This document shows positions 1 to 64,000 of a stretch of DNA of 64,000 nt, one piece after another (within the stretch, counting starts at the first letter, position 1; each line of letters starts with the position of its first letter). The DNA comes from Acidobacteriaceae bacterium (GTDB lineage: Bacteria; Acidobacteriota; Terriglobia; Terriglobales; Acidobacteriaceae). The notes below the pieces were generated by a model. It ran no database searches and was not told the DNA's origin. It saw only the letters and a program-made list of their open reading frames with translations. The stretch lies in contig JANXUR010000051.1 in NCBI GenBank assembly GCA_025356095.1, forward strand, positions 1-64,000, in the 5' to 3' direction. The translations under genes and the position numbers were made by a program.

Positions 1-494
1 AAGAAAAAACTTTAAGCAGAAAAGTCCGCTGAACTAAACCCTGCGCAGGAGGCGCGAGCGAATCAGGCGGGCAACCGCTGGTGCACCAAAGGTTTTAGGA
101 TACTGGGGGGCGGCACCATATGTCAATGCCGGGCGGATTTATCGGTGGCGGCAGGGGGGGGGGGGCGGCAGGGGTGTCGCCCGACTTGCTCGGCACCCAA
201 GATTAGCACCCAAGATTGGCACCCAAGATTGGCACCCAAGATTGGCACCCGGGTTGGCGCGCGAATTTCAAACCTTACTATACGAATATACTTCGTATAC
301 TTTTCCACCGGCAACGACCCCGTCTCGCGGTTTCGGCCGCTTGTTTCGGTTTGGTTTTCCGGTTGGGCCTCCGCTTAGGCCTCTCCCTTGCGCCTCACCT
401 TGCGCGCCTCGCCTTGCTGACCGCCTTGCGCCTCGCTTCGCTGTTCACCTCGCCAGTGCGCCCCGTGGTCTAAAATATTCCCCGAGGTGACCCC
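1..494. other. Intergenic region, no supported gene
   Basis: No convincing gene is seen in these 494 bases. The short frames here consist of repeat-derived or low-complexity residues. The stretch holds a long G run near 156-166, a 13-bp tandem repeat (193-257) and a CTTGCGCCTC-rich stretch near 385-450. The first four codons could be the tail of an upstream gene ending at a TAA at 13-15, but this cannot be shown from so little sequence. Confidence 0.6.
193..257. repeat. 13-bp tandem repeat, five units
   Basis: The unit GCACCCAAGATTG starts at 193, 206, 219, 232 and 245. The first unit has one change and the last is degenerate. There are no spacers, so this is a simple tandem array and not a CRISPR array. 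Confidence 0.9.
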
Positions 495-1640
495 GTGAAA
501 ATCTTTCCCGTTCTGCTTGTCCTTTTTACCCTGGGAGCTGCCGCGTCGCTGCCCGCCGGCGCCGCCTCCTGCACTCTGCCCGCAGCCCCAACCATGGCGG
601 GTGCGGATGCCACCTTCAATGGCTACTTTACCCAGAACGGCCCGGGCTGGACGGGTGCTGACGGAACCTATTCCATGGTGCTGCCAGATGGCACAAACCT
701 GTGGATGTGGTCAGACTCGTACTTGGGCACCGTGGACCCGGTCACACGTCTGCGTTCGAACAGTCTATTTGGTGCGCACAATTCGCTGACAATCCTGAAC
801 ACCCTCACTGGTTCGCTCACCACCGTGGGTTATCCCGCAAATACCAAGTCGTATTTTGTGCCGACCATCAAGGCCAACTGGTTCTGGGTGGCGGATGGCT
901 ACACCACTCAGCCTTCGCCCGGCGTGTACAAAATCAATATCGTCCTGCTGGAATGGAACAACAAGATCAAGCTCCAGGGCGCATCGGTCGCAACGCTCTC
1001 TTGGCCGAGCCTCACCATTGACTCCATCACCTCGATTGCCGGGTTCAACAAGACGATTGAGTGGGGTACCCGCATCCTGCAGGATGGCGGCTTCTACTAC
1101 ATCTATGGACTGAAAGATCTAGGCGCAACCAAGCAGCCCTATCTTGCACGCATCACCGATCTTTCGTTGATTACCGATATTGCAAACTGGAGCTTTTTCA
1201 ACGGTAAAAGCTGGGTCGCCGGAGAAACCAATGCCCGGCCGCTTGGCGGTGTCGCCGGAGTCACTCCAGAGTACAACGTCTTTAAGATGACGGCGAATAC
1301 TGGTCCGTTCTATCTGATGACCGGCATGGATAACATCACGCCGGCGTATCCGTTGTGGTCGAATCTAACCACTTATTACTCCTGCAACCCGCAAGGGCCG
1401 TGGAGCAAGAAAACGACAGTATTCGTGGCTCCTGAAGCGGGCGCGAATGGCTGCTCCACCGGTACATTGGTTACGTACAACGCCAAAGCTCACCCGGAGT
1501 TTGCGGATGCAACCGGGATACTGGCGTCGTATAACATCAACGCGAATAACTCGAAAGATCTGGTGTGCGCTGATGACTATCGGCCCAAGTTCGCGCGGTT
1601 TGTGATTCCTGGACTCACGCTTTCGCCCACGAAACCTTAG
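495..1640 (+). CDS. Secreted beta-propeller-like protein (DUF4185-like)
   Basis: This 381-residue protein has a clear Sec signal peptide (residues 1 to about 23, ending near AGAAS). The mature part begins with a Cys. The motif GTNLWMWSDSYLG followed by repeated W- and Y-rich strands resembles DUF4185-type five-bladed propeller proteins related to glycosidases. That assignment rests on general resemblance and the substrate is unknown. The GTG start at 495 is chosen because GAGGTGA lies four bases upstream and the signal peptide starts there. The protein is probably periplasmic or secreted. It stands alone and converges on the ABC permease across a strong hairpin. Confidence 0.7.
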   Translation: MKIFPVLLVLFTLGAAASLPAGAASCTLPAAPTMAGADATFNGYFTQNGPGWTGADGTYSMVLPDGTNLWMWSDSYLGTVDPVTRLRSNSLFGAHNSLTILNTLTGSLTTVGYPANTKSYFVPTIKANWFWVADGYTTQPSPGVYKINIVLLEWNNKIKLQGASVATLSWPSLTIDSITSIAGFNKTIEWGTRILQDGGFYYIYGLKDLGATKQPYLARITDLSLITDIANWSFFNGKSWVAGETNARPLGGVAGVTPEYNVFKMTANTGPFYLMTGMDNITPAYPLWSNLTTYYSCNPQGPWSKKTTVFVAPEAGANGCSTGTLVTYNAKAHPEFADATGILASYNINANNSKDLVCADDYRPKFARFVIPGLTLSPTKP

Positions 1641-1676
1641 GTGGCAACCGGAAGCCCTCAGACGAAGGCTCGTCGC

Positions 1677-1790
1677 AAAGTGAAGTCGCAGAGTGAAGTC
1701 GCAGAGTGAAGTCGAGGAGTGAAGTCGAGGAGTGAAGCAAGTAAGTCAAAAAAGTAAGTCGAGTAAGTAAGTCAAAAAGTAATTCAAGTC
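1677..1790. repeat. Degenerate tandem repeats of GTGAAGTCG/GTAAGTCA type
   Basis: About 110 bases after the first gene consist of imperfect units such as AGTGAAGTCGCAG, AGTGAAGTCGAGG and AGTAAGTCAAAA. They look like a slipped simple repeat. No reading frame across it is credible. Confidence 0.8.
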
Positions 1791-1826
1791 GAAGAATCCA
1801 GCGAAAATGGCAGGCCAAAATCGAAG

Positions 1827-1853
1827 GGCGGCAAGGCGGTTCGCCTTGCCGCC
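1827..1853. terminator. Hairpin between convergent genes
   Basis: A perfect 12-bp stem (1827-1838 with 1842-1853) encloses a 3-base loop. It lies between the secreted protein and the ABC permease, which face each other, so it could terminate both. The T-runs on either side are weak. Confidence 0.5.
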
Positions 1854-1920
1854 CGTTCAGTTTTCTGATGGCGGACTTCGGTTGTACCATCGTGCAGCCC
1901 GCCCGCTCGCGCCGCCATTG

Positions 1921-3024
1921 CTACTCGTACGCCAGCGCGTCAATGGGGTCTTTCTGTGCCGCTTTTATGGCGGGATAGATTGCGCCCAGCAGTGCTCCGG
2001 TCATGGCGATGACGGCAGCACGCAGCACCCAGACGTCGTCCCACACCAGCCGCAAAATAGGAAATTTATGCAGCACAACGCCGCGCACGGTGGCGCTGAT
2101 GGCAATGCCCAGCAAAATTCCTAAAGTCGCCAGCAGGGCAGTCTCCCGCAGAATCACATTCATGATGTATAGCTTGCCCGCACCCATGGACTTCAGCACG
2201 CCAATCTCGCGGGTGCGCTCGAGTACGGCGGTATACATCGCCTGAAAGATGACAATAAATCCGATGACGATGGAGATGCCAATGACCGTGTAGATAAAGG
2301 GCTGAAAGCCGGGCAGATTTTCCGGCGTCATCATGGAGATATATTCGTGCATGGAGTGGGTAATGTACTCGCTCATACCGGGCACGGTGTGAATCTGTTC
2401 GGCCACTGCGTCGGCATTCTTCAGGTCGTCCACCTTCACGTAAAACACGCTGGCCTTGCCGGTGGCACCGGCAAGGTCTTGCAAGGTGGTGAGCGGCAGA
2501 AACTTGCGCGCCCCGCGGCCATTTTCCACGATGCCGCAGATGGTGAAGTTGTGGTTCAGAATTTCAATCGAGTCGCCAACCTGCTTGCCGCGCGCCTTGG
2601 CAAAAAAGTCGTCCACAATCACGTCATAAGAGCCGGTGAAAGGCCCACCCGCAAGATACCGAAAAGGGCGCAGCCCCTCGTAGCTCTTCAGGTCAATGCC
2701 GTAAATAATCTCCAGCGCAGGCTTGGTCACAAACTGGTAGAGCACGGGCGCGGCCACAGTGACGTGGGGCTGCTTTTCCAGCACTTCGGCAACTTTTACC
2801 GGCAGCGGGGCACCCGTCATGCCAACTAAAATCGTGGAGCCAGGCGGCTGCACAATCACGTCAGCGCCGATGCCGCGCTGGCGATCTTTGCTGTCGTTCA
2901 ACATACCCAGCGAGAGGCCAACAATCAGCAGGATCAGCGTGACTTCAAGGCCGATGGCGACAATGCTAATGACGGAACGAACCGGGCGGTGCGCCAGATT
3001 CGCCAAAACCATTCGATTCATCAT
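1921..3024 (-). CDS. ABC transporter permease, FtsX/MacB type
   Basis: This 367-residue inner-membrane protein has the FtsX/MacB layout. An N-terminal membrane helix (residues about 15-38) is followed by a large periplasmic domain of about 220 residues. Three C-terminal helices follow, with the diagnostic segment ERTREIGVLKSMGA just after the first. Such permeases work with a MacB/LolD-type ATPase to move lipoproteins, peptides or envelope substrates. No ATPase gene is adjacent, so the partner is encoded elsewhere. The frame is open for 21 more codons upstream. ATG at 3024 is preferred because the hydrophobic N-terminus follows directly; no ribosome binding site is visible. Confidence 0.85.
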   Translation of the reverse strand: MMNRMVLANLAHRPVRSVISIVAIGLEVTLILLIVGLSLGMLNDSKDRQRGIGADVIVQPPGSTILVGMTGAPLPVKVAEVLEKQPHVTVAAPVLYQFVTKPALEIIYGIDLKSYEGLRPFRYLAGGPFTGSYDVIVDDFFAKARGKQVGDSIEILNHNFTICGIVENGRGARKFLPLTTLQDLAGATGKASVFYVKVDDLKNADAVAEQIHTVPGMSEYITHSMHEYISMMTPENLPGFQPFIYTVIGISIVIGFIVIFQAMYTAVLERTREIGVLKSMGAGKLYIMNVILRETALLATLGILLGIAISATVRGVVLHKFPILRLVWDDVWVLRAAVIAMTGALLGAIYPAIKAAQKDPIDALAYE

Positions 3025-3134
3025 GACTATGCAATTGTAGCGGCTGCGGCGGTATAGTGGTGTCGCGGAGCGCTGCCCTATTGCCATGCGCGGGCTACAC
3101 GACCCCGCGCAGAATCTGGCACAGCTAGGGATGA

Positions 3135-3590
3135 ATGATGAAAAAACGACTGGATGCGGAAGAACCCGCTTCCGTGGACGAATACTTGGCGGCTGTGCCT
3201 GAGCCAGCCCGCACTACGCTACAAAAACTGCGTGCCACCATCCGCACCGTGATGCCGCCCGATGCGGTAGAAGCGCTTAGCTATGCCATCCCCTCGTTTC
3301 GAGACAAAAGCGCGGGAATGCTGGTAGCCTACGCAGCTTTTAACAAGCATTGCAGCTTCTTCCCCACGCCGGGCGCGATGGATCCCTTTGAGGAGGAGCT
3401 GAAGAAATATCGCACGTCGAAGGGGACGATTCAGTTTCCGCTGGAAAAGTCGCTGCCCGCAGCGTTGGTAAAGAAGATTGTGAAGGAGCGCCTGCGGCTG
3501 GTGGCACTGAAGTTGAAGGCTGGCGCTAGCAAGAGCGCGAACCAGAGCGCGAACCAGAGCGCGAACCAAAGCGCTAAAAAGAAGCGCTAG
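3135..3590 (+). CDS. DUF1801 / YdhG-like protein
   Basis: This 151-residue cytoplasmic protein has the DUF1801 pattern: VDEYLAAVPEPARTTLQKLR, then a PDAVEALSYAIPSF segment and a closing FPLEKSLPAALVKKIVKER helix. The fold is shared with the frataxin-like YdhG group; a role in iron handling has been proposed but is not established. The C-terminus carries three SANQ-type repeats encoded by a 12-bp tandem repeat, then a basic tail. Two in-frame ATGs (3135 and 3138) follow an AGGG-like ribosome site. The stop overlaps the stop of the opposite gene in a single CTAG. Confidence 0.8.
   Translation: MMKKRLDAEEPASVDEYLAAVPEPARTTLQKLRATIRTVMPPDAVEALSYAIPSFRDKSAGMLVAYAAFNKHCSFFPTPGAMDPFEEELKKYRTSKGTIQFPLEKSLPAALVKKIVKERLRLVALKLKAGASKSANQSANQSANQSAKKKR
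3534..3569 (+). repeat. 12-bp in-frame tandem repeat
   Basis: Three copies of AGCGCGAACCAG (the last ending in A) encode a repeated Ser-Ala-Asn-Gln near the C-terminus of the DUF1801 protein. Copy-number change would keep the frame. Confidence 0.9.
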
Positions 3591-4609
3591 TTGCCCGCGC
3601 CACCGCCCCCGCGTTCCTCTTTTTTGCGCGGCTGCTTGCGGTTATTGGCACCTAGCTCAATGATGTTGGCCCCACTGGGCGTTTCCAACTGGAACTGATC
3701 ATTGGTCAGGGGCAGGTTCAGTTGCAGCTTTAGAATGTTCAGCACTACGCGATACTCTTCCTGCGGTCGCCAGATATTGATCTGGTGGGGGAAGTTGATG
3801 CCACCCTCTTCGCTGAACTTCTCATACGCCACGTCGGTCACTATGTGGTTCTTCTCGTCGTAAATAATCTGGCGGTGCGGCAGCAAGTCGCTGCGGGTGA
3901 TGATGATCTTGCGCGAGAGGTACCAGCCCTTTGCCCCATCCTTTTGCGGACTTTGCTTGAGCACAAGAAGCTCGTAGTCGGGCTGCTCCGCGATGCGATG
4001 GCCTTTGGGGTCAGGAATCAGTTCGATACCCGCTTGCACCACGGCAATCTCGGTGGCAGGGTCAATCTCGCGAATAAACAGCGCGTCATAGATGTGCTGG
4101 GGGCGCAAATTCTCCAGCTTGGCGGTTTGTGCGGATTCCGGTGTGCTGGGCGCGGGCGGGTCGGCAACCAAGATTTTGGTCTTTTCCGAGATTGCGTCTT
4201 TGCCCGTGACAAATTTATTGTGAGCCGGAATCCACAACCGGAAGGCATCGCCGTCGCTGACCATGTCAAAGGCTTTATTGCGGACCACGGGCAGCAGGCC
4301 GATCATGCGCAGCATGGAGGGCTTTCGCATCAGCACGTAGCCACGAATCTCGGTGTAGTCGGTGACCGCCCCAGTCTTTTCCCCACCTACACTAGCGTCC
4401 AAGTCCACCGTAGCTTGCAGGGATTGCAGCTTACCTGCGTCTGTATTGATACGGGCGACCAGTTCCTCCTGCGACGCGGTCAGCAGGCCGGCCGCTGAAG
4501 GGGCGTGCTTGGTCACGGGCGTGCGGACGGTGAGGCACCCCGCAAGGGGGAGCGCCGCCGCCAAAAGGAAAAGTAAAGCCCCGCGATTTCTAAAAATGCT
4601 AAACGTCAT
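3587..4609 (-). CDS. Outer-membrane-type lipoprotein (DUF4292/LolB-like)
   Basis: This 340-residue protein begins with a lipoprotein signal ending in LAGC (Cys about residue 25), so it should be acylated and sorted to the outer membrane. The body has an alternating beta-strand pattern, including the segment LRMIGLLPVVRNKAFDMVSDGD, and resembles DUF4292, a LolB/LolA-like half-barrel fold that binds lipids. A role in lipoprotein or lipid placement is inferred from that fold. The C-terminus is basic, then Gly-rich. It converges on the DUF1801 gene; the two stops overlap in CTAG (3587-3590). Confidence 0.7.
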   Translation of the reverse strand: MTFSIFRNRGALLFLLAAALPLAGCLTVRTPVTKHAPSAAGLLTASQEELVARINTDAGKLQSLQATVDLDASVGGEKTGAVTDYTEIRGYVLMRKPSMLRMIGLLPVVRNKAFDMVSDGDAFRLWIPAHNKFVTGKDAISEKTKILVADPPAPSTPESAQTAKLENLRPQHIYDALFIREIDPATEIAVVQAGIELIPDPKGHRIAEQPDYELLVLKQSPQKDGAKGWYLSRKIIITRSDLLPHRQIIYDEKNHIVTDVAYEKFSEEGGINFPHQINIWRPQEEYRVVLNILKLQLNLPLTNDQFQLETPSGANIIELGANNRKQPRKKEERGGGGAGN

Positions 4610-4626
4610 TATGAGTGTATGAAGTG

Positions 4627-4668
4627 CTCAGGTAGTGCAACTCAGGTAGCGCAACTCGGGTAGTGCAA
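4627..4668. repeat. 14-bp tandem repeat, three units
   Basis: Units at 4627, 4641 and 4655 read CTCAGGTAGTGCAA with one change each in the second and third. They lie just upstream of the lipoprotein gene, in a 279-base gap with no gene. Confidence 0.9.
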
Positions 4669-4888
4669 CCGTTCGGGGACACGCGAACCAAGGGGGATTT
4701 CGATACAACTTAAGTATATCAGCGCCTGCTGAGGGAGTTGCCCGCTAAAGCTTTAGCGATTTTGTTATCAATCACCTACCGTAAGTTTGGCCGACCGCGA
4801 TTTCCGCAGCAAACACTCCCGGCGGAACTCGCCGTTTGCGTCCCTGCCTCTATCCTTTACGGTCTATCGGCGGCTTTAGTTCACACTT

Positions 4889-5947
4889 CTAGCCATTTCC
4901 CTTGGTAAGACGTAACGACTGGCGAAAAAGATTCACATTGCGGTTATGTTCTTCTAGGGTTTTGGCGAATCGGCTGGCCCCGTTGCCCGTTCCTGTTGCT
5001 ACAAAGTAAAGATAGTCAGTCGGGGCAGGGTGCAACGCCGCCCGCAGCGCTTCGCGGCCCGGTGCCCCAATTGGGCCCGGCGGCAGTCCTGCATACCGAT
5101 ACGTGTTGTAAGGGGAATCGATCGCCAGATCGTCATGGTGCAGAGTGCCGCTGTAGTCGCCCGCCAGGCGGTGCGCGTAGATCACCGTGGGGTCGGCATC
5201 CAGCGCGATGCGCTTTCCCAGCCGGTTGGCGTACACGCTGGCCACCAGCGGGCGCTCGCTGGGCAGGGGCGTTTCCTTTTCCACAATTGAGGCCAGGGTG
5301 ACGATACGGCGCAGGTTGCCGGGTTCGGCATTGGCTGGCGAAAGTCCCAGCCCTGCCACCTCTTTGCGGAAGCGGCTGACCATCGCCGCCACCATGTCAC
5401 GCTGCGACTGGCTGCGAGTGAACTGGTAGGTGTCGGGGAACAAATAACCCTCCAGCGACTGAGCCGCCGGGTCGAGACCCCCCAAAAGCTCGGCAGCTAC
5501 TTTGCCCGACTGCATCAGCTTGAGAAAATCGGAAGCCGAGCCCAGTCTGGCAGCCTCCATGGCATCGGCGACATCCCAAACAGTGAACCCCTCGGGGATG
5601 ACGACAGTGTGGACCACCACCTCTCCGCGCACCAGCTTGCGGTAAACGTCGAGGCCTGTCGGGGAGGAGTCATTCGGGGAAAAGTCATACTCTCCGGCCT
5701 TGAGCGTACTGCCCGGATGCAGATACTTCCACAACAACAGTGCGTAGCCATTGCGGATGATGCCCTGTTGTTGCAACTCGCGAAAGATGTGCAGCGACGA
5801 CCATCCCGGCTTGAGGATGATGATGTCTGCGCTGTCAGTTTTCTGCGGAACCGGCGTAAGCAAGGCCCAACCAAGCCAAATGGTGGCGGCCAGCAGGGCG
5901 AGGACAGCAAGGCGAAAAAGGAATCGGAACCGGAAGCGTCGCTTCAC
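4889..5947 (-). CDS. mltG: Endolytic murein transglycosylase MltG
   Basis: This 352-residue YceG-family enzyme cuts nascent peptidoglycan strands and is thought to set glycan length at the inner membrane. It has one N-terminal transmembrane helix (about residues 10-30), a LysM-like region (about 40-120) and the YceG catalytic domain. ASIVEKET carries the expected catalytic Glu near residue 223. The later motifs DSPYNTYRYAGLPPGPI and REALRAALHPA are family hallmarks. GTG at 5947 is used; a TTG lies one codon earlier. It follows ruvX by 42 bases on the same strand, a common pairing, so the two probably form an operon. Confidence 0.95.
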   Translation of the reverse strand: MKRRFRFRFLFRLAVLALLAATIWLGWALLTPVPQKTDSADIIILKPGWSSLHIFRELQQQGIIRNGYALLLWKYLHPGSTLKAGEYDFSPNDSSPTGLDVYRKLVRGEVVVHTVVIPEGFTVWDVADAMEAARLGSASDFLKLMQSGKVAAELLGGLDPAAQSLEGYLFPDTYQFTRSQSQRDMVAAMVSRFRKEVAGLGLSPANAEPGNLRRIVTLASIVEKETPLPSERPLVASVYANRLGKRIALDADPTVIYAHRLAGDYSGTLHHDDLAIDSPYNTYRYAGLPPGPIGAPGREALRAALHPAPTDYLYFVATGTGNGASRFAKTLEEHNRNVNLFRQSLRLTKGNG

Positions 5948-5989
5948 CAAATCAGTGTAGCGGACGGGCGGGCAGGACGCCCGTCCGCC

Positions 5990-6490
5990 TTACTCTGCCC
6001 GGGGCGGCCTCGCATCGAGCCAGCTTTGCAGAATCAGCACAGCAGCCAGACGGTCAATCACCATGCCTCGGCGCTGGATGCTCATGTCGCTGGAGCGGAG
6101 CACGCGCTGCGCTTCGGCGGTGGTAAGGCGCTCGTCCCATAAGTGGACGGGGAGGCGGAAGTGCTCACGCAGCTCGGCGGCGAAGGCGGCGGCCTTTTGC
6201 GACTGGCGGCCCTCGTCGCCCGACATGTGCAGCGGCCAACCAATGACCATCTGCTTCACCTCAAATTTGCGGACCACGTCGTTAAGGGCGTCGAAGTCGT
6301 TGCGGCGGCCGTTGCGGCGAATGGTGTCAAGGCCTTGCGCGGTGAGGCCAAGCGGGTCAGAGACGGCCAGCCCGATGGTGCGGGAGCCGAGGTCGAGCGA
6401 GAGGACGCGACCGGGGAGCGGCCGTGCAGTCGTGGCTTCGTTGTCTTGGGTCGGCGCGGGTGTGGGCGGTTGCGGCTTGGGTTCGAGCAC
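5990..6490 (-). CDS. ruvX: Putative Holliday junction resolvase RuvX/YqgF
   Basis: This protein has an RNase H-like fold. Motifs in order are RVLSLDLGSRTIGLAVSD (first catalytic Asp), VIGWPLHMSG, WDERLTTAEAQRVL and IDRLAAVLILQSWLD (last Asp). The family is linked to 16S rRNA 5' end maturation and possibly to Holliday junctions. The frame is open to an ATG at 6559. GTG at 6490 is preferred because a perfect TATAAT sits six bases upstream and the 27 residues left before the domain are already Pro-rich and non-conserved. mltG follows. Confidence 0.9.
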   Translation of the reverse strand: MLEPKPQPPTPAPTQDNEATTARPLPGRVLSLDLGSRTIGLAVSDPLGLTAQGLDTIRRNGRRNDFDALNDVVRKFEVKQMVIGWPLHMSGDEGRQSQKAAAFAAELREHFRLPVHLWDERLTTAEAQRVLRSSDMSIQRRGMVIDRLAAVLILQSWLDARPPRAE

Positions 6491-6496
6491 ACGCTG

Positions 6497-6502
6497 ATTA
6501 TA
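6497..6502 (-). promoter_or_regulatory. -10 box (TATAAT) in front of ruvX
   Basis: On the minus strand TATAAT lies six bases before GTG 6490. Transcription would begin at or near the start codon, giving a leaderless ruvX-mltG mRNA. Confidence 0.45.
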
Positions 6503-6653
6503 GGGCGAAGCAAGGGGAGCGGTGAGGGTAAGGCTTCTGCAAGATGCCAGCGCAGACAAAGCGGCAAGTGGGGTATGAAGGGACGGCGGAAGGTTAGGTG
6601 AACCGGGTGAGGGTGAATTGGGGAAAGGAAAATGGGCAGCACAAGTAATATAG

Positions 6654-6723
6654 ACCAGTCATTAACCAGTCGTTAACCAGTCGTTGAGAAATACTTGACT
6701 AGTCAATGACTGGTTGATATGAT
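6654..6723 (+). promoter_or_regulatory. Promoter and repeat operator of the Phd/VapC-type pair
   Basis: A near-consensus promoter is present: TTGACT at 6695-6700, a 17-base spacer and TATGAT at 6718-6723. Upstream are three direct 11-bp repeats of ACCAGTCRTTR (6654, 6665 and 6676). An inverted copy (CAATGACTGGT, 6704-6714) lies inside the spacer, next to the palindrome GACTAGTC (6697-6704). This arrangement fits autoregulation by the antitoxin or toxin-antitoxin complex, which is usual for such modules. Confidence 0.75.
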
Positions 6724-6739
6724 TTTGTTGAGGAATTTT

Positions 6740-7069
6740 ATGGCTACCAATCCCGAACCCAGACCTGACCTCATCTCAAACTCCAGCGCAAAACCCGCTG
6801 TCAAACCCAGCAACATCGTCACTGCATTTGAGGCCAAGACTCGCTTTGGCACCCTGCTGCGCCGGGTTGCTGAGGGCGAGGAGATCATCATTACCCGCCA
6901 CGACAAAGTGGTGGCGCGCATTGTGCCCGAGGAAGACAATCGCCGCGCACGATCGCGGCGGGCGTTGGAGAACTTGCGTCAGTTACGGGAGAGGATGGCA
7001 GCCCGTCAGGACTTTACTCCGCTCTCGAATGAAGAGATTCTCTCCGCCATCGCTGAGGGACGTCGCTGA
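6740..7069 (+). CDS. Antitoxin, Phd/YefM (prevent-host-death) family
   Basis: This 109-residue protein carries the Phd/YefM signature from about residue 25: NIVTAFEAKTRFGTLLRRV, then EEIIITRHDKVVARIVP. The N-terminal part of that fold binds the operator and the C-terminal helix neutralises the toxin. ATG 6740 is chosen because GAGGA precedes it by five bases; an ATG at 6719 lies inside the -10 box and cannot be used from this promoter. The stop and the toxin start share one base (TGATG), so the genes are translationally coupled. Confidence 0.88.
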   Translation: MATNPEPRPDLISNSSAKPAVKPSNIVTAFEAKTRFGTLLRRVAEGEEIIITRHDKVVARIVPEEDNRRARSRRALENLRQLRERMAARQDFTPLSNEEILSAIAEGRR

Positions 7070-7491
7070 TGGGCGGTTTCGTGGCCGATGCCTCGGTCTC
7101 GGTGAGCTGGGTGGCGCGGGCCCAAGCCACTGAGACGACAGATCGGTTGTCTGACCAGATGTTGGGCGGAGCTAGTCTCCACATCCCTGCGCTGTGGTTA
7201 TTCGAGGTGTCAAATGTGCTGCTGACCCTGTTGCGACGCGGCAAGCTGACACCGGAAGAATACCAACAAGGCCGAAGCGCGATGGCCGACGTTGAATGCT
7301 CGCTGGATAGGGAGGCCGAACTACAAGCCTTTACAGTGACTGCGGATTTCGCCGCCAGATTCGGCCTTACCGTGTACGATGCTGCCTATTTAGAGTTGGC
7401 GCATCGGCTGCAACTGCCATTGGCGACGCGCGACGTCAAGCTGTTGGCGGCCGCAGAGAGTCTTGGCCTGCAAGCAATCGATGCCCGATAA
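7069..7491 (+). CDS. PIN-domain ribonuclease toxin, VapC type
   Basis: This 140-residue PIN domain begins with FVADASVSVSWV, whose Asp is the first metal ligand. PALWLFEVSNVLLTLLRRG holds the conserved Glu, and LTVYDAAYLELAHRLQLPLATRD holds the later acidic residues. VapC toxins cleave tRNA or rRNA with Mg ions when the antitoxin is degraded. The start overlaps the antitoxin stop by one base. The mix of a Phd-like antitoxin with a PIN toxin is a known combination. Confidence 0.88.
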   Translation: MGGFVADASVSVSWVARAQATETTDRLSDQMLGGASLHIPALWLFEVSNVLLTLLRRGKLTPEEYQQGRSAMADVECSLDREAELQAFTVTADFAARFGLTVYDAAYLELAHRLQLPLATRDVKLLAAAESLGLQAIDAR

Positions 7492-7584
7492 AATTGACAG
7501 CCACCGTGCTCTCATCACCCATTCGCTCTTCCAACCCGAGTAGGACGTTTCTTTGCGGCTTCGTATTGAATTCCCCAAACTGTT

Positions 7585-7590
7585 TATAAT
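7585..7590 (+). promoter_or_regulatory. -10 box (TATAAT) in front of greA
   Basis: TATAAT ends ten bases before ATG 7601. No good -35 box is seen at the right distance. The mRNA would have almost no leader. Confidence 0.4.
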
Positions 7591-7600
7591 CGGCAGAGCC

Positions 7601-8074
7601 ATGGCTGAACACATAAAGAAGAGACTCCAGGAAGAGATTGACCTGCTGGAGCACGAACTGAAACACGAACTGCCCAAAGAGATCAAAGTGGCAGTGGCAA
7701 TGGGCGACCTCAGCGAGAACGCCGAGTACCACATGGCCAAACAGCGGCAGACTTTTGTTCAAGCGCGGCTCAGTATGCTGACCCAGCGCATGAGTGAACT
7801 GTCGCTGGTGAACATGGCCAACATTCCCCGTGACAAAGTGGGGTTGGGGTCTAGCGTCACCGTGTTTGACGGCTCAAAAGACGAGAAGATTGAATACCGG
7901 CTGGTTACCAGCGAAGAGAGCGACGTGACCAAAGGGTTAATTTCGACGACCTCGCCGATCGGCCGCGCGCTGCTCAACAAGAAAGTGGGCGATGTGGCCA
8001 CCGTGGTGACGCCGGGCGGCAATCGCGAACTGGAAGTGCTGAAGCTGACTACCATGCACGACGAAGCGGAATAG
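7601..8074 (+). CDS. greA: Transcription elongation factor GreA
   Basis: This 157-residue protein has the GreA layout. An N-terminal coiled-coil hairpin has the tip motif GDLSENAEYHMAKQRQ, whose acidic residues reach the RNA polymerase active site and stimulate cleavage of backtracked RNA. A C-terminal FKBP-like domain follows, with LISTTSPIGRALLNKKVGD. The length matches the family. ATG 7601 is chosen over 7553 because the family begins just before the coiled coil and a TATAAT lies between the two. The next gene starts six bases after the stop. Confidence 0.95.
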   Translation: MAEHIKKRLQEEIDLLEHELKHELPKEIKVAVAMGDLSENAEYHMAKQRQTFVQARLSMLTQRMSELSLVNMANIPRDKVGLGSSVTVFDGSKDEKIEYRLVTSEESDVTKGLISTTSPIGRALLNKKVGDVATVVTPGGNRELEVLKLTTMHDEAE

Positions 8075-8080
8075 CAGACC

Positions 8081-8698
8081 ATGGCGACCACATGGACCAG
8101 TGCGGTAGGCAAAGCTTGCGGGGCGCTGCTCGGCGCCATTGTGAACCGCATGGCGCTGGCCCGTATTTCTCCTAACTGGCTCACCTTCATCGGCCTGCTG
8201 ATTAACACCTGGGCGGCGGCGTTGCTGGGCATGGCCCGAGCAGAAAACCAGCAGCGTATGTTTCTCTACGCTGGACTGGTGATTATTGGATCGGGATTTT
8301 TTGACTTGGTGGATGGCCGCGTGGCCCGGGCAACCAATCAGGTGACGCGCTTTGGCGGCTTTTTTGATTCGGTGGTGGACCGCTACAGTGACGCCGCGCT
8401 GTTTCTGGGACTGATGTTCTTCTACGCCCATGGTGGCCGCTCCACCTATGTGCTGCTGAGTGCTGTGGCTATGATTGGCTCGGTGATGATCAGCTACACC
8501 CGTGCCCGCGCCGAGTCGCTCATCCCGCAATGCAAGGTGGGCTTTATGGAGCGCCCCGAGCGCTTGGTACTGCTGATTATCGGGTGCCTGTTCAACCACA
8601 TGGCGCCGGTACTGTGGGTCATCGCCGTGCTGTCAAACATCACCGTGGGCCACAGAATTTTCTATACCTGGCAGCAAACCAAGCCGCAGCGGGCGTAA
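8081..8698 (+). CDS. CDP-alcohol phosphatidyltransferase family protein
   Basis: This 205-residue integral membrane enzyme has about five or six helices. It carries the full CDP-alcohol motif: DGRVAR, eight residues, Gly, then FFDSVVD with the metal-binding Asp residues (about positions 78-101). The family transfers a phosphatidyl group from CDP-diacylglycerol to an alcohol. The sequence looks closer to the phosphatidylinositol-phosphate or archaetidylinositol-phosphate synthase type than to PgsA, which is encoded separately at 56.5-57.3 kb; the substrate is uncertain. It lies six bases after greA and is probably cotranscribed. Confidence 0.85.
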   Translation: MATTWTSAVGKACGALLGAIVNRMALARISPNWLTFIGLLINTWAAALLGMARAENQQRMFLYAGLVIIGSGFFDLVDGRVARATNQVTRFGGFFDSVVDRYSDAALFLGLMFFYAHGGRSTYVLLSAVAMIGSVMISYTRARAESLIPQCKVGFMERPERLVLLIIGCLFNHMAPVLWVIAVLSNITVGHRIFYTWQQTKPQRA

Positions 8699-8821
8699 GC
8701 AAAGATAGACACAAAGCAAATTTCTTCCTTTTTGAGGAAGGATTTCTGTCGTGATTCTCGTTTTCTGTGTGTAGGATCGGCACATTCGAGAGTGCCATCT
8801 CTGTTTCCTAGGAGGAAGAAG

Positions 8822-9925
8822 ATGGTTCACACATTGAGGAATCTGCTTGCTTTAGTGTTGTTTACCACGCTGTGCGCACACACTAGCGCGCAGGTCAATC
8901 AGGCTGCGAAACCCGACAAGCCAGTCGTAAACAAGACTGCAAAACCGGAGCAAACCAAGCCCAAGCTGGAACAGCAAGCCAAGACCAAGGTGTCCGACGC
9001 CACATTGAGTCAAGCGCCGGGCGTGGCGCAGAACCTTCTGGATATCAAGCTCTCCACCTCCCGCTCTGCGGTCACTGGCAGCAACGACTCCTACAGCGTA
9101 GCGGGAATCATCCAGAACAATGGGAAGACCCCGGTCACGCTTAGCAACGACAAAACCGTGCTCTGGATCACACCGGAGGCGTCCGTGGAGAAGCAGTGTT
9201 CCTTTTCGGTGGCCGCATTTTTTCCCACGGAAAACGGAAGTCCGTCCAAGATTACGATTCCGGCGGGCGAGCAGTATCAGGTTTCCTGGGATGTGAGTCC
9301 CAGCACTACCCATTCCACCGCAGACGAGCAGACCGGAACCAAGAACCCCTGCACGTCTAACGTGTGGCAGCAAGTCACCGGATTCGTTCCAGGGAAGTAC
9401 ACGCTCTACGCTGACGTCAATCCCGTTTGGGCTGCAGTTCCTGACCCTGACAATACTGCACAGTCCAGCCCCACCCCGGAGCCATACCACACCTATTCCA
9501 AGGGCATTGAGGTAAATGTTGTCCTCTCCGAATGGCTGGCGATGCTGTTTGCCGGCGTGGGCGGTTTGCTGGCATTCACTCTGGCCTGGTTCCGAGGCAA
9601 GACGGACGTGAAGGCACTGCCAGCAGTGAAAGGCGTATCGGAGTCTTTGGTCTGGATCTGGGTGGCGCTGGGCAATGCTCGGCAGGCTGTTGCCGCCATG
9701 CTGATGAGCAGCGTGATCTCCGTACTAGCTTCGCGGTTGTCGGAGACGGCGCTGCCGATCAAAATCTCAGTTGCGGATGGCTTGGGCGCTCTGAGCCTCG
9801 GTTTTGTGGCATATTTTGTGGGCGGCAAGTTTCTGGATGCGCTGGCTGGAAAGGCCGAACCCGGCAAGAACCCGCCGCCCGTGCCCGGAGCGCCGGTGGC
9901 CCCGCCGCAGGTGGGCAACGGCTAG
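8822..9925 (+). CDS. Secreted/membrane protein of unknown function
   Basis: This 367-residue protein starts with a signal peptide (cleavage near HTSAQ, residue 24). A Lys/Pro/Thr-rich linker, an Ig-like beta-rich region (about 60-230) and three hydrophobic segments follow (WLAMLFAGVGGLLAFTLAWF, AVAAMLMSSVISVLA and LGALSLGFVAYFVGG). The tail is Pro-rich. The layout suggests a periplasmic domain anchored by C-terminal helices. ATG 8822 is chosen because AGGAGGAAG lies just upstream and the signal peptide begins there; the longer frame from 8732 adds a non-signal-like N-terminus. I do not recognise the family. Confidence 0.75.
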   Translation: MVHTLRNLLALVLFTTLCAHTSAQVNQAAKPDKPVVNKTAKPEQTKPKLEQQAKTKVSDATLSQAPGVAQNLLDIKLSTSRSAVTGSNDSYSVAGIIQNNGKTPVTLSNDKTVLWITPEASVEKQCSFSVAAFFPTENGSPSKITIPAGEQYQVSWDVSPSTTHSTADEQTGTKNPCTSNVWQQVTGFVPGKYTLYADVNPVWAAVPDPDNTAQSSPTPEPYHTYSKGIEVNVVLSEWLAMLFAGVGGLLAFTLAWFRGKTDVKALPAVKGVSESLVWIWVALGNARQAVAAMLMSSVISVLASRLSETALPIKISVADGLGALSLGFVAYFVGGKFLDALAGKAEPGKNPPPVPGAPVAPPQVGNG

Positions 9926-10129
9926 ATCCGGTAGGGCCAGTCTGCGTCAGGGGTTGTCATCGCGACGGTAGCGGGGAATCTGCTAGCCCTGGGTGAAAAG
10001 TGACTGAGTCCCCCGGGCCAACCTAGGCCCTTGGCATGACAAGCCTGCAGCGGGCCGGGCGCGCCCACGCTCGGCCGGCCCCGCTTTGAAAGCCCCGTTC
10101 GGTAGTCGCACAAAGCGTACCAATGGTGG

Positions 10130-10135
10130 TATAGT
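10130..10135 (+). promoter_or_regulatory. -10-like box (TATAGT) before the MazEF-like pair
   Basis: TATAGT ends seven bases before ATG 10143. The -35 region is not clear. A leaderless or very short leader is likely. Confidence 0.35.
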
Positions 10136-10142
10136 TGTAGGT

Positions 10143-10382
10143 ATGAAGACCTCGATTGCCATGGACGACGAATTGGTGCGTCAGGCTGATGCCGCGGCGC
10201 GGGATCAGGGAGTAAGCCGCAGCCATTTGATTACGCTGGCCTTGCGGGAGCACCTGCAGCGGCGGCGAGAGGCTCAGCTCATCGACCAGCTCAATCGGGC
10301 CTACCCGGCAGGCGAGCCTCAAGAGAGCGTGGCACACTTCAAAGCTAAATTCAGCCAGATTCTTGAGGAAGAAAATTGGTGA
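10143..10382 (+). CDS. Ribbon-helix-helix antitoxin (MazE-like)
   Basis: This 79-residue protein has an N-terminal ribbon-helix-helix DNA-binding fold: a MKTSIAMDDELV strand, then helices through GVSRSHLITLALREHLQRRR. The C-terminal part (about 45-79) should wrap the toxin. ATG 10143 is chosen because the RHH strand begins right there. The frame is open upstream to 10086 without RHH-like residues. The stop overlaps the toxin start by four bases (GTGA). Confidence 0.8.
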   Translation: MKTSIAMDDELVRQADAAARDQGVSRSHLITLALREHLQRRREAQLIDQLNRAYPAGEPQESVAHFKAKFSQILEEENW

Positions 10383-10723
10383 CTGGGCTGGCGCAGGGGC
10401 AGGTTTTTTGGATCGATTTCGGCCCTCGGCAAGGTTCCGCCCCCTCAGGTCGCAGACCTTGCGTCGTGGTGCAAAGTGATTTGGTCAACCGCTCCCGGAT
10501 CGGTACAACGGTCGTCTGTGCCATCACGTCGAACCTCAGGCTGGGCGAGGCTCCGGGCAACATCCTACTTCAGCATGGAGAGGGCGGTCTGCCTAGGCCA
10601 AGTGTTATCAATGTGTCCCAGATTCTCACTCTTAACAAGGCGGAGTTGACCGAGTTGATCGGCCAGCTTTCTCCAGCGCGGATCCGTGAGATTCAGGCAG
10701 GATTGGGGATAATACTCGGCTAA
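10379..10723 (+). CDS. MazF/PemK-family endoribonuclease toxin
   Basis: This 114-residue protein has the MazF fold pattern: GQVFWIDFGPRQGSAPSGRRPCVVVQSD, with the conserved Gly-Arg-Arg-Pro, then TTVVCAITSNLRLGEAPGN and SVINVSQILTLNK. MazF toxins cut mRNA at short motifs. The start is GTG 10379, overlapping the antitoxin TGA as GTGA, with GAGGAAG seven bases upstream; a TTG one codon earlier is less likely. It forms an operon with the RHH antitoxin. Confidence 0.85.
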   Translation: MTGLAQGQVFWIDFGPRQGSAPSGRRPCVVVQSDLVNRSRIGTTVVCAITSNLRLGEAPGNILLQHGEGGLPRPSVINVSQILTLNKAELTELIGQLSPARIREIQAGLGIILG

Positions 10724-10781
10724 GCCGGAGCGGTGGCGTCCTGCACTTGAAACCTGGAACCGGAACCGCGACACTGTTCCC

Positions 10782-12299
10782 ATGTCATTTCACATGTCGC
10801 CGGAAGAGTTTCTCCGCCAGTCGCAGGCGGTGATGCAGTGGATCGCCGATTACCATGACCACCGCGTGACCGAGTTGCCGGTGCTTTCGCAGGTAGAGTC
10901 GGGCGAGATACGCGCGAGTTTGCCACCCGACCCACCGCAGCATGGCGAAGACTTTGCCACCATGCTGGCGGACTTCGACCAGAAGATTCTGCCGGGCATC
11001 ACGCATTGGCAGTCGCCCAATTTTTACGCGTATTTTCCTACTGGCGTAAGTGGGCCGTCGCTGCTGGGCGAGTTTCTTTCTGCGGGCCTTGCCATCCAAG
11101 GCATGCTGTGGACTACCAGCCCTGCCTGCACCGACCTGGAAGCCCACATGATGGATTGGGTTGTGAAGCTGCTCGACTTGCCGGAGCACTACCTTTCGCC
11201 GTTGAGCCGCCCGGGTTCGAGCGGAGGTGGGGTGATTCAGGATTCGGCGTCGAGCGCGTCGCTGTGCGCGATTCTGGCAGCGCGCGAGCGCGCCACCGCT
11301 GGCCGCTTCAATGAAGAAGGTGGCGACGGCAGGCTGGTCGCCTACACCTCGAATCAGGCGCACTCTTCGATTGAAAAAGACGTGAAGGTGGCCGGCATAG
11401 GCCGCAAGAATCTGCGGCTGATTCCGGTGGATGAGCACGCCGAGAACTTCGCCATGGATCCCATTGCGCTTCGCGACCAGATGGTGGCGGACCGCGCGGC
11501 GGGTAAAGTGCCGTTTTTTGTTAGCGCGACCGTGGGCACTACGTCCTCGGGCGCGGTGGATCCGCTACCGGAGATTGGGGCGATCTGTGAGGAATTCGGC
11601 GCATCGGGCGTAAAGCCCTGGCTGCACGTGGATGGTGCCATGATGGGCACGGCGGCAGTGTGCCCGGAGTTTCGCGGCATCCATCGCGGGTTGAAGCTCG
11701 CGGATAGTTATCTGTTCAATCCGCACAAGTGGATGTTGGTGAACTTCGATTGCACCTGCATGTTTGTGAAAGACCGCGCGGCGCTGGTGAGCGCGCTGAG
11801 CGTGACGCCGGAGTATCTGCGCAACTCTGCCAGTGACGCGGGCGAGGTGATTGACTATCGCGACTGGCAGGTGCCGCTGGGTCGGCGCTTTCGAGCGCTT
11901 AAGCTGTGGTTTGTGCTGCGTCATTATGGCGTGGAAGGCTTGCAGTTTTATATTCGCCGACATGTGGAGGCCGCAGCGCAGTTTGCTGGCTGGGTGGAAG
12001 CGGACCCGCACTTTGAGCTGGTGACGCCGCGCTCGCTGAATCTGGTGTGCTTCCGCCTGAAGCCGCGCGACATTGCAAGCGATGCAAGCGAGGCAGGCAA
12101 GCTTGAGGACGAACCCGCGGTGAACGCGCGCAACGAAGCTTTGATGAAAGAGCTGAATGCCAGCGGACAAATCTACCTGAGCCACACCAAGCTGGCGGGC
12201 AAGTACACGCTGCGGCTGTGCGTGGGTCAGGCTCAGACCGAGATCGAGCACGTGCGCAAGGCGTGGGAGTTGATTCAAACGGTGGGGCGGGGGCTCTAG
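10782..12299 (+). CDS. PLP-dependent group II amino-acid decarboxylase (aromatic-L-amino-acid type)
   Basis: This 505-residue cytosolic enzyme has the length of aromatic amino-acid decarboxylases. The PLP lysine is in NPHKW (Lys about 316). His about 194 (NQAHSSIEKD) would stack on the cofactor and Asp about 284 (HVDGAMMG) would bind the pyridine nitrogen. The substrate is probably tryptophan, tyrosine, DOPA or phenylalanine, but sequence alone does not fix it. ATG 10782 has no clear ribosome site. The gene stands alone between the MazEF-like pair and a repeat-filled gap. Confidence 0.9.
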   Translation: MSFHMSPEEFLRQSQAVMQWIADYHDHRVTELPVLSQVESGEIRASLPPDPPQHGEDFATMLADFDQKILPGITHWQSPNFYAYFPTGVSGPSLLGEFLSAGLAIQGMLWTTSPACTDLEAHMMDWVVKLLDLPEHYLSPLSRPGSSGGGVIQDSASSASLCAILAARERATAGRFNEEGGDGRLVAYTSNQAHSSIEKDVKVAGIGRKNLRLIPVDEHAENFAMDPIALRDQMVADRAAGKVPFFVSATVGTTSSGAVDPLPEIGAICEEFGASGVKPWLHVDGAMMGTAAVCPEFRGIHRGLKLADSYLFNPHKWMLVNFDCTCMFVKDRAALVSALSVTPEYLRNSASDAGEVIDYRDWQVPLGRRFRALKLWFVLRHYGVEGLQFYIRRHVEAAAQFAGWVEADPHFELVTPRSLNLVCFRLKPRDIASDASEAGKLEDEPAVNARNEALMKELNASGQIYLSHTKLAGKYTLRLCVGQAQTEIEHVRKAWELIQTVGRGL

Positions 12300-12309
12300 A
12301 GTCGGAGCT

Positions 12310-12355
12310 TGGGCAAGAACAAGATGACCACAGAGGCTACAGAGATCACAGAGTA
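12310..12355. repeat. Dispersed repeat, copy 1 (AAGATGACCACAGAG type)
   Basis: GGCAAGAACAAGATGACCAC is followed by CAGAG steps ending in ATCACAGAGT. The same sequence recurs at about 12473-12513 with two changes. Confidence 0.85.
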
Positions 12356-12472
12356 AGAGCTGAGTCGCGAAGACCGGATGGGGATTTCGCTTCATCACCG
12401 TTCACCTCGCACGATGCTTCGCCACATCCTCGCCCAAGCGGAGCTTGGACGAGGCACCCGGTGGGGCAAGGC

Positions 12473-12513
12473 AAGAACAAGATGACCACAGAGTCCACAG
12501 AGATCACAGAGTT
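12473..12513. repeat. Dispersed repeat, copy 2 (AAGATGACCACAGAG type)
   Basis: This is nearly identical to the copy at 12310. The two copies flank about 120 bases. CAGAG-step repeats of this type recur in intergenic space of many GC-rich soil bacteria, as far as I recall. Confidence 0.85.
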
Positions 12514-12617
12514 AGCGCAAGGGTGCGGGGACTTTCTTCTACCGAACGGCACTAGCAGATGGCAACTGGCAACCGGCAACTGGCAACCGGCAACTAGTCG
12601 CTGTTATCCTGAGGCTC

Positions 12618-13622
12618 GTGTCGAAAACAAATTCACCACCGATTTTGCTGATTCACGGCGGAGCCTGGGCGATGCCCGACGATGTGGTGGACGCGCACAT
12701 CGAGGGCCTCGACCTAGCGCTGGCCGCGGGCTGGGGCGCGCTTGCCAAGGGCGGCTCGTCGCTGGATGCGATTGAAGAGGCCGTCGCCGCGATGGAGGAG
12801 CACGAAGCCTTCGATGCTGGCCGTGGCAGCTTTCTGAACCGCGACGGCAAGGTGCAACTGGATGCGCTGATGATGGATGGTGCGACCCTGCGCGCGGGCG
12901 GCGTAGGGTGCGTGGAGCGGCTGCGTAATCCAATCCGCGCGGCACGGCGCATTCTGCATGATTCGGCGCACGTGTACTTTGTGGGCGAAGGTGCCGAGCA
13001 GTTTGCCGCCGAAAAAGGTGCGGCGATGTGCGACAACGCCGACTTGGTGATTCCGCGCGAAGTGGAGCGGCTGCGCCAGTACAAAGCGCTGCTGGCCCAG
13101 GGCGGCGGCTCGGATAATGACCTGTTTGGCGGCTCACCCGGCGTGCAAGGCGTGGCCAGCGAAGAGCGTCCTGATGCGGGGCACGACACGGTGGGTGCGG
13201 TGGCGCTCGATGCCGAGGGGAACATCGCAGCCGCCACTTCAACCGGTGGCATCCTGAACAAGACGCCGGGGCGGGTGGGCGATTCGTCGCTGATCGGCTG
13301 CGGCTGTTATGCGGATAACGAATCGGCGGCAGTCTCCACGACAGGCTGGGGCGAGCCGATGATGAAGCTGGTGCTGGCCAAGTGGACGGCCGACTACGTG
13401 GCGGAGGGTCACTCGCCCGCAGCGGCGGCGGCTGAGGCGATTGCCATGCTGCACCGCCGCCTGAGCGGGCACGGCGGGCTGATTGTGCTCGACCGCGCAG
13501 GCAGTTGGGGTATTTGCCACAACACACCACGCATGGCGTGGGGCGTTCGCACTGCGCAGGGCGTACAGCGCGGCGTGGAGCGGGGAACCGAACGGGAAAT
13601 CGAGCGGAAAACGGGACGGTAG
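12618..13622 (+). CDS. Isoaspartyl peptidase / L-asparaginase (type 2, Ntn hydrolase)
   Basis: This 334-residue precursor belongs to the plant-type asparaginase group. ILLIHGGAWA near the start, GSSLDAIEEAVAAMEE and NRDGKVQLDALMMDG are family motifs. Autocleavage should occur before Thr about 191 in GHDTVGAVALD, which becomes the N-terminal nucleophile of the beta subunit. GDSSLIGCGCYAD follows. The enzyme removes beta-aspartyl residues from peptides or hydrolyses asparagine. The start is GTG 12618, with CTGAGG upstream. The last 20 residues are a low-complexity charged tail of RGVERGTERE type. Confidence 0.92.
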   Translation: MSKTNSPPILLIHGGAWAMPDDVVDAHIEGLDLALAAGWGALAKGGSSLDAIEEAVAAMEEHEAFDAGRGSFLNRDGKVQLDALMMDGATLRAGGVGCVERLRNPIRAARRILHDSAHVYFVGEGAEQFAAEKGAAMCDNADLVIPREVERLRQYKALLAQGGGSDNDLFGGSPGVQGVASEERPDAGHDTVGAVALDAEGNIAAATSTGGILNKTPGRVGDSSLIGCGCYADNESAAVSTTGWGEPMMKLVLAKWTADYVAEGHSPAAAAAEAIAMLHRRLSGHGGLIVLDRAGSWGICHNTPRMAWGVRTAQGVQRGVERGTEREIERKTGR

Positions 13623-13910
13623 TCGCGGTTGGGAGTTTCCTGAGATTGCCGGGAGCATTTGTTTCGCCGCGACTGCTTCATACCCACTGCAGCCAGAAAG
13701 TGCGGCCTGCCGGAAGCCGAATTCAAACTGACCCACAGCCGAACCTTCTCTGTACTTGCTTTCCGTTGCCAGTTGAGCTAAAACCTTTCGGGGCACATTT
13801 CTTCCCATTCGATGCATAGCAATTCTTGTTAGGCTTACGCTTCCGACGGGTTTACAGGTGCACTGCGGCGCGCTACGCCGAGTTCTATTTCTGGTCCAAG
13901 GGGTATTCCC

Positions 13911-16900
13911 ATGAAATTTCTGGTTGCAGTTGCATGTACGCTCGCACTCCTGCTGACGCCCGCATTGGTGCTGGCGCAAGGTTCTTCAACCGGTGATGTA
14001 CAGGTGGTCGTCCACGACCCCAAGGGCGGCGCTGTAAGCAATGCCACGGTAACGGCACGCGATGCCGCGCGTGGCTTGGATCGCACCTCGAAGTCCGGTC
14101 CACAGGGCGAATATTCGCTGATTCTTTTGCCTCCCGGCACGTATGAGATCACGGTGGACGCTCCCGGCTTTAACCATACGGTGGCGACGGGTGTGGTGGT
14201 GACGGTGGGCGGATCGGTGGAAGTGCCTGTGGTGTTGGGCGTAGCCAGCGCCAAGGAAACGGTGACCGTGACGGCAGAGGCGGCGGTGGTGGAAACCTCG
14301 CGCACCTCGACCACAGAAACCATTGACCAGAAACGAATTGATAACCTGCCGATCAACGGGCGGAACTACATTGACTTCACCAAGACGAACTCGCAGGTGG
14401 TGCGGGATAATGCGCCTTCTATCGGCGCAGCGCCCACCAGCGGCCTGAACTTCGGCGGGCAGCGGGCGCGGTCGAATCTGGTAAACGTGGATGGTGCCGA
14501 CGCGGTGGATAATTCGACCAACGGCATCCGTTCCACGGTCTCGCAGGAGGCGGTGCAGGAGTTCCAAATCATCACCAATGGCTACGCAGCCGAATATGGC
14601 CGCGCGGCGGGCGGAGTGGTGAATATCATCACGCGCTCGGGGTCGAATGATTTTCACGGCAGTGTGTATGGGTTCTTGAGAAATCGCAAGATTCAGGCGG
14701 TCAATCCGTTCTCCAACGTGAAAGATCCGGCCTACACGCGGGTACAAGCTGGGGTGGCGTTTGGCGGCGCGATCAAGAAAGACCGCACTTTCTATTACTT
14801 CGCCTATGAAAATACCCGTCGGCACGAGACCGGCTTTTCGTCCATCGGGCAGGACAATTATGGGCTGGTGCCATATGACGCGTCAGCGTTATTTGGTGCG
14901 CCGAACGGACTGTTTAACCTGCAAGTAACGCCGGGGCAGGCGACTTTTCTAGCCAATTCCACCGCCACCATTCCATTTCTGCCGCCCGCGTATCAGGGCG
15001 TTGTGGCGGGGGCGCTGCAAAAGTACGCCTTTCTCACCGGGGGTGGTTCGGGTATCGCGATTAATGGGCTTTATCCCACGGCGTTTGCGCTGCTGCCGGG
15101 CGTGACGGGGCTTAACCAGTTTCCTACCTCAAACGCGACTCTGCCCGCAGGGTTTTTGCCGCTAGCAGGGCAAGCGGGTAACTTTCCAGTGTTTGAAGGC
15201 ACCAGTGTGTATTCGCTGCGCCTGGATCACAACATCAACAACAATAATCGGCTGATGCTGCGGGCGAATGTAAGCCCGTCTTTGGTAAACGGCATTGAGC
15301 CACAAGGGCAGAACCAGACCTTCGGGCAGAACTCGGCTTCGCGGACGTCTCTCCAGCAGTATCGCGATGCTGCGGGTACGGCGGGATTGACCACCACCAT
15401 TGGCAATAACAAGATTAACGAAGCCCGCTTTCAATATGCACGACGCGGCTTGTTGTACAACTATTCGCAATCGCCGGGTGGCGGGAACTTGGCAGTAAAC
15501 ATCGGGGGCGCGGCATTCATTGGTCGTGAGCCCTTCAGCTACATTCGCCGCACAGAGCAGCGGTACCAGTTCATGGACAACTTCTCTTGGACCAAGGGAA
15601 GCCACAACATGAAGTTTGGTGCAGATGTGAACTACCTGCCGCTGAGCGCGATCTTTACGGTGAATTACGGTGGCGTCATCAACTTTGGTGCGCTCGATGC
15701 AGGCAGTCTGGGCTTTCCGGATTTGAGTGCGCTGGGCATCGCGCCTTTCCCGGGCTTCACCGGCGTACAAGCCTACGGTCTGGGCATTCCCAGCACGTTT
15801 GTGCAGGGCATCGGCAACCCGCAGGATTCATTTTCCAACAAGTCATTTGGCGCTTTCTGGCAGGATTCCTGGCGTGCCACTCGCAAGTTGACGGTGAACT
15901 ACGGCGTACGCTATGACTTGGAACTGGGGCCGCAGTTCAAGCCACCCGTGGCGGCAGCGCTGGCGGCCTACAACGCGCTGCAGGTTCAAAAGGGCATCAA
16001 CAACGACAAGAACAATGTTGCGCCGCGCATCGGTGTCTCGTGGGATCCGAGTGGGGATGGCAAGACAAAGATCAGCGGCTCTTATGGCCTGTTCTATGAC
16101 CACCCACTGCTGGGCCTGTACTTTCTAGGCGATGCCTCGGATGGATCAAGCTCGGGCCAGTTGCTATTTGCGGGCGGTTCGCCGTGCGCAGTGGGAGCGC
16201 CGGGGCCGACTCCGTCGCAACTGCCGGGTGTACTGAACGCTACCAACATCTTCCAAGGTACGTTGGGCAATGCCAACTGTCTGGGTGCGCTGGCGACGCA
16301 AGGTTTTGGCTATCAGGCAGACCAGCAGCGGTTTGATGCGTTTAACACCAACTCGTTGTTCCTGAATCAGGGTTATATCAATGCCGGGTTCCCGCTGGCC
16401 TTCCAGCCGTTTGGGTATCCGCAGGGCAAGAACTTTGTATTTGCCTACTCGAATCAGGCAAATATCACTTTTGAGCATGATCTGGGGCACGACTACTCGC
16501 TCAGCGTGGCCTACAACTTCAATGGGGGACGCCACTTAAACCGGCCTATCAATGTGAATGCGGTGCGGGGCGACCTGCTGGTGAATAACTGGAAGGCGGC
16601 CAAGGCCGACCCCACCAGCGGAGTGACTACGACCACCAGCCCCTTGTTTGTGGGTCAGGTGGGCGGGTTCGCTCCTTGTGGCGCGACGGCGGCAGGGCCC
16701 TGGGTGGATGCTTCGCTGGTGAGCTTTTTCCGCCGGGGTGGTTTGAACCCCTCGATTGCCAATGCCTACGCAGCGGCTGGCCCGGGCGGATTAGCTTGTC
16801 TGGGATTGGCCGAGCAGATTTTGAAAGCGGAAGGACTTGGTCTGGGCGCAAACGGCGGGCCCTGTGACCCGACCGCAGGCACTTGTGTTTCTATTCCGTT

Positions 16901-17642
16901 TGGCGATTTCAATCCGAACGAATCGAATGGCAGCTCGGTGTATCACGGACTTTCCGTCAATCTGCGCAAGCGGTTTGCCAATCATTTCGAGTTCCTGGGG
17001 TCGTACACCTGGTCCAAGTCTATTGACGATTCCACCGACTTGCAGTCCACGCTGTCGCCGCAAGATAGCTATAACCTGCGGGCCGAGCGGTCGATCTCAA
17101 CCTTTGACCAGCGGCATCGTTTTGTCTTCAGTGGTGTGTACCAGACGGGGCGGTTGCACGGAGATGGTTTCGGAGCCAAGTTATTGAGCGGAATCACCTT
17201 GGCTCCCATTTTGGATATCGCATCGGGCCGGCCATTCAACATTTCGACGGCGCAAGATACTACGTTCCAGTTTGCGCCGAACGAAGCGCGTCCCAATGCG
17301 GTAAAGGCGGGGACGCCGACCACCTCGTGCGGTGATGCTCCGGTGGCATCGAAGTATTCGCCGACTGGCTTCTTGCAGGTGCCGTGCTTTATTGATGGCT
17401 CACTGGCGGGCAATCTGAGCCGGAACGCGGGCCGTTCGCCTTACTCCATCTTCAGTGACCTGCGGATTTCCAAACGAATTCCGCTGGGTGAGCGCATGAA
17501 TCTGGACGGGATTGTGGACATCTTCAACCTTCCTAATAAATTCAACGCTTTGTCGGTCAATCCGCTGTACAACGTGGCCGGGCAGGTAACGGCAGCGTCC
17601 GATCCGCGGCAATTCCAGTTGGCATTGCGGTTGAGCTGGTAA
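13911..17642 (+). CDS. Oar-like TonB-dependent receptor with carboxypeptidase-like N-terminal domain
   Basis: This 1243-residue outer-membrane protein has a signal peptide (cleavage near VLAQG, residue 23). A carboxypeptidase regulatory-like beta-sandwich (about 27-110) is followed by a plug region with NLPINGRNYIDFTK and a VVNIITRSGSNDFHGSVYGF motif (about 145-260). The long beta-barrel ends in the aromatic LALRLSW. Receptors of this type are greatly expanded in Acidobacteria and are thought to import oligosaccharides or peptides, or to serve in adhesion. The substrate cannot be told. It is monocistronic: a strong terminator follows. Confidence 0.93.
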   Translation: MKFLVAVACTLALLLTPALVLAQGSSTGDVQVVVHDPKGGAVSNATVTARDAARGLDRTSKSGPQGEYSLILLPPGTYEITVDAPGFNHTVATGVVVTVGGSVEVPVVLGVASAKETVTVTAEAAVVETSRTSTTETIDQKRIDNLPINGRNYIDFTKTNSQVVRDNAPSIGAAPTSGLNFGGQRARSNLVNVDGADAVDNSTNGIRSTVSQEAVQEFQIITNGYAAEYGRAAGGVVNIITRSGSNDFHGSVYGFLRNRKIQAVNPFSNVKDPAYTRVQAGVAFGGAIKKDRTFYYFAYENTRRHETGFSSIGQDNYGLVPYDASALFGAPNGLFNLQVTPGQATFLANSTATIPFLPPAYQGVVAGALQKYAFLTGGGSGIAINGLYPTAFALLPGVTGLNQFPTSNATLPAGFLPLAGQAGNFPVFEGTSVYSLRLDHNINNNNRLMLRANVSPSLVNGIEPQGQNQTFGQNSASRTSLQQYRDAAGTAGLTTTIGNNKINEARFQYARRGLLYNYSQSPGGGNLAVNIGGAAFIGREPFSYIRRTEQRYQFMDNFSWTKGSHNMKFGADVNYLPLSAIFTVNYGGVINFGALDAGSLGFPDLSALGIAPFPGFTGVQAYGLGIPSTFVQGIGNPQDSFSNKSFGAFWQDSWRATRKLTVNYGVRYDLELGPQFKPPVAAALAAYNALQVQKGINNDKNNVAPRIGVSWDPSGDGKTKISGSYGLFYDHPLLGLYFLGDASDGSSSGQLLFAGGSPCAVGAPGPTPSQLPGVLNATNIFQGTLGNANCLGALATQGFGYQADQQRFDAFNTNSLFLNQGYINAGFPLAFQPFGYPQGKNFVFAYSNQANITFEHDLGHDYSLSVAYNFNGGRHLNRPINVNAVRGDLLVNNWKAAKADPTSGVTTTTSPLFVGQVGGFAPCGATAAGPWVDASLVSFFRRGGLNPSIANAYAAAGPGGLACLGLAEQILKAEGLGLGANGGPCDPTAGTCVSIPFGDFNPNESNGSSVYHGLSVNLRKRFANHFEFLGSYTWSKSIDDSTDLQSTLSPQDSYNLRAERSISTFDQRHRFVFSGVYQTGRLHGDGFGAKLLSGITLAPILDIASGRPFNISTAQDTTFQFAPNEARPNAVKAGTPTTSCGDAPVASKYSPTGFLQVPCFIDGSLAGNLSRNAGRSPYSIFSDLRISKRIPLGERMNLDGIVDIFNLPNKFNALSVNPLYNVAGQVTAASDPRQFQLALRLSW

Positions 17643-17671
17643 CGAACTGGTAAACTGAAATAGGACTGGAT

Positions 17672-17704
17672 AAGGGGTTCCGCCTGCGGAACCCCTTGTT
17701 TTTG
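17672..17704 (+). terminator. Rho-independent terminator after the Oar-like receptor
   Basis: A perfect 12-bp stem (17672-17683 with 17686-17697) is followed by GTTTTTT. Confidence 0.9.
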
Positions 17705-17831
17705 GTCGCGCCCGTTCGCGGTGAGCGCAAACTTTCACAGAAAGTTGGGCGTGGTACCATTCCCTATTCCAAAATTCATATACGTGCTCACCGTCCGGGT
17801 CAGCGCCCGTCTGTTTCAGAGTCAGGAGTTC

Positions 17832-19550
17832 GTGCGGCATTTTGAGCAATTTCGGGGGAGTTGGCTGCTGGCGGTGGTACTCGCCGTGGCGGCATGGCCG
17901 GCGTTTGCCCAAACTGCGGCATCGAGCAGTGAGGCGGACGCGGTCGGCAAATTGATTGGGCAGGTGCGGCAGAGTTATGACAACGGCGAAATTAACTATC
18001 GCGCCGGGCACATGGAAGCCGCTCGGACAGACTTTGACCATGCGTTTGACCTGCTGGCGCTGAGTCCCGAGGAACTGCGCAAGGATGCGCGCTGGCAGGC
18101 GGAGTTTGACCGCGTGGTGGATGGCGTCAACCGGCTGGAGATGCAAGCGCTGGAACAGGGTGACGGCTTTACCGAGCGCAAGGCGGAACCTGCGCCGATT
18201 GATGCCATTAACGGCATCGAGTTTCCGGTGGACCCCAAGATTAAGGCGCAGGCGGAAGCTGAGTTGAAAAACACCCGTTCCGATCTGCCGCTGATGCTGA
18301 ATGACACGGTTGCTGGCTTTATCACCTATTTTTCCACGCGGGGACGGGCCACGTTGGAGAGGGCGTTGCAGCGTGCGGGCCGCTACCGTCCGATGATCGA
18401 GCAGGTGTTCAAAGAAGAAGGCGTACCGCAGGATTTGATCTATCTGGCGCAAGCCGAGTCAGGCTTCCATCCGCTGGCGCTTTCTTATGCCAAGGCGCGG
18501 GGAATGTGGCAATTTATCGCGCAAACCGGGGATAAATACGGTCTGGAGCGCAGTTGGTGGAAGGATGAACGGCAGGACCCGGAGAAGTCTACCCGGGCGG
18601 CGGCGCATCACTTGCACGACCTGTATGCCCAGTTGGGTGACTGGTATTTGGCGATGGCTGCCTACAACACTGGCGCGGGCAACGTGCAGGCTGCCGTGCG
18701 CAAGACGGGCTATGCCGACTTCTGGCAGTTGTATCGCCGAAACGTGCTGCCGCAACAGACTAAAGACTACGTTCCGATTATTCTCGCCATGACGATTATG
18801 GCCAAGAACCCGGACAAATACGGGCTCACGGATATTTCGCCCGATGCACCGGAGCAGTCAGACAAGGTGACAGTGAAGTATCCGGTGGATTTGCGGCTGG
18901 TAGCCGAGTGCGTGGACGCGCCGCTGGATTTGCTGGTGGAGTTGAACCCGGCGCTGCTGCGACTGACCACTCCGAATGACGCTCAGTTTGAATTGCGGTT
19001 GCCGCTGGGGACAAGAGACAAGTATCAAGCGGCGATTGCGAAAATCCCGGCGGAGATGCGGGTGGCGTGGCGATATCACAAGGTGGAGCCGGGCGATACG
19101 CTTGCTGGACTGGCTAAGAAGTATCACACGTCGGCACAGGCCATTGCGGAGGCCAACGGATTAGGCGATCAGGAACCCGCGGCTGAGAGCAAAGTGATTA
19201 TTCCGCAGGCTCCGGGCAAGAGCAACGAGGCCGGTGCGGTGCAGTTTTCTAAGCGGGCGCGGCTTTACAAAGCGCACAAGGGAGACTCGGTGGTGTCAGT
19301 GGCCGAGCACTTTGGGGTGCCAGAGGAGAGGCTGCGAACCTGGAACCGACTGCAGGGCGACAGGCTTACAACGGGTCAACTGTTGAAGGTGTATATGCCG
19401 GTGAAGACCAAGAGTAGCGGAGTCATTAACACGCAGGCACCGTCGAAGGCACCGAAAAAGGGGTCGAAGAAGGGGTCGAAGAAGTCCGGCAAAGGGCATG
19501 GCAGCGGGAAGGCCAAATCTGGTGGCGGCAAAAAGAAAGCCCGTGGGTAG
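17832..19550 (+). CDS. Lytic transglycosylase with two LysM domains (MltD-like)
   Basis: This 572-residue periplasmic enzyme cuts peptidoglycan between MurNAc and GlcNAc. A signal peptide (WLLAVVLAVAAWPAFAQ) is followed by a helical region and an SLT domain. Its motif IYLAQAESGFHPLALS holds the catalytic Glu, and GMWQFIAQTG and MAAYNTGAGNVQAAV follow. Two LysM domains come next (YHKVEPGDTLAGLAKKYHTS and YKAHKGDSVVSVAEHFGVP). The tail of about 45 residues is Lys/Gly/Ser-rich. GTG 17832 is preferred because AGGAG precedes it and a normal signal peptide then begins; the frame is open 37 codons further upstream. Confidence 0.9.
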   Translation: MRHFEQFRGSWLLAVVLAVAAWPAFAQTAASSSEADAVGKLIGQVRQSYDNGEINYRAGHMEAARTDFDHAFDLLALSPEELRKDARWQAEFDRVVDGVNRLEMQALEQGDGFTERKAEPAPIDAINGIEFPVDPKIKAQAEAELKNTRSDLPLMLNDTVAGFITYFSTRGRATLERALQRAGRYRPMIEQVFKEEGVPQDLIYLAQAESGFHPLALSYAKARGMWQFIAQTGDKYGLERSWWKDERQDPEKSTRAAAHHLHDLYAQLGDWYLAMAAYNTGAGNVQAAVRKTGYADFWQLYRRNVLPQQTKDYVPIILAMTIMAKNPDKYGLTDISPDAPEQSDKVTVKYPVDLRLVAECVDAPLDLLVELNPALLRLTTPNDAQFELRLPLGTRDKYQAAIAKIPAEMRVAWRYHKVEPGDTLAGLAKKYHTSAQAIAEANGLGDQEPAAESKVIIPQAPGKSNEAGAVQFSKRARLYKAHKGDSVVSVAEHFGVPEERLRTWNRLQGDRLTTGQLLKVYMPVKTKSSGVINTQAPSKAPKKGSKKGSKKSGKGHGSGKAKSGGGKKKARG

Positions 19551-19752
19551 GAGTCTGGGCCATGAGGCTTGGAGCGGAGACGTGTGCTTTTGGGTGCGTG
19601 TCCCCGAGGTTTGTGCGGAAAGACACAACGAAATTTTGCAAACCCGGTGTATGATGCTTGCGGGTTGTTGAAATTTGCAGAACGCATTGCGTACGTGACT
19701 CGCTGGGATTGGTTGTGGGTAAGGGCGGGTAGCATGTTTGGGGAGGAATCGT

Positions 19753-20415
19753 ATGAGCTGGAATGAAAAGTTCTTTTGCAGTGACGATGAATTCGATGAG
19801 TTTAGCGACAGCGGCGCTTATGGCGAGATGCTCGAATCGAGTCTAGAGGACGAAGAAGAAGAGGAAGAGATGGACCTGCACGGCGGTCGCACCATGGCCG
19901 CGCCTCCGGTGGTGGTTGTGGAGGAAGCGGCGGTGGTGACTGCGCCTCCGGTGGCCAAGAAGGCTGCGCGGAAGAAGGCCGCGAAGAAGCCAGCCGTAGC
20001 GCCTGCAGTGGCAGAGGTGCCAGTCCCCGTGAAGAAGGCTGCGGTGAAGAAGGCTGCGGCACCGGCGAAAAAGGTGGCGGTGAAGGCTGCTGCGAAGAAG
20101 GCAGTAAAGAAGGCCGCGAAAAAAGCCGCACCGAAAGCCGTGGCGAAGAAAGCTGCGGTTGCCAAGCCCGCCAAAAAGGCTGCCAAAATTGTGAAGAAGG
20201 CGGCGAAAAAGGCTGGTAAGAACGTGGTGAAGAAGGTCGCCAAGCAGGTCGGCAAGAAAGCGGCAAAGAAGGCGACGAAGAAAGCGACAAAGAAAGCGAC
20301 GAAGAAAGCGACAAAGAAGGCTACGAAGATAGCACCACCGAAAAAGGCCGCCAAGAAAGTCGCAAGCAAGGCGAGCAAGAAGGCTGGCAAGAAGGCGAGC
20401 AAGAAGAAGCGCTAA
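19753..20415 (+). CDS. Histone H1-like Lys/Ala-rich protein with acidic N-terminus
   Basis: This 220-residue protein has two opposite halves. Residues 1-45 are strongly acidic (SDDEFDEFSDS, then EDEEEEEEMD). From about residue 65 onward the sequence is made of AAKKA, KKATKKA and PAKKA units, as in histone H1 and bacterial AlgP/HctB-like proteins. It probably binds DNA and may help compact the nucleoid; the acidic head could modulate binding or contact a partner. ATG 19753 follows GGGAGGAA by five bases. A hairpin terminator follows the stop. Confidence 0.85.
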   Translation: MSWNEKFFCSDDEFDEFSDSGAYGEMLESSLEDEEEEEEMDLHGGRTMAAPPVVVVEEAAVVTAPPVAKKAARKKAAKKPAVAPAVAEVPVPVKKAAVKKAAAPAKKVAVKAAAKKAVKKAAKKAAPKAVAKKAAVAKPAKKAAKIVKKAAKKAGKNVVKKVAKQVGKKAAKKATKKATKKATKKATKKATKIAPPKKAAKKVASKASKKAGKKASKKKR

Positions 20416-20463
20416 CGCCCCGGTGTTGGCTCACAGAGTTGACTTGAAAGTGAATAGAGACGA

Positions 20464-20488
20464 GGGCCGCGAAGTTCGCGGCCCTTTG
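20464..20488 (+). terminator. Hairpin terminator after the H1-like gene
   Basis: An 8-bp GC-only stem (20464-20471 with 20477-20484) has a 5-base loop and is followed by TTTGTGTTGTT. It lies between convergent genes. Confidence 0.75.
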
Positions 20489-20508
20489 TGTTGTTGGTGT
20501 GAAGGCGG

Positions 20509-20715
20509 CTACTTGCGCTCGACTGCGTTCAGGCACTTGGCAAAGAGTTCGAGCAGATGCGCGGCGTATTCTTCGGGCTTGCTGGAGGCAGGTGTGCCTT
20601 GAAAGCCAACGGAGGAAACCGTCTTGCCGTAGCCGGTAGTGACGGCGACAAACTTCATCATGTCGAGGGCGATGTCTTCATTGCGGCGGGGTGCGGGCAT
20701 TGCGGGCATTTCCAT
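20509..20715 (-). CDS. Small hypothetical protein
   Basis: This 68-residue protein has no signal peptide or membrane segment. The core reads ALDMMKFVAVTTGYGK and the C-terminus is an amphipathic helix, HLLELFAKCLNAVERK. I do not recognise a family. It is called because AAGGAG lies six bases before ATG 20715 on the minus strand, the composition is protein-like, and it sits in a gap between a terminator and the prophage repressor. Confidence 0.6.
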   Translation of the reverse strand: MEMPAMPAPRRNEDIALDMMKFVAVTTGYGKTVSSVGFQGTPASSKPEEYAAHLLELFAKCLNAVERK

Positions 20716-20812
20716 GGGAGTCTCCTTGGTTGGTGCGTCCTAGATAGCTTACCGCGAAGTGCGGTGGAGGGGGGAGTCTGCCACCGCAGTCCCAGACGAG
20801 TATTACGAGCCC

Positions 20813-21547
20813 TCACACTTCGGTTTCCACCAGACAGACGCGACCGAGAAGAACCTTGGCGATGGTGGCGTCTTTGGTCAGGTGGAGGGTTTGCACCGGG
20901 TAGGCGCGGTTTTCTGGGCGGAGAATGAGTTCGTTGCCCAGTTGGCGGACATAGCGAAAGAGGCGTTGGCGGCCCAGTTGTACGGCGTAGATGTTGTCCT
21001 CACCTTTGCGGTAGGGGGTAAGGGAATTGTAGTGGCGGTCCACCAGTACGCGAGAGCCCGGGAGCAGGCGCGGGTACATGGCAATGCCCTGACGGGCGTC
21101 TATTTCTGTCATCAGGAAGCGCAGCCAGGATTGGCGGGGGAAGCGGGGGTTGGCCTCCGGTTCCAGGGCACTGCGCAGGGTGGCGATGTAGGTGCGCGCT
21201 AGCCACGCCACCTCGCGAATATGGCGGGGAGTGAGTTGGGGCAGGGAGAGGGAGGCCAGGGAATGGAGCAGGGGAATCTGCTGGAAGTCGTCGGCGGAGG
21301 CATCCGGCGGGGCGAACAGAGCGCGGAGTTCCCAAGGGTCGAGTAAATCGGCGACCGAGAGGCTTTGCGACTGGAGGATGCGATCGAGCGAGGTAAGGCT
21401 GAGGCCCCGCTTCCCGTTGAGGAAGTTGGAGATATGCGGCTGCCGATAGCCGGTGAGGCGAGCGAGTTGTGCGCCGGAAAGCGAGCCGCGTTGAATACGC
21501 TGCAGGAGAAGGCGGCGGAGATTCGCCTGCAAGGCAGCAAAGTCCAT
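20813..21547 (-). CDS. Phage-type repressor: XRE HTH with degenerate S24 domain
   Basis: This 244-residue protein has an N-terminal helix-turn-helix (SLSGAQLARLTGYRQPHIS, about 20-60) and a C-terminal S24/LexA-like fold. In LexA and CI the cleavage Ser sits in a SMxP-type motif before a GDxVLVD strand. Here the matching segment reads AMYPRLLPGSRVLVD, so the Ser position is Ala, and the region of the catalytic Lys reads LFRYVRQL. Self-cleavage is therefore unlikely. ATG 21547 is preferred; the longer frame to 21703 adds a non-helical, Cys/Pro-rich stretch. It is divergent from the rightward prophage genes and probably keeps them off. Confidence 0.75.
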   Translation of the reverse strand: MDFAALQANLRRLLLQRIQRGSLSGAQLARLTGYRQPHISNFLNGKRGLSLTSLDRILQSQSLSVADLLDPWELRALFAPPDASADDFQQIPLLHSLASLSLPQLTPRHIREVAWLARTYIATLRSALEPEANPRFPRQSWLRFLMTEIDARQGIAMYPRLLPGSRVLVDRHYNSLTPYRKGEDNIYAVQLGRQRLFRYVRQLGNELILRPENRAYPVQTLHLTKDATIAKVLLGRVCLVETEV

Positions 21548-21573
21548 CTTTGTCTCTTGGTGCTTGAACGGGA

Positions 21574-21592
21574 AGCTATAGCTGGTAGCTAT
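21574..21592. promoter_or_regulatory. Candidate repressor operator
   Basis: The perfect palindrome AGCTATAGCT (21574-21583) is followed after GGT by another AGCTAT (21587-21592), 27 bases before the repressor start and inside the divergent promoter gap. This fits an autoregulatory operator of the adjacent HTH protein. Confidence 0.4.
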
Positions 21593-21767
21593 CAGTTTTA
21601 GCAAACCATTGGATTGAATGCAGATGGATTCGTTGACCAAAGGGCCGGGGAGTCCTAGGATGACAAAACACTGTGGAAAACACGGTGGCAACGAGGAAAA
21701 CACTGGTGTTAGCCCTATCCGCGCCAGAGACTAACGAAAGACTAAGTAGACTTCAGGAGCAAAAGCC

Positions 21768-21992
21768 ATGCTAGAGCCAGCCAGCAACAGTGAACCTGCC
21801 GAACGGGATTTTGTGGAATTTCGCCGCAAAGTACGTTCGGCAGAAGTGTTATCCGCTTCTACGCAGCAACTGCTGCGCTCGCTGCGCTTTACCGGGCGCG
21901 TGAGCATTGTGGTGCAGAACGGGCGAGTCTTGAAGTCGGGGTATGAAGAGGGGTACTTCGCGCACCATCCGACGGAGATGGACGCGGCGTAG
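21768..21992 (+). CDS. Small DUF2292/YezD-like protein
   Basis: This 74-residue protein ends in the pattern LLRSLRFTGRVSIVVQNGRVLKSGYEE, which resembles the short DUF2292 (YezD) family in which a Gly-x-Val-x-Ile-x-Val-Gln-(Asp/Asn)-Gly-Arg-Val core is typical. The function is unknown; in other bacteria such genes often sit near sulfur metabolism genes. CAGGAG lies nine bases before ATG 21768. It is the first rightward gene after the repressor and has its own terminator, so it may be expressed separately from the late block. Confidence 0.6.
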   Translation: MLEPASNSEPAERDFVEFRRKVRSAEVLSASTQQLLRSLRFTGRVSIVVQNGRVLKSGYEEGYFAHHPTEMDAA

Positions 21993-22078
21993 GGTTGAGG
22001 GGCGAGCCGGAGGGTTCGTCGGGTGTAGTTGTGATGGCAATTCCATTGAAATAGCATTCCAGGTCTTCGTCAGAAAAC

Positions 22079-22126
22079 GAGCCCTGTTCCGCTGGAAAAC
22101 CGGCGGGCAGGGCTCTTTGTGTTTTG
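22079..22126 (+). terminator. Rho-independent terminator after the DUF2292-like gene
   Basis: GAGCCCTG (22079-22086) pairs with CAGGGCTC (22108-22115). An inner stem (CCGCTGG with CCGGCGG) extends it. TTTGTGTTTTG follows. Confidence 0.8.
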
Positions 22127-22178
22127 TGGGCAGTTTGAGGTGGCGGTAACAATCCCAAGGGTGGCAGGAGGTTTCACA

Positions 22179-22613
22179 ATGGCAACAGGAATGGAAGGCA
22201 GAATCCAGATGCGGATGGATTTGAAGTATTGCGAGCGTTGTGGGGGGCTGTGGTTGCGGGAGCGGGCAAGTGGGCTGGCATACTGCGTGGGTTGCCAAGA
22301 CAAATTGGCGGCGATGCCCTCGCGGAGTGCATTGCAGGCGGCCGGTCTGGAGAAGGGAGGACGGCAGCGGCGGCGGTGTGCGCGGCTTCCCGAGGAGCGG
22401 TCGGTGGAGCGGTCGGTGGGGCGGCTGGCGGCGGAGCGGCTGGCGGTAGGCGGGCCAAGCGCGGACGAGATGGTGCTCTACCCGGTGTGCGAGCCGAGCA
22501 GTGGATTGAACAACGGGTATGGGAGGGCAGGGGGCATGAGCTTCCGCGATGTGCTGGCGGATATTTTCTCGCTGGGCGGCAAGCACAGCGATGGCCGGGG
22601 AGGCCGGTTATGA
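22179..22613 (+). CDS. Zinc-ribbon protein in prophage early region
   Basis: This 144-residue protein has one four-Cys zinc site near the start: CERCGGLWL, a short loop, then CVGC (about residues 18-40). The rest is basic and Arg/Ser-rich with repeated SVERSVGRLAAERLA. A DNA- or RNA-binding role is likely from the zinc ribbon, but the family is not recognised. AGGAGG lies about seven bases before ATG 22179. The stop overlaps the next start by four bases (ATGA), so it is coupled to the sigma-like regulator. Confidence 0.7.
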   Translation: MATGMEGRIQMRMDLKYCERCGGLWLRERASGLAYCVGCQDKLAAMPSRSALQAAGLEKGGRQRRRCARLPEERSVERSVGRLAAERLAVGGPSADEMVLYPVCEPSSGLNNGYGRAGGMSFRDVLADIFSLGGKHSDGRGGRL

Positions 22614-23119
22614 GCGCGGCGTTGCGTGCAGTGATGGGGGCGCGGGGGAATCCGGAGCGGGAGCCGGTTTTGCGAAGTTATACGACGCCAGCGGTGGCGA
22701 GATTGGCGCTGGTGTGGGATGCGGAGGCGGAGTGGCAGGGTGATCCGGAGCTGGTGCTGTACCGGGGGGTGACGCTGAAGCTGTTGCGGCGATATCAGCG
22801 GATGGCGGTCGGGGTGGGGCGAATGCCGTCGTTGATGGGGGGAGAGGTATTTCGATCGAAGTATCGGTCGCCGTATGCGGGCGGGTTTGAGAATGCGGTG
22901 ATCTTCGTGCATGACATGGAGAAGATGCTGGGGCGGCTGGATGAGGGGTCGCAGCGAGTGATTGCGCATGTGGTGCTGGAGGAGTACACGCAGGAGGAGA
23001 CGGCGCGGCTGGTGGGTGGGACGCGGCGGCAGGTGCAGAAGCGGTATGTGGAAGCGATGGACCGGATGACGGCGATGTTGATTGCGGGAGGGATGATACG
23101 GGCGCTGCCGCAGGCGTAA
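22610..23119 (+). CDS. Sigma-region-4/ArpU-like transcription regulator
   Basis: This 169-residue protein ends with a helix-turn-helix of sigma-70 region 4 type: LEEYTQEETARLVGGTRRQVQKRYVEAMDRM. The preceding GSQRVIAHVV matches the entry helix. There is no region 2. Proteins with this layout (ArpU and related) often control phage late genes, which lie just downstream here. ATG 22610 overlaps the previous stop as ATGA. The frame is open far upstream, but that part runs over the zinc-ribbon gene in another frame and is Gly/Ala-rich junk. Confidence 0.7.
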   Translation: MSAALRAVMGARGNPEREPVLRSYTTPAVARLALVWDAEAEWQGDPELVLYRGVTLKLLRRYQRMAVGVGRMPSLMGGEVFRSKYRSPYAGGFENAVIFVHDMEKMLGRLDEGSQRVIAHVVLEEYTQEETARLVGGTRRQVQKRYVEAMDRMTAMLIAGGMIRALPQA

Positions 23120-23265
23120 ATGTGAGGCGGGGCAAAAGTTGTCAAGAGGGCAAAAGTGCAAAGTTGGCTGTAAGTGGTTGAAAGCAGGGCAAATTTAGAT
23201 TTCGGGAATTAGTACAATCACCCGGCACTCTGAGTTACTCTTAAAAATGAAGGAAGAGAACGAGA

Positions 23266-23292
23266 GGGGCGGCCAAATTGGTCGCCCCTTTT
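23266..23292 (+). terminator. Hairpin terminator/attenuator before the Lys-rich phage protein
   Basis: A 9-bp GC-rich stem (23266-23274 with 23280-23288, one G-T pair) is followed by TTTT. It lies upstream of ATG 23319 and argues against a start at 23247. It may limit read-through from the regulator gene. Confidence 0.7.
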
Positions 23293-23318
23293 GCTTTGTG
23301 AGAGCAGGCAAAACAGCC

Positions 23319-23960
23319 ATGGTAGAAACTGAAACAGGGAATCAGGTAGAGGAATCGGCGGGGGTAGAAGTATCGGGGGCAAAGGCGCCGGAAAAGATGG
23401 GGAAGAAGCCGGGTAAGAAGCCAGCCAAGAAGCCAGCGAAGAAGCCAGCCAAGAAGCAGGCAAAGAAGGCGGTGACGGGGGCGGGGGCGAAGAAAAAGCC
23501 GGGGCCGAGTGCGGCTGGTCAAGTGCGGGCAAAAGCGGCGAAGGCGGCTGCTGGCGCAGGGGTGGTAAATAAACGGCCGTCGGCGAAAGCGGCTGCGCAC
23601 CTGGTGATGGTGGAAGCGGAAGCGATTGTGACGGGCGTTCTGAACAAGGCGAAGAACGGAAACACGCAAGCGGCGAAGTTCTTGTTTGAGTTTGCGGGGA
23701 TCAAGATGGGCCGGGGGGACGCAGGGGAAGCGGAAGCGGTGCGAGATTCGCTAATCGCGCGGATTGCGAGCCGATTGAAGATTGGGGATGTGGTGCCGGA
23801 CGAGTTGGTGGGTGCGGACGAAGACGAGGACGAAGACGAAGACGAAGACGAGGACGAAGACGAGGGAGAGAACTCAGAGGGTGAGGAGAGTTCAGAGCAG
23901 GGCGCGGAAGCGGAAGAGGAAGCGGAAGAGGAAGAGGAAGAGGAAGTGGAAGCGGAGTAG
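23319..23960 (+). CDS. Prophage Lys-rich protein with acidic tail
   Basis: This 213-residue protein has three parts: a basic N-terminal region of KKPAKKPAKK repeats (about 25-55), a folded middle with AEAIVTGVLNKAKNGNTQAAKFLFEFAGI, and a long Asp/Glu tail (from about residue 165). The middle helix pair and its place upstream of the terminase would fit a small terminase subunit or a DNA-packaging accessory, but this is only a guess. The charge pattern is the reverse order of the host-side H1-like protein at 19.8 kb. ATG 23319 is used because a terminator lies between it and the earlier ATG 23247. Confidence 0.6.
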   Translation: MVETETGNQVEESAGVEVSGAKAPEKMGKKPGKKPAKKPAKKPAKKQAKKAVTGAGAKKKPGPSAAGQVRAKAAKAAAGAGVVNKRPSAKAAAHLVMVEAEAIVTGVLNKAKNGNTQAAKFLFEFAGIKMGRGDAGEAEAVRDSLIARIASRLKIGDVVPDELVGADEDEDEDEDEDEDEDEGENSEGEESSEQGAEAEEEAEEEEEEEVEAE

Positions 23961-24109
23961 AGGGCTGCCGGCGGGCCGTGCCTAGGGGGATCATGCCTTG
24001 GTGCATTGGGAATGGGGGAGGTTTCCCATAGAATTCAGGGGCGGAATTGCTAGCGGATTGGCATCAGCAATGAGCAATCAGCAATCAGCAACTGCGAGGG
24101 AGACAGCGG

Positions 24110-24565
24110 GTGGCAGCGGACTTGACTTGGGTGACGGATGAGATTGCGGTAGGCGGCGGGATTTGGGATGAAGCGGGGATGATCGCGGTGGCGCGCGAGG
24201 GCGTGACGCACATCCTGAATATGCAGGCGGAGTTTGACGACACGCGGCTGGCGAATCTTTATCTGGTAGATGCATTGTGGAATCCGACGGAGGATGATTA
24301 TGAGCCGAAGCCTCCGGCGCTGTTGCGCAAGGGTGTGGAGTATGCGTTAAAGGCGCTGGGAGGCGGGTCGGCGAAATTATTGATTCACTGCGCTGCGGGG
24401 GTGCATCGGGCACCGATGATGACGTTGGCGGTAATGTGTGCGCAGGGGTGGGATGTGGATGAAGCGATGGAGACGATTGAGCGGCTGCGTCCGGAAGCGG
24501 AATTTGTGGATGTGTATGTGGAGAGTGTGCGCGGATTTTTGCGGGAGTATGCGACGACGGATTAG
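24110..24565 (+). CDS. Dual-specificity protein phosphatase
   Basis: This 151-residue protein is a compact cysteine phosphatase. The signature HCAAGVHRAP has Cys about 94 and Arg about 100 (Cys-x5-Arg). TEDDYEP around residue 62 could supply the general-acid Asp. GVTHILNMQAEFDD is the usual strand before it. It should remove phosphate from Tyr/Ser/Thr or from a non-protein substrate; the target is unknown. The start is GTG 24110, with GAGGGAGA upstream. It lies between the Lys-rich protein and the tail-fibre-like gene, so it is prophage cargo. Confidence 0.85.
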   Translation: MAADLTWVTDEIAVGGGIWDEAGMIAVAREGVTHILNMQAEFDDTRLANLYLVDALWNPTEDDYEPKPPALLRKGVEYALKALGGGSAKLLIHCAAGVHRAPMMTLAVMCAQGWDVDEAMETIERLRPEAEFVDVYVESVRGFLREYATTD

Positions 24566-24752
24566 TCGCCGGTTTCAGGTTGCCAGTCTCGTTGCCAGTC
24601 TCAAGGTATAAGGGATTGGTGCACGAGTTGAAGTAGGAAATAGTTTGGTGTGGAAGTTGGCTGGGGCTACAGGTTTCGCAAACGCGAGCTTGGGGCGCCC
24701 GGCCATTTTGTTTTTGGGCGAAACGAAATTGGTGGAGTGAGGGAGACGCGGA

Positions 24753-27700
24753 ATGTTACATCGGCATGGTGGATTGAGCTGGCAGGTGGCGGTGGCATTC
24801 AGCCTGGTGCTGCTGGTGGCTACGGCAGGGGCGCAGGGCGCGGGGTCGTTGACGACGATCAGTGACACCGTATACCGGGCGGATGGGACTGCGGCATCAG
24901 GAACGCTGTTGATTAGCTGGCCGGGGTTTAACACGGCGAGCGCGGGAGCGATAGCGGCGGGCAGCACGAGCATCACGATTGGTGCGGGCGGAGCGGTGAA
25001 CTTCACGCTGTCGCCGAATGCAGGGTCTAGCCCATTGAGCTATTACACAGTGGTGTACAAGCTTAGTGACAACACGACCAGCAAAGAGTTCTGGAGTGTG
25101 CCCACGAGTACGACGCCGGTAACGATCGCGTCGGTGCGAGTGACGCTGACGGCGACGACGGCGAATGCGCAGGTGGCGACGTTGGGGTATGTGACTTCGG
25201 CGCTGGCGAGCAAGGCGAATGATGCAGCGGTGGTGCACTTGAGTGGGACGGAGACGATAGCGGGGCCGAAGGTATTTTCGCAGGCACCGACATTGCCGAC
25301 GCCGGTGAACGCGACGGACGGCGCGACCAAGGCGTATGTGGATTCGGCGGTGGTGAATGCGGGCAGCGCGACGTTTGTCTCGAAGTCTGGGGACTCGATG
25401 ACGGGGCCGCTGAACTTGGTTAGCGACCCGACGACGGGGAACCAGGCAGCGGACAAGCACTACGTAGACGGGCAGATTACGGGAGTGAACGGGGCGCTGA
25501 CGGGGAAACTGGCGCGGAGTGGGGATGCACCGATTGACTTGGCGGCGATCAGTTTTGCGACGAGCTTCGCGAACTTGCAAGCGGCTATCAACAATGCTGG
25601 AACGACGGGCGCGGTGATGATTCCGCCGAACTATGTAGGGAATGACACGTACACGAACCCGAATGGTGTGGCGGTGCTGGATTTGCGGGCGACGGCGAAG
25701 ACGACGAATCTGGGGGCGAGTGCGAGTTCGATACAGGGAGTGCCGGTGAGTGCGGCGTCGCCGCAGGATGGCAATGCGTTGACCTACAGCGCGGCGAGCG
25801 GGGCGTATCTGCCGGCGGCGCCGGGGAGCAGTAGCGCGACCAACGCGATATTTTTTGCAAATGATTTTCAATGGGCGGCAACGCCGCTGGGGCAGGCGTT
25901 GACGGCAAACAGTGCGGCGACGGTGACGATGACGCCGTGTCCGCGCGGGCTGTTGGCGACGGAGCCGAGCTTTCAGTTGCGGCTGACAGATGGGGGAAAG
26001 TCAGAGACGGTGACGTTGACGGCGGGGACCTGTACGTCTAGCAAAACGAGCGGAACGATTGTGTTTACGCCGACGATGGGGCATACGGCGGGAGCGTGGA
26101 CACTAGGCAGTGCGACGGCTGGCATGCAGGAGGCAGCGCTGGCGTGTCGAGTGGAGTCGGGCGATCCCTCGAATTACTGGGGTGGGTGTGAGGTGCGGTC
26201 GCCGAAGGGGAATCCGCAGTTTTACGGGACGTTGACGGTGCGGTCGTCGTGGGTGGATTTGAATTTCACGCCGTCGGTGTATGTAACGTTTTATTCGTTG
26301 CCAGCGGTGTTTCTGGGGGATGTGGCGGATGTGCTGCACTATCCGGGGATCGTGATGCGGAACTGGCGCGGGCGGGCGGCGGTAACGGGCACTGCGTCGG
26401 TGATTGTGGACAACTCACAAGGGGCGAAGATTTACAACATGAGCGGGGTAGCGCCGCTTACGGGCAACACAGTGGGGAACTGGATCGAGGTGCGGAACGA
26501 CCAGAGCTTCACCATTGACGGGGTTGACCCTTCGTATGCGAATGATATTCGTTGCGATGCGACGTATTGCGGCAACGTAATTTATATGCCGGGGCCATTT
26601 TCGACAAACGCGGCGTATGGCTACATCAAGCATTTGAATTTGACGTTGAACTGCACTGGCAATGGGATTGATGCGCACTCCGGCAATGGTTTCCATTTGG
26701 AAGATTCGGTGATTCAGGGGGTGTCGCAATACGGGATTCGGTATGGGAACGATAAGGGCGGATACCAGAACTTCACGTCCAAGGGCGTTTACATGGAGAA
26801 CGGAACCTGCAACAACCCGGTGTTTGGGATGCCGTTGCAGGCGGGAATCATTTTGCAGGGTGGTGGGTACAAGAACTATGGGGATGTGGCGATGTTGCCG
26901 GGAGGGGGGCTGGCGCAGTTTAGTCCGCAGAATGCGGGGGCGAACCTGGTGCAGTATGCGATTGTAGCGTCGCATACGACGCTAGGCGACTCGGTGCCGC
27001 TGCCGATGGGGTTTACCTTCACCGACTCGACGACGGCCACCACGGTGAAATTCCCGGCGATTGCGGGCATCACCACGGGGTCCACGTATAAGTTGCTGGC
27101 GAAGTATTGGGATCAGAATTCGGCCAACACAGCGTTTTATGGGAGTGGGGCGTTTCTGGTGGCGACGATCACGCCGACGAGCTGTGCGAACGGGGCTTGC
27201 ACGTACACGGATACCCACGCATGTTCTCCGCAGGGGGTGACGTGGAGTGGGAAGTCGGCGTGCGGGACGTATGCGGTGACGGGGGGAGTGAGTTCGGCAG
27301 GTGGCGGGTATATGCCGAAGCTGGACTTTTGGCCGGGGCAGATTATTGCCGGGGTAAGCGCGGACGGGAACACGCAGACGACGGGGACTGGGCTACCTCC
27401 GATTGAGATGAGTGATTTGCCGGCGGGGATTGTGTTTGCGGGGCCAGCGAATTGGGAGAACAAGATCCGGGCGTTGAACTGCTCGTTTTACGGATCGGGG
27501 AATGCGGCACCGAGCGAATTTTTGGCGCAGTGCCGGAACACGGAGACGCACTTTGGCGGAGATGCGGTGAAGGGTGCGACGGTGCGGATGGGGCACTCGT
27601 TTACATCGGGGGCATCGAGCCAGAACAAGGGCGCGTACAACTTCATCCACAATGCGGCACCGACGGATGTGGTGACGATTGAGGATTCGGCTCCGGATAA

Positions 27701-29279
27701 GACGCTGAGCACAGGAATCAACCCGAACAGTGGCGGGGCGTACCGGCCGAGCGCGGATACGGGTGACATGGCGATTGCGGAAGATCAGAGTGGTGGTTTG
27801 GCGTTCCGGTCGCCGCAATCATGGTCAGTGTACTTGAACAATCTGGCAGACAACATCAACTGGAAGATGCGGTTAACGGGAGCAGGGCTGACGTTGAATG
27901 GCAATGCGACCATCAATGGCAATGTGACGATGACGGGCACGTGCACAGGATGCAATGGAGTGGGGCCGACGAGTGACAAGCAGGTCTTCTACAACAACCA
28001 GAACGGGATTGGCGGAGCCAGCGGGTTCACCTACAACTACAGTGTGGGCGGGCTGACGGTGGTGGATGATGGGGCGGCGGGGGACTACAACCTGACGCTG
28101 GGTGATGGCAACGCGGCATATGCGCAGATGCGGATATTGGCGGGCACGAGCGCGGCGGCACGGCTGGTGTGGGGGCAGGGCGCTTCGGCGACGACGGACT
28201 TTGTGATGATGGACGTGCCGAGCGATCCATTGATGCACTTTCAGCGGTATGACAATGGGAGTTCGACGATCAAAGATGTGTGGACGGTGCACCGGAACAC
28301 GGGGCTGATGAAGCTGTACTATCCGCTGAGCTTTGTGGGGGCAACGAGTGGGACAGCGGCGATTCAGGCTCCGGCGACGGTAACGACGAGTTACACGTGG
28401 AACTTGCCGGCGGCGGATGCGAGCGGGTGCGTGAAGAGCGATGGGGCGGGGAACTTGAGTCTGACTCCGTGTCCGGTTTCGCCGCTGACGACCAAGGGCG
28501 ACATTCACGTGAGGTCGGCGACGGGAGACACGCGGCAGGGGGTGGGAGTGGATGGGCAAGTGCTGATTGCGGATTCGACGCAGACGACAGGGCTGAACTA
28601 TAAGTCGCTGGGTGAGGGGGATGTAGCGAACCTGACGGCGGACTTGGCGGCGAAGGTAGCGACGACGAGGAATGTGAACACGACGGCACCGCTGACGGGT
28701 GGAGGCAATCTGGGTGCGGATGTGACGGTGGGGATGGCGGTGGCGACGACGAGTGCGAATGGATATTTGGCGTCGGCGGACTGGACCACGTTTAACGGCA
28801 AGGCGGCGTTGGTGGCGGTGGGTGTAGCCGGTAAGACGGCGTTTAACGCGGGTACGGCGACGACTGCCTCGCGGAGCGACCATACGCATCGCAATTTCGG
28901 GACGTTGACGTGGACGTTTGCAGGCACGCCGACGGCCGGGGTGCAGAACTTGCAGATGGTGTTGCCGGATGGGCTGACGAACATTGCGGTCACTGATATG
29001 AGGGTGACGGTGAACACGACATCGGCGTCGGTTTCGACGTTTAATGTGCAGCATTGCACGGCGGGATGCACGGGGGTGTCGCCGACGTTTGGCGACATTT
29101 ATGCGGCGGTGCTGAGCCTGGCGGCGAGCACGAGGACGGTAAACAAAGGCGCGGCACCGACGCAGAATGTGGGAACGCTGGCGGGCGGGGACTTGTTCAA
29201 GGCAAACGTGGTGACAGTTGGAAGCGGGTTGGCGGATGTGACGGTGACACTGACTTACAAGGCTGAGAGCACGAACTAG
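24753..29279 (+). CDS. Large tail-fibre-like protein with an N-terminal signal peptide
   Basis: This 1508-residue protein carries phage tail-fibre signatures: ATKAYVDSAV, SKSGDSMTGPLNL, AADKHYVDGQ and, near the end, the collagen-like fibre motif TATTASRSDHTHRN. The middle (about 280-1000) is beta-rich with segments such as GNGIDAHSGNGFHLEDSVI, typical of right-handed beta-helix lyase-like domains. Unexpectedly, residues 8-28 form a clear Sec signal (WQVAVAFSLVLLVATAGAQG), so the product may be exported instead of assembled in the cytoplasm. ATG 24753 follows GGGAG. The gene lies upstream of the terminase, not with the tail genes. Confidence 0.8.
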   Translation: MLHRHGGLSWQVAVAFSLVLLVATAGAQGAGSLTTISDTVYRADGTAASGTLLISWPGFNTASAGAIAAGSTSITIGAGGAVNFTLSPNAGSSPLSYYTVVYKLSDNTTSKEFWSVPTSTTPVTIASVRVTLTATTANAQVATLGYVTSALASKANDAAVVHLSGTETIAGPKVFSQAPTLPTPVNATDGATKAYVDSAVVNAGSATFVSKSGDSMTGPLNLVSDPTTGNQAADKHYVDGQITGVNGALTGKLARSGDAPIDLAAISFATSFANLQAAINNAGTTGAVMIPPNYVGNDTYTNPNGVAVLDLRATAKTTNLGASASSIQGVPVSAASPQDGNALTYSAASGAYLPAAPGSSSATNAIFFANDFQWAATPLGQALTANSAATVTMTPCPRGLLATEPSFQLRLTDGGKSETVTLTAGTCTSSKTSGTIVFTPTMGHTAGAWTLGSATAGMQEAALACRVESGDPSNYWGGCEVRSPKGNPQFYGTLTVRSSWVDLNFTPSVYVTFYSLPAVFLGDVADVLHYPGIVMRNWRGRAAVTGTASVIVDNSQGAKIYNMSGVAPLTGNTVGNWIEVRNDQSFTIDGVDPSYANDIRCDATYCGNVIYMPGPFSTNAAYGYIKHLNLTLNCTGNGIDAHSGNGFHLEDSVIQGVSQYGIRYGNDKGGYQNFTSKGVYMENGTCNNPVFGMPLQAGIILQGGGYKNYGDVAMLPGGGLAQFSPQNAGANLVQYAIVASHTTLGDSVPLPMGFTFTDSTTATTVKFPAIAGITTGSTYKLLAKYWDQNSANTAFYGSGAFLVATITPTSCANGACTYTDTHACSPQGVTWSGKSACGTYAVTGGVSSAGGGYMPKLDFWPGQIIAGVSADGNTQTTGTGLPPIEMSDLPAGIVFAGPANWENKIRALNCSFYGSGNAAPSEFLAQCRNTETHFGGDAVKGATVRMGHSFTSGASSQNKGAYNFIHNAAPTDVVTIEDSAPDKTLSTGINPNSGGAYRPSADTGDMAIAEDQSGGLAFRSPQSWSVYLNNLADNINWKMRLTGAGLTLNGNATINGNVTMTGTCTGCNGVGPTSDKQVFYNNQNGIGGASGFTYNYSVGGLTVVDDGAAGDYNLTLGDGNAAYAQMRILAGTSAAARLVWGQGASATTDFVMMDVPSDPLMHFQRYDNGSSTIKDVWTVHRNTGLMKLYYPLSFVGATSGTAAIQAPATVTTSYTWNLPAADASGCVKSDGAGNLSLTPCPVSPLTTKGDIHVRSATGDTRQGVGVDGQVLIADSTQTTGLNYKSLGEGDVANLTADLAAKVATTRNVNTTAPLTGGGNLGADVTVGMAVATTSANGYLASADWTTFNGKAALVAVGVAGKTAFNAGTATTASRSDHTHRNFGTLTWTFAGTPTAGVQNLQMVLPDGLTNIAVTDMRVTVNTTSASVSTFNVQHCTAGCTGVSPTFGDIYAAVLSLAASTRTVNKGAAPTQNVGTLAGGDLFKANVVTVGSGLADVTVTLTYKAESTN

Positions 29280-29345
29280 ATGGCTGTGGCGAGGAAGCCT
29301 TATCTCTTGAAAGGGCGCGAGAGATGGGGCTTCCGGCTGGAGGTA

Positions 29346-29372
29346 GGGGTCCTTCGCTTCGCTCAGGATGAC
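29346..29372. repeat. TCCTTCGCTTCGCTCAGGATGAC-type intergenic repeat
   Basis: A short motif with CTTCGCTTCGCTCAGGATGA lies between the fibre gene and the terminase. A degenerate relative (GATGCTTCGGCGTGTCCAGA) occurs near 43301-43320. Such motifs recur in acidobacterial intergenic DNA as far as I recall. Confidence 0.5.
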
Positions 29373-29400
29373 AGACAAACTTGGTTGTTCAGGGGGCGGA

Positions 29401-30972
29401 ATGACGGACTTGCAGTTGTTGTGTTTGTTGGGGAAGCATTTGGATGATCATCCGCCGGAGCTACGGATTGGGCAGCCGTGGATGAAGCAGCGGGGAGAGC
29501 GGCAAAGCGAGTCGAATATCCGCGAGCTGTTGATAAGCGGGTTGTTGAAGATTCGGGACAAGCGAGGATGTCACCGATTTCTGACTCCGAACCGGACGCA
29601 GTGGGAGTTTGAGCAGCGGGCAGGGCAGCGGAACATAGTGCTGAAGTCGCGGCAAGTAGGGATGACGACGTATATAGCGGCGCGATATTTTGTGAGCACG
29701 ATCACGCGGCCGGGCACGGTGACGATGCTGGTGGCGCATGACCAGGAGTCGGCAGAAGCGATTTTCCAGATTGTGAAGCGGTTTTGGGACAAGCTGCCGA
29801 AGGAGTTGCAAGTGGGAGCGCTGAAGCTGGCGCGGTGCAATGTGAGGGCGATTGCATTTGAGCATTTAGATAGTGAATTTCGGGTGGCAACGGCGGCGGA
29901 TGACAACGCGGGGCGGGGATTAACGATTCACAATTTACACTGTTCGGAAGTTTCGCGATGGCCGGCGAACGGCGAAGAGACGTTGCTGAGTTTGCGGGCG
30001 GCGGTACCTCCGGAGGGTACGGTTACGCTGGAGAGTACGCCGCAGGGCGCGGCAGGATTGTTTTACAACCAGTGGCTGCGTGCGGAAGAGATGGGCTATG
30101 TACGGCACTTTTTTCCGTGGTGGCTGGAGCCTTCGTACAAGTTGAAGGGCTTTCCGGTGGAATCGCCGACGGAGGAAGAGCTGTTTCTGATGGAGCGGCA
30201 TGGGCTGAGAGTGGAGCAGATTGCGTATCGGCGAACGATTCAGGCGACGTATCGCGAGAAGGCGGCGCAAGAGTATGCGGAAGATGCGCAGTCTTGCTTT
30301 TTGGCATCGAGCGAGTGCGCGTTTGACTTGGAAGCGATTGATGAGCAGATGCGGTGCGCGCCGGAGCCTGCGCAAAAGCGCGACAACGGGCGGCTGCAAG
30401 TATGGTTGCCCGCGGCGCAGGGGCGGCAATATATTTTGGGGGTGGATCCGGCGGGTGGAGGCGCGCTGGGCGACCACTCCTGTGTGCAGGTGATTGACCG
30501 GCTGACGGGGTTGCAATGCGCGGAGTTGCTGGCGCATCTGGGGCCGGCGGAGTTGGCGCCGCGAGTGGCAGAGCTGGCGCGTGAATATAACGGTGCGCTG
30601 GTTGCGATTGAGCGGAACAACCATGGGCACGCGGTGTTTGCGCACTTGATGCAATTGCCAGGGGCGGAGTCGCTGGCGGTGTATCAACAGGGTGGAAAGC
30701 CGGGGTGGCTGACGAATGTGGCGAGCCGTCCGCGGATGCTGGCGGTGCTGGCGGGGCTGCTGGAATCGGCGCCGGATTTGTTTAACAGTGCGCGACTGCT
30801 GGGCGAATGCCGGACGTTTGTGCGGGGAGCGGATGGAAGTCCGGCGGCAGCGGCGGGGGCGCATGATGACAGCGTGATGGCGATGGCGCTGGCGCAAGCG
30901 GTGCGGGTGGAGCGGGCGGCGGATGCGGGGCCGATGCACCTGGCGAGTTTGCAGTTGCGGGAGGCGAGCTAG
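29401..30972 (+). CDS. Phage terminase large subunit
   Basis: This 523-residue DNA-packaging motor has an ATPase domain with a deviant Walker A (LKSRQVGMTT, Lys about 82), Walker B (LHCSEVSRW, about 179-187) and coupling motif (TLESTPQGAAGLF). The RNase H-like nuclease domain has GVDPAGGGALGDHS (Asp about 349), AIERNNHG (Glu about 404) and AHDDSVMAMALA (Asp about 489-490). All expected catalytic residues are present, so the protein looks functional. ATG 29401 is chosen because GGGGGCGG precedes it and the upstream codons come from an intergenic repeat. Confidence 0.95.
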   Translation: MTDLQLLCLLGKHLDDHPPELRIGQPWMKQRGERQSESNIRELLISGLLKIRDKRGCHRFLTPNRTQWEFEQRAGQRNIVLKSRQVGMTTYIAARYFVSTITRPGTVTMLVAHDQESAEAIFQIVKRFWDKLPKELQVGALKLARCNVRAIAFEHLDSEFRVATAADDNAGRGLTIHNLHCSEVSRWPANGEETLLSLRAAVPPEGTVTLESTPQGAAGLFYNQWLRAEEMGYVRHFFPWWLEPSYKLKGFPVESPTEEELFLMERHGLRVEQIAYRRTIQATYREKAAQEYAEDAQSCFLASSECAFDLEAIDEQMRCAPEPAQKRDNGRLQVWLPAAQGRQYILGVDPAGGGALGDHSCVQVIDRLTGLQCAELLAHLGPAELAPRVAELAREYNGALVAIERNNHGHAVFAHLMQLPGAESLAVYQQGGKPGWLTNVASRPRMLAVLAGLLESAPDLFNSARLLGECRTFVRGADGSPAAAAGAHDDSVMAMALAQAVRVERAADAGPMHLASLQLREAS

Positions 30973-30988
30973 GAAAGCCAAGGGTTGG

Positions 30989-31020
30989 CCGCGGAGGCGC
31001 GGAGGCGCGGAGGCGCGGAG
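30989..31020. repeat. Short GGAGGCGC tandem repeat
   Basis: Four units of an 8-bp GCGCGGAG repeat lie just after the terminase stop. Confidence 0.8.
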
Positions 31021-31070
31021 AAGAGCGTTTGGATTGGGGTGGGTGGCGGGGAGGTGGGGCGGGCAAGCCG

Positions 31071-31085
31071 TTCCCAAAATGGGAA
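31071..31085. promoter_or_regulatory. Inverted repeat before the HipA-type kinase
   Basis: TTCCCA-AAA-TGGGAA is a perfect 6-bp inverted repeat about 100 bases upstream of the kinase start. It could be an operator; no clear promoter boxes were found around it. Confidence 0.3.
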
Positions 31086-31185
31086 GAGATTTACTGGCTT
31101 AGCGGTGGTAAGATGCGCGCAGATGCAGTGATGTTTGCTCGCGGGCGGCGCGCAGCTAGCGTGGCTTTGAGGGCGTGGAGCGGGA

Positions 31186-31992
31186 TTGCCAGTCTCGGCG
31201 GTGCAACACGTGCGGCGGATGCGGGGCGGGGCGCAGGGTCACCTGATGCGCTGCTCGGATGGGCAGTTTTATGTGGTAAAGTTCCGCAATAATCCTCAGC
31301 ATTTGCGGGTGTTGGCGAATGAGATGCTGGCGACGCGACTGGGGGAGCGGGTGGGGCTACCGGTGGCAGGTGCGGAAGTGGTGGACGTTTCGCAGTGGCT
31401 GGTGGAGAAGACGCCGGATTTGCGGATTCAGTTGGCAGGGCAAAGCATTCCGTGCAGTCCGGGATTGCAGTTTGGGTCGCGTTATGCGGTGGATCCGCGG
31501 TCGGGGATGGTGTTTGACTATTTGCCGGCGACCCTGTTGCCGAAGGTGCGCAACTTGCATGCGTTTGCGGGAATGTTGGCGCTGGATAAGTGGACGAACA
31601 ATACGAATGGGCGGCAGGCAGCGTTCTGGCGAGGTCCGAAAGAGCGGAAGTATACGGCGACATTTATTGATCAGGGGTATTGTTTTAACGCGGGCGAATG
31701 GAATTTTGCAGATGCGCCGTTGCGGGGAGTATTTGTAAACAACGACGTATACACGGGAGTAAGGGGATGGGCGTCTTTTGAGCCGTGGTTGACGCGGCTG
31801 GAAAGGCTGAGTGCCGATCTTATCTGGGAGGCGGCGAATGAAGTGCCGCCGGAGTTTTATGATCAGGACCAGGGCGCGATGGAAAAGTTGGTGGAGCAGT
31901 TGTTGCGACGGCAGTCGCGGGTGCGGGAGTTGATTTTGCAGTTCCGGTATTCGGTGCGGAATCCGTTTCCGGAGTGGAGGGACGAGGCGTAA
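31186..31992 (+). CDS. HipA-type Ser/Thr kinase-like protein (HipA_2 group)
   Basis: This 268-residue protein matches the small HipA-like kinase group usually paired with DUF3037. It has an ATP-binding strand YVVKFRNN (Lys about 32), a helix ANEMLATRLGERVGLPV (Glu about 46), a catalytic loop LALDKWTNNTNGRQ (Asp about 134, Asn about 139) and a metal site FIDQGYCF (Asp about 162). It lacks the HipA N-terminal subdomain. The start is TTG 31186; a GTG at 31201 is the alternative. It lies 39 bases before the DUF3037 gene and between terminase and portal, where unrelated cargo genes are often inserted in phages. Confidence 0.8.
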   Translation: MPVSAVQHVRRMRGGAQGHLMRCSDGQFYVVKFRNNPQHLRVLANEMLATRLGERVGLPVAGAEVVDVSQWLVEKTPDLRIQLAGQSIPCSPGLQFGSRYAVDPRSGMVFDYLPATLLPKVRNLHAFAGMLALDKWTNNTNGRQAAFWRGPKERKYTATFIDQGYCFNAGEWNFADAPLRGVFVNNDVYTGVRGWASFEPWLTRLERLSADLIWEAANEVPPEFYDQDQGAMEKLVEQLLRRQSRVRELILQFRYSVRNPFPEWRDEA

Positions 31993-32031
31993 GGGCAAAG
32001 TAGCCAGTGCCCAGTTGCCAGTTGCGAGTAG

Positions 32032-32850
32032 ATGGCGGAGAGGCGCCAATGCGAAGTGTTCTTGCTGCGTTATGTACCTGACGCGGTGAAGGACGAGTTT
32101 GTCAACATTGGGGTGATGGTGTTGGAAGCGGATGGCGGCTTTGCCGGAGTGCAGTTTACGCGGGATTGGCGGCGGGTGCGGTGTATTGATCCGGATGTGG
32201 ATTTGGAATATTTTGCGGCGCTGGAAGCGGAGTTGCGGGGGCGATTGGCGGATGCAGGCGATCGTGCGCAATTGATGAAGAAGCTGGAGGGGTCGCTTTC
32301 AGGAGCGATTCAACTGACGGCTGCGAAGGCGACCGAAGGGCTGGAGCCGGCGATAGAGTTGGGCACGGCGTTGGCATTGTATGTGGAGTCGCGTCCGGTG
32401 GAGGGGGTACGGCGGGTGCCGACGCGGCGCGAGCGGATTGCGGCGGCGATGCAGGAAGCTTTTATAGACGCGGGGGTTTGGGACGCGATGGCGAAGCAGA
32501 TTGCGGTGGCGCAGTTTACGCGGCCGGGGGATCCGTTGAAGCTGGATTGCGGGTATCGGGTGCAGGGTGTGGCGGGTGCGGAGATGAAGCTGTTTCATGC
32601 GCTGGCGATGAGCGCGAATCTGGAGTCGGCGCAGGTGATGGCGCTGAGCTATCCGAAGATTCGCGAGGGGATGCGGCGTGAGTTGAAGGTAGAGGCGTTA
32701 CTGACCACGATTGTGGAAGACGATTTGGCACGAGAGCAGGAAGGTATAGCCTTTGCGCTGGCGGTGATGGCGGAGAGTGAGATTCGGGTGCGGGCGGTAA
32801 GTGAGCTGACGCAGGTGGCGGCGGAAGTGCGGAGCGAGATGCGGTTGTAG
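32032..32850 (+). CDS. DUF3037 protein, partner of the HipA-type kinase
   Basis: This 272-residue protein begins with the DUF3037 signature CEVFLLRYVPDAVKDEFVNIGVMVLE, then FTRDWRRVRCIDPDVDLEYF. It is mostly helical with no signal peptide or membrane segment. DUF3037 genes are commonly next to HipA-like kinase genes, which suggests a two-part system in which this protein is the regulator or target; the biochemical role is unknown. A terminator follows at 32888, so the pair forms its own transcription unit end inside the late block. Confidence 0.8.
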   Translation: MAERRQCEVFLLRYVPDAVKDEFVNIGVMVLEADGGFAGVQFTRDWRRVRCIDPDVDLEYFAALEAELRGRLADAGDRAQLMKKLEGSLSGAIQLTAAKATEGLEPAIELGTALALYVESRPVEGVRRVPTRRERIAAAMQEAFIDAGVWDAMAKQIAVAQFTRPGDPLKLDCGYRVQGVAGAEMKLFHALAMSANLESAQVMALSYPKIREGMRRELKVEALLTTIVEDDLAREQEGIAFALAVMAESEIRVRAVSELTQVAAEVRSEMRL

Positions 32851-32887
32851 GGGCAGCGAACGAGCAGGGATGAACAGGGGTTTTGTG

Positions 32888-32918
32888 GCGCGTCCTCCAA
32901 GGGGCGCGCTTTTTGTTT
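32888..32918 (+). terminator. Rho-independent terminator after the kinase/DUF3037 pair
   Basis: An 8-bp stem (32888-32895 with 32902-32909, one G-T pair) is followed by TTTTTTGTTTT. It separates the kinase pair from the portal gene. Confidence 0.8.
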
Positions 32919-32957
32919 TGGTGGTGAATTTTTCTGCAGGCGGGTGGAAGGGACTTC

Positions 32958-34196
32958 ATGAAGATGCGAGAGACGTTGCGGGGCGCGATGCAGCGGATGG
33001 GTGGAGTGCGCGGAGGGCGAGCGATGGCTTCTGCGGGGGCAGTTGCAGGAGATTCGCGACGGACGCTGGCGTTGCCTTCTATCGTGACGAACTATGGGCC
33101 GCGAGCGGATGTAATGCCGAAGCCGACACCGCAGAATCTGCGGAAGTTTGCGGAGACGCCGCTGGCGCGCAAGGCAATCAACACGATCAAAGACCGCATC
33201 GCGGGTATGCGGTGGGCGGTGCAAATCAAGAAGAGCCGCACCCGGGCAGACGTGGTGAATGCGGATGAGCGCATTGCGACGCTGACGCGGAACTTTGAAG
33301 CGCCGAACGGAGACGATTCGTTCCGCAGTTTTTGCGAGCAGGTGCTGGAGGACGTGATCGTCGGCGGGTATGGTGCGATTGAGATGCAGGCGACGGGTGA
33401 TGCGAAGCATCCGCTAACGTTGTGGCCAGTGGATGGCGCGAGCATCCAGATTCGGACGGACTGGGACGGGCAAGCGGAGTCTGTGCGGTATGTGCAGCAG
33501 ACGACGGCGTTTGGCGCTAGTAATGGCGTGGAACTGAGTGACCGGGATTTGATTTATGTGCGGCTGAATGCGCGAACCTACACGCCCTTTGGATTGGGGC
33601 GGCTGGAGGTGGCGTTTGAAACGATCAACTCATTCTTGAGCGCGCATCGTTATGCGTCGCGGTTGGCAAGCAACTCGGTGGTGCAGTATGCGTTGTGGTT
33701 GCAGGGGCTGACGCAGGCCAATCACGAGCGGCTAATCCGCTGGTGGCAAGACGAGATTGAAGGCACGGGCAAGGTGCCGATCATGGCAGCGGAACAGAAG
33801 CCCGAGGTGCTGCGTTTTGGCGGGGGCACGGACGCGGACTTGCGATTGCAATGGCAGGAATTTTTGATTCGGATGATTGCGAATGCGTTTGACTTGCCTC
33901 CGCAGATGTTGGGCGCGACGGGGGACGTGAACAAAGCCACCGCGCAAGTCATGGACGATCAAGCGTTCGACCAGGCAATTGTGCCGACGGCGCGGCTGTT
34001 TGCGGAGTCGTTGACGCGGGGTGCGATTCAGAAAAAGCTGGGCTGGGATGACCTTGAATTTTTCTTTCCGGAGCTGGAGAGTGCTGGTGCGATGGCGAGG
34101 CTACAAGAAGATGCGTTGCTGATTAGCAGCGGGATTGAAACGGTGAATGAGGTGCGGGCGCGACGGGGTTTTGGGGCTTTGCCAGCAGGGATGTGA
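32958..34196 (+). CDS. Phage portal protein
   Basis: This 412-residue protein has the HK97/SPP1-type portal pattern: LARKAINTIKDRIAGMRWAV, a central FCEQVLEDVIVGGYGAIEM, DRDLIYVRLNARTYTPFGLG and, later, FLIRMIANAFDLPPQMLGA. The portal forms the dodecameric ring at one capsid vertex through which DNA is packaged. The order terminase, (cargo), portal, protease, scaffold, capsid is the usual one. ATG 32958 has a second in-frame ATG two codons on. No frameshift or truncation is seen. Confidence 0.93.
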   Translation: MKMRETLRGAMQRMGGVRGGRAMASAGAVAGDSRRTLALPSIVTNYGPRADVMPKPTPQNLRKFAETPLARKAINTIKDRIAGMRWAVQIKKSRTRADVVNADERIATLTRNFEAPNGDDSFRSFCEQVLEDVIVGGYGAIEMQATGDAKHPLTLWPVDGASIQIRTDWDGQAESVRYVQQTTAFGASNGVELSDRDLIYVRLNARTYTPFGLGRLEVAFETINSFLSAHRYASRLASNSVVQYALWLQGLTQANHERLIRWWQDEIEGTGKVPIMAAEQKPEVLRFGGGTDADLRLQWQEFLIRMIANAFDLPPQMLGATGDVNKATAQVMDDQAFDQAIVPTARLFAESLTRGAIQKKLGWDDLEFFFPELESAGAMARLQEDALLISSGIETVNEVRARRGFGALPAGM

Positions 34197-34260
34197 GGTG
34201 AGGTGCGGCGCAGCCTGCGCAGTGCGGGGCAGTTGGCTTTTAGGACGACGAAGGAGTGCG

Positions 34261-34878
34261 ATGAAGATACGAGTGGATGCGATGGCGTTGGCGATGCCTC
34301 GGGTGGCGGGACATCCGAATCGGGCGGAGTTTCGCGGGGTGCTGACGCTGGTGGATGTGGCGAGTGATCGCGCACCGGCGGGAGCCAAGGGACATCGGGT
34401 AGTGCTGACGCGCAGTGCTGCGGAGCGGGCGTTGCCGTCGCTGCTAGGGATGGCACTGGACTATGCGCCGAGCTTTGATCGTCACGAGCCGCAGCGCAAA
34501 GTGGGCGTGATCACGAGTGCGGATGTGGTGGGGCGCGAGATTCAGGTGAGCGGATTTTTATATGGCCGCGACTTTCCGGAGATTGTACGCGAGGTAGGAA
34601 AGGACAAAGCCGCGCAACTGGCGGCGAAGACGGGGACGGTGCGGAAGGCGATGCAAGGGCAGCACGCCACAGGGATGCAACTGGTGAAGGGTGCGCGCAG
34701 CGTAAAGGCTGCAAGTGCAAGTCAGCAGGCGTTGGGAATGTCGTATGAGATTGCCGACGCGCGTGTGGAAGATATGAACGCTGCGGTGTGGAAGTTGACG
34801 GAAGTGATGTTCACCGGTGCGGCCATATTGCGGCGTGACCGGGCCGCGTATCAGAACACGTGGATTGAGTTGGCGTAA
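34261..34878 (+). CDS. Prohead-protease-like protein
   Basis: This 205-residue protein lies in the protease position between portal and scaffold. It has a His in SFDRHEPQRKVGVIT and a Ser in LGMSYEIADARVED, the order expected for S78-type prohead proteases (His then Ser). KLTEVMFTGAAIL resembles the closing strand of that family. It would cleave the scaffold and capsid N-termini during maturation. The match is by pattern only. ATG 34261 follows GAAGGAG by five bases; the frame upstream overlaps the portal end and is not used. Confidence 0.6.
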   Translation: MKIRVDAMALAMPRVAGHPNRAEFRGVLTLVDVASDRAPAGAKGHRVVLTRSAAERALPSLLGMALDYAPSFDRHEPQRKVGVITSADVVGREIQVSGFLYGRDFPEIVREVGKDKAAQLAAKTGTVRKAMQGQHATGMQLVKGARSVKAASASQQALGMSYEIADARVEDMNAAVWKLTEVMFTGAAILRRDRAAYQNTWIELA

Positions 34879-34922
34879 CAGCGAACGAACAGGGTGAGGC
34901 AACTGGGTTGAAGGAGGAAAGT

Positions 34923-35429
34923 ATGAACGAAGAGTTGGTACAGCAAATGGCGGCTAGCGCGGCGCGTCTGGCACAGGCGGCGGAAGCGTTAGAAGGCGCG
35001 GTGACGCGGCTGGACGCACAACAGGAAACCATGCAGAACAGTTGGGAAAACGTTCTGCAAAACAAGGTCGCGCATATTCTGGCGGCGGTGGATGAAAAGT
35101 TCGATGCCAGGGTGGAGGCTGAGGCGGATGCCCGGGCTGGCGAGGGTACGAGCGCGGCGGCAAGTGCAGCTGGTGGTGCGGATGAGCTCAGTCAACTGCG
35201 TCAGCAGGTGGAAGAGTTGAGCCGCGCCAATGTTGAGCTGCGAGCGCAGTCGGGCCACGCAACGCGTAAGACGCTGACTCCGGCGGTGAGCGCGCTGCTG
35301 ACCAAGAGCGGGGTCACAGTGGATGATCACTTTGACCGCGAGGTACTGGATAAGGCGCTGGCTCCGCTGAGCATTGAGCAGCGGATTGCGGTAAAGGCGG
35401 AGATGGCGCGGGCAGGGTTGATCAGCTAG
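34923..35429 (+). CDS. Scaffold-like coiled-coil protein
   Basis: This 168-residue protein is almost entirely helical, with heptad-like segments (ELVQQMAASAARLAQAAEAL and ELSQLRQQVEELSRANVEL) separated by an Ala/Gly/Ser linker. It has no Cys and no membrane segment. Its place directly before the capsid gene and after the protease-like gene fits a capsid scaffold. AAGGAGGAAAG precedes ATG 34923 by two bases; the TTG at 34908 lies inside that site. Confidence 0.65.
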   Translation: MNEELVQQMAASAARLAQAAEALEGAVTRLDAQQETMQNSWENVLQNKVAHILAAVDEKFDARVEAEADARAGEGTSAAASAAGGADELSQLRQQVEELSRANVELRAQSGHATRKTLTPAVSALLTKSGVTVDDHFDREVLDKALAPLSIEQRIAVKAEMARAGLIS

Positions 35430-35433
35430 GCGC

Positions 35434-35469
35434 GAGTTGCGCGAGTTGCTCGAGTTGCTCGAGTTGCTC
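35434..35469. repeat. 9-bp tandem repeat GAGTTGCTC, four units
   Basis: Units start at 35434, 35443, 35452 and 35461, just after the scaffold-like gene. The first unit ends in CGC. Confidence 0.9.
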
Positions 35470-35495
35470 GATACACATTTTGGATAGATGAAACC

Positions 35496-35520
35496 ACGCG
35501 GCTTGCGAGCCGCGTTTTTA
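35496..35520 (+). terminator. Hairpin terminator/attenuator before the capsid gene
   Basis: A perfect 8-bp stem ACGCGGCT/AGCCGCGT (35496-35503 with 35508-35515) has a 4-base loop and is followed by TTTTATTTG. It may separate scaffold from capsid expression, with a capsid promoter downstream. Confidence 0.8.
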
Positions 35521-35646
35521 TTTGTCCGCAGAGTTGTTTCACCAGATTGATTTTGCGCGGACGGCGGATCGCGGCACACGCAAGTGGGCCGGGAGCTGGC
35601 TTGAACCGCAGGGGACTAAGGTCCCAATTCCAACGCAGGAGAAGCC

Positions 35647-36618
35647 ATGAGAGCTCAATTTTTGGATTTGCACGCTGCCGCTGATTTTCTAGGACCAGGT
35701 GCAGTCGAAGTCAACATGTATCAACAGGAAATTTTCGACATTGTGCGCCGTCGTGGTGCGTTTGGCCAGCGCATCAAGTATGTGCCCGCCACGGGCCATC
35801 CGTCGCGCTTTTTTGAAGAGACGGCGATTGCATCGCCGACGGCGACACAGGCATTTGTGGATCCGCGCAACATTGCGACGGTGGTGCAATCGCCGACGCG
35901 TGTGGAGCGCAGCGTGCCGTTGAAGGCGCTGGTGTCGCAGATCAACTACAACCTGTTTGATCTGGAAGTGGGCCAGCAGCAGAGCCAGTTTGCGTACCTG
36001 CAAGCCAAAGATCTGGCAGATTCCGTCAGTGGTTTGCTGCGGACCCATGACCAGAATTTGTGGAATGGCAGCGATACCTCGCTGACCACGCCGACCACCA
36101 GCCAATACTTTGGCGTGAGTGGGCAGATTACTGCAGGCGGCCAGGTAGTGACGGCGCAGACCACGGACAGCATTGTGGACATCATCAAGTCGCAGATTTC
36201 TACGATGATGTCGAACTCGGGTTACGAGGTACGTCCGACTGCGATTTATGTAAATCCGGTGCTGGCGGACTTGATTGACCGCGAGATCAAAACCGCATTC
36301 AACGTGGTGTTGAACACGGTAGAGATCACCGGTGGATTGCGGGTAAAGGCGCTGGCCACACAGGCTGGCGAACTGCCCATTATTGCTGACTGGTCGTTGC
36401 CGTACACCGGCACGGTGGGTTCAGGCCTGGCAACGCTGCCCGCGTACATCGTGAGTGAAGAGCTCATTGAATACCACTGGCTGACCGATCCGAATCCGCG
36501 GGTGTTCCGTTTGGGACTGACCGGAAGCTTGGCATCGCAACTGGTGGTGGTGAAGTTTGGCGCGGTGGTGGTAAAGGGCGCGAACTATGCGCATGCACTG
36601 GTGAACGTAAAGCGGTAA
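35647..36618 (+). CDS. Phage major capsid protein (HK97-like fold)
   Basis: This 323-residue protein fits a major capsid protein. It has an early helix with YQQEIFDIVRRRGAFGQRI, then LVSQINYNLFDLEVG, a long helix with IVDIIKSQISTMMSNSGYE, the P-domain strand PTAIYVNPVLADLID, and a closing segment LASQLVVVKFGAVVVKG. It lies at the expected place after the scaffold-like gene and has its own upstream hairpin, as highly expressed capsid genes often do. A GGAG ribosome site sits about seven bases before ATG 35647. A long N-terminal pro-region is not obvious. Confidence 0.85.
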   Translation: MRAQFLDLHAAADFLGPGAVEVNMYQQEIFDIVRRRGAFGQRIKYVPATGHPSRFFEETAIASPTATQAFVDPRNIATVVQSPTRVERSVPLKALVSQINYNLFDLEVGQQQSQFAYLQAKDLADSVSGLLRTHDQNLWNGSDTSLTTPTTSQYFGVSGQITAGGQVVTAQTTDSIVDIIKSQISTMMSNSGYEVRPTAIYVNPVLADLIDREIKTAFNVVLNTVEITGGLRVKALATQAGELPIIADWSLPYTGTVGSGLATLPAYIVSEELIEYHWLTDPNPRVFRLGLTGSLASQLVVVKFGAVVVKGANYAHALVNVKR

Positions 36619-36711
36619 CCGCCGCAGAGCGAAAATCCCGCCCTTGGCCGACGCGAATTGGCGGCTGGGGCGGGGCACCGGGTGTTGTGGTGGGGAAGGC
36701 GAGGAGAGCGG

Positions 36712-37338
36712 ATGAGTTACTTGATGGCATCGGAATACGAGACGTATGGAGTGGATCCGCAGACGCCGCCGCAGTGGGTGGCGGCGGCATCGTCGCTGGT
36801 AGATGCGTATTGCCGGCGCGCGTCGTTGAATGTAACGCAGTACAACGAGCGTTTGCGGGTAGCTGCGGGGCGCAACACGGTGCATCTGACGTATCTGCCG
36901 CTGGCACCGCTGGCTCCGGCCACCTTGCCGCTGGTGCAGGTGCAAGGGCGCTACGCGCTGCCGAGGCGTGGCGAAGAGATTGCGCTGGAACCGCTGGTGG
37001 AAGTAGCGACGGTCTTCGGCTTGCCGGGCACGTGGAGCACGCTAGATGCGACCACGGTGGACTTTCAAGCGGACACAGGCGAATTGGCGTTTCCGGTGAA
37101 TGTGCTGGGGCTGGGCTTTAACGAAGTGAACGTGACCTACACCGCTGGGTTGGTGGTAATTCCGGATGTGGTGAAGTTTGCGGTGGCACAGATTGTGCGG
37201 AACGCGCAGGCGACTCCGGCGTTGAACTTGAAGCGCAGCCGGCTGGACCGAATGCAGATGGAGTACTTCAGCGATTCGCTGATTGATTCCACGGTGAAGA
37301 TGTCGCTAGCGGCCTATGTAGCGCAGAAGGTCGGGTAA
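36712..37338 (+). CDS. Head-tail connector (adaptor) protein
   Basis: This 208-residue protein begins with helices PQWVAAASSLVDAYCRRASLN and continues with beta strands, ending in a helix with PDVVKFAVAQIVRNAQA. The layout is that of gp6/gp15-type adaptor proteins that dock under the portal. GAGGAGAG lies three bases before ATG 36712. The next gene starts two bases after the stop, so they are cotranscribed. Confidence 0.7.
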   Translation: MSYLMASEYETYGVDPQTPPQWVAAASSLVDAYCRRASLNVTQYNERLRVAAGRNTVHLTYLPLAPLAPATLPLVQVQGRYALPRRGEEIALEPLVEVATVFGLPGTWSTLDATTVDFQADTGELAFPVNVLGLGFNEVNVTYTAGLVVIPDVVKFAVAQIVRNAQATPALNLKRSRLDRMQMEYFSDSLIDSTVKMSLAAYVAQKVG

Positions 37339-37340
37339 AC

Positions 37341-37763
37341 ATGGGCAGCACAACGACACGCTGGCCGGTAGGACAGAGTCAGGGAATTTCGCGGGCGGCG
37401 GATGCATTGCTGCGCTCGCTAGGCGGGACGGAAGTGACGTTTTTGTTTCCGATGCCGGTGGGTGGGGGGACGCTGAGCGAGTTGGGCGCAGCGGGGCAGA
37501 CGGCGCAACAGGTGATGTTTTCGCCCGCACTGATTAAGAGCCTGGCACCGCCGAATGACGGCAGCAAGGTGCGGTTTCAGGTGGTGATTGCGGCATCGAG
37601 CGTAAACCCGGTGCTGGATGAGATGCAGGTGGCGACGGGAAATGATTTGTTTGAGGCGTCTTTGGGGATGTTGTATGAAGGCCGACTGCTGCGAGTAAAA
37701 AGTGTGGTGACGGAGCACTTCGCGGAGTCGGCGTATTTGTTTCTGGTGACGGTGACGGATTGA
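37341..37763 (+). CDS. Head-closure-like phage protein
   Basis: This 140-residue beta-rich protein lies directly after the connector. Segments such as GSKVRFQVVIAASSVNPVLD and LLRVKSVVTEHFAESAYLFLVTVTD fit a small barrel of the head-closure (stopper) type. The assignment depends mainly on order and size. Confidence 0.55.
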   Translation: MGSTTTRWPVGQSQGISRAADALLRSLGGTEVTFLFPMPVGGGTLSELGAAGQTAQQVMFSPALIKSLAPPNDGSKVRFQVVIAASSVNPVLDEMQVATGNDLFEASLGMLYEGRLLRVKSVVTEHFAESAYLFLVTVTD

Positions 37764-37821
37764 GGCAAAGTAAGCGGCGGTGCGAGGCTGCACCTTGGTG
37801 GTAACGACTGGAGACACGATC

Positions 37822-38349
37822 ATGCAATTCAGCAAAGACAGTTTTTACATGGCACTGCATGACCGGCTGGCAGTGGTGAATCCGCTGCGGACGGTGATGC
37901 TGGATGGAGCGACGCGTCCGGCGATTGTGGTAGCGGAAAATGAGCCTGTGGGATTGACCGAGGCGCAGCCCAACGTGTTTTACCTGTGGTGGGGCAACGC
38001 ATTGCCGGTGAAGGGGCAGAGTGAGGGCAAGCGTCCGATGCTGGCGCTGGAAGCGGCGATTTTTTACCACACGGCGGGCACGGCCGATGATGCGTCGGAC
38101 CGCGGACGAACGCTGGCAGAGCTGGATCTGGAGCTGTTGCAGATGTGTTCACCGGCCTCTACGGCGAAGCAGGATTTTACGCAGACACCAGCCGCGCCGC
38201 TGGGGACGAATTTGTTGTGGATACGTCCGGCGTTTGAGGCGTTGGCCGTGAAGGATGCAGAGGCCAGCCGGAGCGGCAATGCTGCGAACCTGGTGTGGCG
38301 CAAAGCGAAAACTGTTGTGTTTTATTTTCCGGAGGTGGATGCAGCATGA
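37822..38349 (+). CDS. Tail-completion-like phage protein
   Basis: This 175-residue protein starts MQFSKDSFYMALHDRLAVV. Its middle reads KRPMLALEAAIFYHTAGT and an EL-rich helix follows. Size and position fit tail-completion or terminator proteins that cap the tail tube, but no signature is firm. ATG 37822 follows a CTGGAG site. The stop overlaps the next start as ATGA. Confidence 0.5.
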   Translation: MQFSKDSFYMALHDRLAVVNPLRTVMLDGATRPAIVVAENEPVGLTEAQPNVFYLWWGNALPVKGQSEGKRPMLALEAAIFYHTAGTADDASDRGRTLAELDLELLQMCSPASTAKQDFTQTPAAPLGTNLLWIRPAFEALAVKDAEASRSGNAANLVWRKAKTVVFYFPEVDAA

Positions 38350-39377
38350 GCACAGCGAGCATGGCGACAGCATATCCAGTGCGCGGGGCGATGGTGCCAG
38401 TGGCACGCACACTCCGCGCCTATTTTGCTCCGGTGGCGCGAACCACGGAGACGCCCGCGATTTTTGATCCGGCAGTGCATGGCGCGTTTGCGCTGGAGGC
38501 ACCGCCCGCTCCGTGGCTGAGTCTGGGATGGGTAGAAGGCTTTTCGCGTGCTGCGGCGACGAAGTTGCAGGTGGTAGCGGCAGGCAGCAAAGGGGCGCCG
38601 GGCAGCACGTTTCGCGATGCACTGGCCTCGCTGGTGGAGTTTGACTTTCGCGAATGGGGCAAGCTGCAGATGGCGCTGGCGGGGGGGTCGCAGCACATGA
38701 ATGTGCTGGCGGCCAATACCACCAGCACTCCGCAACCTTCTGGTGCTACGCCGATTGCGGCGGTGGCGCTACTGGCGGGCTCCACGGCCAGCAAGCTGGT
38801 GGTGGGAGCAGGCGCGCTGGGCGGCTTTAACGTTGGCGACTTGCTGGCAGTGGATGCGGACTACGCGCAGCAGACCGGGTATGTGGGCACGGGCATTGCA
38901 GCAGCGTATGTAAAGCAGTCGTCGGACGTGCGCAATGACGCAAATTATGTGCGGCGCGTCACCTTCAACGTGGGCCGGGTGGTGAGCAAGACCGTAGATT
39001 CGCTGGTGTTGGGGCAGCCCCTGTTGGGGGGAAGTCCTGCGGCGAATGCCAGCGTACAGAAAGTGGCGGCGTTTGTGGATCGTGAGGGTGGGTCATTTTT
39101 CCAGGAGTGGTCCGCACTATTTGTATGGCCAGAAGAGGCGGGCGGGCGAATCTGTTTGTACTATCCGCGACTGACGCCTCGAGCGTTGGCGGGCGCGGGC
39201 GGGAATGCTGGCGCAGGGGCGAACGCGCCGGAAGTGGCAACCGACGTGATGCCGCCGCTGAGTGCGCGAGGCTTGCATGCGTCGTTTCTGGCACTGCCGT
39301 ACACAGATATCAATGACAACGAAACTGTGGTGTGCTATCGCAGCTATTTTCCGTCGTCCTCGGCGTCGGTGTACTAG
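38346..39377 (+). CDS. Phage structural protein, tail-tube candidate
   Basis: This 343-residue protein has an N-terminal pattern PWLSLGWVEGFSRAAATKLQ, then VEFDFREWGKLQMALAGGSQ, which resembles major tail proteins that pack as a tube. The rest is beta-rich. It is coupled to the previous gene by ATGA. No sheath-like domain is seen, so a siphovirus-like or tubeless particle is possible. Function is inferred from order and general pattern. Confidence 0.5.
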   Translation: MSTASMATAYPVRGAMVPVARTLRAYFAPVARTTETPAIFDPAVHGAFALEAPPAPWLSLGWVEGFSRAAATKLQVVAAGSKGAPGSTFRDALASLVEFDFREWGKLQMALAGGSQHMNVLAANTTSTPQPSGATPIAAVALLAGSTASKLVVGAGALGGFNVGDLLAVDADYAQQTGYVGTGIAAAYVKQSSDVRNDANYVRRVTFNVGRVVSKTVDSLVLGQPLLGGSPAANASVQKVAAFVDREGGSFFQEWSALFVWPEEAGGRICLYYPRLTPRALAGAGGNAGAGANAPEVATDVMPPLSARGLHASFLALPYTDINDNETVVCYRSYFPSSSASVY

Positions 39378-39628
39378 GGCGGGCGAGCGCGGCGGGGCCA
39401 AGGCGGGTCCAAGGTAGGTCAGAAGGCAGGTCAGAAGGCAGGGTTACTATCGTTACCCCATGTGGTGTGATCTTGTTCGGATTCCGTAAATGGTTCCGCG
39501 CTTTGAGGCCATGTGCACAGTTTGACAAGTGGGCGCGGGCATTTGCCCGTTAACTTAGAAGCTCTTGAGTTATGCACGGTGCTGCCGCGCCCATGCGCGT
39601 TGCAAGCAATGATTGTGAAGACGCAAAC
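39378..39628. other. Gap in the tail module, no gene
   Basis: This 251-base gap lies where tail chaperone and tape-measure genes are expected in a long-tailed phage. It holds two copies of GGTCAGAAGGCA (near 39417-39440) and no supported gene. Confidence 0.6.
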
Positions 39629-41974
39629 ATGAAACTAAAGATTGACAATTACGATGGGCTGGGTCCGCAGGACTACACGCCTTGGCTGGAGCGCAGCAAA
39701 GCGCCACAGGTGCGGCGCAAGCTAAATAAGCCTAGCGAGTTGCACTTTGCGCTGGCCGCTGCCACCAGCACGCTGGTAGTGCCGGCCGAGGCGGCGCGCA
39801 TCACACTTTCCACCGATAGCGGGGGCGTGATTTTTACCGGCTACATGGTGGGCGCGCCAGCCTTTGAATACTTAGGCTGGGGGCAGCAAGGGCCTGCCTA
39901 TCGCTACCAGTGCGTGGCACGCAGTGACGAGTTTCTGCTGGATCGCAAGCGGTTGCCCGCGCGGGCCGCGATGGTGGCACGCAACGCCGGCAACACGCTG
40001 AAGCAACTTGCTACCGACTTGCTACCAGCGCAGTTTGACGTGACGGGCGTGCAGAATCTGGATGTGGTGCCGGGGTTTACGGTGCAGCCAGAAAAGCCAT
40101 GGTCGTACCATGCTGGATTGCTGGCCACGCTGGCGCGAGGCGCATACCGGGCCAGCAACGGTGCCATTGCATTGGCCGCGCTCGGGGCAACTACGCACAG
40201 CTTGGACGAAGCGTGGGCAAACTTTTCTCCGCAGAATCTGCTATTGCAGGCTGTGCCCGCGCATTTGAATGATGCGACTGTGGTGGGCCTTCTGGAACCG
40301 CAAGCGTATGTAAAAGATTACTTTGTGGGCGATGGTGTGACGCTGCGCTTCTATATGTCGCAGAAGCCATTTGACCGCACGCAAAGCACGACGCTGACCG
40401 AAGAATACTTGGGCAGTGTGCTGGATGCGACGCGCTGGACGACGGTGGATCCTGCTCACGCGGTGAGCGTGAGCGGGGGCAGCCTGCAGGTGAATGGCGG
40501 CACGGGCAGCGATGGTGGCACGCTGGTGGAATTTGCCGAACTGGTGGAATTGGGCGGGTCTGCGGTGTTGCAGCACGGCACATTTACCTTCAGCGCAGCT
40601 TCTACGGGCGTGCTGGGCGGGCTGTATGCCGGTGCGGTGAATGTTGCAGGCTGCCTGGCTGGATTCCGCATCACAGCGGCGGGGGCGCAATCGCAGATAC
40701 AAGCACTCATCAACGGGGCGCTGACCGGTGTGGTGACTACGACGGTGGGCGGACATCAGTATGCGCTGAGCACGCGGCTGTATGCGACGGAAGCATACCG
40801 CAGGCGGCAGCGCTTTCACTCGTCGGTGCGGGGGGCGGGGAATCCGCGAGGCGGCGATTTGCTGAATGCGGACGTGCGCGTGGTGGTGTTGTTGCAGGAT
40901 ATTGATCCGGCGAATGCGGCGACTCTGGTGGCTCCGGCGACGGTGTTGTATGACGGGCTGATTGCGCTGGCTCCAGAGAATTGCACGTATGCGCTGGTGA
41001 ACGCTGCGACGATGCACTGCGCTGCGGCGTTTACGCGCATTCTGCGTAAAACCGATGCGGAAGTGCGGAGTGCGCTGCCGGCTCAAGGATTCCGCACACG
41101 GCTGGAAGGCGCGCTGCTGGATGGCGCGGAGTGCCACATAACGCTGTTGCCGGAGCTGGCATTTTTCGCGGCGTATCCGCCCGCAGCCAATGAGCAGATT
41201 GTAGTGCACTATCGCGGGGGCGGGCAGTCGGCGGCGCGGGTGCAGAATGCGGCGGATATTGCAGCCCTTGCCAAGGGCAGCGATGATGGCATACGCGGCG
41301 CGTTGTTGCATGTGCTGGAGCCGCCTCCGCGTACGCAGGCCGATTGCGAAAATGCTGCACTGGCATTGATGGATGATGGCGTGCTGAAGGCGTGGAAGGG
41401 AACGTACAAAACGTGGAGCGATTTTCTTTCGCCGACCAATGCGGATATTTTTCCGGGCGATGCGGTGAGCGTGAATGCGCCCTCGCGCAACGCGGTGTTT
41501 ACCGCTATGGTGCGCGAAGTGGTGGTGGATGTGGCGGATCCGCTGAATGACCGCAGCGAGTACACGATTCATTTTGCGACGGATGCGGCAGAAGTACAAC
41601 AGCCGCTGGCGTTTGCTCTGAATCATGGCAAGGCACCGCTGTTGCCGAATTTGATCACGCAGACCACCACAGGCGTGGGCAGCAACTATCTGGCAGATTT
41701 GACCGAGGCGCAGATCACAATTGTTGCTTCCACTACCGTGACGATGGATGCAGGGGTGGCTCCGCCGAGCGGTGGTGGCATTGAAGTGCGGCGCAGCGAT
41801 GTGGGCTGGGGCGCGGGCAATGACCTGAATTTGATTGGCCGCTTCAATGCCCAGGTGTTTAGCGCGCCGCGATTGTCTCGGGTGCAGGATTATTTTTTGC
41901 GACAGTATGACGGGAGCTCGCCTCCGAAATACTCGCGCTATTCGGCGGCGCTGCATTTGGATTGGCCGCTGTAG
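39629..41974 (+). CDS. Large phage tail/hub-like protein
   Basis: This 781-residue protein starts with MKLKIDNYDGLGPQDYTPWL and a beta-rich region with RITLSTDSGGVIFTGYMVG. Further on are a FDVTGVQNLDVVPGF strand and a late DIFPGDAVSVNAPS segment. Such hub or distal tail proteins of the gp27 type form the cap of the tail and hold the fibres. The match is by general pattern. ATG 39629 is chosen because the fold begins there; the longer frame has a Cys/Asn-rich start. A terminator follows, ending the structural operon. Confidence 0.6.
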   Translation: MKLKIDNYDGLGPQDYTPWLERSKAPQVRRKLNKPSELHFALAAATSTLVVPAEAARITLSTDSGGVIFTGYMVGAPAFEYLGWGQQGPAYRYQCVARSDEFLLDRKRLPARAAMVARNAGNTLKQLATDLLPAQFDVTGVQNLDVVPGFTVQPEKPWSYHAGLLATLARGAYRASNGAIALAALGATTHSLDEAWANFSPQNLLLQAVPAHLNDATVVGLLEPQAYVKDYFVGDGVTLRFYMSQKPFDRTQSTTLTEEYLGSVLDATRWTTVDPAHAVSVSGGSLQVNGGTGSDGGTLVEFAELVELGGSAVLQHGTFTFSAASTGVLGGLYAGAVNVAGCLAGFRITAAGAQSQIQALINGALTGVVTTTVGGHQYALSTRLYATEAYRRRQRFHSSVRGAGNPRGGDLLNADVRVVVLLQDIDPANAATLVAPATVLYDGLIALAPENCTYALVNAATMHCAAAFTRILRKTDAEVRSALPAQGFRTRLEGALLDGAECHITLLPELAFFAAYPPAANEQIVVHYRGGGQSAARVQNAADIAALAKGSDDGIRGALLHVLEPPPRTQADCENAALALMDDGVLKAWKGTYKTWSDFLSPTNADIFPGDAVSVNAPSRNAVFTAMVREVVVDVADPLNDRSEYTIHFATDAAEVQQPLAFALNHGKAPLLPNLITQTTTGVGSNYLADLTEAQITIVASTTVTMDAGVAPPSGGGIEVRRSDVGWGAGNDLNLIGRFNAQVFSAPRLSRVQDYFLRQYDGSSPPKYSRYSAALHLDWPL

Positions 41975-42000
41975 AAAGCAGTAGGTGGGAGTGGGGTGGC

Positions 42001-42036
42001 GCCGCATCAGAAGTCTGGATGCGGCATTCGTGTTTT
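42001..42036 (+). terminator. Terminator after the hub-like gene
   Basis: GCCGCATC (42001-42008) pairs with GATGCGGC (42018-42025), followed by ATTCGTGTTTTT. Confidence 0.75.
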
Positions 42037-42093
42037 TGGGGATGGTGCTGGTGGCAACGTATCTGGTGTGCCAGAAAAACAGGGGAGTGGGCT

Positions 42094-42786
42094 ATGTGGG
42101 ATTGGATTGGGCAGCATCAATTTGTAATTGGCGTGGTAGGAATGTATGTATTTTCCGCAGTAACGCAGGCCTTGCCGCAGCCGCAAAGCAGCGGCGGGTG
42201 GTATCTGTTCACTTACAACTTGATACATGCGCTGGCGGCAAACTTCAGCAGCATGAGGCAGATGGCAATGGCCCCGAAGGCAACGTCGCCCACGGTGGTG
42301 CCTAAGTCCGCGGGATTTGTGTTGCTGCTGCTGGCGATGACTTTGGGCGTAGGCAGCGGCGTGGGGTGCAAGTCGGCGGCGTATCGCGTACACCCCGGGG
42401 CGGTGGATGTTTTCGATTCGCAGAGTTACGACTCGCTGCTGGTGGCGCAGGCGACGCTGGCGGAAGCGAAGAGTGAAGCGCAGTCGGGTGCGCTGCCCAA
42501 GGAGGCCGTGGCACCGTTGAATGCTGCCATTCGGGCGTATGACGTGGCGGAGACGGCGTGGCAGGCGTATCACGCGGTGGGTGCGAGTGCGGGTACCGCG
42601 GGCAACGTGGGCAACGCGGGCAACGTGGGCGCAGCGCAACGCGTTTTGCTGGATGCGCTGATGGCAATGACGGCTGCAATTGGCGAATTGAAAAACGTGC
42701 TGCCGCAGCAGCCGGGGAGTTCAGCAGGGAGTGCAGCAGGGAGTGCAGCAGCGAGTGCAGCAGTGCAGACTGGAGGCAAACAGTGA
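42094..42786 (+). CDS. Prophage membrane protein, possible holin/lipoprotein fusion
   Basis: This 230-residue protein has two unlike halves. Residues 1-55 start MWDWIGQHQFVIGVVGMYVF and hold a membrane helix and an aromatic region, as in small phage membrane proteins. A second hydrophobic stretch (SAGFVLLLLAMTLGVGSG) follows, ending in VGC, close to a lipobox, and then a helical Ala-rich region. It reads like a small membrane protein fused to a lipoprotein. A lysis role (holin plus spanin-like) is suggested by its place after the tail genes but is not shown. GGGGAG precedes ATG 42094 by six bases. Confidence 0.55.
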   Translation: MWDWIGQHQFVIGVVGMYVFSAVTQALPQPQSSGGWYLFTYNLIHALAANFSSMRQMAMAPKATSPTVVPKSAGFVLLLLAMTLGVGSGVGCKSAAYRVHPGAVDVFDSQSYDSLLVAQATLAEAKSEAQSGALPKEAVAPLNAAIRAYDVAETAWQAYHAVGASAGTAGNVGNAGNVGAAQRVLLDALMAMTAAIGELKNVLPQQPGSSAGSAAGSAAASAAVQTGGKQ

Positions 42787-43001
42787 CCACGCTACAGTAC
42801 ATTCTTTCGATTTTAGGCATTGCGCTGGGTGCGGCGCAGGGACTGGCCGGCGGCCCCGGCGGTAACGTGCAAAATGCGCTGAGCGTGGCGCAGGCGCTGG
42901 AAAAGATCATTCAGTCAGCGCTCACGGCGTATCAGCAACATACCGGACAACCGATTGACCCGGAATTGCTGAAGCCGATGCAAGGGATTGCGCAGGTCTA
43001 A
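42783..43001 (+). CDS. Small prophage membrane/helical protein
   Basis: This 72-residue protein starts at GTG 42783, which overlaps the previous stop as GTGA. It has one hydrophobic segment (LQYILSILGIALGAAQGLAG), then an amphipathic helix with ALSVAQALEKIIQSALTAY. Size and position fit a second lysis-cassette protein. A longer frame begins at 42558 but overlaps the upstream gene in another frame. The family is not recognised. Confidence 0.6.
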   Translation: MTTLQYILSILGIALGAAQGLAGGPGGNVQNALSVAQALEKIIQSALTAYQQHTGQPIDPELLKPMQGIAQV

Positions 43002-43362
43002 TTCCGTTGGGCTGCCAGTGGCGGGGTAGCGACCTTTTCGACTCAGAAAAAGTCGACTCAGGAAAATTCGGGCGCTTTGCTCCCGAACTCTGCTCCGCTC
43101 TCTGTATGACAGATGACAAAAATCATAACTCTTGCTAAAGATTTCTCCGAGGGGCAACAAAGGGCAAGGCCTGCGGCGATTTTTTGTGCTTCGTATATTT
43201 AGCTTCGTGTAGATGCAGGCGCAGTAGCATTCGCCATCCTGTCTGGCGCTACGAGTTTATACTCTCGTTGTGTCTGTCTTTCCATCGGCCGCTCGTAACG
43301 AGATGCTTCGGCGTGTCCAGAATGATCCCCGCGCCGCGCGTTGTGTGCAGTTGCGTCCCAAG
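43002..43362. other. Intergenic region before the second HipA-type kinase
   Basis: The gap has a hairpin near 43075-43095 (TTCGGG/CCCGAA) and another near 43036-43056 (TCGACT/AGTCGA). A T6 run lies near 43180 and a TATATT box at 43194. The kinase frame is open back to GTG 43270, but 43295-43330 looks like the CTTCGGCG...CAGAATGA dispersed repeat, so this part is treated as non-coding. Confidence 0.5.
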
Positions 43363-44325
43363 ATGCCGCTGGTGCCACCAAAAAACATCCAACGCATGGC
43401 GTCCGCTGCGCAACGATGGAACCTGCCGCGCAGCTTGTCGCTCTATCGGGCGGAGAAAGACACGACGATTGCTGGCGCTGCCCCCAAGTGGGTGCTTCGG
43501 GGTGCTGGGGGTGACGAGGATTTCTACATTGCGAAGTTCGGATCCACGAACGGACACATCGAGACGTTTACTGAGTTGTTCAATAACCAGCTCGCGCTTG
43601 CTCTCGATTTGCGGGTTGCCCACAGCGGGCTAGTGAGTCTCGATGGACAGCCGTATTTCGTGACGCGGAACTTCCGCGCTGGGGAGCAACTGATTCACGG
43701 GGGCTTTTTGGTGGCTGAAGTGCTAGGAGAGAAGGAGGAGGAACTTGAACAGATCAAACGCCCGCAAGAGCAGCAGTTCTTCGACATCGAGCTCATTCAG
43801 AGTGCGATCCAGCAATATTGTGGAGCGGCGTATGCGTCGGTTTGGTCTGCGTTCCTAGAGATGTTGGCATTCGATGGGCTAATTGGTGCCGCAGATCGGC
43901 ACCTTAGGAACTGGGGTGTGCTCCGCCCGCAAACCACTGATAAAGAAGAGGCAATGCGGCTTGCGCCCATTTATGACTCGGCGAGGGCACTGCTCTGGGA
44001 CTTGACCGAAGACAAGTTGTTGAAAATGGATGCGGATGCGAGTACGCTCGAAGTTTACGTGCGGCGGGCGAAGCCGCATATCGGGGTTCCTGGCCAAAAG
44101 CAGGCTTGTGACCATTTTGGGTTGTTGGCCGAGCTTTTAGCGCGCGATCGGCATCCAACTGCTCAGGCCGTGCGAAAAGTTGCCGATGCACCCAGTGTGG
44201 ATCGCGCTGCGCGTATTTTGTCCGGCTTTCCATTCGACCGCGGTTTTTCCGCCGTCCGAAAGCGAGTTCTGCTCAAAGTCTTGCTACTGCGCCGGAGCAT
44301 GCTTTGCGAGCTCCAGAAAGGATGA
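43363..44325 (+). CDS. HipA-type kinase without the N-terminal subdomain (HipT-like)
   Basis: This 320-residue kinase has a Gly-rich loop region TTIAGAAPKWVLR, an ATP-lysine strand DEDFYIAKFG, the catalytic loop GLIGAADRHLRNWGV (Asp about 178, Asn about 183) and a metal-site segment APIYDSARALLWD (Asp about 205). These match the HipA C-terminal kinase core; the N-terminal HipA subdomain is missing and is instead encoded by the next gene. HipA kinases phosphorylate aminoacyl-tRNA synthetases, and HipT targets TrpS; the target here is unknown. The start is uncertain: ATG 43363 is preferred over GTG 43270, whose first codons lie in repeat-like DNA. Confidence 0.78.
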   Translation: MPLVPPKNIQRMASAAQRWNLPRSLSLYRAEKDTTIAGAAPKWVLRGAGGDEDFYIAKFGSTNGHIETFTELFNNQLALALDLRVAHSGLVSLDGQPYFVTRNFRAGEQLIHGGFLVAEVLGEKEEELEQIKRPQEQQFFDIELIQSAIQQYCGAAYASVWSAFLEMLAFDGLIGAADRHLRNWGVLRPQTTDKEEAMRLAPIYDSARALLWDLTEDKLLKMDADASTLEVYVRRAKPHIGVPGQKQACDHFGLLAELLARDRHPTAQAVRKVADAPSVDRAARILSGFPFDRGFSAVRKRVLLKVLLLRRSMLCELQKG

Positions 44326-44331
44326 GCGTCC

Positions 44332-44685
44332 GTGAAGTTCTGGAGAACCAAGACACCACCGCCCCACATTGAGATGTTGTTTGGGAACACTCCTTTCGCC
44401 CGTTTGGAAAAGGACGGAGATGAGTTTGTGTTCACCTACTTGCCGGTATTCAAGGATTTGCGGCTGGCACCGTTGCCTGGGCTGCCATCCGATAGGGTCG
44501 AGCATCGGGCGCGCGACCTGTTCCTCTTTTTTCAAGAGCGGATTCCAGAGTTAAGCCGTCCTGAAATCAGGGCGTGGCTTGACCAAGAGAAAATTGATGA
44601 GTCAGATCAAATACGCCTGCTCGGACTGCTTTCCCGGCGCGCAGTGACTGACTCTTTTGAACTGCGCTTAGAAGAAGCCGGATAG
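44332..44685 (+). CDS. HipA N-terminal-like subunit (HipS-like)
   Basis: This 117-residue protein resembles the first subdomain of HipA. A strand with GNTPFARLEKDGDEFVFTYLP is followed by LRLAPLPGLPSD and a helix RARDLFLFFQERIPELSRPEI, the part that packs on the kinase N-lobe. In the known HipBST system a separate HipS of about this size acts as antitoxin for HipT. Here the order is kinase first, then HipS-like, six bases apart, with no HipB-like DNA-binding gene next to them. The start is GTG 44332. A strong terminator follows. Confidence 0.7.
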   Translation: MKFWRTKTPPPHIEMLFGNTPFARLEKDGDEFVFTYLPVFKDLRLAPLPGLPSDRVEHRARDLFLFFQERIPELSRPEIRAWLDQEKIDESDQIRLLGLLSRRAVTDSFELRLEEAG

Positions 44686-44720
44686 TGGAGCATCACGCCG
44701 ACACCGAGGGCATAAACCAG

Positions 44721-44759
44721 AAAGTCCCGCCCGGTCTTGACCAAGGCGGGACTTTTTGT
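44721..44759. terminator. Strong bidirectional terminator at the right end of the prophage-like region
   Basis: A perfect 11-bp stem AAAGTCCCGCC/GGCGGGACTTT (44721-44731 with 44745-44755) is followed by TTGTT. It separates the HipS-like gene from the oppositely oriented E2 gene. Confidence 0.9.
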
Positions 44760-44777
44760 TGCTCTGCTTTCCTGCTC

Positions 44778-46130
44778 TTACAGAATTTCTTCGTTCCAGT
44801 TTTCTAGCAACTGCTTCACATACGCCATATACATATCGGCGACTGCGCCATCAATCACGCGGTGGTCGTAGCCGAGTACAAGGTGAATGGTGGAGCGGAT
44901 GGCGATGCTGTCTGTGCCATCGGCTGCGGTCACCACCATGGGTTGCTTGGCGATGCCGCCGACGCCGAGAATCGCGACGTTGGGCTGGTTGATAATTGGC
45001 AGACCAAACACCGCCCCGAACTGGCCGGGGTTGGTGACGGTAAACGTCGAGCCTTGAATTTCATCGGGCATCAACTTTTTGCCACGCGCGCGTTCGCCAA
45101 GGTCGCTGATGCCGCGCTGCAAGCCGAGAAAGCTTTTTTCTTCCGCGCTCTTCAACACTGGAACAATCAAACCCCAATCGAGCGCCACGGCGATGCCCAC
45201 GTTGATATTGCGGTGGTAGATGATGTTGTCGCCGGAAGCGTCCATCGAAGAGTTGATGATGGGGAACTTCTGGATGCCGAGCATAGCCGCGCGCACAAAG
45301 AACGGCATGAAGGTGAGCTTGGCCCCGTGACGCTGTTCGAAGGCGCTCTTGTTCTTGTTGCGGATGTTGACCACGCGGGTCAGGTCCACTTCAAACATGC
45401 AATGTACGTGGGCGCTGGTGCGGCGCGATTCAATCATGCGGTCCGCAATGATCTTGCGCATTTTGGTGAGCGGCTCCACGTTGCCGGTGAGGGCGACCTG
45501 CGCGGGAGCGGCCATGGGAGCGGCTGCCGGAGCAGCTTTGGCTGCGGCGAGTGCAGGTGCAGGTGCCGTCCCTGCTGCCGCAGACTTGGCCGCGGTTGGA
45601 GCCGCAGCAGGCGCGCCTGCCGGGTACTTCTCAAGGAACGAGAGGATGTCTTGCTTGGTGATGCGGCCACCGAGTCCGGTGCCTGCGACTTGCGCGAGGC
45701 TAACGCCGGAATCTTTGGCGATGCGGCGGACGAGCGGGGACGAGCGAATGCGTTTGCCTTCCACTTCAAATGTCTCATCGGCACCCTCGTCCGCAGCGGG
45801 CACCGCGGGCACGGGGGCAGTGGGCGCGGGGGCAGTGGGTGCGGCTGCAGCGACTGGTGCTGCCGCAGCAGGCGCGGCACCAACCTCCGAGCCTTCTACG
45901 TCAATCACGCCGACCACGGTATTTACATCCACCGTAGCGCCTTCGGGCACCTTGATTTCGCGCAAAATACCAGCCGCGGGCGCAGGAATTTCGGCATCCA
46001 CTTTGTCGGTAGAAATCTCAAACAGCGGTTCATCGCGCTGCACTTTGTCGCCGGGCTTTTTCAGCCACTTGGTGATGGTTCCCTCTACGATGGATTCGCC
46101 CATCTGGGGCATGATGACATCTGTCGGCAT
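44778..46130 (-). CDS. 2-oxoacid dehydrogenase E2 (dihydrolipoamide acyltransferase)
   Basis: This 450-residue subunit has one lipoyl domain (about 1-80, lipoylated Lys about 43 in STDKVD), an Ala/Pro linker and a peripheral-subunit-binding domain (about 128-165, SSPLVRRIAKDSGVSLAQVA). A second Ala-rich linker leads to the catalytic domain, whose GYDHRVIDGA holds the active His (about 423) and Asp (about 427). It transfers acyl groups to CoA in a pyruvate, oxoglutarate or branched-chain complex. The catalytic loop does not by itself fix which. E1 and E3 genes are not adjacent. Confidence 0.9.
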   Translation of the reverse strand: MPTDVIMPQMGESIVEGTITKWLKKPGDKVQRDEPLFEISTDKVDAEIPAPAAGILREIKVPEGATVDVNTVVGVIDVEGSEVGAAPAAAAPVAAAAPTAPAPTAPVPAVPAADEGADETFEVEGKRIRSSPLVRRIAKDSGVSLAQVAGTGLGGRITKQDILSFLEKYPAGAPAAAPTAAKSAAAGTAPAPALAAAKAAPAAAPMAAPAQVALTGNVEPLTKMRKIIADRMIESRRTSAHVHCMFEVDLTRVVNIRNKNKSAFEQRHGAKLTFMPFFVRAAMLGIQKFPIINSSMDASGDNIIYHRNINVGIAVALDWGLIVPVLKSAEEKSFLGLQRGISDLGERARGKKLMPDEIQGSTFTVTNPGQFGAVFGLPIINQPNVAILGVGGIAKQPMVVTAADGTDSIAIRSTIHLVLGYDHRVIDGAVADMYMAYVKQLLENWNEEIL

Positions 46131-46261
46131 AGCAATCCTTTATGGCGCGCGGCTGCGCAAAATCGAGCGTCAAGCGGTAAAAGCCTAATTATAGCGGACG
46201 CGAGCGAGGTGCTTGGCCTGCCGCGTTCGATGTTAGTCTCATAAGGCGAGGGGACGGAACA

Positions 46262-46882
46262 ATGGAGTGGCTGGTCCAGGGCGTACGCGCCTTTCAAAAA
46301 GAAGTATTTGCCAAGCGGCAGGAGATGTATGAGAAGGTGGCGCACTCGCAGAGTCCGCACCTGCTGTTTATCACCTGCGCCGATTCACGGATTGACCCCG
46401 AATTGCTGACCGGCAGCGAGCCGGGGCAGATGTTTGTGGCCCGCAATCCTGGTGCGATCGTGCCCATTTACGATGGTGAAGTGGCAGCGGGCATGCACGC
46501 CAGTATTGAATATGCGTTGGCAGTTTTGGCAGTACGCCACATCATAGTGTGCGGGCATTCGAACTGCGGCGCGGTGCGGGGCATGCTGTACCCCGAAATG
46601 GTGGCAGGGGTCCCCGCAGTGGCTCGCTGGCTGCGCAATGGGGAGGATGCGATCGAGCTTCTGCAAGCCGAAGAGCCATTCCCCAGCGAGGAGGCGCGAA
46701 TCCGCCGGCTTACGGAGCTGAACGTTCTGCAGCAGATGCGGCACCTAGCGACGCATCCCTCGGTGGCGCGGTTGCTAGAAGCGAACGAATTGACGATCCG
46801 CGGCTGGGTGTACGAAATTCACACAGGGAAAGTGGAACGATATGAGGCGAATGCGGAACAGTTTTTGCCTTGGCCAGACTGA
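46262..46882 (+). CDS. Beta-class carbonic anhydrase
   Basis: This 206-residue enzyme interconverts CO2 and bicarbonate. Zinc ligands are Cys about 39 and Asp/Arg in CADSR (39-43), then His about 99 and Cys about 102 in CGHSNCGAVRG. The length matches the bacterial plant-type subclass. AGGGGACGG lies about six bases before ATG 46262. It is divergent from the E2 gene and ends before a long hairpin. Confidence 0.94.
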   Translation: MEWLVQGVRAFQKEVFAKRQEMYEKVAHSQSPHLLFITCADSRIDPELLTGSEPGQMFVARNPGAIVPIYDGEVAAGMHASIEYALAVLAVRHIIVCGHSNCGAVRGMLYPEMVAGVPAVARWLRNGEDAIELLQAEEPFPSEEARIRRLTELNVLQQMRHLATHPSVARLLEANELTIRGWVYEIHTGKVERYEANAEQFLPWPD

Positions 46883-46935
46883 ACCGAGCGAACTGATTGC
46901 TCTGCGTCGTACTGTCGTCTGGTCGCGCCAAGCGA

Positions 46936-46980
46936 AAGACCCCGTTCGTAGCGCTGCATGCAGGCTGCGAACGGGGTCTT
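46936..46980. terminator. Hairpin between carbonic anhydrase and cytochrome genes
   Basis: AAGACCCCGTTCG (46936-46948) pairs with CGAACGGGGTCTT (46968-46980), with an inner short stem in the loop. The genes converge here. T-runs are weak. Confidence 0.7.
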
Positions 46981-47014
46981 AGTTCCTTAGCACTTGTAAA
47001 ACATCAGCAGGGGA

Positions 47015-47566
47015 CTAGTCCCAGCCCTTCTTTTCTTGGCCGTTCGGGGCATCCACACCGGTGGAGTCCTTCCAGCGCTGCTTCACTGCCGGGGGCAGGG
47101 TAGGGATGCGCTTGAGGAAAGCGGTGACCTTCCACATCTGCTCATCGCTCAACTGAGCTGTCCAGGCAGGCATGCCGGTGTGGCGGATGCCATGCTTGGT
47201 GACGAAGAAAGTCTCTGACTCGGGGTCGTCGTCCACGGGGTGATCAATCAAGTTGGGTGCCGGGGGATAGAGGCCAGCACCAAAGGCGGATGGCTTGCGG
47301 TCGAGCGAGCCGTGGCACTCAGCGCACGCCACGGTGTAAACCTGCATCCCGGTGATCAAGTTTTCGTCATTAACGGGAACGGGGTTTTCCATCTTGGGCG
47401 CGTGGGCTTCTACGTAGCCGTGGCGAGCGAGTCCGGCGGCGAGCCATTCCCAGGATGCGGGCTTGGCATCGGCGTTGAGCGGAATCATGCCGAACTTGGC
47501 GACACCGGCGACGACGAGCGCGCCGACCACCAAGGTGAATACGATGCCTAACAGGAATTGCTTCAT
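47015..47566 (-). CDS. Membrane-anchored monoheme cytochrome c
   Basis: This 183-residue protein has an N-terminal hydrophobic segment (FLLGIVFTLVVGALVVAGVA) that may anchor it or act as a signal. One class I cytochrome c domain follows: CAECH heme motif (about residues 79-83) and the axial Met in GMPAW (about 129-133). It would carry electrons in the periplasm. ATG 47566 is used because the hydrophobic segment begins right after it; the frame upstream to 47629 looks unrelated. Confidence 0.9.
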   Translation of the reverse strand: MKQFLLGIVFTLVVGALVVAGVAKFGMIPLNADAKPASWEWLAAGLARHGYVEAHAPKMENPVPVNDENLITGMQVYTVACAECHGSLDRKPSAFGAGLYPPAPNLIDHPVDDDPESETFFVTKHGIRHTGMPAWTAQLSDEQMWKVTAFLKRIPTLPPAVKQRWKDSTGVDAPNGQEKKGWD

Positions 47567-47669
47567 GCGTCTAGTCCCCAGTGAATGTGTGAGAGTCAGG
47601 TCGCTGGTTAGACGCGGCCCGAGCCTCACCAGATGACGAAAGCGTCTTGTGCACTGCTTACTGCAATTT

Positions 47670-48410
47670 TTACTTTAGAGCCTTGAGCTTCTCTTCTGCC
47701 GTGGTCGACGCTCCGGACTTTGGACTTTCTTTGGTCACGGGATTTTCTTTGATGATGTCCTGATAAACCTTCTTGGCGTCGGCTGGCGATTTAGCTTCGT
47801 ACACAGCAGCCAATTCCAGTTGCGCGGCGGCCTTGCCCACGGCATTAGTTGGGCGGTCAATCACCTGCTTGTAGAGGTCAATGGCCTGATTGTCGCGACT
47901 GGTGTTGCGATAGATGGCGGCGAGTGCCATCTTGCTCAGGGCGGCGAGGTCTCCGGTGGCGTTGTCGGCGAGATCTTTCAAGCCCTTTTCTCCGGCGGCA
48001 TTGTCACCCATATCGAGCGAGGTGGCAGCGGCGAAGTAGGCGGCGAAGTCGGCCGTATGGGTGTGTTTGTAAGTGTCGGCAATGTGCTGGAACTTGTCAT
48101 GCGCGGTCTTGGCGCGTTCAGCGGCAGAGTGGAAGCTGACTTCACCGGGCTGGGCGATGGCACCGGGGGCCAGCACAGGGGCGTTGTAGGCCTCCAAAGC
48201 CTTGGCCATCTCATTACTCGCCTGGGCATCCTGACTTAGCAGCCAGCGCCAGCCTAGGAGGCCAGCCACTGCCAGCACCAGCACGATACTGCCGGTGATG
48301 ATGAGGGTGCGGCGATGGGCAACCGTCCAATGAGCAGTCTGCTGGGCAGCACCGGCCATGGATTCGGCAATGGGGTCGTGTTTCAGTCGCTGTTTGAATT
48401 GAGCTCGCAC
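47670..48410 (-). CDS. YfgM-like membrane-anchored TPR protein
   Basis: This 246-residue protein has one transmembrane helix near the N-terminus (LIITGSIVLVLAVAGLLGW) and a periplasmic TPR-type helical repeat domain (about 65-246), ending in a Ser/Thr/Lys tail. YfgM-type proteins help the Sec translocon and outer-membrane protein folding. GTG 48410 is preferred because the conserved basic start of the family (RAQFKQRLKHDPIAES) follows it; an ATG at 48458 is possible. No ATPase or Sec gene adjoins it. Confidence 0.75.
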   Translation of the reverse strand: MRAQFKQRLKHDPIAESMAGAAQQTAHWTVAHRRTLIITGSIVLVLAVAGLLGWRWLLSQDAQASNEMAKALEAYNAPVLAPGAIAQPGEVSFHSAAERAKTAHDKFQHIADTYKHTHTADFAAYFAAATSLDMGDNAAGEKGLKDLADNATGDLAALSKMALAAIYRNTSRDNQAIDLYKQVIDRPTNAVGKAAAQLELAAVYEAKSPADAKKVYQDIIKENPVTKESPKSGASTTAEEKLKALK

Positions 48411-48550
48411 GGATATGTTGGTCAGACTTTCAAGGAAAATTTGCGGGAAAGTACCCACTAAAACTATACGCTACACAGGGGGTGGGAAGCGAGAGGGCGG
48501 CTGGTAGTGTTTTGGGGCGAAAGGCAAATTCGGCACAGAGGCACACAGGC

Positions 48551-48601
48551 CCAGAGACACTGCCCAGAGACACTGACCAGAGACACTGAGTAGAGGCACT
48601 G
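48551..48601. repeat. 13-bp tandem repeat of CCAGAGACACTG type
   Basis: Copies start at 48551, 48564, 48577 and (degenerate) 48590, in the gap between the TPR and DksA-like genes. The CAGAG core recalls the repeat at 12310/12473. Confidence 0.85.
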
Positions 48602-48708
48602 AGTAGGACAGGTGTTTTCTGCCACGGGAAGCGCGCAGCGGCGCGGCTTGGCTCTGTTTGGCGCGGTTTGGCTCTGGAGGCCTTGTACTGGCAAACTAAG
48701 GCTCGTGG

Positions 48709-49077
48709 CTAGGCGTCGGCCTCGATGAGGCCTTGCTCGATTTTTCCCTGGCAACCGACGCAGTGGACGGCCCAGGGAACGGCTTCCATGCGTTTGGGGT
48801 TGATGTCGTTTTCGCAAGTGATGCAGACGCCGAAGCTGCCCTCGCGGACGCGGCTCAGGGCACTTTCCACCTGATTCAGCATCTGGCGCTCGGCGCGACT
48901 CTGGGCAAATAGCAGTTCTTTTTGCGAGGAGTTAGCGGCACGGTCGGCGATGTCTTGCGCGGCGAAGTCTTCTTCGGGGGCGCGGCCATCCTTTTCGGTG
49001 CGCGCCAAAGCCTCGCGCAGGGCGTTGCGGCGGGCTTCCAGCAGTATGCGGAATTGGTCGAGTGTTTTCTTATCCAT
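48709..49077 (-). CDS. DksA/TraR-type zinc-finger protein
   Basis: This 122-residue protein has an N-terminal coiled-coil hairpin and a C-terminal four-Cys zinc finger (CITCENDINPKRMEAV, then HCVGC). DksA-type factors bind the RNA polymerase secondary channel and tune rRNA and stress promoters, sometimes with ppGpp. It is shorter than E. coli DksA, as many TraR/YbiI-type relatives are. ATG 49077 is chosen by family length; the longer frame to 49290 adds 71 non-conserved residues. Confidence 0.88.
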   Translation of the reverse strand: MDKKTLDQFRILLEARRNALREALARTEKDGRAPEEDFAAQDIADRAANSSQKELLFAQSRAERQMLNQVESALSRVREGSFGVCITCENDINPKRMEAVPWAVHCVGCQGKIEQGLIEADA

Positions 49078-49299
49078 TGGCTGTCTGTGCTGGCGCCAAG
49101 CCAGAGCTTGCGAAATGCAGCCCCAATGCCAGCGCTGTACTCCTTCTATCGGTCGCAGAAAAATGCGGTTGAAAAACTCTGATGATAGGCCCGCTGTTTC
49201 CGGGTCGTCAAATCGTGCACAACATCCAGCCCTCCACGCTAAGCTTGCCGGAAGAGAGGCGCAGTGAGCCGCGTCACTGGGGCTTGTCACCGGGGCACA

Positions 49300-50817
49300 T
49301 CACCGTGGCAGCGGATCGGGCAGCATGGCCAGCGCATAGCTGAGCACGACGTTGATGGCTGCGTTTTCGGCCAAGTTCTCCGGGTTCACCTTGTCGAGCG
49401 TGTCGGCTGCGGTGTGGTGATAGTCAAAGTAGGTGCGGGAGTCTTGCATGGGCGAAAAGGCAGGCGCACCTTTTTCGGCGAGCCATTCAATGTCGGCACC
49501 AGTGCCTTCGCTGTGCTGGAGCGATCCGGCACCAATGGTTTGCAGCACGTCAGCCACGGGTTGCAGCATGCGCTGCGCGGCGGGGGTGGTGGAGGCCCAA
49601 ATGCCAATTGGGTGCCCGGCCCCGCCATCGGTCTCAATGGCAGCGACGTGGTTGGCGGCTTCGCCCTCGTGAGCTTTGGCGTAGGCTTTGCTGCCCCTGC
49701 CGCCGGACTCTTCGTCCATCCACGCCACCACGCGGACGGTGCGCCGGGGATGCAGGCCGAGCTGCTGAATCAGGTTGGCCGCTTGCATCGCAACCACTAC
49801 ACCTGCGCCGTCGTCAATCGCGCCGGTGCCCAGATCCCACGAGTCCAAGTGGCCGCTGACGATGACGATCTGTTCGGGATGTTCGCTACCCTTGAGGTCG
49901 GCGACCACGTTGAAGCTTTTGACGTCGGCTAGCGTTTGCGGGGTGACGATAATGTGAACCCGTACCGGGCCTTGGGCGGCAAGGTGGGCGAGCAGTTGGG
50001 CATCCTCGGCGGCGAGGCAAGCGGCGGGGATGGGGGCGGCGAGGCTATAGCCAGTGTGGGCGAGGCGATACTCGGCTCCACCGGCGGAGCGGATGAGCGC
50101 GCCGATGGCACCCAGCTTGGCAGCTTCGGCGGCTCCGGCAACGCGGTAGGCTACGGCTTCGCCGTAGGCATTGCCGCCGCGGCTCTGGGCGGCGAGGCGC
50201 TTATCAAACGGGTGGTTGAAGACGACAATCTTGCCTTTGACGGCGGCTTCGCCGAGGGCATGGAGTTCGTCAAAATTGTTGACCGCGACGATTTCGGCGG
50301 TCAGCCCCTCGGCGCCAGTGGAGGCGCTGCCACGCAGGGCGGTGAGGACGAGCTTCTGGGTAGTGGCAGGCGTCTGGCCCGGCCAGGCGACGACTTCGCC
50401 TGTCTCCACACCCCGCACCCAGTGCGGCACCATCACCTCTTCCAGATGGGCTTCGAGGCCGATTTTGCGCATTTCAGAGGCCACGTACTCGGCGGCAAAG
50501 GTCGCCTGCGGTGAGCCGGTCATACGGGGCCCAATGTTTTCAGTAAGGTGGGCGAGTTGGCGATAGGCATAGTCGCTGCGCATGGCCGCTTCGCGCAGCT
50601 TTGCCATGTTGGCGAGCACTTCAGGCGTGTAGGCAGCCTTGACTGCCTCAGCAGCCTGGGCGTCCGTAGCAGGGCCAGAAAGGTGCTGGGCCCACGCTGA
50701 GGCGGTGGGGCTCAAGGCGAGCAGGCTTAGGGTGAAAAGGGTGAAAAGGGTTAAGAGGGTGAACTGGGTGAACTGGGTGAGGAGAGTGGCGACGGTAGGG
50801 CGAGCGTGCAGGTTCAC
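49300..50817 (-). CDS. M28-family zinc aminopeptidase, secreted
   Basis: This 505-residue protein has a signal peptide whose hydrophobic core is encoded by a 9-bp tandem repeat (LTQFTQFTLLTLFTLFTL). A PA-like insert is followed by the M28 catalytic core with two zinc sites: SGHLDSWDLGTGAIDDGAG, MDEESGGRGS, IETDGGAG and a final FDYHHTAADTLDKVN with the last His. It should remove N-terminal residues from peptides in the periplasm. GTG 50817 is favoured by GGAG seven bases upstream; GTG 50829 is the alternative. It is monocistronic. Confidence 0.88.
   Translation of the reverse strand: MNLHARPTVATLLTQFTQFTLLTLFTLFTLSLLALSPTASAWAQHLSGPATDAQAAEAVKAAYTPEVLANMAKLREAAMRSDYAYRQLAHLTENIGPRMTGSPQATFAAEYVASEMRKIGLEAHLEEVMVPHWVRGVETGEVVAWPGQTPATTQKLVLTALRGSASTGAEGLTAEIVAVNNFDELHALGEAAVKGKIVVFNHPFDKRLAAQSRGGNAYGEAVAYRVAGAAEAAKLGAIGALIRSAGGAEYRLAHTGYSLAAPIPAACLAAEDAQLLAHLAAQGPVRVHIIVTPQTLADVKSFNVVADLKGSEHPEQIVIVSGHLDSWDLGTGAIDDGAGVVVAMQAANLIQQLGLHPRRTVRVVAWMDEESGGRGSKAYAKAHEGEAANHVAAIETDGGAGHPIGIWASTTPAAQRMLQPVADVLQTIGAGSLQHSEGTGADIEWLAEKGAPAFSPMQDSRTYFDYHHTAADTLDKVNPENLAENAAINVVLSYALAMLPDPLPR
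50732..50785 (-). repeat. 9-bp tandem repeat inside the M28 signal peptide
   Basis: Six units of GTGAAAAGG/GTGAACTGG (read on the plus strand) start at 50732 and run to about 50785. They encode Leu/Phe/Thr triplets of the signal peptide. Unit number changes would alter its length without a frameshift. Confidence 0.85.
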
Positions 50818-50901
50818 AGTGATCTCCACGGGCTGCAAGGGTTCTGTTAAGCATCGCAGATTTTGCGGTGGAGCGGGGGCACGGTGTCGGCTGGCGGGCA
50901 C

Positions 50902-50928
50902 AAAAAAAGCGGCCCCTTGCGGGGCCGC
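50902..50928 (-). terminator. Minus-strand terminator
   Basis: GCGGCCCC/GGGGCCGC (50909-50916 with 50921-50928) is followed on the minus strand by a T7 run (50902-50908). It would stop leftward transcription entering the M28 region. Confidence 0.8.
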
Positions 50929-51378
50929 CCCAAAAGAGGCTGTCTGGGTGGGAGTTTAGGCGGGGTATGTCGAAGTTTGGGCAAGCAGTCAGTGGAGATG
51001 AGGGGCGAAACGCAAGGCCTCTTTTCAGTAGTACCTAGAGCACGTGCAGAACCAAACTGGGAAAGCTCTGCGCGCTTACGGGGACCAAATCGGGAAAAAT
51101 CGTGATAAATCTGCGATTTTCAGCGATTCCCAGTCTTGCGGCAGCTCCCTCTAAAGCCGCCGCAAATCCAATCTAAGCGGAAACCGTTTGCATAACACTG
51201 GCACGAGCGGTGGAAACTCTCACCATTCGTGTGGGGGGACTGCACAAACGGATAGTCCACCAATGGCCGGGCGGATGGCACTTGAGGTGCATAGGGTTGG
51301 GCGGGTTGGGCGGAGATTTGGGCGGGGCTTGGGCAGAAGGTTGGTCGGAAGGTTGTGCAGAAGGTTGTGCAGATCACG

Positions 51379-51404
51379 AAAAAAGGCGGCCACGGAGGGC
51401 CGCC
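51379..51404 (-). terminator. Minus-strand terminator after the GvpF/L-like gene
   Basis: GGCGGCC/GGCCGCC (51385-51391 with 51398-51404) is followed on the minus strand by a T6 run. Confidence 0.8.
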
Positions 51405-51431
51405 ATCAGGTTGTTGCGCGAGGCGTGGAGG

Positions 51432-52181
51432 CTACGCTTGCGTGTTGTTGCCAGCCACCGTGCGCAGCTTGCCGGGTAAAAAGTGATACGGCGGCCAGGG
51501 ACCGCTGATTTGCAGTTCGCAGTCGCGGAACTGCTTGGCAGCGATGGTGAACCTGTTTTGGTATTTTTCGATGGACTTGGTGTCAATCAGGTGGGCGATA
51601 TCGAGCAGCATTCCGTCGGCGTTGACCTTTTTGCAGGTAATCTCTTCTTCCAGAGGGCTGAAGAGCCTATGCACCTGCACAGAAAGGGCCTTGGCTTTGG
51701 TTTGGCGCTCACGCTGGCGCTGAGCGCGCTCGCGCAATTTAGTGAGGTACTCGCCGCCGACGCTGGAGGGAAGTTCAATATCGGTCATAGCGCCCTTCAT
51801 GCCATCGCGAACGATGAGTTTGAGGCGCATTTCGGCTTTGCCACGCAAGCGATCCACGCTTTCTACAAAGGCCTTGCGATTGGTGCGCACGGCTTGGCGG
51901 AGGGATTCATCGCTGTCGAACACGGTTCCAAAACGGAAAGGAAGCACGGTACCGCTGCGGAAGCAGTGGCTGACCACGCGGGCGTGCTCGAGCATAGCCT
52001 TTTCGGGCAGCAGGCCTTGGTTCTCAAGTTCACTGACGACTACGCTGAAATCACCGCTGGGATAGCTGAATACGGGAGAGTTTTCGATGCCTTGAGCGCC
52101 GTCCAAAAGACAAGGGCGGCGGCTGCGGACTCCATGGTTGAAGTGCTGCTGTTCAGTGATGCAGTACGCGTACCACGCCAT
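51432..52181 (-). CDS. Gas vesicle protein GvpF/GvpL-like (orphan)
   Basis: This 249-residue protein shows the GvpL/GvpF pattern. A short AWYAYCITEQQ strand comes first, then HARVVSHCFRSGTVLPFRFGTVF, a coiled-coil helix (LTKLRERAQRQRERQ) and the C-terminal hallmark ISGPWPPYHF. GvpF and GvpL help assemble gas vesicles, but no gvpA or other gvp gene lies in the window, so its role here is open. AAAGGTGG lies about nine bases before ATG 52181. A terminator follows. Confidence 0.78.
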   Translation of the reverse strand: MAWYAYCITEQQHFNHGVRSRRPCLLDGAQGIENSPVFSYPSGDFSVVVSELENQGLLPEKAMLEHARVVSHCFRSGTVLPFRFGTVFDSDESLRQAVRTNRKAFVESVDRLRGKAEMRLKLIVRDGMKGAMTDIELPSSVGGEYLTKLRERAQRQRERQTKAKALSVQVHRLFSPLEEEITCKKVNADGMLLDIAHLIDTKSIEKYQNRFTIAAKQFRDCELQISGPWPPYHFLPGKLRTVAGNNTQA

Positions 52182-52543
52182 GCAGTTTTTCCACCTTTTG
52201 CCGGGCCGTTGAGAACCGTCCCGGTTATGTCAAAACCGACTCGTGCCTGGAGAAATGAGTCCCAGATAGACAGCTTATAAAATTTTGATGAATTCTAACC
52301 AGAGCCGAGACTGGAGGCATATAGCACCAGGCCCAATTCGGATATTAAAGCGGATTCATGAGTCTTTGCAACCTTTTGCACAGCAAAAGCATCACTGTGC
52401 GCCCTGGTTTGCACCCAAAAAGCGAGGCTAACTGGTTTGCACTATGTTGCAGAAAAGACACACTGAGGTGATAGGGCCACGTGCGGAATGGTGTTGCACA
52501 AAATTATGCAAGTGAATGCAGGCTTAGGGGGTTAACGAATCGG
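52182..52543. other. Intergenic region, no gene
   Basis: These 362 bases lie between the GvpF/L-like start and the aroDE stop. I see no gene, clear promoter or strong hairpin here. Confidence 0.55.
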
Positions 52544-54247
52544 TCAGCGCTTTTTGGCAGCGCTCTTTTTAGCCGGGGCAGCCTTGCGCGCATTCGCGGA
52601 TTTCGGCTTGGTGGGTGCGGTTTTAGGGGCCACAATCTTTTTTTCTGCTTTCTTTGCCGGAGCCGGTCTTTTCTGCTCGCTTGCCTGGGCTGCACGGGCT
52701 GTGGCGCGAGCGGTGGCACGCTCTGCGAGAGCCATTGATACCACCCGCTGCATCTCGTCCACGGGGGCGGGTTTACCCGTCCAGATCTCAAACTGACGCG
52801 CGCCCTGATGCACGAACATCTCGGAACCGGGGATGATCGCCAGGCCCTTGGCTCGGGCCATTTTCACCAGCGGGGTCTCTGCTGGGTCGTAAACCATCTC
52901 AAACAGGATGCGGGCGTTGATTTCCTCGGGTTGCAGCGGCGATTCGTTCGACTTATCCATGCCCACCGGTGTGGCGTTGATGATGACGTCGAATTGCAGC
53001 TTTTTGAGGTCGGCGCGTTTGGCGATTTTGGCGCCAGCCTGACGGGCGAGCTTTTGAGCTTTCTCTGGGGTGCGGTTGCAGATAAAAACTTCGGCACCGC
53101 GCTCGGTGAGGGCAAAAACAGCGGCGCGGGCTGCGCCTCCGGCACCCAGCACCAAAACCTTCAAGCCTTCCACGGGCAGGCGATTTTGCAAAGGCCGCAG
53201 CACTCCGGCGGTGTCTGTGTTAAAGCCGTAGAGTTTGCCATCCTGACCGCGTACCACGGTGTTGCAAGCACCGGTTTTCTGGGTATGAACGTCAGAGTTG
53301 TCGAGGTGTTCCACGATGGCCTGCTTGTAGGGCATGGTCACGCTGAAGCCCTGAATGGGGATTTGGCGGACGCAGGCGAGAAAGTCGTCAAGCTTCTTGG
53401 CGTGCAGCGGTAAATAAACGGCATTGACGGTCTCGCGGCGAAGGGCAGCGTTCATGATGGCGGGCGAGAGCGAATGGCTGACCGGGTCGCCCAGCACACC
53501 GTAGACCTTGGTGGCGGCGTCCACTTGATCAATCCGGTACACATCATGCAGGGTGCGGGCGGCAACTTGTCCGGGAGCAGTCTCTTCGCCAGCCGTGGCG
53601 GCGGCAAAGGTAAAGATGCTGCCTCCGCGAACGGCGAGAATCCGGCTGATGATGCCTTGCTCGCCCATGCAGACGCCCAGCATCTGGTGATGCTCGCCCT
53701 GTTCTTCCAGAAAGCGCATCATCTCCACGTTGTCATGCAGACAGGTAGCGGTGGAGACGACTTTGTAAAAGTCGGCAGGCAGACTTTGCATGAGCGAAAA
53801 ATGCTCGCGCAGCTTGCGCGTGGATTTGTAGTCGTGGAAGGAGAGGATGACTGCCGTCTGCTCCCGCAGCTTGTTGATATGCGCAGGTTTCAACTGAGAC
53901 GCAGTCTCCAGTTCGAGGTCCACCATATGGCAGGCCAATGAGGCCGCCTTGTTCAGGATTTGCATCTGCGCCTGAATGGTGCCTTTGAACTTGCCACCGC
54001 CCACCGTGCGGCGGCACGTGGCTACGATGACCGCCTCGGGATGGAGTTCGAGGAACGGACGCAGGCGCGGAAAAATCTGCGGGGGATCTTTCAAGTAATC
54101 GAGGCGCAGTTCGAGGAAGGGATTCTCCCGCACCAGTGCTTCCGCCTTCTCGATCATGGCGGCGGGGTCATCTGCAATGACCGCGACACAGACGCGGGGG
54201 AGGCGGCGAGTGTTGATCCGCGACAATCGAATTGGGCCGGTACTCAT
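52544..54247 (-). CDS. Fused 3-dehydroquinate dehydratase / shikimate dehydrogenase
   Basis: This 567-residue bifunctional enzyme covers two shikimate-pathway steps. The N-terminal type I dehydratase has a SFHDYKST His and a FYKVVSTAT Schiff-base Lys. The C-terminal dehydrogenase has GDPVSHSLSP, GFSVTMPYKQ (catalytic Lys), NTDTAG (Asp) and a NADP-binding GAGGAARAA loop. The order AroD-AroE matches plant and acidobacterial fusions. A tail of about 65 residues, rich in Lys, Ala and Pro, follows the last helix. ATG 54247 is used since the conserved start begins there; another ATG lies 12 codons upstream. Confidence 0.95.
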   Translation of the reverse strand: MSTGPIRLSRINTRRLPRVCVAVIADDPAAMIEKAEALVRENPFLELRLDYLKDPPQIFPRLRPFLELHPEAVIVATCRRTVGGGKFKGTIQAQMQILNKAASLACHMVDLELETASQLKPAHINKLREQTAVILSFHDYKSTRKLREHFSLMQSLPADFYKVVSTATCLHDNVEMMRFLEEQGEHHQMLGVCMGEQGIISRILAVRGGSIFTFAAATAGEETAPGQVAARTLHDVYRIDQVDAATKVYGVLGDPVSHSLSPAIMNAALRRETVNAVYLPLHAKKLDDFLACVRQIPIQGFSVTMPYKQAIVEHLDNSDVHTQKTGACNTVVRGQDGKLYGFNTDTAGVLRPLQNRLPVEGLKVLVLGAGGAARAAVFALTERGAEVFICNRTPEKAQKLARQAGAKIAKRADLKKLQFDVIINATPVGMDKSNESPLQPEEINARILFEMVYDPAETPLVKMARAKGLAIIPGSEMFVHQGARQFEIWTGKPAPVDEMQRVVSMALAERATARATARAAQASEQKRPAPAKKAEKKIVAPKTAPTKPKSANARKAAPAKKSAAKKR

Positions 54248-54514
54248 CAGATTGAAACCGCCAGCGCAGCGAAAGGAATACACGTTCCGCCACGGACGGA
54301 GATGGCGCGAATATTACAGGTGTGAGCCTGTGGATGCAACCCCCGGGGGCGAGGACGTCTATGACTCGACAACTATGCTCGACAAAGGCGGCACCCAAAA
54401 CAGCCGGGCTGGAAGGCCAAAAACACCCTCCCCTTGGGTAACTTGAACGGGTGGCGGGGAGGTGATAGCGTCCGCTTAAGGGCGGGTGTGAAGCCCCGTG
54501 GGGAGGCTCGCAAG

Positions 54515-55582
54515 ATGGCTCGCAAAATGAACAAAACAGGTATTTTAGCTTCGATTGTGGCGTTGGTGCTAGGGGTGGGTTTCGGGGCGCAAATGGGGCT
54601 GGCGCAAGCTACTGGCGGTGAAAATGGGGTGGTGCCGGGGGCACCAAAGGACGCAGCGGCGATCACGCATCCCGTGGCGCGTATGAAGACGCCAACCTAT
54701 GCGGATGTTTATTGCGCTGGTTTTATTGCGCCCAAACCGGCGGCAGCGTGGCAGGGAGCGGCTGTGTCATCTGGGCCGGGGGCGGGTGCTGGCTTTGCGG
54801 CTGGCGGGGTGCACACGCCGAACACCACCAAGTTTGTGAATGGCGACCTAATCTATCTGGCGGGCGCGGGCTATCAGGTGGGGCAGCGGGTGATGCTGGT
54901 GCGGGAGCTAAGCCACTACGAGCGGTTTGCGCTGTTCCCGGAGCAGGCGGCGCAGATTGCGGCCGCCGGGCGGCCTTATGCTGATTTGGGGCAGGCGCGG
55001 GTGGTGGATACGCGCAGCAAGCTGGCGATTGCGCATGTGGACTACACCTGCGAGCCGATGGCTCCCGGTGATGTGGTTCTGCCGATGGAAGAGCGCGGCC
55101 AGCCGGAGCCGCAGGAGCCGTTTGCGTTTGATCGCTTCGCCCCGCCGGGCAACGGGCTGAGGGGTAGGATTCTGCTGGCACGGGATTCTGATGAACTTCT
55201 GGGCACAGGGGCGGCGGTTTACTTAAATGTGGGCGAGGGGCAGGGGGTGAAAGTCGGCGATCACTTCCGCATTCGGCGGGCGTATGCCGCAGACTTGCGG
55301 GATGCTGCGGACTCACTCAGCTTTATGGCAGAGAATGGCGAAGTGAACCAGAAGCACACGCCGAAGATCGAGCCGGGAAACACGTCAACGGGTAGTGGGG
55401 CCAGTGGGGCACAGACTTCGCGGAAGAAACGCAATCAGCAGCCGGTGATTGATGTGTCGGACTTACCCTCGCGTGGACTGGGCGAAATGGTGATTGTGCA
55501 TGTAACTGCCACTAGTGCCACGGGCGTCATTGGCTTCGCGCTCGAAGATATCCATGTAGGGGATGAGGTAGAGCGGGAGTAA
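54515..55582 (+). CDS. Secreted protein with FlgT-C-like C-terminal region
   Basis: This 355-residue protein has a signal peptide (ILASIVALVLGVGFGAQMGLAQ). Two strand-rich regions follow; the second (VYLNVGEGQGVKVGDHFRIRR, then GEMVIVHVTATSATG with IHVGDEVE) resembles the FlgT C-terminal/Slr0488-type beta fold seen in periplasmic or cell-envelope proteins. Between them is a short low-complexity linker. The function is not known. GGGGAGG lies nine bases before ATG 54515. It is transcribed away from aroDE. Confidence 0.7.
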   Translation: MARKMNKTGILASIVALVLGVGFGAQMGLAQATGGENGVVPGAPKDAAAITHPVARMKTPTYADVYCAGFIAPKPAAAWQGAAVSSGPGAGAGFAAGGVHTPNTTKFVNGDLIYLAGAGYQVGQRVMLVRELSHYERFALFPEQAAQIAAAGRPYADLGQARVVDTRSKLAIAHVDYTCEPMAPGDVVLPMEERGQPEPQEPFAFDRFAPPGNGLRGRILLARDSDELLGTGAAVYLNVGEGQGVKVGDHFRIRRAYAADLRDAADSLSFMAENGEVNQKHTPKIEPGNTSTGSGASGAQTSRKKRNQQPVIDVSDLPSRGLGEMVIVHVTATSATGVIGFALEDIHVGDEVERE

Positions 55583-55611
55583 GGCGTTCGCGCTAGAACG
55601 TAAAAGAAAGA

Positions 55612-55648
55612 CCCCACCCTAAGCGCAAAGAACGCGCTTAGGGTGGGG
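55612..55648. repeat. Palindromic repeat element, copy 1
   Basis: A perfect 15-bp stem (CCCCACCCTAAGCGC, 55612-55626, with 55634-55648) has a 7-base loop AAAGAAC. The same loop and nearly the same arms recur at 56478, on the other side of the next gene. Flanking AGAAAGA and CACCCGGC are also shared. Confidence 0.92.
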
Positions 55649-55691
55649 CACCCGGCGCAGGATGGAGTACCCGGTTGGAATCCCCAACTGA

Positions 55692-56348
55692 CTAGGTGGT
55701 TGCCACAGGACTCACCATGCGTACGGCATGCTGTATCTTGGAAATCGCAGACAAGTGGTACTGTAAGTAGATTTCCGTGAAGAAAAAGGTCATGACGCCG
55801 CTGAGTTTGTAAGGTGCGCCGAGGTCAGAGTAGGCTTGTTCGATGGCGCTTTTTACTTCAAAGCGAGGCATGATGAACAGGATGCTTGCCGCGAAAATCA
55901 TGAGCGGAAACAGAAGCACCAGCGTGCCTTCTTGTTGTTTGACTCCTGGGGAGAAGATGGTGACGAGGGCTCCAAGAAGAAAAAGCGGCATACCAATCCA
56001 GTAAAGCTGCATTGCCTTGCAAGAAGCGTCCACACGTCGCGCCCACTGCGCCTGCACGATAGCCCATGGAAAAGTGAACAAGAAACTCAAGATGGACGAC
56101 AGCACCAGCACAATGGCCCAATGAAGATCGGGTGCGTTTGCCGTTGTGATGCCTGCGTAGCCCGCGGTGGGCTGAATCGCAGGCTCGGCTGGCGCGGCAG
56201 CTACGGTGTATAGGGGCACCCATGCGGAGCAGTTTTCTTCGCGCGCCATGTCAGTGGGTGCGATGTTACCGGTGCCTAGATAGCGACGGATATCTTCGAT
56301 CGAATATGGGCCAAACTCCTGCTTGCCTCGCCGAACAAAGTACTTCAT
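55692..56348 (-). CDS. GYF-domain (DUF4339) membrane protein
   Basis: This 218-residue protein starts with a GYF_2-like domain (KYFVRRGKQEFGPYSIEDIR and IAPTDMAREENCSAWVPL). A linker is followed by three transmembrane helices (IVLVLSSILSFLFTFPWAIV, YWIGMPLFLLGALVTIF and LVLLFPLMIFAASILF). GYF_2 domains bind proline-rich partners or act as sensors; the role here is unknown. GGAGAG lies five bases before ATG 56348. It is flanked on both sides by copies of one palindromic repeat. Confidence 0.75.
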   Translation of the reverse strand: MKYFVRRGKQEFGPYSIEDIRRYLGTGNIAPTDMAREENCSAWVPLYTVAAAPAEPAIQPTAGYAGITTANAPDLHWAIVLVLSSILSFLFTFPWAIVQAQWARRVDASCKAMQLYWIGMPLFLLGALVTIFSPGVKQQEGTLVLLFPLMIFAASILFIMPRFEVKSAIEQAYSDLGAPYKLSGVMTFFFTEIYLQYHLSAISKIQHAVRMVSPVATT

Positions 56349-56477
56349 AACTCTCCTCTGGAAAATTGAGCCTGTACCCTCGAGCAACTGTGGCTGGCGC
56401 TGAGAGTACGGGAAGTCGAGTAAGTTTGCAAGAAGTTAGTGTGGGGCACCATGCGCGGTTCAGCTAGCAACGAAAGA

Positions 56478-56514
56478 CCCCACCGTAAGCGCAAAGAACG
56501 CGCTTAGGATGGGG
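56478..56514. repeat. Palindromic repeat element, copy 2
   Basis: Arms 56478-56492 and 56500-56514 share the loop AAAGAAC and most of the stem with copy 1, but one arm pair has a mismatch. It lies between the GYF-domain gene and pgsA. Confidence 0.9.
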
Positions 56515-56530
56515 CACCCGGCATGCGGCT

Positions 56531-57286
56531 TTACTTCTTCGCTGAACTGGCTTGCGAACTGGCTTGCGAACTGGCGTGCGAATTGGCTGGCGGCGGCGGA
56601 GTGGCGCGCGGCGCGCGGCTTAGCACGAAGCTCTGCTTGCGGCTGGGGTCGGCACCGTGCTGCACCTGTCCCCAGAAGGCACGGAAGTAGTCAAAGGCGC
56701 TATAGAGGCTCAAGGCGACCATCACCCAGATGGAAATCACGGCGATCCAGTGCACGGGCAGAAAAATGCTGAAGCCAGCCGGCACCACGACTTCGCTGGG
56801 CGCAGTCAGCGGATTGGTCCACGGAAAGAACTGCCAGCTAAACCAGCGATGGTCGAGAATGCAGGCGACGACGGAGACGATCTGCACCGTCATTTTGGCT
56901 TTGCCGAGGTCGCTGGCGGCGATGGTGTAGCCCTCGTTGGCGGCGATGGTGCGCAAGCCACTCACCAGAAATTCACGGGCCACGATGATGACCGCGATCC
57001 AGGCGGGCACCATGTCTGAATTGAACTGAACCAAGGCGATGAAGACGGCGCATACCAGCAGCTTGTCGGCAAGCGGGTCGAGCAACATGCCGAGGGTGGT
57101 GACCTGATTATTACGGCGGGCGAGGTAGCCATCAATGCCATCGGTGATGGAGGCAAGGATGAAGATGGTGCTGGCCACCAGCTCCTTAATGCCGAAGACG
57201 CTGGAGAGTTCGGCACTGGCCAGGAGCCAGATGATAAGCGGCACCGCCACGATGCGCGAGAACGTTATGGTGTTGGGCAGATTCAC
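56531..57286 (-). CDS. pgsA: CDP-diacylglycerol-glycerol-3-phosphate phosphatidyltransferase
   Basis: This 251-residue membrane enzyme makes phosphatidylglycerol phosphate, the first step to phosphatidylglycerol and cardiolipin. MNLPNTITFSRIVAVPLIIW at the start, the signature DGIDGYLARRNNQVTTLG with MLLDPLADK, and the LLVCAVFIALV helix are typical. The C-terminal 35 residues are a non-membrane Pro/Ser tail with repeated ASSQ units. The start at 57286 matches the family N-terminus. Confidence 0.93.
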   Translation of the reverse strand: MNLPNTITFSRIVAVPLIIWLLASAELSSVFGIKELVASTIFILASITDGIDGYLARRNNQVTTLGMLLDPLADKLLVCAVFIALVQFNSDMVPAWIAVIIVAREFLVSGLRTIAANEGYTIAASDLGKAKMTVQIVSVVACILDHRWFSWQFFPWTNPLTAPSEVVVPAGFSIFLPVHWIAVISIWVMVALSLYSAFDYFRAFWGQVQHGADPSRKQSFVLSRAPRATPPPPANSHASSQASSQASSAKK

Positions 57287-57454
57287 AATGCGCGCATCGG
57301 TTGCAACTGGTGGAACTGGTGGAACTGGTTGAACGGTTGAGATGGAAAGTCTAGAGGCTGATTATTACGCACAGCGAAGAACGGAGCAACCGCAAGAGTG
57401 CTTGCTGGTGGAAACGAATGGCCGCTGATGAGCAGGAAGGGGCAGGTTTGCAGC

Positions 57455-57493
57455 GAAACGCCCCGCCCAAGCGGGGCTTGGGCGGGGCGTTTC
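57455..57493 (-). terminator. Long hairpin after the YidB-like gene
   Basis: A perfect 17-bp stem (57455-57471 with 57477-57493) has a 5-base loop. It sits just downstream of the YidB-like gene on the minus strand. The following T-run is weak. Confidence 0.65.
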
Positions 57494-57515
57494 GGGGCGA
57501 CCGGACATGATTCGG

Positions 57516-57953
57516 TTAGCCGTTCTTCTGGCCGAAGGCCTGGAGCAGCGATGCACCCATAGACATGAGGTCAGTGCCCGCCGCGGGAGCTTGGCCGTTG
57601 GGCGTGACGTGATTGATGACCATAGGCAGCAACTGTGCCATGACCGTATGAGCGATTTCTGGCGAGATTCCGGCTTTGGCAGCGAAAGAATCGAGTAGGC
57701 CGCTGTTGCCGAGTGCGCTTTGAATCTGGTCGCCAGAGATGGGAGCATTGGGGCCGCCGCCAACCCAAGAGCTAAAAGCGCCGCCGAGGCCGCCTTGTTC
57801 AAAGGCGGATGCCAGACCCTGAACGCCTCCGGGATGTTCGTTAATAGCCTGCAGCAAGGCACCGGCTGCGCCTCCCATGTTGGTGCCGCCAGCCTGACTT
57901 TGGCCACCGAGGAGGCTACCAATGCCTCCAGCGAGATCGTCGAGCAAACCCAT
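57516..57953 (-). CDS. YidB-like protein (DUF937)
   Basis: This 145-residue Gly-rich protein has no signal peptide. It matches the YidB/DUF937 pattern: MGLLDDLAGGIGSLLGG, then LLQAINEHPGGVQGLASAF and GDQIQSALGNSGLLDSFAAK. The function is unknown; it is abundant in many bacteria. AGGAG lies seven bases before ATG 57953. Confidence 0.85.
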   Translation of the reverse strand: MGLLDDLAGGIGSLLGGQSQAGGTNMGGAAGALLQAINEHPGGVQGLASAFEQGGLGGAFSSWVGGGPNAPISGDQIQSALGNSGLLDSFAAKAGISPEIAHTVMAQLLPMVINHVTPNGQAPAAGTDLMSMGASLLQAFGQKNG

Positions 57954-58060
57954 AGTGTTCTCCTAGAAATAAATGCAGCGTGAAGTGGGTGGTTGAAGAG
58001 CTGTCCGGCAGAGTTGCCTTCTTGCATTCTGCGGGACAGAGCGATTCGGAAGAGTGGACG

Positions 58061-58390
58061 CTACTTCTGTTTGGCGATCACCTTGGTGGCAATTTTCTTG
58101 TAAGTGGCCGCAGGGATGATCTTCTTCTTGGTGAGATCGGTCTTGGCCTTGTAAGGACGACCGTCAATGATCTTCTGCGAATAGGCATCGCCGATACCGG
58201 GCAACGCGGAGAGCTGCTCTTTGGTGGCCGAGTTCAGGTCAACCAGATCGGCCATCGGTGCGGCGGCCGGGGCGGCCTTGGTGGGTTTGGCTTTTGCTGG
58301 CGCCGCGGCGGCTTGGGCAAAGCCCATGCTGCCAAGGAGGCCAAGAGCCAGGACGGTTGCGAGCATGCGAGCGAAAAATGAAGGATTCAT
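58061..58390 (-). CDS. Secreted helix-hairpin-helix (ComEA-like) protein
   Basis: This 109-residue protein has a signal peptide (cleavage near GFAQA), an Ala/Pro/Lys linker and a ComEA-like HhH domain: [39 protein letters not shown]. ComEA binds incoming DNA in the periplasm of competent cells, but short HhH proteins like this one are widespread and the role is not fixed. The gene starts nine bases after the stop of the next secreted protein, in the same direction. Confidence 0.85.
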
Positions 58391-58399
58391 GGGGATCCG

Positions 58400-58924
58400 T
58401 TACTCCTTTTTGGCAGCGGAATAGCCAGCGGCCTTGGCTTCGGCTTCAGTCATGAACTTGCCTTCTTTGGTCTTGCCGTACCACTGGCCGCCCTTATGGT
58501 AAACCTTGGTGTTGGTGTTTACCCAGACCTTGCCAGAGGATTTGGCGGAGGCGATATCGGCGTCGGAAGCATTGTTGGCCGGAGCCGGAGCTTTTTTGGC
58601 GGCGGGCGCGGCTTTGGCGGGCGCGCCAGCGGCGGCGGGGGTAGCAGCCATCGGCTTGGCCATTGGAGCGGCAGCGGCAGCCGGAGCAGCGGCAGGTGCA
58701 GCGGCAGGAGCCGTAGCTTCGGCAGCCTTCTTTGCCTTCTTGGACTTCTTGGGAGTGGTGTTGGCGTCAGCAGCCTTGGCGTCAGTGGTGGTGGCATCTG
58801 CGGCGGCGGCGGTATCGTCAGCAGCCTTTTTCTTTTTCTTGGCGAAGGCCGGGTCGGCGGAAACAGCAAAGGCTAGGCCGAGGACGATCAGTGCGGCCAG
58901 ACTGCGGTGAAATAGACTCTTCAT
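58400..58924 (-). CDS. Secreted Ala-rich protein with a WVNTxxxVYHKGG-type C-terminus
   Basis: This 174-residue protein has a signal peptide ([17 protein letters not shown]), then a long Lys/Ala/Pro low-complexity part. A compact C-terminal domain follows: [20 protein letters not shown] with [15 protein letters not shown]. In related proteins this domain often occurs near secreted HhH or nuclease genes; it may bind a metal or cell-wall ligand. ATG 58924 has GAGGAG about 12 bases upstream. It is upstream of and probably cotranscribed with the HhH gene. Confidence 0.7.
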
Positions 58925-59161
58925 GGTGTGTACGTTCTCCTCGTTTGAAATTTCCCCCAGCAAGCAAAACCCAGCGTGACGATGCAAAAACACTGAGGCT
59001 AGGCAGCGCCAGACGCTCCCCATTGGGTGCCGAGGGGAAGGCTTGGCGAACCGGCAGGGCGGCATCTACCGGCTCTGCGGGCCTGTTTGACAAGGGCGAC
59101 TAATGATGCCAGCCGCGGGACGCGGAGTCAACTGCGGAATGCGGATGCCCCCGAAACAGTG

Positions 59162-59191
59162 TGGCCCACCTGCCAAGATGCGGGTGGGCCA
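59162..59191 (-). terminator. Hairpin after the glutamate dehydrogenase gene
   Basis: TGGCCCACC (59162-59170) pairs with GGTGGGCCA (59183-59191). It lies about 30 bases downstream of the gdh stop on the minus strand, with a weak T-rich tail. Confidence 0.55.
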
Positions 59192-59221
59192 AAGGGTGTT
59201 GTTCACAGGGCAGAGCCGGTA

Positions 59222-60484
59222 CTAAGCGTACAGGCCGCGCTGTTTGAGGGTGTAAGCCACGCGGTCAATCGCCAGCATGTACGCAGCAATGCGGTTGTTG
59301 ACGTTGTGCAATTCGGCATACTTCACCACGTTTTCAAACGAGCTGCGCATGATGTGGTCAAGTTCTTCGTTGACTGTGGATTCCTTCCAGAAGTAGCCCT
59401 GGCGATCCTGCACCCACTCGAAATAGCTGGCGGTGACGCCGCCCGCGTTGGCGAGGATGTCGGGAATCACAAAAACCTTGTTGGCAGCGAGAATGTCATC
59501 GGCGGCAGCGGTGGTGGGGCCGTTGGCACCTTCCACCAGAATCTTGGCCTTGATTTGGGCTGCGTTCTGGCTGGTGATGACGTTTTCTGTGGCAGCGGGC
59601 ACCAATACATCGCAGTTGGACGTCAACAAGTCGGCAGTGGAGATTTCGTCCCCGCCCGGGAAGCCGTCGAAGGTTTTGTTGGCAGCGTGGTAAACGAGCA
59701 AAGCTTCAATATCAATACCCCTGGGATTGATGACGCCACCGCCGATTTCGCCGACGCCAATGACCTTGTAACCGGCACGGTGCATCAACTTGGCGGCGTT
59801 GGAGCCCACGTTGCCGAAGCCCTGCACAATCACCGTCGTATCAGGGCGGCTCATGCCGAGCTTCTTGATCGCTTCATCAGTCACCACCCAGACGCCACGT
59901 CCGGTGGCCTCTACGCGACCACGCGATCCGCCAATGTTGATCGGCTTGCCGGTAACCACGGCGGTCACGGTGCGGTGCATATGCATGGAGTAGGTATCCA
60001 TGATCCATGCCATAGTCTGCGAATTGGTGTTCATGTCGGGTGCGGGGACGTCTTTGTCTGGCCCGATGAAGTCAATGATCTCCGCGGTATAGCGGCGGGT
60101 CATGCGCTCCAGTTCACCTTGCGACATCTGCTGGGGGTTGCAGATGACGCCGCCCTTGGCGCCACCGAAGGGGATATCCACCACGGCGCACTTCCACGTC
60201 ATCCAAGCAGCCAGAGCGCGGACTTCTTCAATGCTGACGTCCGGTGCATAGCGGATGCCGCCTTTGCCGGGGCCGCGCGCTACAGAGTGCTGAATGCGAT
60301 AGCCAGTGAAGACTTCAATGGTGCCATTGTCCATGGCAACAGGAACGTAAACGGTGATTTCACGGCTGGGAAGACTGAGGATCTTCCACAGGCCTGGATC
60401 GAGGTTGAGTTTTTGGGCTGCGAGCTCGAAACGCGCGGATTGCGCCTTCCACGGATTAGTTTCTTGCGAAGCAAAATTACTCAT
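59222..60484 (-). CDS. Glutamate dehydrogenase (Glu/Leu/Phe/Val family)
   Basis: This 420-residue hexamer-type enzyme interconverts glutamate and 2-oxoglutarate plus ammonia with NAD(P). The motif [12 protein letters not shown] holds the catalytic Lys; the substrate site includes [12 protein letters not shown] and, in the next part, PAPDMNTN. The Rossmann loop is [11 protein letters not shown] and the end reads [17 protein letters not shown]. Coenzyme choice is not clear from the loop alone. The start ATG 60484 is fixed by the family N-terminus. Confidence 0.93.
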
Positions 60485-60887
60485 AATGAACTCCGGATTA
60501 TGCCGCGTGATGAATTACTAGAGGCCATCCCTGAGGCTCGAGAAGACGATGCCGGGCGAGGGGGGCACACAAACACTGGAGTATAGAGAGGAGAGTCGGG
60601 GCTGTGCAAGTGCATGGGGTGGTACGTAGGTGGTCGTTGGGGTGGGGTGGGGCGTTACTGGCACCATTCGATGGATGCGAATCCATGTATGCGATCGCGC
60701 CAAGAGTGCCCGCATAACCGGACAAGGAGTGTGGGGTAGGACGGAGATTTGTGTACGCATAATAAACTTGTATAGATACAACGCTATTGACTTCTTAGCG
60801 CACAACGGAATAAACTTGCGTAGACAACTCGTAATATACTTGTATTCACTCGAGCCGTAGGTCGGAATAGCGAGGGACACCAGCGCC
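60485..60887. other. Divergent regulatory region between gdh and the Fic gene
   Basis: These 403 bases lack a supported gene. The right part holds direct repeats of AATAAACTTG (60761 and 60809) and a palindrome TTGTAT-AG-ATACAA (60768-60781). A T/A-rich box TATACT lies at 60835. Confidence 0.6.
60761..60849. promoter_or_regulatory. Direct-repeat operator candidate before the Fic gene
   Basis: AATAAACTTGTATAGATACAAC at 60761 is echoed by AATAAACTTGCGTAGACAAC at 60809 (48 bases apart), and ATACTTGTATTC follows at 60836. Two half-sites form TTGTAT-AG-ATACAA. Such spaced repeats are typical binding sites for an autoregulator; the AbiEi-like N-terminus of the adjacent Fic protein is a candidate binder. 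Confidence 0.5.
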
Positions 60888-62417
60888 ATGGCAACGCCCA
60901 ACGAAAAGCTCGCCGCATCGCTGAGTCAGCTCCGGGAATTGCAGAAGGGCGGGCGGCGGGTGTTCCGCTCGGCTGAGCTTAGCCGGGTTCACCGGGAACG
61001 GCTGTTGCGGAACGGCTTTCTGCAAGAGGTGATGAAGGGGTGGGTGATCTCTTCCGGTCCCAGCGCCCGCTTGGGCGACAGCACCCCGTGGTACGCCTCA
61101 TTTTGGGAGTTTTGTGCCCGCTACTGTGACCAGCGCTTTGTGGAGGGCTGGTACCTTTCGCCCGAGCAGTCGCTGCTGCTTCATGCCGAGCAAACGGCAG
61201 CGCCACTGCAGGTGGTGGTTTTCGCGCTCAAAGGCGCCAACAATGCCATCCCACTGCTTTTTGGGACGTCACTGTACGACTTAAAGCAGATGGAGATGCC
61301 ACCGGAAGAGGATTTGGAAGTAAGGGATGGGCTGCGGATTTTTAGGGTGGCTGCAGCGCTGGTGAAGGCGTCGGAAACATTTTTCTTTCGCCATCCCATC
61401 GAGATGAGGGTGGTGGTCGCCAGCATTCGGGATGTTTCGGGTCTGTTACGGCGGCTATTGAACGGCGGACATTCGAGTAAGGCGGGGTCACTGGCGGCGG
61501 CATTCCGCCGCTTTGGCCGCGCAGAGTTGGCAGATGAAATTGTGACGACGATGAGAGATGCTGGCTATGTGGTGCGGGAGCGCGACCTGTTTGAGCAGAA
61601 ACAGGCAGTGGCCGTGTTGCGTCCGAGTACGCCGCCGATTGTGGTGCGGATGCAGGTGATGTGGGAGGCGATGCGCGAAACCGTGCTGGCGAGCTTCCCA
61701 AAGGCACCGGGCTTGCCGAAGCGCGCAGGCAGCTATCTTGGTTCGATTGACGAAGTGTATGGACACGATGCTTACCATTCGCTTTCGATTGAAGGCTACT
61801 CGGTGACTCCACAATTGATCCAGAAAGTGGGGCACGGAGATTGGGATCCTGAGCACCACGAGGATGACCGGCGGAATCGCGATGCGCTGGCAGCGCGTGG
61901 CTATTTCCAGGCATTCCAAAGGGTGAAGGTGGCCGTGGCAGAGGTGATTGTGGGTGGGGATGCTGGCTCAGTAGCTGGGGTTGAGCATCGCGGCTGGTAC
62001 CGCGATATGTTTCAGCCTTGCGTTGCGGCGGGTCTGATCTCTGCCGGGGCGCTGGCGGGTTACCGAAACGAGGCCGTGTATCTGCGGACGTCGCGGTATG
62101 TGCCACCGCGTTGGGAAGCGGTGCGGGATGCCATGCCCGCGCTGTTTGACCTGCTGTCGCAAGAACCCGAACCCGGCGTGCGCGCGGTGCTGGGACACTG
62201 GCTGTTCGGCTATGTGCATCCTTACCCGGATGGCAATGGTCGCATGGCGCGCTTTGTGATGAATGTGATGCTGGCTTCCGGCGGCTACCCGTGGACAGTG
62301 ATTCGGGTAGAAGACCGCAGGAAGTACCTGGACGCACTGGATGCAGCAAGCATTCACATGGAGATTGGGCCATTCGCGAGCTTTGTGGCGGAGCGAGTGG
62401 TGGAGGCGAAGGGCTGA
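60888..62417 (+). CDS. Fic-domain protein with AbiEi-like N-terminal region
   Basis: This 509-residue protein has an N-terminal winged-helix-like part (FRSAELSRVHRERLLRNGF, about 26-44) and a middle domain resembling AbiEi antitoxins. Its C-terminal Fic domain has the motif HPYPDGNGRMARF (His about 444). An inhibitory Ser-x3-Glu-Gly segment (SLSIEG, about 298-303) precedes the Fic core, the class II layout. Fic proteins add AMP to target proteins. All core Fic residues are present, with Tyr at the second motif place. ATG 60888 is used. Spaced repeats lie upstream. Confidence 0.88.
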   Translation: MATPNEKLAASLSQLRELQKGGRRVFRSAELSRVHRERLLRNGFLQEVMKGWVISSGPSARLGDSTPWYASFWEFCARYCDQRFVEGWYLSPEQSLLLHAEQTAAPLQVVVFALKGANNAIPLLFGTSLYDLKQMEMPPEEDLEVRDGLRIFRVAAALVKASETFFFRHPIEMRVVVASIRDVSGLLRRLLNGGHSSKAGSLAAAFRRFGRAELADEIVTTMRDAGYVVRERDLFEQKQAVAVLRPSTPPIVVRMQVMWEAMRETVLASFPKAPGLPKRAGSYLGSIDEVYGHDAYHSLSIEGYSVTPQLIQKVGHGDWDPEHHEDDRRNRDALAARGYFQAFQRVKVAVAEVIVGGDAGSVAGVEHRGWYRDMFQPCVAAGLISAGALAGYRNEAVYLRTSRYVPPRWEAVRDAMPALFDLLSQEPEPGVRAVLGHWLFGYVHPYPDGNGRMARFVMNVMLASGGYPWTVIRVEDRRKYLDALDAASIHMEIGPFASFVAERVVEAKG

Positions 62418-62438
62418 AATAGCCGGCAAGGGAAGTGT

Positions 62439-62468
62439 GCGGGGAAGGCGGTGGGGTGCCTTCCCCGC
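62439..62468. terminator. Hairpin between convergent Fic and lipoprotein genes
   Basis: GCGGGGAAGGC (62439-62449) pairs with GCCTTCCCCGC (62458-62468). It lies between two convergent genes. T-runs are weak. Confidence 0.7.
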
Positions 62469-62478
62469 AATTGCGGTG

Positions 62479-63612
62479 TTAGCGGATGCCGACTCCGTAC
62501 AGGTAATCATAAGAATTGCCTGGATTGAGCGGCAGCGCCGTACTGAAGGAAGCGAAGAGCAAGGAGTTGTTCTGGAAGGTGACGAACACGTCCTGCTGTT
62601 CGGAGGCAGTGGTGATGCGGAAGGTAAATAGACCGTTACAAGGATTGGTGAGCTTGCCCGCGCCTTGCAAGTAAGCGGTGTCGGCTACGGGGGTGAGGGT
62701 GGTCTGGACGATATCGTTGCCTTGCTCGTCCTGCACGGTGATTTCTCCCGAGGGCGTGATGGCGATGGTGGCTTTGCCAAGGCTGGCTGTGCCGGTTTCT
62801 ACGTTACCTTGGCCGGTGCGAGCTCCAGTCTTTTGGTAAAAGAGCGCCTTGTAAGTGCCCGCGAAGGAAGAGTCGAAGTCTTTACTGGCGGCCTGTTGCA
62901 GACCTAGAATTGCGCCATTTGGCGTATCTACTGCGAACACTCCGTTGGCAGTTCCGAAGACGTAGTCGAAGCCGCCCTGATCCCCGGCTATTTTGATGAA
63001 CGTGCCCGAAGGATCGTTTTGGAAGTTGGTGCTGGGGAAGCCGCCGGAGTGGAATGCGCTCTGGTTGGAGACCGAACCGTAAGGCCAATACGAGTTGTTG
63101 GTGACGTTGCCCAAGGCATCCAGTGCAACCGAGCCCACTTCCAGCCCTCCGGAGGCGGTGCGAAATTGCATGTAGTTGTAGGTGTTATTAGCCCAAGTCG
63201 CGATACTGATGGGGCCGGAGTTCACGGCGGTAATGAGCGCTGGTGTGTCATGGCCGGGGCCAGTCTTGGCGGCTTGAATCAGCAGCGCGTACTCAGGCAC
63301 CTCATAGGCGGCCACCAGATTCCCGGCCGGATCGGCAAGCGTGTAGGTGCCGTCCGAATTGACCGTGAAGGGAACGGTGCCGCTGTCGCCGTTGGAAACG
63401 TTGGTGTACGCGATGGTGCTGGCGGTGGCGTCAATGGTGATGGAGAGGAAGTCCCCAACCGAGGCCGTGCCGTTGTACTTGCGGACAGCGTGAGCGGGCG
63501 CGGTGTTTGCGATATGGGTGCCGCATCCGGAAGACATCAGCAGCACGGCTGCGATAACCTTCAACTTGAACAACTGGCGAAACCTGAGACCGGAAAGGTT
63601 GGGATGCAGCAT
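62479..63612 (-). CDS. Lipoprotein of unknown function
   Basis: This 377-residue protein has an N-terminal signal ending in LMSSGC, where the Cys would be acylated. The rest is beta-rich with SVGDFLSITIDATASTIAYT, several Asn/Gly turns and a C-terminal FTFRITTASEQQDVFVTF. I do not recognise a family; an outer-membrane surface protein is likely. AGAGGTG precedes ATG 63612 by about five bases. A hairpin separates it from the convergent Fic gene. Confidence 0.8.
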   Translation of the reverse strand: MLHPNLSGLRFRQLFKLKVIAAVLLMSSGCGTHIANTAPAHAVRKYNGTASVGDFLSITIDATASTIAYTNVSNGDSGTVPFTVNSDGTYTLADPAGNLVAAYEVPEYALLIQAAKTGPGHDTPALITAVNSGPISIATWANNTYNYMQFRTASGGLEVGSVALDALGNVTNNSYWPYGSVSNQSAFHSGGFPSTNFQNDPSGTFIKIAGDQGGFDYVFGTANGVFAVDTPNGAILGLQQAASKDFDSSFAGTYKALFYQKTGARTGQGNVETGTASLGKATIAITPSGEITVQDEQGNDIVQTTLTPVADTAYLQGAGKLTNPCNGLFTFRITTASEQQDVFVTFQNNSLLFASFSTALPLNPGNSYDYLYGVGIR

Positions 63613-63721
63613 CGTGGCACCTCTTTCACTCAAAGGATGTATCGGCTCAAAAGGGAGCGACCATTGGTTACCTAGGGGAAGCGGGCGGGTAATGCCATTG
63701 GGGCTGCGGCACCGGGTTTCT

Positions 63722-63727
63722 TATAAT
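63722..63727 (+). promoter_or_regulatory. -10 box (TATAAT) of trpE
   Basis: A perfect TATAAT lies 49 bases before ATG 63777. A weak -35 box TTGGGG (63698-63703) is 18 bases upstream of it. Confidence 0.5.
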
Positions 63728-63776
63728 CAAAGGGACGCAAGGCTGCGCTGTTGGCGGGGAACAAGAAGGGAAGGGA

Positions 63777-64000
63777 ATGGTTCCGGAGTTCAAAGAGTTT
63801 GCGCGCTTGGCGCGCGAGGCCACACTGGTGCCGGTGGTGAAGTCGGTGTCAGCAGACTTGCTGACGCCCGTGTCGGCGTTTTTGGCGATCGCGGGGTCGG
63901 GTTCCGAGTCTGACGACAAGGCCGAACCCCATGCCTTTTTGCTGGAGTCGGTAGAGCGGGGCGAGCAGATTGGGCGGTACTCGTTTCTAGGGGTGCGGCC
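63777..64000 (+). CDS. trpE: Anthranilate synthase component I, 5' part (runs off the window)
   Basis: The visible 74 residues begin [20 protein letters not shown] and end in [15 protein letters not shown], the N-terminal domain of TrpE that carries the tryptophan feedback site. The LLES strand, about 15 residues before FLGVR, is the usual sensor segment. TrpE makes anthranilate from chorismate with TrpG. The 3' part is outside the window. GAAGGGAAGGG precedes the ATG by one to two bases. Confidence 0.88.

What the first reader, a model, noticed from the sequence alone, without database searches (positions are those of the whole stretch)
43363..44685. Split HipA kinase with reversed order and no HipB (HipT-HipS-like pair)
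Sequence shows a HipA kinase core (Asp-x4-Asn loop ADRHLRN and APIYDSARA) that lacks the HipA N-terminal subdomain. Six bases later a separate 117-residue protein resembles that subdomain. In the described HipBST system the order is HipB, HipS, HipT. Here the kinase comes first and no HTH gene is next to the pair. The Gly-rich loop segment reads TTIAG, not a Ser-x-Ser-type autophosphorylation motif as in HipT. It is the last unit of a prophage-like element. It may be a new subtype of tripartite or bipartite kinase toxin.
Basis: partly seen in the sequence, partly recalled or inferred. Interest (0 to 1): 0.72.

Follow-up and report, generated by a model that had tools for sequence, protein, structure and literature searches.

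The report
Prophage kinase toxin with HipS partner
A bacterial virus integrated in this genome carries a two-gene module, a HipA-type protein kinase followed by a small protein that looks like the missing front part of HipA and probably keeps the kinase switched off; this gene layout has already been published (hipJS), so it is a good but not a revolutionary find.

Summary
At 43363-44325 lies a HipA-type kinase core (Pfam HipA_C, 67 bits; cut-off 30.5) without the HipA N-subdomain. Six bases later, 44332-44685 encodes a 117-aa HipS-like protein (Pfam Couple_hipA, 28.5 bits; cut-off 22.5). Predicted structures match CtkA, HipT and HipA for the kinase, and HipS or the HipA N-domain for the small protein. 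The interpretation as a new subtype fails on its main point: the layout (kinase first, HipS second, no HTH gene) was described in 2021 as hipJS (Gerdes et al., PMC8262856). It is no loner either: 42 of 43 relatives found by kinase sequence alone, in several phyla, have a ~130-aa HipS gene directly downstream, and an HTH gene is nearest upstream in only 2 of 42. "TTIAG" is not odd: its second Thr aligns with HipA Ser150. New here: these kinases form one branch apart from the HipS-HIRAN (hipIN-type) kinases sampled; the window copy and its nearest viral relative both sit among phage genes; and the HipS tryptophan needed in E. coli is absent from all 34 HipS aligned. Most likely a kinase toxin with its antitoxin, carried by a prophage. 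No function was tested.

The parts
43363..44325 (+). HipA-type kinase core (320 aa from ATG 43363; frame open back to GTG 43270), probable toxin; no N-subdomain-1
   Evidence: Pfam HipA_C E 2.2e-18; PADLOC PDC-M03A E 3.4e-29; fold Z 26 to CtkA, about 18 to HipT/HipA; catalytic residues invariant in 34 relatives
43462..43488 (+). Gly-rich loop segment, TTIAGAAPK = residues 34-42; Thr35 aligns with the autophosphorylated Ser150 of HipA; commonest family pattern [ST]-[IV]-x-G-D-A-P-K
   Evidence: alignment A7 and column counts; literature on Ser150 and Ser57/59
43894..43911 (+). Catalytic loop D178-R-H-x-x-N183 (in ADRHLRN)
   Evidence: Asp178, Arg179, His180, Asn183 invariant in 34 of 34
43975..43977 (+). 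Mg-binding-type Asp205 (in PIYDSARA)
   Evidence: invariant in 34 of 34
44332..44685 (+). HipS-like protein, 117 aa, probable antitoxin; no HIRAN domain
   Evidence: Pfam Couple_hipA 28.5 bits; profile of relatives finds HipS structures at E 2e-7; fold Z 11.9 to HipS(Lp), 11.6 to HipS(Ec), 11.4 to HipA N-domain
44718..44758 (+). Hairpin with T-run just after hipS, likely transcription terminator of the pair
   Evidence: -26.6 kcal/mol, z -6.1
29368..43001 (+). Phage structural block that precedes the pair (terminase 29368-30972, portal 32958-34196, head-tail adaptor 36658-37338; tail-like genes by position only)
   Evidence: PHROGs matches

Best explanation
A two-gene toxin-antitoxin module of the hipJS layout, carried by a prophage. 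The first gene makes a HipA-type Ser/Thr kinase without the N-terminal lid. The second, translated directly after it, makes the missing lid as a separate protein (HipS) that should bind over the Gly-rich loop and active site and hold the kinase off. If HipS is lost or bypassed, the free kinase would phosphorylate a cell target (in known relatives an aminoacyl-tRNA synthetase) and stop growth. Because it rides on phage DNA, it probably serves the phage: keeping the prophage in the cell or stopping competing phages. Shown here: both domains, intact kinase residues, strict pairing across phyla, phage location. Inferred: toxicity, neutralisation, target, benefit to the phage.
For: Domain matches above curated cut-offs. 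Predicted folds: kinase part to CtkA Z 26.4, HipT(Lp) 18.4, HipA about 18; small protein to HipS(Lp) Z 11.9, HipS(Ec) 11.6, HipA N-domain 11.4, with unrelated folds at 3.2 or less. Catalytic residues invariant in 34 of 34. 42 of 43 loci found with kinase sequence alone have HipS next downstream, most overlapping by 4 nt or within 14 nt, which suggests coupled translation. Kinase and HipS distances are correlated over 41 pairs (r 0.91, 0 of 2000 permutations). In genome G678 the kinase gene of the relative is broken while HipS stays intact, as expected of a toxin and antitoxin, though it is one case. Near relatives sit in mobile DNA: L081 next to phage head genes, L114 near conjugation genes. 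HipS is the antitoxin of HipT in E. coli (PMC10627512).
Against: No toxicity, binding or target was tested. HipS Trp65, essential for neutralisation in E. coli HipBST, has no counterpart in any of 34 HipS here, so neutralisation must use other contacts, or not happen. The phospho-acceptor position is Pro, Ala, Lys, Asp or Gln in 11 of 34 kinases, so autophosphorylation is not universal. The kinase is nearer in fold to CtkA, which I do not know as part of a toxin-antitoxin pair, than to HipT. No DNA-binding partner, so autoregulation is unexplained. The fused-chain model gives no reported interface error, so the docking was not tested.
Confidence: 0.72

Rival explanations
1. HipS is not an antitoxin but the kinase's own second half: the two chains together form the working kinase (a split enzyme), and HipS is needed for activity or folding.
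For: HipS matches the HipA N-subdomain, which in HipA is part of the toxin itself; the neutralising Trp65 of E. coli HipS is absent; strict pairing and coupled genes fit a two-chain enzyme as well.
Against: In the characterised case of a separate HipS (HipBST) it inhibits the kinase (PMC10627512). In G678 HipS persists with a broken kinase gene.
Confidence: 0.15
2. A signalling kinase with a regulatory subunit, not a toxin: the pair modifies host or phage proteins during lysogeny, as a phage moron.
For: Closest fold is CtkA, not a HipT; the same prophage also encodes a HipA_2-DUF3037 pair and a dual-specificity phosphatase, which hints at protein phosphorylation as a theme.
Against: Presence in many genomes of unrelated phyla with no shared neighbours fits a selfish or defence module better than a dedicated phage signalling enzyme.
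Confidence: 0.1
3. A hipIN module that has recently lost its HIRAN domain (degenerate), rather than a stable lineage.
For: PADLOC PDC-M03B matches only within the first 114 of 245 positions; Gerdes et al. speculate that hipJS came from hipIN by HIRAN loss.
Against: The short-HipS kinases are one branch (96/70; 44 rows) separate from the hipIN-type ones, and no HIRAN remnant follows the gene, so any loss was old and the short form is stable.
Confidence: 0.03

Closest known systems
hipJS modules (Gerdes, Baerentsen & Brodersen 2021, PMC8262856)
   Same: Kinase gene first, HipS-only gene second, no DNA-binding partner; kinase lacks N-subdomain-1; [quoted passage not shown]
   Different: Cannot be shown to be the same clade: their accession table could not be read here. 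They give 279-321 aa for the HipG/I/J/M group; most relatives here are about 325-360 aa (window 320). A single-sequence search of solved structures with the window kinase does not reach HipA or HipT
hipIN modules / PADLOC candidate PDC-M03 (HipS-HIRAN antitoxin)
   Same: Same gene order; PDC-M03A matches the kinase at E 3e-29, PDC-M03B the HipS part. That PDC-M03 equals hipIN is my inference
   Different: HipN carries a C-terminal HIRAN domain; the window protein ends after HipS. Kinases fall on separate branches
hipBST (E. coli O127, Legionella, Haemophilus)
   Same: Split HipA: separate HipS and lid-less kinase; folds match
   Different: Order there is hipB-hipS-hipT with an HTH protein; here kinase-HipS and no HTH; HipS Trp65 absent here
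CtkA (solved structures 3akj, 3akk, 3akl)
   Same: Nearest solved relative of the kinase in sequence (E 2e-15 by profile) and fold (Z 26)
   Different: 17% identity; whether it has a HipS partner was not examined here

Membership tests
hipJS module | HipA-homologous kinase core with Gly-rich loop, catalytic and Mg-binding motifs | tested here: met
   HipA_C above cut-off; residues invariant in 34 relatives
hipJS module | Kinase lacks N-subdomain-1 | tested here: met
   No Couple_hipA match in the kinase; model aligns to HipA from about HipA residue 118 on
hipJS module | Downstream gene encodes HipS without HIRAN or HTH | tested here: met
   117 aa, Couple_hipA only; HipS fold Z 11.9
hipJS module | Kinase falls in main clade XI, in the HipJ branch of the published tree | not testable with these tools
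   Published accession list and tree are in supplements that could not be read; own tree puts the kinases apart from ordinary HipA and next to hipIN/HipL-like types
hipJS module | Kinase length 279-321 aa (range given for HipG, HipI, HipJ and HipM together) | tested here: inconclusive
   Window 320 aa from ATG 43363 (351 from GTG 43270); most relatives about 325-360
hipBST module | Order hipB-hipS-hipT with an HTH HipB | tested here: not met
   Kinase first; no HTH beside the pair; 42 of 43 relatives kinase first
hipBST module | HipS Trp65 wedge at the Gly-rich loop (found in many, not all, HipS) | tested here: not met
   No Trp at the aligned positions in 34 HipS
hipIN module | C-terminal HIRAN domain on the antitoxin | tested here: not met
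   Protein ends after the HipS part; PDC-M03B matched only at 21-114 of 245
toxin-antitoxin system (function) | Kinase toxic alone, neutralised by HipS | not testable with these tools
   needs expression tests

The most novel reading that the evidence does not exclude
The kinases with the G-D-A-P-K-type loop and a HipS gene directly downstream are a broad lineage not covered by the published Hip kinase tree, with its own way of neutralisation (no Trp wedge; an invariant Arg-x-Pro in HipS instead) and a phage-borne early branch that includes the window pair.
Probability: 0.35. Interest if true: 0.5.

Novelty: new member of a known kind. Interest (0 to 1): 0.33.

Why it matters
hipJS modules are listed in one bioinformatic survey and, as far as the held papers show, none has been tested. 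This work adds some 45 well-defined pairs in at least six phyla and in phages, shows that the pairing is strict, and shows that the contact by which HipS silences HipT in E. coli cannot be the one used here. That makes two questions testable: is a HipS without the tryptophan an antitoxin or a kinase subunit, and does a prophage use such a pair against other phages.

Tried and rejected
Single-sequence scans of genome contigs and viral contigs found nothing; phage and plasmid records gave only weak partial hits; alignments were needed. A conserved HipB was looked for and not found: nearest upstream ORF has HTH_3 in 2 of 42; the second of these was not pinned to a locus. Conserved neighbours beyond the pair: none. 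Attachment-site repeats around the prophage: only 13-15 base matches, judged chance. Small HTH gene hidden in the window upstream region: only a 43-aa and a 147-aa ORF, the latter without Pfam or PHROGs match. Readthrough fusion: kinase and hipS are in the same frame separated by TGA; used only as a device to fold both in one chain, not claimed as biology. More members of the window+L081 branch in viral contigs: none found. A paper for PDC-M03 by name: none held.

Full report
What is there. The kinase frame is open from GTG 43270 to the stop at 44325. ATG 43363 is the likelier start, because the relative found among viral contigs (L081, 38% identity) aligns from about that point and nothing before it is conserved. 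The protein matches Pfam HipA_C at 67 bits and PADLOC PDC-M03A at E 3e-29. It has no match to the HipA N-terminal domain. Six bases after its stop, a GTG start opens a 117-aa protein that matches Couple_hipA, the HipA N-terminal domain, at 28.5 bits against a cut-off of 22.5. A strong hairpin with a T-run ends the unit (z -6.1), and the next gene, a dihydrolipoamide acyltransferase-type gene, runs the other way.

Surroundings. The block before the pair is phage: terminase, portal and a head-tail adaptor match PHROGs families. No attachment repeat was found, so the exact prophage ends are not fixed. No HTH protein adjoins the pair. The genome also has two ordinary full-length HipA proteins elsewhere.

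Relatives. A search of genomes of the same phylum with the PDC-M03A profile gave four further kinases with a short HipS downstream, and two with a long partner of hipIN type. An alignment of the short-partner kinases was then used to scan all genome and viral contigs. The scan used kinase sequence only. Of 43 clear kinase relatives outside the window, 42 have a HipS-like gene of about 130 aa immediately downstream on the same strand; the 43rd has a partial one. By record title (mostly MAGs, not checked) they come from Acidobacteriota, Bacteroidota, Verrucomicrobiota, Planctomycetota, Cyanobacteriota and a Gammaproteobacterium, and some from viral contigs. The genes overlap by 4 nt in the commonest case. 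Neighbours outside the pair are not shared: among 42 nearest upstream ORFs the commonest Pfam families occur twice, and HTH_3 is in 2. Kinase and HipS distances go together (r 0.91 over 41 pairs), as expected of genes inherited as a unit; shared ancestry alone would give this too.

Tree. In a maximum-likelihood tree of 61 kinase cores the 44 short-HipS kinases are one side of a branch (support 96/70), next to a group with the hipIN-type and HipL-like kinases and away from ordinary HipA. The window kinase and L081 form the first branch inside it (100/99). A third member, in another genome of the same family as the window's, was found later (L100, 42% identity, with HipS). A fourth, in genome G678, has a kinase gene broken by a frame change and an insert, with HipS intact, near conjugation genes. 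L081 lies among phage genes: a head-protease/head-protein-type gene follows closely.

Structure. A model of both proteins in one chain, made by reading the single in-frame TGA as a residue, has mean pLDDT 87 and pTM 0.76. The kinase part matches CtkA best (Z 26.4, 282 residues, 3.4 A), then HipT of Legionella (18.4) and HipA (about 18). The small protein alone (pLDDT 82) matches HipS of Legionella (Z 11.9, 100 residues, 2.2 A), HipS of E. coli (11.6) and the HipA N-domain (11.4), with the first unrelated fold at 3.2. Profile searches of solved structures agree. The interface was not assessed.

Gly-rich loop. TTIAG is not a departure. In the family the segment is most often [ST]-[IV]-x-G-D-A-P-K; the second Thr of the window lies where HipA has Ser150 and HipT Ser57 (literature; the placing of Ser57 is my reading of the two motifs). 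Ser or Thr is there in 23 of 34. The other 11, including L081, have none, so regulation by autophosphorylation cannot be general.

HipS contact. In E. coli, HipS Trp65 is wedged at the HipT Gly-rich loop and is needed for neutralisation (PMC10627512). The aligned region here reads R-[IL]-P-x-x-x and no Trp occurs there in any of 34 sequences, whereas Arg70 and Pro72 are invariant. If HipS is the antitoxin, it works by other contacts. The same paper notes HipS orthologues with Pro in place of Trp65.

What is known. Gerdes and colleagues (PMC8262856) define hipJS as a kinase followed by a HipS-only putative antitoxin without a DNA-binding protein, and hipIN as the HIRAN-bearing counterpart. The window pair meets the layout criteria of hipJS. 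Whether it belongs to their HipJ branch could not be tested, since their table is in supplements. Two facts suggest that it may lie outside their set: most relatives are longer than the 279-321 aa they give for the short kinases, and a single-sequence search of solved structures with the window kinase does not reach HipA or HipT.

Verdict. A real, intact, phage-borne kinase-HipS pair of a published layout. Function as a toxin-antitoxin module is the best reading (0.72); its use to the phage is inference. The surprise value is moderate and lies in the breadth of the lineage, its phage branch, and the missing tryptophan.

Noticed in passing
window 31186-32850 (+): A second HipA-related pair in the same prophage, between terminase and portal: HipA_2 (PF20613, 39.7 bits, cut-off 27) followed by DUF3037 (PF11236, 56.5 bits, cut-off 22.6). 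The usual DRH-type catalytic motif is not obvious in the HipA_2 protein (reads DKWTNNTNGRQ).
   Followed up: partly
window 24110-24565 (+): Dual-specificity phosphatase (DSPc, 38.5 bits, cut-off 33.5) upstream of the phage packaging genes; with two HipA-type kinases in the same element this looks like a phosphorylation theme.
   Followed up: no
L114:13282-15617 (genome G678): Relative of the pair with the kinase gene broken by a frame change and an insert of roughly 0.9 kb, HipS intact, in a region with a conjugation coupling protein and a single-strand binding protein.
   Followed up: partly
L083:4333-4823: A Phd/RelE-looking toxin-antitoxin pair (read by eye) directly upstream of the kinase-HipS pair in a viral contig.
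   Followed up: no
window 24753-29279 (+): A 1508-aa open frame with no Pfam or PHROGs match just before the terminase gene.
   Followed up: no
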